The position numbers and the translations under genes are program-made. Positions 1 to 33,318 of a stretch of DNA of 33,318 bases are shown here, piece after piece. The stretch's first letter is position 1, and each line of letters starts with the position of its first letter. The DNA is from Candidatus Sumerlaeota bacterium (GTDB lineage Bacteria; Sumerlaeota; Sumerlaeia; JAFGJS01): contig JAFGJS010000152.1 of assembly GCA_016928995.1 (NCBI GenBank), forward strand, positions 1-33,318, given 5' to 3'. The notes beneath the pieces were generated by a model, which saw nothing but the letters and a program-made list of their open reading frames with translations, was not told the DNA's origin and did no database searches.

Positions 1-146
1 AAGAGTGGTGAGGAATTGCAATGATCTACGAACCAATTTTGTCGAATTTTGGACGATTTTAACGGCAAACTGCGGAACATGGGCTAGAGCATCTCAATTA
101 TTCCAGCGAGCCGGTTTGAAATAGGATGATGTTTTTTAAAAAGAAA

Positions 147-235
<89 letters not shown>

Positions 236-603
236 TTATTACGGAAGAAACAATGATGTCTGCGCGTTCCGGCAGCCGGACTAACGCGCCGGGCTGCTGC
301 GCATTCAGCGTTGGAGGGCGCAAGCGCTTTCGGCGGAACGTAAGGCGCATCTTAAGGGGGGGATGGCGTTTTGCAACAAGTTTTTTTTATTTGCGGGATG
401 ACTTTCTTTAGGGCATGTTTGCGCTATCGCAAAGAGTTGTGATGCGCTCCGGGAAATGTACGCCATCTCCCGCAGCACGAGTGATTCATGACTAAATATG
501 GCGCAGGTGTTCCAGACGATGCGAACAGTGTTGAAGCACCAGCGGTGATAAGGCGCAATCCATCCATCCGGCGGCAAGACGCCGGACGATCCTGGGAGCG
601 ATG
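236..603. other. gene-poor spacer between tRNA-Ser and glycosyltransferase
   Basis: No open frame here has a convincing start, ribosome site or recognisable protein. Two structures are visible. One is an imperfect GC-rich dyad around 274-297 (GCAGCC...GGGCTGC). The other is a perfect 7-bp hairpin at 567-586 (TCCGGCG, loop GCAAGA, CGCCGGA) that ends about 17 nt before the start of the glycosyltransferase gene, so it lies in its 5' leader. There is no T-tract after the hairpin, so it is more likely a leader structure than a terminator. Confidence 0.5.
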
Positions 604-1710
604 ATGGGGCGGATTGTTTTTGATGCGCGGATGATCGAGCATTCGGGGATCGGGACGCATATCCGCGGATTGCTCGAGGCTATGGCGGACCTGTCCGAAG
701 CGCCGCAGCTCACGCTATTGGGCGATCCGGCAAAGCTGAAACGATATCCGTGGCTTGCGGATTGGGAGATTGCGCCGTTTGATACGCCGATCTATTCCAT
801 GCGCGAACAGTTTGGCTTTCCGTTCAGCGAGGCTTCCGGCTGCTTGCTGCATACTCCGCATTACAACGCGCCTCTGCTCAGGCGCGGTTCGCTTGTGGTT
901 ACGGTGCATGACTTGATCCATCTGCTGATGCCGGGCAAAGGGCCGCAGGCCGCGATGAAACGGGTCTATGCTGGAGTATTTTTCCGGCTGCTGAAACGCC
1001 GCGCGGATCGGATACTGACCGTTTCGGAGGCGACGCGCCGCGATTTAATCGAGCGGTTGGGGCTGCCGGAGGAACGGATCATAGTGACGCCGAATGCGCT
1101 GAGCGCTGGTTTCCGTCCGGTTCAGGATGCGGCGCGGCTGGATGCCTTTCGCCATCAGCTCAAACTGCCTGGTGCGTTTTTGCTTGCAGTCGGCATCGAT
1201 AAACCGCACAAAAACATGGAGCGGCTGCTGCGAACGCTGGCCCGCTTATGGCGGGAGGGCTGGCTGGATCTGCCGTTGTACGTAGCTGGCGTGGCGAAAC
1301 CTGCGGAGTCGCGCCTGCCGCGATTGGCGGAAGAACTTGGGACGGGGGAAAGCGTGCGGTTTCTGCCGCATCTTCCATACGAAGAGCTGCCGATGCTGTA
1401 TCAATCGGCGCATGCTCTGATTTTTCCGTCTCTCTATGAAGGCTTCGGGCTGCCCGTGCTGGAAGCGCAAGCCTGCGGCTGCCCAGTGGCCGCGTCGAAT
1501 GCGGCGTCGATTCCTGAAGCGGCAGGGGAGGGCGCGGTATTCTTCGATCCGCGCGATGAAGCCGCGATGGAGGCGTCGATTCTGCAAGTTGTGGACGATG
1601 ATGCGCTTCGCGAACGATTGCGCGCCGCCGGACGGGAGAACCTCGCGCGTTTCAGCTGGCAGTCCACGGCGCGCCGCACGCTGGAGATTTATCAGGAATT
1701 ATCCCGATGA
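604..1710 (+). CDS. GT4-family glycosyltransferase
   Basis: Probable retaining GT-B glycosyltransferase of family GT4, which moves a sugar from a nucleotide donor to a glycan or lipid acceptor at the cytoplasmic membrane face. The N-terminal half carries the glycine-rich segment HSGIGTH near residue 15 and TVHDLIH near 100. The C-terminal donor-binding half has AVGIDKPHKN near 196-205 and the EX7E signature in YEGFGLPVLEA near 278-288, followed by CGCPVAASN. The length (about 368 aa) fits the family. ATG codons lie at 601 and 604; the second is 5 nt from GGGAG and gives the usual family N-terminus MGRIVFDAR, so it is preferred. No other glycan-assembly gene is next to it, so acceptor and donor cannot be named. 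Confidence 0.9.
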   Translation: MGRIVFDARMIEHSGIGTHIRGLLEAMADLSEAPQLTLLGDPAKLKRYPWLADWEIAPFDTPIYSMREQFGFPFSEASGCLLHTPHYNAPLLRRGSLVVTVHDLIHLLMPGKGPQAAMKRVYAGVFFRLLKRRADRILTVSEATRRDLIERLGLPEERIIVTPNALSAGFRPVQDAARLDAFRHQLKLPGAFLLAVGIDKPHKNMERLLRTLARLWREGWLDLPLYVAGVAKPAESRLPRLAEELGTGESVRFLPHLPYEELPMLYQSAHALIFPSLYEGFGLPVLEAQACGCPVAASNAASIPEAAGEGAVFFDPRDEAAMEASILQVVDDDALRERLRAAGRENLARFSWQSTARRTLEIYQELSR

Positions 1711-1886
1711 ATTAAGGCGTCAATGAAATCAGACGACAAGATATGCAGAATTCGATGGAAATGACGAACGGAATGCTAGTAACCTTATGAAAAAGGAAAA
1801 AGTGGCGCATCATTCTGCAGCGGATTAGGCTGCTTTAAGCCATTGGTATTTTTTTATTTTTTTTCGGGAGCCTGTCATTAGCAATA

Positions 1887-4800
1887 ATGAGCATTTACCC
1901 CAAAGAGATTGTGAATCAAGTGCTTGAGCACCTCACGCCAGTGAAAGTGCTTGAATATATCGATTACCGCACGGACACGATTCAAGAGATCAGCGGCGTT
2001 GTGCGCGCGTTTTGCCCGGTGCATCGCGAGACTGTGTTCCGCACCCTCAGCATCGAAAACGGCTCTTTTTTGTGCAAGTATAACTTGTGCCCCGCGGCGG
2101 AAGGCGGCGACCTGATCCAGCTCGTCGCGATCACGAAAGAAGTCGATTATGACGACGCCCTGCGTCTGATCGTGGAAGAATTCGGCATCGACGTGGCGCT
2201 TCCCCCGCCTGCGGAATACATTGAGACCACGCTTGAAGTGGCGGAGAATCTGCTCGAGTTATCCGTGCTTGAGGAGTCCGAGCAGGAATACAAGAAAGTC
2301 CTCGCCATTGAGCCTGACAACATCCGCGCGCTTGAAGGCATGCTTGAAATCCATCGCGAACGCGGAGAGACAACCCGGCTGAGCGAGATCTTGCGCAGCA
2401 CGCTCGCTCATTACATGAAGCAAGGCGACGAGAAGGATGCAGTGGACAAAGCGCTGCATATGGCGCACGAGCTGCTCGACCATCAGCCCAATGATTTTGA
2501 CACGCGCCACCAGATGGCGGAATGCCTGATTCGAGTCGGCCGTTACGAAGAAGCCACGAACGAATTGATGGAACTCGCCGACATGTTCGAAACGAAAGGC
2601 GAATATGAACGGGCGGTGAAGATCTATGAGCGCTTGAAATCCGTGAATTACGCCGCGGTGGACGTGGAGCCGCATCTCGTAAATGCCCTGGCCAGCCAGG
2701 GAGACACGACAGCGGCCGTCGAAGAGGCGCGCAACATGGCCGCCGACGCCCTTCGCGCGAAGAATTATTCCATCGCCCTGGATTGCTACCGGCAGGCTCT
2801 GGAGATCGACGGCTCTCGCAGCGCGCTGCGCGACGAGATGCTCCGGACGGCGCTTGAGGCGGGATTGAATGAATCGCGGCTTCAGGATTGCCTGATGATG
2901 GCGAAGCACTACCTGGATAAGGAGAGTCCGGCCGCGGCCGAGGAGATCGTCAACAGTCTGAAAAACCGCCTGCCGGACGAGCCGAACGTGCTGCGCATGG
3001 AAATCCGCATGCTGCGGCAGACCGGGCAGGACGACCAGGCGAATCTGCGCACAGCGGAACTTGCGAATATCTATGTGAATTCAAACCGTACGCTCAAAGC
3101 GGCGCGGCTCATCCGCGACGCCTTCAATTATGTTGTGAAGTCCGATGTTTCCGCGCCGGAGGCGGCGCTGTCGCAAATGGCCGCCACCGCGGCCAAGATC
3201 GGCGAACATCGCCTTGCGATGCGGATCTTGTTGTTTCAAATCGACGTGCTGCGCCGCAAGCAGGATATTAAACAAGTGGCGACGGTCTATGATCAGCTGA
3301 TCCAGATGGCGCCAGAACGTCCGGAGTTCATCATCGGCGCCATGCAGGCTTTTCTTGAAATCAATGAAAAACAATCCGCGATGAAATATAGCGAGCGCCT
3401 CGTCGCCTGCTATGAGACCGCCCGCGACTGGGTGCCGTTGGCCGATGCTTTGCGCCAGGGACTCAGCCTCGACGACTCCCGTTTCGAATGGCACTATAAA
3501 TTCGCCTGCGTGCTCGACGACCTTGACCAGAAAGACGAAGCCATCGAGCATTATTTAAAGGCCGCGGAAGGCTTCCTGGAAAACGGCTCGCTCAGCACGG
3601 CGCATCAAGCCGTGGACGCCGTGCTGCGATGGCAGCCCAGGCACATCGAAGCATTGTCCCTTGCGGCGGACGTTTACCTTAGCGCCGAGCAGCCCCAGAA
3701 GGCGCTGGAAGCCCTGCGCTCGCTGGCCGCGACGCTGATCGAACGGCAGGAGCATCCCCGCGCGATGGAGACGCTGGAGCGCATCAAGCAATGCGAAAAG
3801 GACGCCGCCCAGTATCTCGAATTGTACGTCGAGCTGTACCGCTCCATGGGCGAGATCGGCAAACTCTGTTCCGCTCTGCGACAATTGGCCGAGGAATTCG
3901 CCCGGCGCGAAGCCTATCCGCGCGCGGTGGAATGCATCACCGAAGCGCTGGACCAATCGCCCGAGGACGAAGAGGCGATCCTCCAGCTGATCCAAATCTT
4001 CGAGGCGACGGACAAGATCGACAGCGCCAACGAGATGCGTCTGCGGCTGGGCGACATTTACCATGGACATGAGCAGTTCGACAAAGAAATCGCGCTGTAT
4101 CGCAAGGCGCTGGAGATCCAGCCTGACGCCATGCCGCTGAATAAACGGCTTGTGCAGGCTCTGGTTGACACGCATCGGGTGGAAGAAGCCGCCAAGGCCG
4201 CCGAACAATTGATCGGGCGCTTCGCTCAAACTCCGCATGCCGCCGGCGCCGTCCAGGCTGTGCAGTCTGTGCTGGAAAACGACGCGGACAACATCGAATT
4301 GCAGAGCAAACTCTGCGATCTCTACGCAAGCAAAGGCATGATGCAGGAATGGAAACGGCAGTGCATGCAGCTGGCGGCGTGTTATGAACGGCGCAATATG
4401 CTGGTGGAACTGGCGGAGGTCTACGAACAACTGACGGCATCCGAGCCGGCCAACGCCGATTACCGGTTAAAACTCATCGAAGTCTATCGCTCGCTCAACC
4501 GCAAGGACGATGAACAGCTCCAGCAGTTGGAACTGGCATCGCAATACGCCGATCGGGGCAACCTCAACGACGCTGCTCAATCTTTGAAGGCCATTTTGGA
4601 GCTCGATCCGGAGAATGAAGAAGCCATGGAGCGATTCGACGCCATCCTCGCGAAAAACGCCGGGCCGGAGGAGCGCATCGCCAATCTATCGCGTCTGGCG
4701 GAAACCTGCCGCGCGCACGGCAAACCGGAGGCTGCGGTCGATGTCTTGCGGCGCATTGTCGCTCTCGATCCGGCAAACACCGCCGCGCGGGAGAAGATCA

Positions 4801-6026
4801 TCGGCCTCTCCAAAGAGCAACAGGTGGCCGATCAGCAAGTCAATGAATACATCGATCTGGCGCAGGAACAGCTGCGGCAACAGCAGCCGGAATCCGCTCT
4901 GGAAAATTTCCGTCGAGCGCTCGAACTTCATTCCGAGCATGAAGAGGCGCGCCGGCAAATGGTGAAGGTTCTGCTGCAATTAGAGCGCAAACAGGAAGCG
5001 CTGGAGCAACTCTGGAAACTTGCAGACCAATACAACGCAGCGGACAAACACGACGATCTGCTGCGCGTGCTGAATGAAATGCTCAGGCTCGATGCGCAGA
5101 ACATCGAAGCGCGTCAACTCAAGGCCGAGACATACGCCAAAACCGGACGCGAGAAGGAGGCGCTGGAGGAGTTCATGCGCATCTCCGGCGAGACCAAGGA
5201 CGCCGGGAAGCCGATTACTCCGCTGGCCGGCATTCGCCGGGAACGCACGCCTTCCGCCGGCTCCGAATATAACCTCGAACAGGCCTTCGAGTCGATGCCT
5301 GTCGTCCCGGAATACACATTTAAAAATTTCATCATCAGCGATAACAACAATTTCGCCAAGAGCACGTGCGAGGCCGTGGCCAAGGCTCCGGCGAAACATT
5401 ATAATCCGGTGTTTCTCTGGAGCGACGTGGGATTGGGCAAAACTCATTTGATCAACGCCATCGCGAACTTCATCCAGGAGCAGAATCCATCCCTCCGTAT
5501 ACATTACACGAACGCGGAGGACTTCACCGGACAGCTCGTGGATGCGATCAGCCACAACAGCCTTACGCTGGTGCGCAACTACTACAAGCAAATCGACGTG
5601 CTGCTGGTGGACGATGTGCATTTCCTCGCCGGGAAGCAAAAGGCGCAGGAGGAGTTTTTCTATATCTTCAATATGCTCTTCCAGGCCAAGAAGCAGATCG
5701 TCGTCACCTGCGACCGGCCGCCAAAAGACATCGAGCACCTGGAAAAAAGGCTGAAGACGCGCTTCGGCGCCGGCGTGATCGTGGATATTCAAACGCCCGA
5801 TCTTGAAACGCGCATTGCGATCCTCCAAAAATCCGCGATGAGTTTTCCCGGAGTCGCCATCGATAAATGGGTGTTTGAAAAAATCGCGGGCGCGCTGGAA
5901 AACAACGTCCGCGAACTCAAAGGCGCCTTCAATCAAACCATGGCTATCTGCACATCCAGCGGGCAGCCGCCGTCCGAAGACTTGGTGGATCGCATCATCG
6001 CACAATTCGGGGACAGCGGCGCATGA
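1887..6026 (+). CDS. CHC2 zinc finger - TPR array - DnaA-type AAA+ fusion protein
   Basis: A 1379-residue cytoplasmic protein with three parts. Residues 1-105 resemble the DnaG primase zinc-binding domain: CPVH at 43-46, Cys63 and Cys68 as further ligands, then EGGDLIQL where DnaG has GGDVIxF. The fourth-ligand spacing is CX4C instead of CX2C. Residues about 110-1130 are a long run of TPR helix pairs (recurring LEIDPDN-like turns). Residues about 1143-1379 are the DnaA domain III ATPase: Walker A SDVGLGKTHL (K1185), Walker B LLVDDVHF (D1242, D1243), the RLKTRFG box and sensor-II NNVREL (R1342). The protein stops where DnaA domain IV (double-stranded DNA binding) would begin. The first Walker A glycine is Ser. 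Known families suggest nucleic-acid contact and ATP-dependent assembly. The function of the fusion is not known to me; it is not the replication initiator DnaA itself. The ribosome site is weak (GGGAG, 16 nt before ATG). Confidence 0.88.
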   Translation: MSIYPKEIVNQVLEHLTPVKVLEYIDYRTDTIQEISGVVRAFCPVHRETVFRTLSIENGSFLCKYNLCPAAEGGDLIQLVAITKEVDYDDALRLIVEEFGIDVALPPPAEYIETTLEVAENLLELSVLEESEQEYKKVLAIEPDNIRALEGMLEIHRERGETTRLSEILRSTLAHYMKQGDEKDAVDKALHMAHELLDHQPNDFDTRHQMAECLIRVGRYEEATNELMELADMFETKGEYERAVKIYERLKSVNYAAVDVEPHLVNALASQGDTTAAVEEARNMAADALRAKNYSIALDCYRQALEIDGSRSALRDEMLRTALEAGLNESRLQDCLMMAKHYLDKESPAAAEEIVNSLKNRLPDEPNVLRMEIRMLRQTGQDDQANLRTAELANIYVNSNRTLKAARLIRDAFNYVVKSDVSAPEAALSQMAATAAKIGEHRLAMRILLFQIDVLRRKQDIKQVATVYDQLIQMAPERPEFIIGAMQAFLEINEKQSAMKYSERLVACYETARDWVPLADALRQGLSLDDSRFEWHYKFACVLDDLDQKDEAIEHYLKAAEGFLENGSLSTAHQAVDAVLRWQPRHIEALSLAADVYLSAEQPQKALEALRSLAATLIERQEHPRAMETLERIKQCEKDAAQYLELYVELYRSMGEIGKLCSALRQLAEEFARREAYPRAVECITEALDQSPEDEEAILQLIQIFEATDKIDSANEMRLRLGDIYHGHEQFDKEIALYRKALEIQPDAMPLNKRLVQALVDTHRVEEAAKAAEQLIGRFAQTPHAAGAVQAVQSVLENDADNIELQSKLCDLYASKGMMQEWKRQCMQLAACYERRNMLVELAEVYEQLTASEPANADYRLKLIEVYRSLNRKDDEQLQQLELASQYADRGNLNDAAQSLKAILELDPENEEAMERFDAILAKNAGPEERIANLSRLAETCRAHGKPEAAVDVLRRIVALDPANTAAREKIIGLSKEQQVADQQVNEYIDLAQEQLRQQQPESALENFRRALELHSEHEEARRQMVKVLLQLERKQEALEQLWKLADQYNAADKHDDLLRVLNEMLRLDAQNIEARQLKAETYAKTGREKEALEEFMRISGETKDAGKPITPLAGIRRERTPSAGSEYNLEQAFESMPVVPEYTFKNFIISDNNNFAKSTCEAVAKAPAKHYNPVFLWSDVGLGKTHLINAIANFIQEQNPSLRIHYTNAEDFTGQLVDAISHNSLTLVRNYYKQIDVLLVDDVHFLAGKQKAQEEFFYIFNMLFQAKKQIVVTCDRPPKDIEHLEKRLKTRFGAGVIVDIQTPDLETRIAILQKSAMSFPGVAIDKWVFEKIAGALENNVRELKGAFNQTMAICTSSGQPPSEDLVDRIIAQFGDSGA

Positions 6027-6054
6027 GTCCCATATGCCCCGCTACGGCACCGCA

Positions 6055-6837
6055 ATGAACCTGATCGAATCCATTCAGACGCTCTTCCGAAATTCACAAT
6101 ACACTCTGGCTACTGCGATCATCGCCGCGCTCGTGCTTGTGCTCGTTGTGATCATCTTCCGCTTACGGAGCAATGCAAAGCGTCGAATGGATCAATCGAG
6201 CGCGCTTTCCCCCGGCGGCATCGATTTCCTTGCCCTGAAAAGCATCGAACGCACGGGGCTTATCAGCCAGGAGGAACTTTCCGCGTTGAAAATGAGAATG
6301 GCGGATGAGTACCTGGACGCCAAACAAACCGGCGAAAAGAAAGGCGGCTCGCGTCTGCCGCTGGAGGTGGAATTGGAACAGGCCGAAACCGAGGCGCGGC
6401 AATTGGCGCAGATCAAACAAAAACGTATAGCCCGCACAGCGCAAGCGGCGGATCCGCTGGAACTCGATAAACCGTCATCGACTCCAGCGCCGCCATCTGG
6501 CGTGGCTTCTGTGCAGCCCTTGCCCGCTGAGCAAGCGGCGCTGTTGCGCAAACATCTGAAGATCGACGAACTTCAGCCTGACGAGGCGCGCCGTTTCCAG
6601 CAGATGGGCGTCATCACCGCGGAAGAAGCCGAAAAAATTCTCTCCTATCCGAAAATCGAGGAGCGCTCCACACAGCCGGATGAAATAAAAACAGATGCAT
6701 CTACAGAGAATTCCACGGTATCGAACGACGATATACAACCCGAATTGCTGACCCTTGAAGAACTGGATCAGCTCTACGAATCCGGCGCGATCAGCGTCGG
6801 CCAATACGAAGCGTGGCGCTGGCGCGTAAAATCCTGA
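6055..6837 (+). CDS. single-pass membrane protein with SHOCT-like helical motifs
   Basis: Unrecognised protein of about 260 residues. It has one hydrophobic segment near residues 17-34 (ATAIIAALVLVLVVIIFRL) followed by basic residues, which predicts a short outside N-terminus and a cytoplasmic body. Three stretches look like SHOCT-type helix-turn-helix pairs: near 60-85 (ERTGLISQEELSALK), near 175-205 (FQQMGVITAEEAEKIL) and the extreme C-terminus (LDQLYESGAISVGQYEAW). A Pro/Ala-rich linker lies between the first two. It starts 28 nt after the CHC2-TPR-AAA+ gene (7 nt if ATG 6034 is used); neither start has a clear ribosome site, so translational coupling is likely. The pairing suggests it may tether or regulate the AAA+ protein at the membrane; that is inference only. 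Confidence 0.75.
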   Translation: MNLIESIQTLFRNSQYTLATAIIAALVLVLVVIIFRLRSNAKRRMDQSSALSPGGIDFLALKSIERTGLISQEELSALKMRMADEYLDAKQTGEKKGGSRLPLEVELEQAETEARQLAQIKQKRIARTAQAADPLELDKPSSTPAPPSGVASVQPLPAEQAALLRKHLKIDELQPDEARRFQQMGVITAEEAEKILSYPKIEERSTQPDEIKTDASTENSTVSNDDIQPELLTLEELDQLYESGAISVGQYEAWRWRVKS

Positions 6838-6861
6838 CAGCATCGCCAAATTGTTTCTTCG

Positions 6862-7683
6862 CTAAAAGTCAAAAATCATCCCGGACGCGCCCTGAATCGC
6901 TCGTTCTCCAAGAGCCTCGCGCAACGCAGTTACAGCCGCATCGCCCGTGCAGTGACAGGGAACAATCATTTCCAACTCGAGCTGTTGCAGCGCCTCAATG
7001 CTTTGCTGCAGTCGTTGATCGCTGGCGTTAACCAGGTGAAAGCCGCCGATGACGGCGCGAAACTTCGAGACGCCGCTCAACCGGCGGATATAGTTCAAGG
7101 TGTTGATCAAGCCGGCATGCGAACAACCCGCGCAAACGACCACGCCATCATCCGTGTGAATCCAAAGCGCGAGATCATCCTCGATGGGATCGGCGTTTTT
7201 TCCAGCCGGATCAAGGAAGAATGGACCGCCGGTATCCTCATAAGCTGTCTCGCGCGGGACAGGGCCGGTGATGCCGAGACTATCAGATGGCGGCAATGGT
7301 TCTTGAATCCAGTGAAGCCGTTGCGCAGGCAATTGATTGATGGCGTCCAGACATGCGGGCGGAATTTGAATCGGCTCAGCAATTTCATCCCGAATGCTAT
7401 AGCGCCGCACCCCGATTCCCGGATGGCAATACACGTCTGCGTTCGGTGCTTGTTGAAGGACGTGAGGGATCGCTCCCGTGTGATCAAAATGTCCATGGCT
7501 CAACACGAGCAGATCAGTGCGGCTCAAGTCGACGCCCAGTGCTCGCGCGTTATGCTCCAACGCACTTCCTTGCCCCGTGTCGAATAGGATGCATTGATCC
7601 CCGATCTCGATCCATAACGAGAGGCCATGCTCCGCCACAAGCCCTTCGCCGGCGTGATTGTCGACCAAGATTATGATCTTCAT
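6862..7683 (-). CDS. MBL-fold metallohydrolase (COG1237 type)
   Basis: Metallo-beta-lactamase-fold hydrolase of 273 aa. The metal site motif HGHFDH follows LLVLS near residues 62-68. Further ligands are likely in CAGCSHAGLIN near 180-190 and GGFHL near 214-218, with a late histidine in VPCHCTG near 240. This form belongs to the COG1237 group, which includes the archaeal enzyme proposed to make dihydropterin ribofuranosyl aminobenzene phosphate; that specific activity should not be assumed here. The ATG is preceded by AAAGGAGG at 11 nt. It is the last gene of the NifX-like operon, 56 nt after its neighbour, and ends 24 nt from the convergent gene ending at 6837. Confidence 0.9.
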   Translation of the reverse strand: MKIIILVDNHAGEGLVAEHGLSLWIEIGDQCILFDTGQGSALEHNARALGVDLSRTDLLVLSHGHFDHTGAIPHVLQQAPNADVYCHPGIGVRRYSIRDEIAEPIQIPPACLDAINQLPAQRLHWIQEPLPPSDSLGITGPVPRETAYEDTGGPFFLDPAGKNADPIEDDLALWIHTDDGVVVCAGCSHAGLINTLNYIRRLSGVSKFRAVIGGFHLVNASDQRLQQSIEALQQLELEMIVPCHCTGDAAVTALREALGERAIQGASGMIFDF

Positions 7684-7739
7684 CGATAAAAAATCCTCCT
7701 TTGAAAGACGCAGTATAGCGACGCATGATCAAGACGTCA

Positions 7740-8078
7740 TTAGTGATCGCAAACGTTATCTCCGGTCTGGAGCGATCCGGCGAGATAACCGGCGGCCAGA
7801 CGCTCCGGAGTTTCCGAAGGCGCGCCGACGACGACTTGGATGCCTTGTTGCGCAAACAACGCCACGGCCCGCTGACCGATGCCGCCTGCGATGATCATGT
7901 TCGCGCCCCGTTCCGCCAGCCACGGCGGCAACAAACCCGGAGCATGCGGAGGCGCCTCGATCTCTTCCTGCTTCAGAATTTTTTTTGTTTCCACGTCAAC
8001 ATCGACAAGAGCGAACTTCTCGCAGTGTCCGAAGTGCATGGAGAGTTTTCCGTTCGCCAATGGTATTGCGATCCTCAT
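7740..8078 (-). CDS. NifX/MTH1175-like dinitrogenase cofactor family protein
   Basis: Small (112 aa) single-domain member of the dinitrogenase iron-molybdenum cofactor-binding superfamily (NifX, NifY, C-terminal NifB, MTH1175, ORP). The N-terminus MRIAIPLANGKLSMHFGHCEK is the typical opening strand and HFGHC loop. The end ...GDNVCDH is also family-typical. These proteins are small RNase H-like folds that carry or shuttle metal-sulfur clusters; many members occur in anaerobes that do not fix nitrogen. The start is fixed by AAAGGAG 6 nt upstream. It sits 11 nt after the DUF89 gene. No nitrogenase gene is present in the window, so a role in nitrogen fixation is not supported. Confidence 0.93.
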   Translation of the reverse strand: MRIAIPLANGKLSMHFGHCEKFALVDVDVETKKILKQEEIEAPPHAPGLLPPWLAERGANMIIAGGIGQRAVALFAQQGIQVVVGAPSETPERLAAGYLAGSLQTGDNVCDH

Positions 8079-8089
8079 AGCGTTCTCCT

Positions 8090-8974
8090 TTATAGTATCA
8101 TTTGCTTCTCATCCTTGAATCCAGCAGCCGATTGCATCAATAGATTCATCCCCAACGGCGCGGAGACATGTTCCGCGACGACAGGACACTTCACCTTAAA
8201 GAGGAAAAAAATTCTGGCCGGCACGTCGCTCAGCGTTTCGTAGTTGCCCTGGCCCTTGGCAATAATCAAATCCGCCTCCGCGAAACGCCGTTTGAACTCC
8301 GGACTACAATCGTCCAGCAACGTGCCCGGAGCGTCCGAACCGTTGTCGATGAGCTCCACGATTTCATGAAGTCCGACCGCTCGCGCATCCGCCAGAGTCG
8401 CGTCATTGAGGACCGGCGCGCCGCGCACGGCCACGATCACGCGCTCCGGCGAAAGCTGCTCGATGAGCAGGCGGTCAAAGGCGATTTCGCCCGCGTTGTC
8501 GGCCAGGTATAAAATCCGGCGGGCATTCGCCGCCGCCTGACGAAACAAATCTTCATCGCCCATGAATGACTCATGCAGAACTTGATGGATCGCCTCGCGC
8601 ACATGGGCTTCGGTGACGTTGCCGTTCACGCCCATGTCGATCACGTTTCCGGCAATGGCTAACCGCGCCGCCATCGCCAGCGGATCCGCCGCAGCCTGAA
8701 CCTCGGCCCTCAGTTCATCAAGCAAGCGCATCGCCATGCTATTCTGACGTTCCTTCGCTTCGCGATACAGGTCATCCGAACCGATTATCTCGCGCAGCCG
8801 GCGATGAAGACGCTGCCCCACAATAGGCGCCGGCTGGTTCATGTCCAACTCGCAGGCCCAGCGCAATGCTTCGCGTAGAACCTGTTCATGCACGGCGGGA
8901 TCCGTTGACACGAGCCGGGCGGCGTTCAAGGCCTGGCGGATAAAACAGGGAATGCAGTCGAGATATGTTTTCAT
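8090..8974 (-). CDS. DUF89 / ARMT1-like damage-control phosphatase
   Basis: 294-aa member of the DUF89 metal-dependent phosphatase family. Seen: CIPCFIRQAL near residues 8-17, LYLADNAGEIAFD near 150-162 (metal and phosphate binding Asp-Asn) and IIAKGQGNYETLSD near 240-253. The known family removes phosphate from harmful or side-product phosphometabolites such as sugar phosphates; human ARMT1 belongs to it. Prokaryotic members with the N-terminal CxxC form a distinct subgroup often found beside NifX-like genes in anaerobes. The ATG overlaps the TrmO stop by 4 nt (ATGA), so the two are translationally coupled. The substrate is not known. Confidence 0.92.
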   Translation of the reverse strand: MKTYLDCIPCFIRQALNAARLVSTDPAVHEQVLREALRWACELDMNQPAPIVGQRLHRRLREIIGSDDLYREAKERQNSMAMRLLDELRAEVQAAADPLAMAARLAIAGNVIDMGVNGNVTEAHVREAIHQVLHESFMGDEDLFRQAAANARRILYLADNAGEIAFDRLLIEQLSPERVIVAVRGAPVLNDATLADARAVGLHEIVELIDNGSDAPGTLLDDCSPEFKRRFAEADLIIAKGQGNYETLSDVPARIFFLFKVKCPVVAEHVSAPLGMNLLMQSAAGFKDEKQMIL

Positions 8975-9462
8975 TCTCCATACTCACGCAAGCCGCGCCG
9001 CTGTGCGGTTTCGTCGTCCACATCATCCTGCCAGCCGTTGCGCGCCGTTTCAAAGACGTCGAATTTCGCCGTGTATGGCTTGAGATCCAGCAACGGCGTG
9101 CCATCGAGAATATCAACACCGTCAAGATAAAGCACATTGCCATCGCGGCGGATCAATTCAACCACGCTCAGCCCGATGGCATTGGGACGGCAAGGAGCGC
9201 GAGTGGAGAACAACCCGCGCTCAACGTCCTGCAGAAACGGCTTCACGACAAGTTTCGCGGCCTCAGCCTGGTGGAAGTGATAAATTAAATAGATATGCGA
9301 AAATCCCTCCAGATCGCGCAAACCTTCCGCGTATTCCGGAAACACTTCCACTCGGCCTTTGCAGCCCATGGCATAAACCGGCTGGATCGGCGTTTGCCGC
9401 GCGATCTGATGATCGCTGTGAATTACGCCGATCGGCGTGAAGCTAATACTGGATTCACTCAT
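8971..9462 (-). CDS. trmO: TrmO-like tRNA t6A37 N6-methyltransferase (TsaA domain)
   Basis: 163-aa TrmO/TsaA-fold protein. Known members use S-adenosylmethionine to methylate N6-threonylcarbamoyladenosine at position 37 of certain tRNAs. Seen: TPIGVIHSD at the start, DLEGFSHIYLIYHFHQA near 60-76, STRAPCRPNAIGLSVVEL near 100-117 and VDILDGTPLLDLKPY near 130-145, all family hallmarks. A longer open frame runs upstream, but ATG 9462 overlaps the preceding stop as ATGA and yields the normal N-terminus. E. coli TrmO is longer; this short single-domain form is common in archaea and anaerobes. Its place inside a metal-cofactor operon is frequent in such genomes but unexplained, and its role there may differ from tRNA methylation. 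Confidence 0.9.
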   Translation of the reverse strand: MSESSISFTPIGVIHSDHQIARQTPIQPVYAMGCKGRVEVFPEYAEGLRDLEGFSHIYLIYHFHQAEAAKLVVKPFLQDVERGLFSTRAPCRPNAIGLSVVELIRRDGNVLYLDGVDILDGTPLLDLKPYTAKFDVFETARNGWQDDVDDETAQRRGLREYGE

Positions 9463-9821
9463 ACCCAATGCCCTTCGACGTCCGACGCCTTGGCCTCGTT
9501 TAATGCTCCCGCGCGGAATTGATCGAGCGCCGCGGCCACTGTCCCCGCGCTGGCGGTGTAGATCTCGATGCCTGCGGCTTGCAGTACACGAAACGCCTTG
9601 GGGCCGCAATGCCCGGTGACAACGGCCTGCGCTCCCAGCCGAGCCACGGTTTCCGCGGACTGAATGCCGGCGCCCTGGACCGCGTTCAGGTTCTGCTGAT
9701 TGTCCGCCACTTCAAAGGTCTCGCGCTCCAGATCGTAGATCAGAAATTTCGGAGCACGGCCGAAGCGGACGTCCAAATCCGCATCAAGATTATCACCCGC
9801 AGTAGTAAAAGCAACTTTCAC
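9459..9821 (-). CDS. NifX/MTH1175-like cofactor-binding protein
   Basis: 120-aa second member of the dinitrogenase cofactor family in this operon. It opens MKVAFTTAGDNLDADLDVRFGRA, the form typical of MTH1175 and orange-protein relatives, and contains AVVTGHCGPKAF near 70-80. The start is GTG, 7 nt after AGGAG, and the stop overlaps the TrmO start. Known ORP of Desulfovibrio holds a mixed Mo-Cu sulfide cluster; whether this one does cannot be told from sequence. The paralogue at 7740-8078 differs strongly, so the two likely have separate partners or cargo. Confidence 0.92.
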   Translation of the reverse strand: MKVAFTTAGDNLDADLDVRFGRAPKFLIYDLERETFEVADNQQNLNAVQGAGIQSAETVARLGAQAVVTGHCGPKAFRVLQAAGIEIYTASAGTVAAALDQFRAGALNEAKASDVEGHWV

Positions 9822-9842
9822 TTTTCATCTCCTTGTCTGTGA

Positions 9843-10220
9843 TTATTCCTCAGCCGTCCCGGTTTCCATCTCGGCAAGGCGTTTCTGAATCAATTCCAGT
9901 TCCGACTGCAACGCGTCGGCCTGGTTCTTTAACGCCTGTTTTTCCATTTCCGGATCCATGCTTGGTGTCGCCATCGGCGCGGCGTATCCGCCGCCGAACC
10001 GCATCCACCCCGGCATGCCTGTCGCGCGGAACATGTTCCGCCATCCCCGGCCTCCTCCTCCGCCTCCGGCAAAGCCCCGGCCGCGTCCGAATCCCATTCC
10101 ACGGCCTTGACCCGGCGCTTGATTCATAGATCCCGGCGCGCCGAAGCCGGCGCAATATCCGGCGGCGCGGCCGCTCTTCGGTCCCGCCCCCATTGGTCCT
10201 GTTCGATCTCCTCTTGGCAT
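9843..10220 (-). CDS. DUF5320 family glycine-rich protein
   Basis: 125-aa protein that opens MPRGDRTGPMGAGP, then a long Gly/Arg-rich tract (FGRGRGFAGG, GGRGWRN) and ends in a coiled-coil segment near 90-118 (QALKNQADALQSELELIQKRL). This is the DUF5320 layout, widely found next to NifX-like genes in anaerobes. The function is unknown; the coiled coil suggests self-association. The start is set by AAAGGAG 9 nt upstream. It lies 27 nt after the zinc-ribbon gene and 21 nt before the GTG-start NifX gene, in the middle of the operon. Confidence 0.9.
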   Translation of the reverse strand: MPRGDRTGPMGAGPKSGRAAGYCAGFGAPGSMNQAPGQGRGMGFGRGRGFAGGGGGGRGWRNMFRATGMPGWMRFGGGYAAPMATPSMDPEMEKQALKNQADALQSELELIQKRLAEMETGTAEE

Positions 10221-10247
10221 GATTGTATGCTCCTTTCTGATTGATGA

Positions 10248-10442
10248 TTATTCTCGAATCATGGCGCATCCACACTTCGGGCATTGCCGCTCCACGCATG
10301 GCATGCCCCGTTCATGCGGCGTCTTTTGTCCGCATTTTGGACAGACGCAGCTGCCTCCGGCGCCCGTTTGTTGCGAGCCGCCCATGCGGCCGCGTCCCTG
10401 ACCGCCTCGGCCTTTTCCGCCGCCGCGTCCTCCTTGATTCAT
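10248..10442 (-). CDS. possible internally started zinc-ribbon protein (64 aa)
   Basis: Inside the fused gene, in the same frame, ATG 10442 is preceded by a perfect AGGAGG (10456-10451) at 8-nt spacing. Translation from there would give a free 64-aa protein: [11 protein letters not shown], Gly-rich tract, then the four-CxxC-like zinc ribbon (CPKCG...CPKCG). Stand-alone proteins of this shape are familiar beside DUF5320 genes. Both the long and short products could therefore be made from one message. The internal site may instead be a relic of two once-separate genes. Confidence 0.45.
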
Positions 10443-10820
10443 CGCTTCATCCTCCTGACGATTGCCGCATCGGCGCCGCCGTCTTCCGCAACATCCCGGC
10501 ATGGCAAATACATCCCGTTCCAGCTTTCCCTGAAGCCACGCCTGAATAACGTCGCGCAACTCGCCAGTCACAAACGGGATCACCTCGATTCCATATGCGG
10601 CGACCAAGCCCTGCATGGATCTGGAAATCGCGCCGCAAACCAAAACGCCGGCGCCCAGTTCCACGAGCCGGAGCGCCTTCTGAACCGGCAATTCTTCCGG
10701 CAGCGTTTCTTGCGTTTCACGGACAATCCGGCCAGCGTCGGCTTCGACGAGATGAATTTGCTGCGCGGTGTCGAAGACCGGAGCGATTCGATGCTGCCAA
10801 GATGCAAATGCGGTTTTCAT
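10248..10820 (-). CDS. NifX-like domain fused to a Gly-rich zinc ribbon
   Basis: First gene of the operon, 190 aa. Residues 1-115 are a NifX-like domain ([31 protein letters not shown], then [11 protein letters not shown]). A Gly/Arg-rich linker follows and residues about 155-190 form a zinc ribbon: [26 protein letters not shown] 10820 is chosen because AGGA lies 8 nt upstream and the -24/-12 promoter ends about 35 nt before it; the open frame extending to 10955 would begin upstream of the promoter. In related genomes the NifX part and the Gly-rich zinc ribbon are usually separate small proteins, so this looks like a fusion. A second start inside it is listed separately. Confidence 0.88.
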
Positions 10821-10854
10821 AGTGTGAATCCTGCCATGATACACCACATCAATA

Positions 10855-10871
10855 AGCAAAAGCGGCGCCAA
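10855..10871 (-). promoter_or_regulatory. sigma-54 (-24/-12) promoter of the NifX-like operon
   Basis: On the minus strand the sequence is TTGGCGCCGCTTTTGCT. It has the invariant GG and GC dinucleotides exactly 10 nt apart (consensus TGGCAC-N5-TTGCW, one mismatch in the -24 box). It sits about 35 nt before ATG 10820, which leaves a leader of roughly 20-25 nt. A gene for a sigma-54 activator lies immediately upstream, which supports function. Confidence 0.85.
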
Positions 10872-10950
10872 ACTCCATTTTTTTGTGAAAACGTCAAAAA
10901 TCATTGTAAATAATAGAGATAGGTGCGAAGTAAACCGATCACAATAGGGA

Positions 10951-10970
10951 TGCATCGTTGCAATATCGCA
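10951..10970. promoter_or_regulatory. candidate upstream activator site
   Basis: Imperfect dyad TGCATCGTTGCAATATCGCA centred on TTGCAA, about 80-100 bp upstream of the -24 box, the usual distance for a sigma-54 activator site. The outer TGC/GCA and the core are symmetric; the rest is not. Only one copy was seen, so this is a suggestion. Confidence 0.35.
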
Positions 10971-11001
10971 GTTTTAGGTCGATTTTATAGTTGCGGATTC
11001 G

Positions 11002-12390
11002 CTACTCTTTTCGCTTGCGGTGAGTGCGTCCATCCTGTTGCGGTAGGGGGATGTTCAGTTTCTTCATCTTGCGGAAAAGCGTTGTTTTATGAATGCCCAA
11101 TTCGCGCGCCGCCGCGAGCCGGTTGAAACCGTTCCGTTCGAGCGCGGCGCGGATGGTCTGGGCGTCGAGAATCTCGTGAGCCGAGCGGATATCGGAATTC
11201 GCTCTGGCCGCCGCGCCATTCGCCGTCAGTTCCCACGGCAGATGCGCCATGCCGATCTCGCCATCGCCGCAGAGCAGGAAGGCCCGTTCAATCGCATTTT
11301 CCAATTCGCGGATGTTGCCCGGCCAATCATAAGCCATCAGCAGCGACAAGGCCTCGGCGGAGACGCCTTGGATCGATTTGCACATCAACCGGTTGAACCG
11401 GGCGATGAACTGATCGGCCAGCAGCGGAATGTCCTCTTTGCGCCGACGCAACGGCGGCAGTTCGATACGCACAACATTGACGCGGTAGTACAGATCCTCC
11501 CGAAATTTTCCTTTCCGCATCTCTTCCGCCAGATCCTTGTTCGTGGCTACGATGAAGCGAACGTCGGCAGGTTCGGAGCGTGTGCCGCCCAACGGTTCAT
11601 AAACCCGTTCCTGCAACACGCGGAGCAAGCGAACCTGAAGCGCCGGACTCACGTCGCCGATTTCATCGAGGAGGATCGCGCCGCCATTGGCCAGGGCGAA
11701 GCGCCCCGGTTTGTCTTTTTCCGCGCCGGTGAAGGCGCCGGCTTTATAACCGAACAATTCCGATTCCAGCAAGTTATCAGGCAAGGCGCCGCAGTTCACC
11801 GCGACAAACGGCCCTTTGTTGCGGGGGCTTAGCGCATGGATTGTGCGCGCGACCATTTCCTTGCCGGTTCCTGTTTCGCCGAGGATCAGCACCGTGCTGG
11901 GGCTTGCCGCGATGGTGGGCAAAATATCGAAAACCCGCTGCATCAGTGGACTCCGGCTGGCCAGGTCGCCCACATGAAACTTCCCCTCCAATTCCTGACG
12001 CAGCTCTTCGATCTCGGAAAGATCGCGAAAGGTTTCGGCGCCGCCAATCACCCGGTCTTCGCTATCGCGCAACACAGCCGTGGAAATACTGATCGGAATG
12101 CGATTCCCGTCGGCGTCGATGATGTATCCCGATTTTCCGATGATCGGCTTGCCGGTTTGCAGGGTTTGCTCAAGCGCGCACGCGGCTCCGCACATGCTGG
12201 AACGGAACACGTCCGCGCAATGCCGGCCGATCGCTTCCGCACGCGGCACACCCGTGATTTCTTCGGCCGCTCGATTGAAGGACGTGACGCGCCATTCCCG
12301 GTCCACCGTGAAAACTCCGTCCGAGATGCTTTCTAGAATCGCATCCGTCAGCATCGAGTCCATTGGCGATTTTTTTTTACTGCCGCTCAT
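11002..12390 (-). CDS. PAS-containing sigma-54-dependent transcriptional activator
   Basis: NtrC-family enhancer-binding protein of 462 aa. The N-terminal PAS domain (about 12-125) carries three cysteines in RHCADVF and SSMCGAACAL (C58, C67, C71). The central AAA+ domain (about 140-375) has Walker A GETGTGKE, the sigma-54 contact loop GAFTGA and Walker B ILLDEIGD. The C-terminal Fis-type helix-turn-helix is NRLAAARELGIHKTTLFRKM. ATG 12390 follows GGAGG closely and gives MSGSKKK; ATG 12363 is an alternative. It lies immediately upstream of the operon with the -24/-12 promoter and is its probable cognate activator, as DVU2106 is for the Desulfovibrio orange-protein operons. No receiver domain, so it is not phosphorelay-controlled; the PAS domain probably senses redox or a ligand. 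Confidence 0.95.
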   Translation of the reverse strand: MSGSKKKSPMDSMLTDAILESISDGVFTVDREWRVTSFNRAAEEITGVPRAEAIGRHCADVFRSSMCGAACALEQTLQTGKPIIGKSGYIIDADGNRIPISISTAVLRDSEDRVIGGAETFRDLSEIEELRQELEGKFHVGDLASRSPLMQRVFDILPTIAASPSTVLILGETGTGKEMVARTIHALSPRNKGPFVAVNCGALPDNLLESELFGYKAGAFTGAEKDKPGRFALANGGAILLDEIGDVSPALQVRLLRVLQERVYEPLGGTRSEPADVRFIVATNKDLAEEMRKGKFREDLYYRVNVVRIELPPLRRRKEDIPLLADQFIARFNRLMCKSIQGVSAEALSLLMAYDWPGNIRELENAIERAFLLCGDGEIGMAHLPWELTANGAAARANSDIRSAHEILDAQTIRAALERNGFNRLAAARELGIHKTTLFRKMKKLNIPLPQQDGRTHRKRKE

Positions 12391-12532
12391 CTCCTCCGCT
12401 CCCGGAGATTTCAGATCAAGATATCCATTGAAACTGGCAGGCCGGCGAATAAAACGCAACAAGATAGAAAATTGATTGCGCCATACGAGTTATACTGATC
12501 CCCAAAAATAATGCTGTTTTCGAAACGCATCG

Positions 12533-12621
12533 CAATCCGTACCGCGACTGTGAAGGAGCGGCCCCGACGGCGCTGTGGCAATGCATTACGGGCCGCTCCT
12601 TCACAGTCGCGGTACGGATTG
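12533..12621. repeat. 89-bp element with perfect 32-bp inverted arms
   Basis: Positions 12533-12564 and 12590-12621 are exact reverse complements over 32 bp (arm begins CAATCCGTACCGCGACTGTG and ends GGAGCGGCCC), separated by 25 bp containing ATGCAT. It sits between the end of nrdG and the start of the sigma-54 activator gene, both on the minus strand. No T-tract follows on either strand. RNA from it would form an extremely stable hairpin, able to insulate nrdDG from the downstream gene. It could also be a MITE or REP-like dispersed element; no target duplication is obvious. Confidence 0.95.
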
Positions 12622-12661
12622 AAAACTGCGACAATAATGTGGAACAGTCTATCGAGTAGTT

Positions 12662-13309
12662 TCAGGATTGCATCGGAGTCGTTATCCCTCGCAAAGCGGG
12701 ATCGAGGCAGTGCTGCGTCTGGCATGGCTGCTTCACGATGCATTGGGCGCCCATTTCGCGCAGTCTCGTCTGAATCTGCTCGAATTGCTCATCGGATGTC
12801 AGCTGTGGATGAACCGTAACGCGAAACTGGCAGGATACGCCGCTGCCGATGACCAAGGCGGCGCTTTCCCATGCCGCCGCGCCGCTCGCGGCCGAACCAG
12901 TGATCGCCGGGTAATCTTCCGGCAAGGCTTTGACATCCAGCCCCACCCAATCGGCGAGCTTCAGCGCTGTGGCAAGTCTGTCGGGGAAGGCGCCCGATGT
13001 GTGCAAGCCGATTTTATAACCCATATCCCGCATTAACGACATGGCCGGAATCAAGGCGGGCTGGAGCGTCGGCTCTCCTCCTGAAAAAACAACCGCGTCG
13101 AGCAAGCCCTGGCGTTGCTGAAGGATGGATACGATCTTTTCCCAGGAATGTGAGGATTGTCCCTCGCGGGGCAAAAGGTCTTCATTATGACAATAACGGC
13201 ATCGCCAGGGGCAGCCCTGACAAAAAATCACGGCGGCCAGTTCGCCGGGGTAATCGATGGTGGTCAGCGGAGTAAAACCGCCTACGCGCAATTCATCCAC
13301 CGCTCTCAT
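12662..13309 (-). CDS. nrdG: anaerobic ribonucleotide reductase activating protein (radical SAM)
   Basis: Radical-SAM activase, 215 aa, that uses a [4Fe-4S] cluster and S-adenosylmethionine to place the glycyl radical on NrdD. The cluster motif is CPWRCRYC near residues 33-40, followed by HNEDLLP; VVFSGGEPTLQ near 72-82 is the SAM-binding GGE motif. ATG 13309 overlaps the NrdD stop as TGATG and follows GGAGG by 4 nt, so it is preferred over the TTG one codon upstream. The C-terminal CQTQHCLDP is an extra Cys pair typical of the longer class of NrdD activases. Confidence 0.95.
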   Translation of the reverse strand: MRAVDELRVGGFTPLTTIDYPGELAAVIFCQGCPWRCRYCHNEDLLPREGQSSHSWEKIVSILQQRQGLLDAVVFSGGEPTLQPALIPAMSLMRDMGYKIGLHTSGAFPDRLATALKLADWVGLDVKALPEDYPAITGSAASGAAAWESAALVIGSGVSCQFRVTVHPQLTSDEQFEQIQTRLREMGAQCIVKQPCQTQHCLDPALRGITTPMQS

Positions 13310-15510
13310 CAAACCTCCGCAGGCTCATGGAAATATTTCCGTTCGCGATGCTCCGCTTGCTTGCCCTGGTTCCAGGCCGCAACGGGACGATGGTAGCCCA
13401 TGACGCGCGTCCAGACCTCGCAACGCACGCGCGACTCTTCGCCCGAACTCTCTCCGGCCAGTTCGGTGTCGCATTTGGGGCAGTACTCATGCTCGCCGTT
13501 CAGGTAGCCGTGCACCGGGCAAATCGAGAACGTCGGTGTGATGGTGATGTAGGGCAGGCGGTAATTCGTCAGCGCGCGCTGAACCATCCGCTTGCAGGCC
13601 TCGCCGCTGGAGATGCGCTCGCCCATGTACAGATGCAGCACGGTGCCGCCGGTGTATTTCGACTGCAGCTCCTCCTGGCGTTCGAGCGCCTCGAAGGGAT
13701 CGTCGGTGAATCCAGCCGGCAGCTGCGACGAATTGGTGTAATACGGCGCGTCCCCGGTTCCGGCCTGGATGATGTCCGGGAAACGCTTGCGGTCCTCGCG
13801 CGCGAAGCGATAAGTCGTGCCCTCGGCGGGCGTCGCTTCGAGGTTGTACATGTGTCCGGTGGCTTCCTGAAATCCGGCCATCTTTTCGCGGATGTGGTCG
13901 AGAAAACGCACGGCGAAGGCGCGGCCCTGCTCCGTGGCGATGTCCTCGCTCCCATCCGTGAAGTTCATGATCGCCTCGTTGATCCCGTTGACGCCGATCG
14001 TCGAGAAGTGATTGCGCATCGTCCCCAGGTAACGCTTGGTGTAGGGGAACAACCCGGCGTCGATGTGCCGCTGGATGACCTTGCGTTTGATTTCGAGGCT
14101 GTCGCGGCCCAAATCCAGCAGGCGGTCGAGCGTCCGGAACAGTCCGGCTTCGTCGCCCTTGTGCAGATATCCCAGCCGGGCGCAATTGATCGTCACCACG
14201 CCCAGCGAACCGGTCTGCTCGGCAGAACCGAACAAGCCATTGCCGCGCTTGAGCAGCTCGCGCAGGTCGAGCTGCAGCCGGCAGCACATCGAGCGCACCA
14301 TGTTCGGCTTGAGCTCCGAGTTGACGAAGTTCTGAAAATACGGCAGGCCATATTTGGCGGTCATTTCGAACAGCAGCCGCGCGTTCTCGCTCTCCCAGGG
14401 AAAATCCGGCGTGATATTATAAGTCGGGATCGGGAAGGTGAAAACCCGGCCCATCGCGTCGCCAGCAGTCATGACCTCGATGTAGGCGCGGTTGATCAGG
14501 TCCATCTCCGCCTGCAAATCGCCGTACGTGAAATCCATCTCCTTGCCCGCGATGATCGGTTTATCGTCGCGCAGGTCTTCGGGGCAAACCCAGTCGAAGG
14601 TCAGATTGGTGAAGGGCGTTTGCGTGCCCCAGCGCGAGGGGACGTTCAGGTTATAAATCAGTTCCTGAATGCATTGACGCACCTTCTCGTAGTCGAGGTT
14701 GTCGATGCGCACGTAAGGGGCCATGTAGGTGTCGAAGGAACTGAAAGCCTGCGCTCCGGCCCATTCGTTCTGCAGCGTGCCGAGAAAATTAACAATCTGT
14801 CCGACGGCGCTCGACATGTGCTTGGCTGGCGCGGCTTCGACCTTGCCGGGCACGCCGTTAAGTCCTTCGTGCAGCAGCGTGCGCAACGACCAGCCTGCGC
14901 AATAGCCGGAGAGCATGTCGAGATCATGAATGTGGATGTCGCCCTGTCGATGCGCCTCGCCGACTTCGGGCGGGTAGACGTGGTTGAGCCAGTAATTGGC
15001 GATGAGCTTGCCCGAGCTGTTCAGGATCAATCCGCCAAGCGAGTAGCCCTGATTGGCGTTGGCCGAGACGCGCCAGTCGGCCCGGTCGAGATACTCGTTG
15101 ACCGCCTGCGAGACATCGACCAGCGTCCGGCGATCCTCGCGCAAGCGGCTGTGCTGTTCGCGGTAGACGATATAGGCGCGGGCGGTGCGGAGATGGTTGG
15201 CGCTGATCAGCACCTGCTCGACGATGTTCTGGATGCGCTCAATCTCGGGCGATCCGATGCCGGTCCAGGCCAACACCTTCAAGACCTGGCCGGTCAGCAG
15301 GACGGCTTCAGGCTGATCGTACTCGCCGGTCGAGCGCCCTGCTTTCAGGATCGCGTTCTGGATGCGTTCGGCGTCGAACGGCGCCAGCGATCCATCGCGC
15401 TTGCGGACGGTGTCCGGCAACGCATATTTCAACGCATCGGGAGTGGAACTCTCGTCATTGTTTTCCATGTCGAGAAGTTCTGAATTGCTATCGAAGGAAT
15501 CAAGTTTCAT
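13309..15510 (-). CDS. nrdD: anaerobic ribonucleoside-triphosphate reductase (class III)
   Basis: Class III ribonucleotide reductase, 733 aa; reduces ribonucleoside triphosphates to deoxynucleotides without oxygen. Residues about 35-125 are an ATP-cone allosteric domain (VRKRDGSLAPFDAERIQNAI). The body shows HIHDLDMLSGYCAGWSL, NLTFDWVCP, FPIPTYNI and FSTIGVNGINEA. Near the C-terminus is the zinc site CPVHGYLNGEHEYCPKC and the radical loop TRVMGYHRP with the glycyl radical residue at Gly705. ATG 15510 follows AGGAGAA by about 7 nt. Transcription begins about 330 nt upstream and passes through a cobalamin riboswitch, so expression is probably shut down when B12 is plentiful. Coupled to nrdG. 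Confidence 0.97.
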   Translation of the reverse strand: MKLDSFDSNSELLDMENNDESSTPDALKYALPDTVRKRDGSLAPFDAERIQNAILKAGRSTGEYDQPEAVLLTGQVLKVLAWTGIGSPEIERIQNIVEQVLISANHLRTARAYIVYREQHSRLREDRRTLVDVSQAVNEYLDRADWRVSANANQGYSLGGLILNSSGKLIANYWLNHVYPPEVGEAHRQGDIHIHDLDMLSGYCAGWSLRTLLHEGLNGVPGKVEAAPAKHMSSAVGQIVNFLGTLQNEWAGAQAFSSFDTYMAPYVRIDNLDYEKVRQCIQELIYNLNVPSRWGTQTPFTNLTFDWVCPEDLRDDKPIIAGKEMDFTYGDLQAEMDLINRAYIEVMTAGDAMGRVFTFPIPTYNITPDFPWESENARLLFEMTAKYGLPYFQNFVNSELKPNMVRSMCCRLQLDLRELLKRGNGLFGSAEQTGSLGVVTINCARLGYLHKGDEAGLFRTLDRLLDLGRDSLEIKRKVIQRHIDAGLFPYTKRYLGTMRNHFSTIGVNGINEAIMNFTDGSEDIATEQGRAFAVRFLDHIREKMAGFQEATGHMYNLEATPAEGTTYRFAREDRKRFPDIIQAGTGDAPYYTNSSQLPAGFTDDPFEALERQEELQSKYTGGTVLHLYMGERISSGEACKRMVQRALTNYRLPYITITPTFSICPVHGYLNGEHEYCPKCDTELAGESSGEESRVRCEVWTRVMGYHRPVAAWNQGKQAEHRERKYFHEPAEV

Positions 15511-15515
15511 CGCGC

Positions 15516-15587
15516 TTCTCCTGCGGGAATTTTTTCTGGGAGCGGCGACGACAGCGAGGACCGGCGAAATGGAACTTCACCGGAGAA
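15516..15587 (-). promoter_or_regulatory. candidate expression platform of the cobalamin riboswitch
   Basis: On the minus strand TTCTCC (15587-15582) is complementary to GGAGAA in the nrdD ribosome site (15521-15516). Overlapping it is a competing 8-bp hairpin, CCGGTGAA/TTCGCCGG (15583-15576 with 15568-15561, loop 7 nt). The two pairings are mutually exclusive, which would allow translational on/off switching. This was deduced by eye. Confidence 0.4.
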
Positions 15588-15645
15588 CGTTGTCCTGGCG
15601 TCTTGACGCGAGACCCAGATCTGGAAGTATGCAAGATGAGTAGTA

Positions 15646-15840
15646 AACCGGCAGGTCTTCGGGCTTGGGGGCATAAAGAGAGGAAACTTCCAGTTGCCTT
15701 CGCCACGGCTTCCCATCCCTTGCGGATAGTGCCTGCTTTGGAGCGAGTGGCGTCGTTCCCCGATACCGCTGCGCGACAGCCCCGGATTCTCACCGGGTTC
15801 CCTGTTGCCAGAGGCGCTATATGTTGCGCCTCAACCGATT
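15646..15840 (-). ncRNA. cobalamin (B12) riboswitch
   Basis: On the minus strand the conserved cobalamin aptamer parts appear in order. P1 is AATCGG (15840-15835) pairing with CCGGTT (15651-15646). P2 is GAGGCGC/GCGCCTC. The core is GGGAA-CCC-GGTGAGAATCC-GGGGCTGTCGCGCAGCGGTA, then GACGCCACTC, GGGATGGGAAG and the 3' element GAAGACCTGCCGG. It lies in the nrdD leader, about 135 nt before the start codon. Confidence 0.93.
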
Positions 15841-15849
15841 GTAGGGTGC

Positions 15850-15878
15850 AATATATTGTCACCTGCGCCCGGCGTCAA
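15850..15878 (-). promoter_or_regulatory. sigma-70 promoter for the riboswitch-nrdDG transcript
   Basis: On the minus strand TTGACG (15878-15873), 17-nt spacer, TATATT (15855-15850). The predicted start near 15843 is just before the P1 stem of the riboswitch. Confidence 0.8.
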
Positions 15879-15932
15879 GCAAAAAGGGAATCGAGGCGAT
15901 TTCCCTCAGATCTCAAGCGCCAGATTCATGTC

Positions 15933-16292
15933 TCAGAACTGATTGGTTGAAAGCATCACGAGCGTGCAGGCCTCAATCGCCTCGATCCCGGCGGCTTGAA
16001 GGCTCGCCGCGAGTTCCGGATTTTCCGCGCCAGGATTGAAGATCACACGGCGCGCGCCGCTGGTCAGCATATCGTCGGCGTGCCGGTCGGAATTGGCGGC
16101 CGAAAGATACACCGTGATCGTATCGACCGGCTCCGGCACGTCGTTCAGGGATGCATAGACGTCCAGGGAGTCGATTTGCTTGATCACTGGATGCACGGGA
16201 AAGGGATTGTGCCCTTTGTCCAAAAGCGCCTGCACGGCCTTATAACTATATCGCTGTGGTTTATTGCTGGCTCCGAGCACTGCAACATTCAT
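15933..16292 (-). CDS. small CoA-binding domain protein (YccU type)
   Basis: 119-aa Rossmann-fold protein of the CoA_binding_2 family. Seen: MNVAVLGASNKPQRYSY at the start with the glycine-rich nucleotide loop, GHNPFPVHP near 32-40, VDTITVYLSA near 56-65 and VIFNPGAENPEL near 84-95. Homologues bind CoA in vitro, but their cellular role is unsettled. ATG 16292 follows GAGGA by about 9 nt. It is transcribed separately from nrdDG, ending about 55 nt upstream of the nrdDG promoter. Confidence 0.93.
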   Translation of the reverse strand: MNVAVLGASNKPQRYSYKAVQALLDKGHNPFPVHPVIKQIDSLDVYASLNDVPEPVDTITVYLSAANSDRHADDMLTSGARRVIFNPGAENPELAASLQAAGIEAIEACTLVMLSTNQF

Positions 16293-16352
16293 TGCATGAA
16301 ATCCTCTCGAAAAAATAGCCGGTTGCGAATGGCAACCATATCCTTAAGCGAT

Positions 16353-16383
16353 AATATGCATCGACTTGCCTGGGTTTTGTCAA
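16353..16383 (-). promoter_or_regulatory. possible promoter of the CoA-binding protein gene
   Basis: On the minus strand a perfect -35 TTGACA (16383-16378). The best -10-like hexamer, CATATT, is 19 nt away and poor, so only the -35 box is convincing. Confidence 0.35.
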
Positions 16384-16459
16384 TAGACCTGTAAACCAAC
16401 GAGAAGAAAGGAAACGAATTGACTTGGATATCCTTCTCCTGGCCATCGAAAAAAGAGCA

Positions 16460-16702
16460 TCACCAGAAATGTCTGTTGGCAAAAGCACGTCCAGAGCCGG
16501 ATTTCAGGTAGCGCTCAAAAGTGGATGCGCGTTGATCGTCGTCAAACCGGATTGCGGTTACAATACGCCACGGCGTATGCTTCGACGTGTGTGGCGAGCC
16601 GCCTTGATTGTGAGTGGCTAATCGTTGCTGGAGGTTATCCGTTAGGCCGATGTAGCGTTGGTCTGGGTGACTGACGCTTTGGAGGAGATAGACGTATTTC
16701 AC
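16460..16702 (-). CDS. small GIY-YIG nuclease-domain protein
   Basis: 80-aa protein with the GIY-YIG fold. KYVYLLQS (GIY-equivalent strand) and RYIGLTDNLQQRLATHN (YIG strand and helix with the catalytic Arg) are followed by TSKHTPW and the late Glu in FERYLKSGSG. GTG 16702 is chosen because it gives the canonical start (M)KYVYLLQS; the frame could open earlier at TTG 16735. Stand-alone proteins of this size are common and their role is mostly unknown. It is read from its own strong promoter about 250 nt upstream through a repeat-rich leader. A link between such genes and short repeats is discussed in the findings. Confidence 0.88.
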   Translation of the reverse strand: MKYVYLLQSVSHPDQRYIGLTDNLQQRLATHNQGGSPHTSKHTPWRIVTAIRFDDDQRASTFERYLKSGSGRAFANRHFW

Positions 16703-16793
16703 GATGCAAACGCCTGCGTTTGGGAGATGAACCAATCAAACATGCATCAATCAGAAGCCCTCCTTCGCTGCGCTCAGCTGGACTACGGCGGGC

Positions 16794-16904
16794 AGCCTTC
16801 GCCAAAACTTCGGCTTCCCAAACAAACCATGGATAAAATTCTGGCTCGCCAGCCGAAGCCTTGGTCAAAGCTCTGGCTCGCCAGCCGAAGCCTTGGCGAA
16901 GGCT
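16794..16904. repeat. direct and inverted repeats in the GIY-YIG leader
   Basis: A 24-bp unit (CTGGCTCGCCAGCCGAAGCC then TTGG) occurs twice, at 16841-16864 and 16873-16896, period 32. In addition 16794-16815 and 16883-16904 are inverted copies matching at 20 of 22 positions, enclosing a 67-bp centre. Each 24-bp unit also contains the small dyad GGCTCGCCAGCC. The cluster lies between the promoter at 16948-16976 and the GIY-YIG start. Confidence 0.85.
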
Positions 16905-16947
16905 AGTGGAGAACCGGGAATCCTGACTCGACCAACCATCGATGGCG

Positions 16948-16976
16948 AGAATATGGGCCAAATCCTTCCATGTCAA
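16948..16976 (-). promoter_or_regulatory. sigma-70 promoter upstream of the GIY-YIG gene
   Basis: On the minus strand a perfect -35 TTGACA (16976-16971), a 17-nt spacer and -10 TATTCT (16953-16948). The predicted transcript starts near 16941, runs through the repeats and then the GIY-YIG frame. Confidence 0.75.
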
Positions 16977-17305
16977 GGGCTTGCGGATGGCCGCGAAATG
17001 CTTCTCTCCAAAGGCGAGAGAGGAAGCGAAATTGACTCGGATTTCCCTTTTTGCTTCAGGCGTCGATTATTGCGATCTTGATCCCACACAACTTGCACAG
17101 CCGCCGGATCTTCTCGATGGTTTCCCCAAGAGAAGCTGATTTTATAAGCACGGTCATTTACTCCAAGACTTTAACGGATCACGGTTAATCTTACATGGTC
17201 GGCGCAACGCCCAACACGGCGCGGGATTGTTCGCCGATGCCTAAAGCGTGATGAACAACTGACGCGAACACTGCGCGCGTATGCGCTAGAATGATCAATG
17301 TTGAT
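16977..17305. other. non-coding spacer
   Basis: No frame here shows a ribosome site plus a recognisable protein, and no clear terminator follows the lipoprotein gene that ends at 17306. The stretch is compositionally ordinary. Confidence 0.5.
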
Positions 17306-18802
17306 TTATGAATTCGGCATTGGTCGAATGAGATGGATCGTCACATTATCAAATTGCGCCTGGCAGAGTACGCCATCATGAACACTGCATACCGCCAGGC
17401 CGGCATATACACTATCCGAAAAAGATATGGTTCGCGAGCCGATCATTTTCCATTGACTAGCATCTGCTGAACAAAACGCTGTCAACTGATTTCCTTTGCG
17501 TTCCAGCCGCACCCAATATGGCGCGCGGCCTTCTGGCGCCTCCGCGATTCCATTGGCTTGAACGCCTGGCGAACTGCGTTGTTGGAAGGCGGTCCCATGC
17601 TCCGGTGAGACAAAGCATAAGGCATATTTCGATTGCGCATCGAGGTTTTCACGAATCATCACCCCTGCTTTTGCCCAGGGGGCGGTATTTCGCAAATTCA
17701 ACACCCGAGCCGTAATCGAGAAATCACCGCTTGTTGTTTGGTAAACGAACCTGAAATCATCGCTTGTGTTCCAGATATCGCTCCCTGATCCTTCAATGGT
17801 GAACACTTCGCCCGCTTTTAAGAATGAACCTGGCGCGCCGGCAGCGCCGATGTCCGAGGTGAGCCAATCCATCGTTAATGATATATCGACGTTGTCGAAT
17901 TCAGCCTGACAGATCACTCCATCATTAACGCTGCATACGGCAAGTCCGGCATACAAGGTTTTCGTCATGGGGATATTTCGAGCGCCCAGATTCAACCATT
18001 GGCTTCCGTCCGAGGAGCAGGCTGCGGTGATCATGTCGTCCTTGCGGGATAGACGCAGCCAGCAAGGCGCGCGCCATCCTGCTTTACCCGCTATTTCCGA
18101 GGCCTCTTGGCCTGTGGCGCCGCGTTGTTGAAAAGAGATGCCACGCCTCGGCGACACAAAACAGAGAGCATATTTCGACTGCGCATCAAGCGTCTCGCGG
18201 ATCATAATTCCGGCTTTGGCCCAAGGCGCCGTGTCGCGCATCGTGCGCACTCGCACCGTCAGCGTGAAATCGCCATGCAATGTTTTGTAGACATACCGGA
18301 ACTCATCCGATGAGTTCCATATGTCGCTGCCCGATCCCTCGATAGTTAAACTGTGATTGAATTCCTTGAATGACCCTACGGCGCCTACTGCGCCGATGTC
18401 CGATGTGAGCCAAGGCGCGCTGGAAAGGTCCATCAACGCACCCGAAGCAGCTATTGAGTCCGGCGACTTCCCTGTGATGTCTTCGGCCCATACTTTATAA
18501 TGATACCATATGCCGGCCGCTGCGGATGCATCCGTGTATGTCTTGGCGTAAATCTTCGTCGCAATCGTTTCATAAGGGCCGTCAATATTCATCGCACGCT
18601 TAATCCCAAAGGCAGCTGTGCTGGCCGGATGGTCCCATTGCAAAACCATCTTGCCGGCGCTGGTGGATGTAGTCAAATGATCAGGCGGTGAAAGCGGCAG
18701 TTGTTTCTGGGGAGGATTACAGGCGATGAAAGCGATGATGATAATCCATGGCCATCGCCGAAACTGATGAAGCGTCCATCGTCGTGTTGATTTACCGCAC
18801 AT
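17306..18802 (-). CDS. lipoprotein with FN3-like domain and two DUF1349-like modules
   Basis: Predicted surface lipoprotein, about 498 aa from ATG 18802. A basic N-terminus and hydrophobic run end in IAFIAC, a lipobox with Cys28. Residues about 35-126 look like fibronectin type III (MVLQWDHP, GPYETIATKIYAKTYTD, WYHYKVWAED). Two modules of about 180 aa follow (129-308 and 311-498). Each contains W(L)TSDIGA, GSGSDIWN, APWAKAGxMIRE, SKYALCFVSP and YAGLAVCSV, the DUF1349 / concanavalin A-like 'regulation of enolase 1' type, which probably binds carbohydrate. No catalytic domain. The start is uncertain: the open frame reaches 18928, but a TACAAT -10-like box at 18920-18915 argues for a start below about 18900. 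Probably a cell-surface glycan-binding partner of the neighbouring fucosidases. Confidence 0.82.
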   Translation of the reverse strand: MCGKSTRRWTLHQFRRWPWIIIIAFIACNPPQKQLPLSPPDHLTTSTSAGKMVLQWDHPASTAAFGIKRAMNIDGPYETIATKIYAKTYTDASAAAGIWYHYKVWAEDITGKSPDSIAASGALMDLSSAPWLTSDIGAVGAVGSFKEFNHSLTIEGSGSDIWNSSDEFRYVYKTLHGDFTLTVRVRTMRDTAPWAKAGIMIRETLDAQSKYALCFVSPRRGISFQQRGATGQEASEIAGKAGWRAPCWLRLSRKDDMITAACSSDGSQWLNLGARNIPMTKTLYAGLAVCSVNDGVICQAEFDNVDISLTMDWLTSDIGAAGAPGSFLKAGEVFTIEGSGSDIWNTSDDFRFVYQTTSGDFSITARVLNLRNTAPWAKAGVMIRENLDAQSKYALCFVSPEHGTAFQQRSSPGVQANGIAEAPEGRAPYWVRLERKGNQLTAFCSADASQWKMIGSRTISFSDSVYAGLAVCSVHDGVLCQAQFDNVTIHLIRPMPNS

Positions 18803-18950
18803 CTTGTCTTCTCTTATTCGCATTCGCCCATTACGATCAAGCGTTCGCCATAACTTCATTAGCGCTCTGCGTCGCGGCCTTTTATTATAAGTAATATGAG
18901 AGCGCCTTTTATTAATTGTATCGGCCAAATTGTCCTACAAATTAATTTTT

Positions 18951-19013
18951 TTAGAACAAATATCTTCCAATCGAAAAATTAGTTTTGTCTTCAGTGAAAT
19001 TCATCATTGTCAT
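18951..19013 (-). CDS. possible 20-aa small protein or leader peptide
   Basis: ATG 19013 follows AGGAG (19024-19020) at exactly 6 nt and opens a frame MTMMNFTEDKTNFSIGRYLF then TAA. It lies in an AT-rich gap between the thioredoxin-fold gene and the lipoprotein gene, 148 nt upstream of the latter. The ribosome site is among the best in the window, but no family is recognised and chance cannot be excluded. Confidence 0.35.
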   Translation of the reverse strand: MTMMNFTEDKTNFSIGRYLF

Positions 19014-19174
19014 TGCTATCTCCTGGAATATTGATTCGGAAATTCTCTGAATATTTCCCTAAAAAAAGATTAATCTCATTCTTTTACGCAATCTGAAATT
19101 CAGGATTGAGCCTCTTCCAACGCCTTGCGGAACAACGGAATAGAAATAAAATTCGCAGGCGAGGCCGCTGAAAA

Positions 19175-20872
19175 CTATTGAACGGGAGTGTAATATTTCC
19201 CCAGCCATTTCATAAACGCTTCGGCTTTCTGGCCATAACAGACAAATGATTCCGTTGAGCCGTCATGCAATTGGATGACAGCTGTCGGGACGATGAAAGG
19301 GTTATATTTTTTTGCCATCGCTGGATTTTGATCGACGTCAATCCATTCGATTTTTGTCTCGGGAAATTTTTCGGCTAATTGAGAGTTTTCAAGCTCAATC
19401 GTGAACTGGTCGCACTTCAAGTTGCCAGGTTTATAAAATATGAAAAGCCGTTTGGATGGCGTAGACGCTTGTGCGACTTCTGTTTGGTTCGTTTCGCTAA
19501 TGGGCGGCTTCGTGTCGCCATAGACCTCGCCGGCTGTGCCGGCTATGGCTTGGATTGGAATGACATCAACATTGTCGAACTGGGCCTGACAAATTGTATC
19601 GTCCACCATGCTGCAGACGGCAAGACCGGCATAGATGTTTTGAGCCTTCGGAATATCAAGCGAACCTAGAAACCTCCACTCAACGCCATCTTGAGAAGCG
19701 TGAGCGCTGATTGAATTCCCAACGCGTTGTAATTGCACCCAGCAGGGAGCGTCGATATTGCCTGCTTCAATAAAACTTATTGCATCTTTGCCTGCGTCTG
19801 GGCGAAGCTGAAAAGCGATGCCATGCTCGGGTGAAAGATAGCAGTAGAAGTAGCCGGAGTCCGCTTCGAGTGTATCGCGAATCATCACCCCTGCCTTGGC
19901 CCAAGGCGCAGTGTGATCCATGCTCAGCACTCGCGCAGTCAATTTAAAATCACCGTCAATGCCTTTGAAGACATACCGGAATCCATCCGCCCTCCCCCAA
20001 ACATCCGAGCCTGCTCCTCCAATGCTGAAAACGCCGTTGTTTTGCCGGAAGGATCCAGCAACGCCAACATCGCCAATATCTTTTGCATTCCATTGCTGCA
20101 TCCCTGTTTGATATTCATTATGTCCCTCGCTCCCATTGGCAACAATGCTCACATTGTCGAATTGCGCCTGGCAAAGAACACCGTCATTGACGCTGCAGAC
20201 AATGAGGCCGGCGTAAACATCGGCGTTCATTTGAATGTTGCAATAGGCGATCTGTATCCATTGGAAGCCGTCGGAAGAATGATATGCCGTAAATAAATCT
20301 CCTTTGCGTGATAAACGTATCCAGCAAGGAGGCGCAAATCCCGTCACCTCGTTTGCTGCTCGATCAACGTTGCCGCCTTCTTCCATTCGAAATTGATTAC
20401 AAATGCCGCTAGGTGACATGAAACAATGTACACACTTCGAATCGTCCGCAAGGGTTTCGCGAATCATCACTCCTGCTTTGGCCCAAGGCGCGGTGTTTTG
20501 CATCTTGACCACCCGAGCCGTCAACATAAAATCACCGCTGATTTCCCGATAGACATACCTGAATGCATCCGCTTGGTACCAGATATCCGCTCCCGATCCC
20601 TGAACGGTAAAAACGCCCGCGTTTTCAGTAAAAGAACCAACGGCTCCGACATTTCCAATATCGTGGCTTAACCATTGAGCAAATACCGGATTGGCTGAAA
20701 AAAAGATCAACAGCAGCAGACATTGCATGCCGAGAAATCCTAATCGCCATTGACGATATTGGCGTAATTCTTCCGTCAAACGCCCGATCCGTTCAGAGCG
20801 CACGTGGCATGTTGCTTCGATTTTTAACATGCCGCGTAAGGTATATGGCCGATTCATTTTTATTAAATCCAT
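19175..20872 (-). CDS. secreted protein: two DUF1349-like modules fused to a thioredoxin fold
   Basis: About 565 aa. The hydrophobic run CLLLLIFFSANPVFA (near 50-64) precedes the first module, so it is exported, although about 48 residues precede the run; a later ATG (20728) would give a short signal peptide without basic residues. Two DUF1349-like modules lie at about 67-250 and 265-440. A linker follows, then a thioredoxin-like domain from about 473 to the end: LFIFYKPGNLKCDQF, IEWIDVDQNPAMAKKYN, and the cis-Pro strand FIVPTAVIQL. The usual CxxC is reduced to one cysteine (C487; Asn/Leu/Lys before it), so a disulfide oxidoreductase mechanism is doubtful. It lies 103 nt after the GH29 gene. 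The combination of sugar-binding-like modules and a redox-like fold is unusual. Confidence 0.82.
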   Translation of the reverse strand: MDLIKMNRPYTLRGMLKIEATCHVRSERIGRLTEELRQYRQWRLGFLGMQCLLLLIFFSANPVFAQWLSHDIGNVGAVGSFTENAGVFTVQGSGADIWYQADAFRYVYREISGDFMLTARVVKMQNTAPWAKAGVMIRETLADDSKCVHCFMSPSGICNQFRMEEGGNVDRAANEVTGFAPPCWIRLSRKGDLFTAYHSSDGFQWIQIAYCNIQMNADVYAGLIVCSVNDGVLCQAQFDNVSIVANGSEGHNEYQTGMQQWNAKDIGDVGVAGSFRQNNGVFSIGGAGSDVWGRADGFRYVFKGIDGDFKLTARVLSMDHTAPWAKAGVMIRDTLEADSGYFYCYLSPEHGIAFQLRPDAGKDAISFIEAGNIDAPCWVQLQRVGNSISAHASQDGVEWRFLGSLDIPKAQNIYAGLAVCSMVDDTICQAQFDNVDVIPIQAIAGTAGEVYGDTKPPISETNQTEVAQASTPSKRLFIFYKPGNLKCDQFTIELENSQLAEKFPETKIEWIDVDQNPAMAKKYNPFIVPTAVIQLHDGSTESFVCYGQKAEAFMKWLGKYYTPVQ

Positions 20873-20975
20873 CTTCGCTTTTTTCAATCATTCCGTGGGG
20901 GAGCGCTTGAAAGTTGAATCCGGGCAATATCCTATTCGGATCTTTTTCGTATTTATCTTGCTGCGACAGAGCGGT

Positions 20976-23597
20976 TCATGGCTCGATCGAAACGTCAGTG
21001 AACTGCGCCTGGCATATTGAGCCATTATTGACGCTGCACACGGCAAGACCGGCATACAAACTGTCGCTCATGGAAATATTACAAGAACCCATCGAGATCC
21101 AATCGGCGCCATTCATCGAGTAATATGCGCTGACCGTGTCTCCTTGGCGAAGCAACCGCACCCAGCCAGGAGCATGCGTATTCTTTGCTTCAGCGGCTCC
21201 TGAAGAGGCTCTCCCTGTTTCGCTGCGTTGTTGAAAAGCGATCCCCTGTGTGGGCGAAACAAAACAAAGCGCATACTTTGAATCCGCATTGAGCGTGTCG
21301 CGGATCATCACGCCAGCTTTAGCCCAAGGGGCCGTATTATCCATGCTTTGCACTCGAGCTGTCAATGTAAAATTGCCGGCAAGCGCCTTGAAGACGAAAC
21401 CAAATTCGTCGGATGAATTCCAGATATCCGAACCTGAGCCTCGAACTGTATAAACATCTCCGCTCCTTGCATACGATCCCGCAATGCCGACAGGTCCGAT
21501 ATCCTGGCTCATCCATTCGAGATTCAATGATCCGGGAACAGCGGCGGAGACTAATGAGGAATACATTGATCGCCCGGCATCGTTCCTCGCCGATACTTTA
21601 TAAAAATATAGAATTCCCAGTTTTGCGGATAAATCCGTATATCTTTTTTCTTTTATTCCGGACGCTATCGTCTCAAAAGGACCATTGCTGTTTTGTGCGC
21701 GCATGATGTCATAGGTGTCCGATGGCGATGCGTGCCTCCACCGTAAAATCACCTGACCGGGAGCGATGTTCGCCTCCAAATCGCTTGGCGGCATGATGTT
21801 GAGGGATTTGTTGAGTCTGACTTTGAAACAAACCGCTATTCTGAACGGCATCATGTTTGGACATGTGATAACCAAACCATCGTCTTGTTGCTGCCATTGG
21901 ATATCAGCATCACAGCCCAGCAATGAAACCGACTGGATTGCCCCGCGCTCCAGCCCCGAATCGTCGCCTAAAGAAACAATTCTGATTTTTTGTCCAGGCG
22001 ATGGCACAGCCATACAGTAGGCGTAGAGTGAGCCGTCCGCGCCAACGGTGAAACGAAAGTCTTGCGTGCTGAACGGAAAATCGGCCTGATGCCTGCCGAG
22101 TTTTCCATATGGAAGCGCCTTAAGATTTGCGTCAATGTCGCCGTCTTCGCCAGCCCGGATCCATGCATGGCTGCCATAAATCCCCTCGCCATTGATCCGC
22201 ATCCATTCGCCGATTTCCTTCAGCATGCGTGTGCTACCTTCATCGAGCGAGCCGTCCGGAAGCAAGGAAACGCATATCGCCGCGCCGCCGTCACGCGAGA
22301 CGCATTCGAGCAGATACCGCACTACAATGCTTGGATCATAATAGAAGCCCGGAGCATAAAACCAGTCGCCGACAGGCATATCGCCGATCCACGGTTGATC
22401 GTGTTTGATGTCGCGAGGATAGTTGTTCTCGAAGGTCGTTAAAACGCCATTGTCGGGCCCATGGAACTTGACGATGCTGAAGGTGTCGGGCTTGCCGCGC
22501 CGCTGCAAAGTGCGATTGTAGTAATGCGCAATCACCCGCTGCATAGCGTCGCATTTATAGCCGGTTCCGGTGTGATCGCCGCTGAAGGGTTGCGGTCCTG
22601 TGCCATCGGTGTAAATGAAATCCGGATCGTAGTGCTCCACCACGTCGATGATCCGCAGTGACCACTGCAGGGCGTACCAATGGGCATAGGCCAGATGGTT
22701 AAAGAAAATACCATCGTCGGGCGGACTCCATCCCGTGTGCGCGGCTCGATCCACGCTTTTGTATTCCCGCAAATCAATGCCGTAAAGCAAACGGGGATCG
22801 AGCCCTTCCCACCATTTGCCTACGCCATCGGCTAATGTTAAATTGCCGTCATAAGGCACGCCTGTCTTCGCACCATGCTTGTCGCTGCCGAAAGCAGCCT
22901 GCCACCACCACCAAGTGTACTCATGGTGAAACGCGACTCCGTAATGCATACCCGCCGCCCGGCAGGCTTTCGCCCATTCTCCGAGCAGATCACGCTTCGG
23001 TCCGATTCGCATAGAATTCCACGGATGATACCGCGAATTCCAGAGGTCGAAGTTGTCATGGTGCACGCCCTGGATCAGCAGGAAGCGCGCGCCCGCATCA
23101 TGATAAATCTGCACCAATCGAGCCGGATCAAGTTTGTCTGGATTCCATTCACGAAGCACGTCCTTGTAGCCGACTTCTGACGGATGGCCGAAGTTTTTCA
23201 GATGATTCCTGTAGGGCTGCTCGCCTTCCTTGTATAGATTGCGCGCGTACCAGTCGCCGCTTTCCCCGGCCGATTGCGGGCCGAAATGCACCCAGATGCC
23301 GAACTTGGAGTCGCGCAGCCACTGCACTTCATCAGGGCAGTTTTCGTTGATCGACCGCCAAGTCGGCTGAAATGGACCATCTGCAATCGGAAACTCCATT
23401 TTCACTTCTGGAAAGGCTGCGGAATCGCCCAACGGCACACTGTCGACCGGTTTTGGCGCCGGTGCCTCCGGTATCGGCGGCAATGCCGAAAGTTGATATT
23501 CCTGCGCGCTGTTACCTGCCGAGTTGATGGACATCAAGATCCCTCCTGTCCAGAGTAACACATTCATTATTCGCTTTGTGAGATGTTTCAGACTCAT
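20976..23597 (-). CDS. secreted GH29-type alpha-L-fucosidase with FN3 and DUF1349-like modules
   Basis: 873 aa. Hydrolyses terminal alpha-L-fucose from glycans outside the cytoplasm. ATG 23597 follows TGGAGGGG by 4 nt and opens a signal peptide (SLKHLTKRIMNVLLWTGGI). The GH29 barrel spans about 80-420: FGIWVHFGPQSAGESGDWY, LIQGVHHDNFDLWNSRY, GPKRDLLGEWAKACR, and YTDG with Asp331 in the place of the known nucleophile. A beta domain, an FN3-like domain (about 610-700) and one DUF1349-like module (about 703-873) follow. It differs from classic GH29 by VHHDNFD where KHHDGF is usual and by a WWWWQ run near 229. The acid/base residue cannot be assigned. It follows the aldo/keto reductase by 43 nt, in one probable operon with fucose-metabolism genes. 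Confidence 0.88.
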   Translation of the reverse strand: MSLKHLTKRIMNVLLWTGGILMSINSAGNSAQEYQLSALPPIPEAPAPKPVDSVPLGDSAAFPEVKMEFPIADGPFQPTWRSINENCPDEVQWLRDSKFGIWVHFGPQSAGESGDWYARNLYKEGEQPYRNHLKNFGHPSEVGYKDVLREWNPDKLDPARLVQIYHDAGARFLLIQGVHHDNFDLWNSRYHPWNSMRIGPKRDLLGEWAKACRAAGMHYGVAFHHEYTWWWWQAAFGSDKHGAKTGVPYDGNLTLADGVGKWWEGLDPRLLYGIDLREYKSVDRAAHTGWSPPDDGIFFNHLAYAHWYALQWSLRIIDVVEHYDPDFIYTDGTGPQPFSGDHTGTGYKCDAMQRVIAHYYNRTLQRRGKPDTFSIVKFHGPDNGVLTTFENNYPRDIKHDQPWIGDMPVGDWFYAPGFYYDPSIVVRYLLECVSRDGGAAICVSLLPDGSLDEGSTRMLKEIGEWMRINGEGIYGSHAWIRAGEDGDIDANLKALPYGKLGRHQADFPFSTQDFRFTVGADGSLYAYCMAVPSPGQKIRIVSLGDDSGLERGAIQSVSLLGCDADIQWQQQDDGLVITCPNMMPFRIAVCFKVRLNKSLNIMPPSDLEANIAPGQVILRWRHASPSDTYDIMRAQNSNGPFETIASGIKEKRYTDLSAKLGILYFYKVSARNDAGRSMYSSLVSAAVPGSLNLEWMSQDIGPVGIAGSYARSGDVYTVRGSGSDIWNSSDEFGFVFKALAGNFTLTARVQSMDNTAPWAKAGVMIRDTLNADSKYALCFVSPTQGIAFQQRSETGRASSGAAEAKNTHAPGWVRLLRQGDTVSAYYSMNGADWISMGSCNISMSDSLYAGLAVCSVNNGSICQAQFTDVSIEP

Positions 23598-23640
23598 CTT
23601 ACCCCTCCAATTGAACCCGGATTCAACTCCCAAGCATTGT

Positions 23641-24675
23641 TCATTGCGCGATCCTTCCGTCAATATCCCAGAGGTCTTGCCAGGATTGGTTTTCCTTCCA
23701 GAGGAACACCTGGCCTTTGATCAGGCGGCAATTTTTGTCGATCCCGGCGATGGCCCGCATCTCTACATCGCTGAGCGGTTCGCTGAGGACTGCGCGGAGG
23801 TTGCTCAAATACTGCGAGCGCTTGACGGAAAAAGGAATCACTGCCTGGCCGCGCTGCACGGCCCACTTGATGCAGATCTCCGCCGGATGAACGCCTCGCT
23901 GATCCGCGATCTCTATGATGACAGGATCTTCCAGATCCACTGTGTCCTCATCCGTGCGATCACGCGCCGGCCGGCTGGGCGAACCTAACGGACAAAATCC
24001 AACCGGGATGATGCCATGATCCACGATAAACTGGAACAATTCCGGCTGCTGAAAATGCGGATGTAGTTCCATTTCATTGACAGCGGGTTTGATCGCGCAA
24101 TCGCGTAGAAGCAGTTTCAGTTTAGGGATGGTCATGTTCGAACAGCCGATGTTGCGCACCCATCCCATCTCCACCAGCTTCTCCAACTGCCGCCAGGTCT
24201 TCATGTAATTTTCATGGATATACGGCTGGGCCGATGCGCTGCGTGATGTCACATCGCAGCCCGGGGCATGATAATTCGGAAAAGGCCAATGGATCAGATA
24301 GAGATCGAGATGATCCAGTTGCAAATCCTTCAACGTCTTTTCACAAGCCGGTATCACGTTCTTTTCAGCATGCATATCGTTCCACAGTTTCGATGTGATC
24401 CAGAGCTCCTCGCGTGAAACGCCGCCTTTCATGATCCGCCGTAAGGCATACCCGATCTCCGCTTCATTGCCATACACCGCCGCGCAATCGAAATGCCGAT
24501 AACCCGCCGCCGCCGCGCCCTCCACGGCCGCGGCGATCTGAGCGCTGGAATAAGTGTCCGAACCGAACGTCCCCAGGCCAAGCATGGGCATGCGATCCCC
24601 GCTGGAAAGATTGACACAAGGAACACGGGATGAAACATCGACGTTCGCGCCATTCTCTGAACTCGACATAAACAT
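23641..24675 (-). CDS. aldo/keto reductase
   Basis: 344-aa NAD(P)H-dependent oxidoreductase with the AKR tetrad: Asp and Tyr in RHFDCAAVYGNE, Lys in LWITSKLWN, His in LYLIHWPFP. NIGCSNMTIPKL and PAVNEMELHPHFQQ are further family blocks; the cofactor loop is VIPFSVKRSQYLSNL. ATG 24675 follows GGAG by 7 nt. It lies 29 nt after the FucU-like gene and 43 nt before the GH29 gene. Context suggests oxidation of L-fucose or reduction of a fucose breakdown product such as lactaldehyde; the sequence does not decide. Confidence 0.93.
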   Translation of the reverse strand: MFMSSSENGANVDVSSRVPCVNLSSGDRMPMLGLGTFGSDTYSSAQIAAAVEGAAAAGYRHFDCAAVYGNEAEIGYALRRIMKGGVSREELWITSKLWNDMHAEKNVIPACEKTLKDLQLDHLDLYLIHWPFPNYHAPGCDVTSRSASAQPYIHENYMKTWRQLEKLVEMGWVRNIGCSNMTIPKLKLLLRDCAIKPAVNEMELHPHFQQPELFQFIVDHGIIPVGFCPLGSPSRPARDRTDEDTVDLEDPVIIEIADQRGVHPAEICIKWAVQRGQAVIPFSVKRSQYLSNLRAVLSEPLSDVEMRAIAGIDKNCRLIKGQVFLWKENQSWQDLWDIDGRIAQ

Positions 24676-24704
24676 AAATAGACTCCAGTGGCTTGAATGA
24701 ATAA

Positions 24705-25205
24705 TCAGTAGATCGCATTTCGCAGTTTGGCTTCTTGTGCGTCGCTCCAGTAACCACATTTCAACTGCAGAAATATCGAGGTGTAGGGAAGCGTTATCGT
24801 GGTCTTCAACAACAAAATCTCAAACAACCGCGCAGCCGCGTCGACTTGCTCGATCAAACCGTTATGCGGATGCGTCTCTAATGGATAATCGCCAAGGAGC
24901 CGATTCAATTCCCGCCGGTGCGCATCAATGCCAGGCGCATCAGCCTCCTGGATCAAATCAAGTTCCTCATCAAGCATGATATGCGGTCGAATGTGCGGGC
25001 ATTGCTGCAAAACGCTCAACGTCTCCTCGATTACAGCCAAATGTGTTTCACCCGTGCAAATGCTTTGAATCCCTGCCTTGCAGTGCGACGGATAAGCGCT
25101 GTCGGCAACGACGATCCAATTGCGGTGCCCCAGTAGCGGCAACCGTTGGTGCAGCGCCGTTCGCCAAAGGGCCGGAGTTTGAAGGGATTGATCCAATTCA
25201 ATCAT
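24705..25205 (-). CDS. RbsD/FucU-family sugar mutarotase
   Basis: 166-aa RbsD/FucU-fold protein; known members interconvert alpha and beta anomers of L-fucose or pyranose and furanose forms of ribose. Seen: LPLLGHRNWIVVADSAYP near 23-40, matching GHGDEIVIADANFP of FucU, and the late YTSIFLQLKCGYW near 145-157, the place of the catalytic Tyr strand. It is longer than E. coli FucU (140 aa) by a central insertion. The start overlaps the dehydrogenase stop by 4 nt (ATGA). With a fucosidase downstream, fucose is the likely sugar. Confidence 0.85.
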   Translation of the reverse strand: MIELDQSLQTPALWRTALHQRLPLLGHRNWIVVADSAYPSHCKAGIQSICTGETHLAVIEETLSVLQQCPHIRPHIMLDEELDLIQEADAPGIDAHRRELNRLLGDYPLETHPHNGLIEQVDAAARLFEILLLKTTITLPYTSIFLQLKCGYWSDAQEAKLRNAIY

Positions 25206-26263
25206 TTCAATTCCTCATCAAACGCCACAGCCACCTTGCCGCATTTACCGGAGGCCATCAGCGCGAAAGCCTCTGCGACTTGCTCTAACGGAAAACGATG
25301 AGTGACCAACTCTTCCGGGTGGATTTCCCAACGCACCAGCCGTTCAACGAGCTCTTCCATTTTCCAAATGCTGGTGACCCAGGAACCATGGATTTTTTTC
25401 TGCTCATGGATGAGATCCGGAGAAGGCATGAACGAACAGGAACTCCCTTCGCCGATAAAGACACAATCGCCCCATTGCCGAGTGGCCTGGATTGCGGTCA
25501 GCCTGCCTTTTTCGTTCGCGGAGCATTCAATCACTTTCTCGCAGCCGCGCCCGCCAGTCTCAGAGCGCACTTGGGAAATGGCGTCCGAACCGGCTGGAAT
25601 AACAATATCGGCCAATCTTAGTTTTTTCGCCAACTCCATCCGCTCCGGCACGACATCGATGCCGATTAATTTATTCGCTCCCATCGCCCGCGCCAGCATC
25701 AGCGCCGCCAGTCCGACCGGACCTAATCCCGTAACCAGCACAGCGTCATTGCCCGATACTCCAATCTTTTCAATTCCTTCATAGACCGTGCCGAAGCCGC
25801 ACGCGATCTGCGCGCCATCGGTGTAGGTCAGCTCATCCGGCAGCAGCACCAAGTCCTTTTCTTCCGCCAGGATGTACTCAGCCATACCACCGTCACGCTG
25901 CCAGCCGTATGCCTGGCGATGCTCGCTTGTGCAAGAGATCATATAGCCGCGCCGGCAATCGTTACACACTCCGCAGCCCGAAATGTGATACAACACCACC
26001 CGGTCGCCCACCTTGAAGCGGCGCATTCCAGGTCCGCATTGCACGATCTGCCCAGCCGGCTCATGTCCGCAGATCATTCCCGGCTGATAGCCCTCCGGAC
26101 CTTTGCCCAGATGCTCGTGATAGATGCACCGGATGTCGCTGCCGCAGATTGTAGAAGCCTTGGTCTTCACCAGCACTTCTCCATGCCTCGGCTCCGGTAC
26201 GTCGAACGTCCGCAGTTCAACCGTGCTGTCGCCCGGCAAAACCGCTCCCTGCATGATAGCCAT
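25202..26263 (-). CDS. zinc-dependent medium-chain alcohol/sugar dehydrogenase
   Basis: 353-aa MDR dehydrogenase. Catalytic zinc site: STICGSDIR (Cys near 40) and ICGHEPAG (His-Glu near 67). Structural zinc: four Cys in GCGVCNDCRRGYMISC (about 96-111). The NAD(P) Rossmann turn is VTGLGPVGLAALMLA near 175-190, with IGIDVVPER supplying an acidic residue, which favours NAD. ATG 26263 follows AGGAG by 8 nt. First gene of a probable operon with fucU-like, AKR and GH29. L-fucose dehydrogenase or lactaldehyde/propanediol oxidation are the natural candidates; other polyol substrates cannot be excluded. Confidence 0.93.
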   Translation of the reverse strand: MAIMQGAVLPGDSTVELRTFDVPEPRHGEVLVKTKASTICGSDIRCIYHEHLGKGPEGYQPGMICGHEPAGQIVQCGPGMRRFKVGDRVVLYHISGCGVCNDCRRGYMISCTSEHRQAYGWQRDGGMAEYILAEEKDLVLLPDELTYTDGAQIACGFGTVYEGIEKIGVSGNDAVLVTGLGPVGLAALMLARAMGANKLIGIDVVPERMELAKKLRLADIVIPAGSDAISQVRSETGGRGCEKVIECSANEKGRLTAIQATRQWGDCVFIGEGSSCSFMPSPDLIHEQKKIHGSWVTSIWKMEELVERLVRWEIHPEELVTHRFPLEQVAEAFALMASGKCGKVAVAFDEELK

Positions 26264-26338
26264 TGAATCAACTCCTCTTGGATGACGATTAAAATCCGGC
26301 TGAATTTAAATTGAGCAACTTGCAATGAAGCGCCGTTT

Positions 26339-26373
26339 ATGGTAACGCTAACTATTCTATCATTGGGTGTCAA
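26339..26373 (-). promoter_or_regulatory. promoter with LacI-type operator of the fucose operon
   Basis: A perfect -35 TTGACA lies at 26373-26368 (minus strand). Overlapping the expected -10 region is the dyad ATGGTAACGCTAACTA (26339-26354, plus strand), which fits 15 of 16 positions of the LacI/CcpA-type consensus WTGNNARCGNWWWCAW. The -10 itself (TAGCGT at 17 nt) is weak. A repressor there would block initiation of the dehydrogenase operon. Confidence 0.5.
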
Positions 26374-26434
26374 TAGTAAAGGAACCGCGATTACCTATAA
26401 TTCAAAACTCAAGACTATTGAGCATCGAACTTAA

Positions 26435-26473
26435 AACAGCAAACGCCCGGCGCCAAGCCAGGCGCTTGCTGTT
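26435..26473 (-). terminator. hairpin terminator after the modular glycoside hydrolase
   Basis: Long hairpin AACAGCAAgCGCCtGG...(loop)...CGCTTGCTGTT-type, arms 26435-26450 and about 26458-26473. On the minus strand it starts 10 nt after the stop of the gene ending at 26484 and is followed by TTTTAAGTT. Confidence 0.75.
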
Positions 26474-26483
26474 GATTGAGAGT

Positions 26484-29400
26484 CTATTGGGCAGTGATGA
26501 TCACATCGTCGATCCATAGATTTTCGCCATAGTCGATCGATGTGCCTTCGAACTTGATGCGGAAGTTCGAGATCATATACTGCGTGTCAGTGATTGTAGC
26601 CGTATAATGATGCCACGTGTCTTCCGTCGAGTTGCCCAGCTCATAATAATTCACATAGCTGCTGCCATTGTAGAGCTGCAGGTAGATGTTGTCGCCGTCG
26701 TCGATATCGTCATCACGATACCAGAAATCGATAGTGATCGAACTGAATCCAGAGACGTTCAGGTTGTCCGAGATCAGATCGTTGTCCGATGATCCGCAGT
26801 GCGCGGAGTAACTTCCCGAGACTTTCTGAGCCGTCGTGCGATCCCAGTCCGTCGAACCGGAGTCGGTCCAGAGATCAAAACTGGATTCGAAACCGTCCTG
26901 AAGCAGAGTCACTGGCCCGCCGCCGTTGACAATCCATGGCGACAGGTAGGAACCGGCAATGACATTCTGGGTGATGCCCGGACCTTGCCAGGCAACAGCC
27001 AGGTTGTCGCCACCTGCGCCTTCCTTTTGCAGCGCTTCAATGTAGTATATCTGGCCGCCAGTCAGGGAGATCGATAACGACTGCTGCGCGGAGTACTTGT
27101 CCCATTGACGCGAAGAGGTCCAACCGGGAACGTTGGCGATTAGCGATGCGTTCGCCGGATCGCTGTCCGAACTCAAGTACAGTTCGCAATAGTCATCGCC
27201 CGCGATCCAGAAAGTGTAATTGCCGCTGGCCGGCGGGTGAATGTAACCGCGAATACGCGTGCCGTAATTATCGCTCCAATCTGTCGGTCCTTCGAAACTG
27301 GCAAGTTGCTCGCTGCCGGAAGGATTGCTAGGATAATTCGCATTGGAAGTCAGATCGGAGACCGCCGTGCCAGCAATCCCGGTCCACCATTCGCGCAGGA
27401 TCGTGCCGCTGCCGCCGCTGCTCGATGAGGAGCTGCTGGAGGAAGAACTGCTGGAGGAAGATGCGACCGAGATGTTGAGCGTTGCATTGTCGCTCGCGCT
27501 GGCTGCGTCGTTCACGCGAACGGTCCAACTGTTCGTTCCAACATCGCTCGATCCTGGAGTGCCCGACAGCGCGCCGTTACTCGCGACGCTCAGCCAAGAA
27601 GGTCCGGAGATCTTCGAGAAGCTTAATGTGTCGCCCACGTCGATATCCGAGGCGTCTCCGGAGATCGAGTTGCTATAGGGCTGTCCTTCCGTCGCCGAAG
27701 CCTTCGTGATCGGATCGACGATCCAAAACGGGGCGTCGTTAGTGTTGATTACAGTGATATTCAATGTGGCCTGATCGCTGCCGCTAATGTTGTCGGTGAC
27801 TTCCACGGTGAAGGAATTAACGCCGACGTCGCTGTTTGCCGGCGTGCCGGATAGGGCGCCGTTGCTTGCCACGCTCAGCCAGGCCGGCCCGCTGACCTTG
27901 CTGTAGGTCAATGAATCGCCATCCGGATCCGTGGCGCTGCCTGAGATGGAATTGCTGTAATAGACATCTTCCGTCGCGTTGGATTTGCTGATCGGATCGC
28001 TGGTGAAGTACGGAGGATCATTGCTGCCGCTGTTCATCTCACTTTCCGTGACAAATTTCCACATCTGATTATAACCACCTGCATAATCCCATTGCTGAAT
28101 ATTAGCGCCATCGGCCGTCGACGCCCCGTCCACATCGAGACATTTATTGCTCCATTTGGATGAAATATAGTAGTATCCGTCTCCGACGTAATCAACGCGC
28201 CAGAGCTGATTGTCAGCTCCCACGGCGCCTTGAATATCCCACTGGTGGATATTGTGACCGTTATCAAAAGAATGATCACTCACATCCGCACATTTCCCGG
28301 AGTGCTGGGCGGTGACTTTGAAATAACTCCAGTCCCCGCCTGCCTGGTTAGTGAGCGGTGTGAAATTCCACAGCTGGTTTTGTCCGCCATTCCAGGTGTT
28401 TTGCTGGATGTTCGCGCCATTGGCGGTCGAAGCGTTCGCAACCTCCATCACCTTGCCGCTGTGACGGTTGACCAGCGCATAGCGGCCGTTAATCACCGAC
28501 GGAGGAGTGCCAGTGCCCCACCAGATACTGACCATTCTCTCGGCATTTTTATGCGTGTCGCCCCCATAGGCCGAACTGCCTGTGGTTGTTACAGTATACG
28601 ATCGTTGCGGACCGTGACCATCGAAGTAGACATCACGATCCGTGCAATAAAACTCGAAGGTGGTCGGCAAGCAGGTACGTTCCGCCTCGCCGACAAAGGC
28701 CTGCACTCTCCCATCCGCTTGCCGGTAAACCGCAGCCGCCGTAGAGTTGGGAATATGCTCGGCGTAACCGAGACGTTTGCCGGATTTGCATGCTTGCGCA
28801 AACTCGCCGCGGGCAATGGCGCACCATCCCCACCAAATCACTCCATCCATGCCATATTCGGCCCCGAAGATAGCCTCTCCAACATTATGCGTTTCTGGCT
28901 CCCATAATTCGTCATTGTTATTGGCAACGGTTTGCATAAAGGTTTTATAATTCGTCCACGATCCATCCAGATTGTGCGTCGAACCCAGTGTTGTCCGGGA
29001 CGACAGCGGAACATACCAATCATCCGCCAGATCAACATTCAATGTGCCGCAACCGCCCATCTTCTTGGTATTAGTATCCGGACAGTTCAGCAAGTGATAC
29101 AACGCTTCGTAGTAATCGTCCGTGTTTCCCTGATCCCCTGCATAGAGATAGTCCGGTTCGTTGGCCATATCGAGCCAGGGAATGACTGGCGGATTATTCA
29201 GTGAATTGAGATAACGAATATTGGCTTGCCACATGGCTGCATACCGGTCGCCGTAAAGGCGATTCGTACCGCTGATATACCAGTCGCTGCCGACATCGCC
29301 ATTGCAAAAATACCACTGCACATCGACGCCAAAGCTGTTAATAAAGTTATACCTGTCCAATAAAGCCTGCTTGTCATTAGCCGATAGTTCGGCTGACCAT

Positions 29401-29660
29401 ATATATCCTTCCAATGGCTCTGCGTTTGCGGGATATGAGCGCACGCAATTTGTCGCATTGCCCATGAAGGCGATACAACGGCGTATATTGTTGGTGTCAC
29501 CCCATGCAATATCATAACCCCAGTTAGGAATAGACTTGGTGACTCCCGAATCAGAGGTGCTGAAATATACCGTCCGGTCTGCTCCGAAAACGGTTCCGTT
29601 GAACACCATGACGATGATCGCCATCATCATCGGTAACATTTGACTTCTTGAACCTTTCAT
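26484..29660 (-). CDS. secreted multidomain glycoside hydrolase (clan GH-A-like) with RICIN, Ig-like and PA14 domains
   Basis: 1058 aa. ATG 29660 follows AGGAGGGG by 5 nt and opens a signal peptide (LPMMMAIIVMVF, cleavage near VFGA). Residues about 28-385 look like a TIM-barrel hydrolase: WLDMANEPDY (E168) and IFGAEYGMDGVIWWGW (E268) are good acid/base and nucleophile candidates 100 residues apart; the family was not identified. Then: RICIN beta-trefoil (about 389-536; repeated QxW such as GGQNQLWNF), two Ig-like repeats of about 90 aa (549-638, 642-732; GALSGTPxxSDVGxNS), a poly-Ser linker of 15 residues (734-748), PA14 (753-910; ILREWWTGIAGTAVSDL) and a C-terminal beta-sandwich (920-1058; LLQDGFESSFDLW). 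The modules point to extracellular polysaccharide breakdown, possibly of a fucose-rich algal or mucin glycan. Confidence 0.85.
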   Translation of the reverse strand: MKGSRSQMLPMMMAIIVMVFNGTVFGADRTVYFSTSDSGVTKSIPNWGYDIAWGDTNNIRRCIAFMGNATNCVRSYPANAEPLEGYIWSAELSANDKQALLDRYNFINSFGVDVQWYFCNGDVGSDWYISGTNRLYGDRYAAMWQANIRYLNSLNNPPVIPWLDMANEPDYLYAGDQGNTDDYYEALYHLLNCPDTNTKKMGGCGTLNVDLADDWYVPLSSRTTLGSTHNLDGSWTNYKTFMQTVANNNDELWEPETHNVGEAIFGAEYGMDGVIWWGWCAIARGEFAQACKSGKRLGYAEHIPNSTAAAVYRQADGRVQAFVGEAERTCLPTTFEFYCTDRDVYFDGHGPQRSYTVTTTGSSAYGGDTHKNAERMVSIWWGTGTPPSVINGRYALVNRHSGKVMEVANASTANGANIQQNTWNGGQNQLWNFTPLTNQAGGDWSYFKVTAQHSGKCADVSDHSFDNGHNIHQWDIQGAVGADNQLWRVDYVGDGYYYISSKWSNKCLDVDGASTADGANIQQWDYAGGYNQMWKFVTESEMNSGSNDPPYFTSDPISKSNATEDVYYSNSISGSATDPDGDSLTYSKVSGPAWLSVASNGALSGTPANSDVGVNSFTVEVTDNISGSDQATLNITVINTNDAPFWIVDPITKASATEGQPYSNSISGDASDIDVGDTLSFSKISGPSWLSVASNGALSGTPGSSDVGTNSWTVRVNDAASASDNATLNISVASSSSSSSSSSSSSSSGGSGTILREWWTGIAGTAVSDLTSNANYPSNPSGSEQLASFEGPTDWSDNYGTRIRGYIHPPASGNYTFWIAGDDYCELYLSSDSDPANASLIANVPGWTSSRQWDKYSAQQSLSISLTGGQIYYIEALQKEGAGGDNLAVAWQGPGITQNVIAGSYLSPWIVNGGGPVTLLQDGFESSFDLWTDSGSTDWDRTTAQKVSGSYSAHCGSSDNDLISDNLNVSGFSSITIDFWYRDDDIDDGDNIYLQLYNGSSYVNYYELGNSTEDTWHHYTATITDTQYMISNFRIKFEGTSIDYGENLWIDDVIITAQ

Positions 29661-29729
29661 GATTACCCCTCCTTGAGATATTTGGTTTCCCCTATCACTC
29701 ACTGTGCTCCACTGCAGCACCCGGCAAAC

Positions 29730-29756
29730 ATGTTAAAGCTAAGTCAATTAACGCTA
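29730..29756. promoter_or_regulatory. candidate LacI-type operator pair upstream of the modular hydrolase
   Basis: ATGTTAAAGCTAAGTC (29730-29745) matches the operator before the fucose operon at 12 of 16 positions. Next to it TAACGCTA (29749-29756) repeats that operator's exact core octamer. They lie 70-96 nt before the start codon of the hydrolase at 29660. Confidence 0.35.
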
Positions 29757-30048
29757 CCGCTTGCACCTTCGGTTCGCACCCAAGCCCTTCTTTTTTTCAA
29801 TCCATTTCATGGATATTGAATTCAAGAATGAAAGTTTTTTGCTAACTTCAATAACTGATGTCGGGCGCCTAGGCGTTTTGGTCTGCGGCGGCCATGCCGC
29901 CGGTGTTGACCATCTTGCTCCATCAAGTTTGTTTCTCCGCGCTTGAACGTAACTCACCTCCTTCTGAGAGTTTACCCTCCTGTACCGCCACGTTGTTAAA
30001 ATGCGACACCTTGATCTGACATCCTCCGCAAAACAGGATCTACGAGAA
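29757..30048. other. spacer with an orphan ribosome site
   Basis: No recognisable gene. On the minus strand AAGGAGGTGA (about 29963-29954) is a near-perfect anti-16S match, but no start codon follows at a usable distance; the 67-codon frame ending at 29754 would have to begin at the GTG inside that site. A perfect hairpin CGGCGGC-CAT-GCCGCCG lies at 29886-29902. Confidence 0.45.
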
Positions 30049-33000
30049 TCAATAAAAAAACCATCTCATCGGATCCACATCAGCGCTTTCCGGTGGCGTC
30101 TGAACTTGCGCGAAATAGATTTGGAAGCCATTGACTCCTTGCCAGAGTTCGTAATCTTGCCCCAGCGGATTGATGTTGTCCGGGCCGGCCGTCCAACTCA
30201 CCGTCCCGGCGCTGTCCACTGTGCCGGTGAAGCGGGCGTAAGCGTTGGAGTTGCTGTAAATATCGCGATGCCCAGTGCCGCTTCCATCTGCCAATGTGAC
30301 GAACGATCCGCCGCCGTTGGCTGGATCAAGCGTGATTGTCGAGCCTTGGTTGAGGTTGTCGCCAAGGGCGTAAACGATGAGCTCGAACTGGGCGTGCGCT
30401 TGCAGGCCGGTGATGGTGGTTGCGATCGTGCCATCATGGATGTGGATATAATCACGCATGAGGTCTTCTGGAAGGACGGGCGCATTCGTCGAGTTCAGCC
30501 AGTTGGATACGCCGGTGGCGCCGCTCCAAGCGACGGAGACTCCAGGCAGTGTGGCGCCGGCCGTGTCAAGAACGGTCGTGGCGGTTCCGCTCGCGCTGGT
30601 GAACGAGTTCCAGATATCGCTCCCGCCGCCCAAAACAGCCGCGCCGGTCATGACGTAATCGGCTGGGCCGAAGTCAGCGCTGATCATGAAAGCGGAGTCA
30701 GCATACGGCGAATAGACCGTAAATTCACTGCTGGGACCGGCGCCGGTGTCGGGGATGCTGGACACGCTGTACCCCGTGCCGGGCAACATGGTGATGGAAA
30801 GCGTGCCATTGCCAGAGATTTCACTGATGGTCACGGTGCGATTTACTGTGCCCGTGCCAGTCACGGTCACCACTCCGGCCGCTGTTCCTGTCGCGTTCAG
30901 CGTGACGCTGGTGGCGGCGATGCTAGCATTATCCGCAATGCTCGCGGCGCCCGTATAGGTCAGGATGAAGTCGACGGGATCGCCGCCGGTGAACGTCAAA
31001 CTGGGCGCGCCGATCGTCACGGACGGGAACAACAGCGATCCGGTTTGGATGGTCACATTGTCAAATTGGGCTTGACAGAGCACGCCATCATTCACACTGC
31101 ATACAGCAAGCCCGGCATATAAACTGCTGGACATGGCAATCTCGCGCGAGTCCATCATATTCCAATCATTGCCATCAGACGAATAATAGGCGCTGATGAC
31201 ATTGCCAATCCGCATCAGGCGCACATAGTATGGCGCGGCCAATCCTTCGGCTTCCGATATTCCCGAAGCGGATCCACCCGTGCTGCCGCGTTGCTGGAAA
31301 GCAACGCCGTTGGAAGGCGACATAAAGCAGAGCGCATATTTGGAATTTGCATCAAGCGTTTCACGAATCATGACGCCCGCCTTGGCCCATGGCGCCGTGT
31401 TCTGCATGCTAAGAACTCGCGCTGTTATCGCGAAATCGCCTTGCAAAGCTTTGAATCCATAGCGGAACTCATCCGCGCTGTACCATATGTCTGAGCCAGA
31501 TCCGGCTATTGTGATGACGCCGCTGCTTTCGCTGAATGATCCCTGCTGTCCAACATCTCCGATGTCCTCAGTGAGCCAATCGTTGATGACCGTACCGGTT
31601 GGAGCGGCCATCGTTGCCTCCGAGTTTGCGGACTCTCCATTGATTCCATTTACGGAAACGGTGTAATAATAAAGTGTTTCCGTGGATACGTTCGTATCCA
31701 CATAGGTTTTGAGTGTAATGCTTGTCGCGATTGTGTCATACGGCCCTCCACTTGCCGTTGCACGTTTCACATTATAGGTCACTGAAGTGGAATAATCGTT
31801 CCATTGCAGAATGATCTCGCCCGGAGCTGAATATGAGATCAGGCCGGTGGGAGCCGGCGTGCCGACTGATGAAGGAGGTCCGATTTTGAACCCCACGGCG
31901 ATATAATACGGCATTTGCGAAGGGCAGGTGATGTGAAGAGCATCGCTCTCCTGGCTCCACGAGAGCGTATCCGTAGTGCCCAACAAAGAGACCGATCCGA
32001 TAGGACCGGCCAGCAATCCCTCATCAGTTCCAAGCGATGTGATCGAGATGGTCTCATCCGGGGCTGGAACCGTCATGCACCAGGCATATAGATAGCCGTC
32101 TTTGCCGATAGTAAAGCGGAAGTCATCCGTGTAGAAAACAAAGGTTTCCTGTGACCAGCCAATATGCCCGGTCGGCAGCGATCTTGAACCTTCTCCGAGA
32201 CGAACCCATGCCCTGCTGCCGTAGATGCCGTCCCCGTTAATGTTCATCCAATCTCCGATATCCTGAAACATCTGGGTGCAGGCCGATTCCAGCGAACCAT
32301 CCGGCTTCATCGGAATGTTGACCGCATAACAGCCGTTACGGGATACACATTCAAGGAGGTAGAGGATAATGCCTTTGGAACTGTATGTGAAACCGGGAGC
32401 GTAGTACCAATCACCCACTGCATTTTCAGTGATCCAATCCTGATCGGTCTTGATGCCGCTGGGATAATGACCTTCCTGGGTGTTGACGGTTCCGTTCGTC
32501 TTGGAGCGGAACTTGACGATGCTGAAAACATCTACCTCCCCGCGCCGTGCCAGAGTTTTATTGTAAAAGTCAGCGATGACATGCTGCATGGCGTCGCACT
32601 TATAGCCGGTTCCGGTTCCGTAACCGCTGAATGGCTGCTGGTCGGTGCCGTCTGTATAAATGAAGTCGGGCTGGTATTTATCGACGGCATCCATCATGCG
32701 CGCAGCCCACCATTTTGCGTACCATTCGGCAAAATCAAGATGGTTCTGGAAGATCCCCGCCGCTGGCGGCGACCATGAGGTGTTGGCAGCAGCGGCAACC
32801 CCGTTGTACTCACGAAGGTTGATTCCATAGAGCAGACGCGGATCCAGCCCCTCCCACCACTGGCCCTCCCCATCGGCAAGCGTGAGGTTGCCGTCGTACG
32901 GAACACCCGTCAAAGGCCCCGACTCATCACTCTGGAAAGCAGTCTGCCACCACCACCAGGAATACTCATGGTGAAAGGTGATGCCGAATCGGATATCCGC

Positions 33001-33318
33001 CTCCCTTGCAGCCTGCTCCCATTCACCGATCAGATCACGCTGAGGGCCGAGATTTGATGCGTTCCATGGCTGATACCTTGAATCCCAATTGTCAAATTGG
33101 TCATGGTGAACTCCCTGTATAATCAGAAAACGCGCGCCGGCATCTTTATAAAGCTGCACATAGGCGGCCGGATCCAGTTGCGTTGGATTCCAATCTCTCA
33201 ACACTTCCTTGTAGCCAACCTCGGACGGGTGGCCGTAGTTCGCAAGATGGTTGTCGTAGGCAGTCCTGCCTTGATCATAAAGTCTGCGTGCATACCAATC
33301 GCCGCTCTCTCCGGCCGA
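30049..33318 (-). CDS. GH29-type alpha-L-fucosidase with FN3, DUF1349-like and C-terminal beta domains (5' end beyond window)
   Basis: Partial: 1089 codons are visible and the frame is open to the window edge, entering at SAGESGDWYARRLYDQG, which aligns with residues about 109-125 of the other GH29 protein. The signal peptide and first strand of the barrel are missing. Seen: LIIQGVHHDQFDNWDSRY, YSWWWWQTAF, and YTDG with the nucleophile-position Asp at codon 32652-32650. After the catalytic part: FN3-like (GEIILQWNDY), one DUF1349-like module (WLTEDIGDVG, GSGSDIWYS, APWAKAGVMIRE), then about 325 residues of Thr/Gly/Ser-rich beta domains ending in VDPMRWFFY. Closely related along its whole catalytic part to the GH29 at 20976-23597, so they are paralogues with different tails. 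Confidence 0.88.
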   Translation of the reverse strand, partial: SAGESGDWYARRLYDQGRTAYDNHLANYGHPSEVGYKEVLRDWNPTQLDPAAYVQLYKDAGARFLIIQGVHHDQFDNWDSRYQPWNASNLGPQRDLIGEWEQAAREADIRFGITFHHEYSWWWWQTAFQSDESGPLTGVPYDGNLTLADGEGQWWEGLDPRLLYGINLREYNGVAAAANTSWSPPAAGIFQNHLDFAEWYAKWWAARMMDAVDKYQPDFIYTDGTDQQPFSGYGTGTGYKCDAMQHVIADFYNKTLARRGEVDVFSIVKFRSKTNGTVNTQEGHYPSGIKTDQDWITENAVGDWYYAPGFTYSSKGIILYLLECVSRNGCYAVNIPMKPDGSLESACTQMFQDIGDWMNINGDGIYGSRAWVRLGEGSRSLPTGHIGWSQETFVFYTDDFRFTIGKDGYLYAWCMTVPAPDETISITSLGTDEGLLAGPIGSVSLLGTTDTLSWSQESDALHITCPSQMPYYIAVGFKIGPPSSVGTPAPTGLISYSAPGEIILQWNDYSTSVTYNVKRATASGGPYDTIATSITLKTYVDTNVSTETLYYYTVSVNGINGESANSEATMAAPTGTVINDWLTEDIGDVGQQGSFSESSGVITIAGSGSDIWYSADEFRYGFKALQGDFAITARVLSMQNTAPWAKAGVMIRETLDANSKYALCFMSPSNGVAFQQRGSTGGSASGISEAEGLAAPYYVRLMRIGNVISAYYSSDGNDWNMMDSREIAMSSSLYAGLAVCSVNDGVLCQAQFDNVTIQTGSLLFPSVTIGAPSLTFTGGDPVDFILTYTGAASIADNASIAATSVTLNATGTAAGVVTVTGTGTVNRTVTISEISGNGTLSITMLPGTGYSVSSIPDTGAGPSSEFTVYSPYADSAFMISADFGPADYVMTGAAVLGGGSDIWNSFTSASGTATTVLDTAGATLPGVSVAWSGATGVSNWLNSTNAPVLPEDLMRDYIHIHDGTIATTITGLQAHAQFELIVYALGDNLNQGSTITLDPANGGGSFVTLADGSGTGHRDIYSNSNAYARFTGTVDSAGTVSWTAGPDNINPLGQDYELWQGVNGFQIYFAQVQTPPESADVDPMRWFFY

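Follow-up and report, generated by a model that had tools for sequence, protein, structure and literature searches.

Gene and domain organization of the locus

The window (i.e., the whole 33,318-nucleotide stretch of Candidatus Sumerlaeota DNA that was analysed) carries a single reading frame that is open throughout and encodes one giant protein joining a primase-type zinc ribbon (ZnR), a TPR solenoid and the ATPase core of DnaA; the start codon of a partner gene lies 7 bp past its stop codon. The features are as follows.

1887..6026, forward strand: ZnR-TPR-DnaA(III) fusion protein, 1379 aa; open frame read from the window
1887..2207, forward strand: DnaG-type zinc ribbon, residues 1-107, with ligands C43, H46, C63 and C68; PDB profile and structure model
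2211..5213, forward strand: TPR solenoid, residues ~109-1109; Pfam TPR families, and helical hairpins in both structure models
5202..5270, forward strand: low-confidence linker from the TPR array to AAA+, residues ~1106-1128; pLDDT under 50 at model residues 206-228
5301..6011, forward strand: DnaA domain III (AAA+), residues ~1139-1375; Pfam, structure and alignment comparisons
6034..6837, forward strand: partner gene, 267 aa; one N-terminal transmembrane (TM) segment, then SHOCT-like motifs

The original prediction, that a zinc finger, a TPR array and a DnaA AAA+ module are found in one protein, was confirmed by the open frame, by Pfam domain matches far beyond chance and by structure models. 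An assembly error that joined two genes can be excluded, because the same uninterrupted frame recurs in 27 of 40 Sumerlaeota genomes, representing 13 families; the AAA+ part is present in 35 of the 40. The fusion protein is specific to Candidatus Sumerlaeota and belongs to the core of the phylum, rather than being patchily distributed. A role in phage response or defence, also suggested initially, found no support and was rejected: PADLOC models gave no match for the fusion protein or four neighbours, viral contigs scanned with the fusion N-terminus yielded no relative, and the protein is core to the phylum. Phylogenetically, the fusion copies form one clade (support 100/99) apart from Sumerlaeota DnaA (100/100); a recent duplication of the phylum's own dnaA is hence disfavoured (AU test of a joint clade, p = 0.067).

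An N-terminal zinc ribbon of the DnaG type

The zinc ligands follow the pattern C43-x2-H46-x16-C63-x4-C68 and are invariant among 18 aligned orthologs (a set that lies outside family f13); in the two f13 orthologs examined, the ligands are gone and the remainder of the protein is retained. The Pfam CHC2 zinc finger model scored 14.5 bits in the window protein, below its cut-off of 24.9, which a short ZnR paralog passed. When a profile of the orthologous N-termini was searched against 177,635 PDB sequences, two matches were obtained at E≤10, both of them DnaG primases (2AU3 and 1D0Q), and in the predicted structure (mean pLDDT 95) residues 5-107 superpose on the zinc-binding domain of Aquifex primase 2AU3 (Z 11.2, rmsd 2.7, 94 residues). 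Because the profile finds only DnaG and the model fits 2AU3, the CHC2-type finger that had been proposed is real despite its sub-cut-off Pfam score. In a Foldseek search with residues 1-240, TPR proteins swamped the list, and it was a second aligner together with the sequence profile that revealed the primase match. The profile also matches frames of ~570-650 aa, the length of DnaG, across many other lineages. A separate DnaG-type match is present as a 637-aa frame, so that dnaG is distinct from the fusion gene, and no TOPRIM or RNA polymerase domain was found in the fusion protein among the Pfam matches listed.

TPR array and linker

The zinc ribbon and the AAA+ module are 1021 aa apart, in keeping with the ~1000 TPR residues noted at the outset, and the solenoid comprises about 27-28 helical hairpins, as estimated from a period of ~36-37 aa; many Pfam TPR models match the window protein far over their cut-offs. 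The length of the array is near-constant (999-1021 aa in 12 of 20 orthologs). When 24 linkers were searched with a loose pattern for the beta-clamp-binding motif, one chance-like match and no conserved motif was found, and an Hda-like clamp tether was therefore dropped as a candidate.

An intact DnaA domain III without domain IV

Residues 1141-1300 match Pfam Bac_DnaA (E 1.7e-59; 201 bits against a cut-off of 23). The domain contains the Walker A lysine K1185, Walker B D1242/D1243, sensor 1 D1276, box VII R1288, arginine finger R1292 and sensor 2 R1342; the Walker A lysine, Walker B, sensor 1 and the equivalents of R281, R285 and R334 are kept in 24 of 24 domain-III copies, one of which has N in place of T after the Walker A lysine. 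This AAA+ part is also the best conserved region, with ~51-60% identity to orthologs, compared with 26-34% over the whole protein. The protein ends ~4 aa past domain III (at ~1375), which bears out the expectation of a full domain III that stops before domain IV; neither Bac_DnaA_C (domain IV, which binds DnaA boxes; among the Pfam matches listed) nor DnaA_N (domain I; among the best 25 of 33 Pfam families) was matched. A separate dnaA gene, for which a search had been advised, is present and distinct from the fusion gene.

Besides DnaA, the fusion protein is the sole strong Bac_DnaA protein in its genome; a third, weak match (L003) is DnaC/IstB-like rather than Hda. This observation, together with a domain III that lacks domain IV (the layout of Hda) and the retention of the arginine finger and of those interface residues that were tested, would suit our main rival explanation, a membrane-tethered regulator of DnaA whose domain III would cap ATP-DnaA oligomers or be incorporated into them and would govern the ATP state of these oligomers. 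The protein would then be a large, envelope-linked counterpart of Hda, with TPR arm and zinc ribbon reading another signal. We consider this explanation possible but rather doubtful: no beta-clamp motif is conserved in the linker, scores fall below the equivalog cut-offs for both Hda (TIGR03420, 79.7 vs 194.8) and DnaA (NCBIfam TIGR00362, 287.5 vs 343.9), such a role requires neither a size of 1400-2100 aa nor a membrane partner, and related domain-III fusions elsewhere bear signalling or MshEN domains.

The positions that contact single-stranded DNA in DnaA are largely retained (K243 in 23 of 24 copies, R245 in 21 of 24). With the homology of the zinc ribbon to DnaG, this retention would be expected of a primosome-type nucleic-acid machine, in which the ribbon touches single-stranded DNA or primase and domain III coats single-stranded DNA and aids helicase loading or fork restart. 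Such a machine is nevertheless improbable, given the loss of zinc ligands in f13, the alteration of the second knuckle to CxxxxC (CxxC in DnaG), the lack of a TOPRIM or DNA-binding domain among the Pfam matches listed, the existence of a separate DnaC/DnaI-like ATPase and the fact that no replication genes were recognised among the neighbours of the fusion gene. With regard to the description of the protein as nucleic-acid-linked, K243, R245 and the DnaG-like ribbon leave such a link possible but unproven.

The partner gene and the genomic context of related proteins

A homolog of the TM-SHOCT partner was found in 34 of 40 phylum genomes, with one per genome (in two pieces in G026), and was not found in the other 6 genomes searched; it lies directly downstream of the fusion gene in 18 genomes from 7 families and is unlinked in 16. 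In families f8 and f13, a further gene of ~685 aa with a hydrophobic N-terminus comes next, followed at two f13 loci by one more gene (DUF374 in the one tested).

At each of the five loci examined, a giant ZnR-TPR paralog (2600-3100 aa) follows a homologous protein with a TM segment; both of the members that were tested also have SPOR domains. Comparable ZnR-TPR and SPOR/TM pairs are present in the genome to which the window belongs (L187) and also beyond Sumerlaeota, in G304 and G167. ZnR proteins adjoin histidine kinases in two other lineages. Short ZnR paralogs in Sumerlaeota have mixed and uninformative contexts, namely GcpE, RND efflux and UbiD, the last beside a ZnR-TPR protein of ~500 aa.

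Two genomes that do not belong to the phylum have a ZnR-TPR gene between a TPR gene and a run comprising an AAA_22 ATPase and MshEN-T2SSE motors. Each Sumerlaeota genome has 6 to 21 T2SSE matches at E≤1e-30 (among the matches listed), and in other lineages (G187, G304 and G167), MshEN or receiver domains are joined to a DnaA domain III that lacks domain IV. These T2SSE matches, the T2SSE-rich run and the MshEN fusions might point to an ATPase for positioning or assembly of type IV pili or secretion systems, analogous to SgmX/ExeA-type factors. We regard this as quite unlikely: since the nearest T2SSE gene in the complete genome G004 lies >200 kb from the fusion gene (among the matches listed), no link to pili has been shown inside the phylum, and the SgmX model scored 45.9 against a cut-off of 1800.

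A putative membrane-linked scaffold ATPase

Domain III of DnaA oligomerises head to tail via an arginine finger. We propose, with a probability of roughly 45%, that the fusion protein functions as a membrane-linked, ATP-switched scaffold that uses this DnaA-type oligomerising module and is not an origin initiator; that is, a replication ATPase has seemingly been remodelled into such a scaffold. The AAA+ domain would bind ATP and, as in DnaA, oligomerise head to tail through the arginine finger, perhaps on single-stranded nucleic acid. A long TPR arm, tipped by the zinc ribbon as an adaptor, would extend from each subunit, and ATP-driven oligomerisation would therefore gather many client-binding arms in one spot. 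The downstream single-TM SHOCT protein may bind the assembly and anchor it at the inner membrane, where its task would be membrane or envelope assembly or signalling rather than origin firing.

This scaffold reading is favoured by the high conservation of the AAA+ part and its intact catalytic residues, which in E. coli Hda are partly replaced, by the linkage to the TM-SHOCT gene, by the SPOR/TM, histidine-kinase and motor neighbours of paralogs, by the DnaA(III) fusions elsewhere and by the separation of the fusion clade from Sumerlaeota DnaA. Arguing against it are the retention of K243 and R245, which would be superfluous in an ATPase devoted purely to protein assembly, the genomes in which the SHOCT gene is located elsewhere or was not found, the distance of the listed T2SSE genes of G004 from the fusion gene and the generic nature of SHOCT and TPR domains. 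The scaffold ATPase of the original prediction fits the intact AAA+ site and the near-constant TPR length, while its replication role is disfavoured by the conserved membrane partner, the envelope and signalling neighbours of the paralogs and the f13 zinc-ligand loss.

DnaA domain III is usually regarded as restricted to replication initiators and small relatives (Hda, DnaC). A giant, phylum-wide protein that keeps the tested DnaA ATPase residues, has TPR and a primase-type zinc ribbon in place of the DNA-binding domain and has a membrane protein as its partner suggests a second life for this module. Somewhat more tentatively, the DnaA filament module may have been converted, across the whole phylum, to an assembly ATPase that is tethered to the membrane and works outside replication; if so, DnaA-type oligomers would represent a general building principle that several lineages employ, with domain III fused to TPR/zinc ribbon, MshEN or receiver modules. 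The fusion protein and its membrane partner offer a testable system for asking whether DnaA-type filaments organise structures other than origins, and they direct attention to further DnaA(III) fusion proteins, scattered among other lineages and seemingly not yet described.

Comparison with known systems

The architecture is new and phylum-wide, and its pairing with the partner gene is newly observed here. In agreement with the initial view that no characterised protein has this domain order, literature searches found no paper describing a zinc ribbon-TPR-DnaA(III) architecture and nothing relevant on MshEN-DnaA fusions; a paper on the phylum (PMC8092238) contains no mention of DnaA, TPR or zinc. 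The fusion protein shares fold and zinc-ligand order with the zinc-binding domain of DnaG, but DnaG has an RNA polymerase domain where the fusion protein has its ribbon joined to TPR. With DnaA it has the catalytic and arginine-finger residues in common; its domain III is 45-46% identical to that of B. subtilis DnaA over 233-237 columns and matches DnaA structure 8BV3 with a TM-score of 0.87, whereas domains I and IV of DnaA are replaced by ~1000 aa of TPR and the zinc ribbon. Hda likewise is a DnaA-type AAA+ protein with nothing after the AAA+ part; however, the Walker A lysine, R281, K243 and R245 are substituted in E. coli Hda, and of these the Walker A lysine and the DNA-contact positions are intact in the fusion protein, and the clamp motif of Hda has no conserved counterpart in the fusion linker. 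The TPR scaffolds MamA and SgmX have a TPR solenoid in common with the fusion protein, which gives weak generic matches far below the cut-offs of their models, and these models describe no ATPase or zinc ribbon. The MshEN-DnaA(III) and receiver-DnaA(III) proteins, in which domain III is likewise detached from domain IV and coupled to a different module, have other N-terminal modules, and neither a zinc ribbon nor TPR accompanies domain III in them.

Architecture and conservation of the fusion protein

1887-6026, + strand: ZnR-TPR-DnaA(III) fusion gene, a single unbroken 1379-codon frame

In a Pfam search of this protein, Bac_DnaA matched residues 1141-1300 (201 bits), numerous TPR families matched between the zinc ribbon (ZnR) and DnaA domain III, and the DnaG zinc ribbon was detected at 14.5 bits, under the Pfam cut-off; neither DnaA domain I nor domain IV was detected, and the protein ends a few residues past domain III. 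The NCBIfam DnaA and Hda models scored 287.5 (cut-off 343.9) and 79.7 (cut-off 194.8), respectively. No description of this architecture was found in the searchable open literature. A separate dnaA, whose presence the original prediction had raised as a question, is encoded in the same genome (a 4.5-Mb draft, 92% complete) as a 521-aa frame.

A ZnR profile built from 18 orthologous N-termini gave just two matches at E≤10 among 177,635 PDB sequences, both DnaG primases (2AU3, E 0.073; 1D0Q, E 0.099) whose first zinc ligands align, and an AlphaFold model of residues 1-240 (mean pLDDT 95) superposed on 2AU3 over residues 5-107 (Z 11.2, rmsd 2.7, 94 residues). Across 386 genomes searched, the profile also picked up frames of DnaG length (570-650 aa) in many lineages; in the genome of the window, a 637-aa frame gives a separate, strong match to the DnaG zinc ribbon. 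Judged by profile and model, the N-terminus is a DnaG zinc ribbon; its zinc ligands are C43, H46, C63, and C68, with CxxxxC as the second knuckle. Both family f13 orthologs examined (L068 and L069) retain CPxC at the first knuckle and have lost the histidine and second knuckle. At the other end, the closest solved relative by sequence was Bacillus subtilis DnaA domain III (8BV3, E 1.6e-65), structure comparison gave a TM-score of 0.87 on 8BV3 as target, and the C-terminus is, on these two comparisons, a complete DnaA domain III.

Nearly all relatives from named genomes belonged to Candidatus Sumerlaeota (BRC1), which clearly places the window in this phylum. The DnaA(III) part was found in 35 of 40 Sumerlaeota genomes; when reported frames were compared, ZnR and domain III shared one unbroken frame in 27 of the 40, representing 13 families. 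In many remaining genomes the fusion gene lies on short contigs, apparently truncated by contig ends. Neither end of the fusion was found in G027 (92% complete), and in G039, the sole member of a different class, a ZnR-TPR frame runs off its contig and no DnaA(III) fusion was seen. Of 20 orthologs, 12 had TPR arrays of 999-1021 aa (1049, 1070, 1288, 1388, 1396, 1779, 1780, and 537 aa in the other eight), a near-constant length that suggests a set geometry for the solenoid. Ortholog identity was about 51-60% in the AAA+ part versus 26-34% over the whole protein. The G019 ortholog (L133) is broken into a 536-aa and a 1750-aa frame that overlap, probably an assembly frameshift or a real disruption.

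Partner gene and ZnR-TPR relatives

6034-6837, + strand: partner gene, 267 aa, starting 7 bp past the fusion stop

The partner protein has a single hydrophobic segment close to its N-terminus and SHOCT-like motifs, the SHOCT match being under the Pfam cut-off here and over it at locus L050. A profile of seven neighbours of fusion genes (A5) detected the partner in 34 of the 40 genomes, each in single copy except in G026, where there are two pieces; the gene sits immediately downstream of the fusion gene in 18 genomes (families f1, f4, f6, f8, f10, f13, and f14) and is unlinked in 16. The next gene downstream in f8 and f13 encodes a protein of about 685 aa whose N-terminus is hydrophobic and which has no significant match in Pfam; two f13 loci carry one more gene behind it, with DUF374 in the single member tested. 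The upstream gene in seven loci is, from our reading of the alignment, nadC-like and a metabolic neighbour.

Sumerlaeota also encode ZnR-TPR proteins, some of 480-600 aa and others giant (2600-3100 aa), as well as short ZnR proteins 130-180 aa in length. In 5/5 loci examined, the giant form is preceded by a homologous protein with a TM segment, and both tested members of that family contain SPOR domains. Contig C112 of the window's genome holds a giant ZnR-TPR frame of >3700 aa (L187:5214-19901) with a SPOR-domain protein upstream. Outside the phylum, one genome, labelled UBP4, has a ZnR-TPR gene next to histidine-kinase and response-regulator/Hpt genes; in another, a histidine kinase adjoins a short ZnR protein. 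In G076 and G221, V-type ATPase and TPR genes precede a ZnR-TPR gene followed by an AAA_22 ATPase, with the same gene order and lengths in both; two MshEN-T2SSE motors also lie downstream in G076.

Since the partner is a membrane protein and the paralog contexts are envelope- or signalling-related, we favour, at a probability of roughly 45%, a putative membrane-linked scaffold. A putative pilus or secretion role, as a more specific form, appears very unlikely.

DnaA domain III fusions in other lineages

L154:310-3261, 4695-5924, 5943-11924; L157-L161: G187 DnaA(III) set, Bac_DnaA matches
L191:4340-5899 (G304); L192:4205-5728 (G167): MshEN-DnaA(III), 507-519 aa, without domain IV

In secretion ATPases, domains of the MshEN type bind c-di-GMP. 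G304 and G167 encode ZnR-TPR proteins apart from MshEN-DnaA(III), and the modules therefore exist there as separate genes; G167 has an additional MshEN-only gene just upstream (L192:3513-4085). In G187, Bac_DnaA domain III was matched twelve times, MshEN-DnaA(III) and receiver-DnaA(III) proteins among them, an expanded and apparently undescribed family; one protein (1993 aa) reads MshEN-DnaA(III)...DnaA(III). Tandem pairs of domain III occur in proteins of about 700 aa (L129 and L156, G143), and a 1746-aa protein carries diverged copies at both ends (L155:1512-6752, G062). T2SSE-type (PilB/GspE) ATPases show a marked expansion in Sumerlaeota, with 6 to 21 matches per genome at E≤1e-30.

Other genes in the window

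17306-33204, − strand: two alpha-L-fucosidase and several DUF1349 proteins, clustered with a ricin-lectin/PA14 protein
13309-15510, − strand: anaerobic ribonucleotide reductase (NRDD) gene
13327-15483, + strand: 718-codon open frame antisense to NRDD

The first is probably a fucose-degrading gene set and the last probably a coding-composition artefact.

Origin and predicted activity of the AAA+ part

Fusion copies formed a single clade (100/99) and Sumerlaeota DnaA a separate one (100/100) in a domain-III tree of 82 sequences, whose bootstrap had not fully converged. Constraining the two together cost 33 log units (AU test p = 0.067); at that p value, the phylum's own DnaA is a disfavoured but still tenable ancestor of the fusion copies.

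The architecture, both end folds, intact ATPase residues, conservation, and partner linkage are directly established. Aligned to E. coli DnaA, 24/24 domain-III copies have the lysine of Walker A, the two aspartates of Walker B, the sensor 1 aspartate, R281, arginine finger R285, and sensor 2 R334. DnaA with its arginine finger and Walker motifs intact forms head-to-tail, ATP-dependent oligomers; given both here, the fusion AAA+ would form them too. The ssDNA-contact positions are likewise retained (K243 in 23/24 and R245 in 21/24, with K at the latter in the window protein), which is consistent with two further roles, a putative DnaA regulator, which we regard as possible if doubtful, and a putative primosome-like function, which seems unlikely. 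E. coli Hda has the Walker A lysine, R281, K243, and R245 all replaced, and K243/R245 are altered in several DnaA(III) fusions from other lineages.
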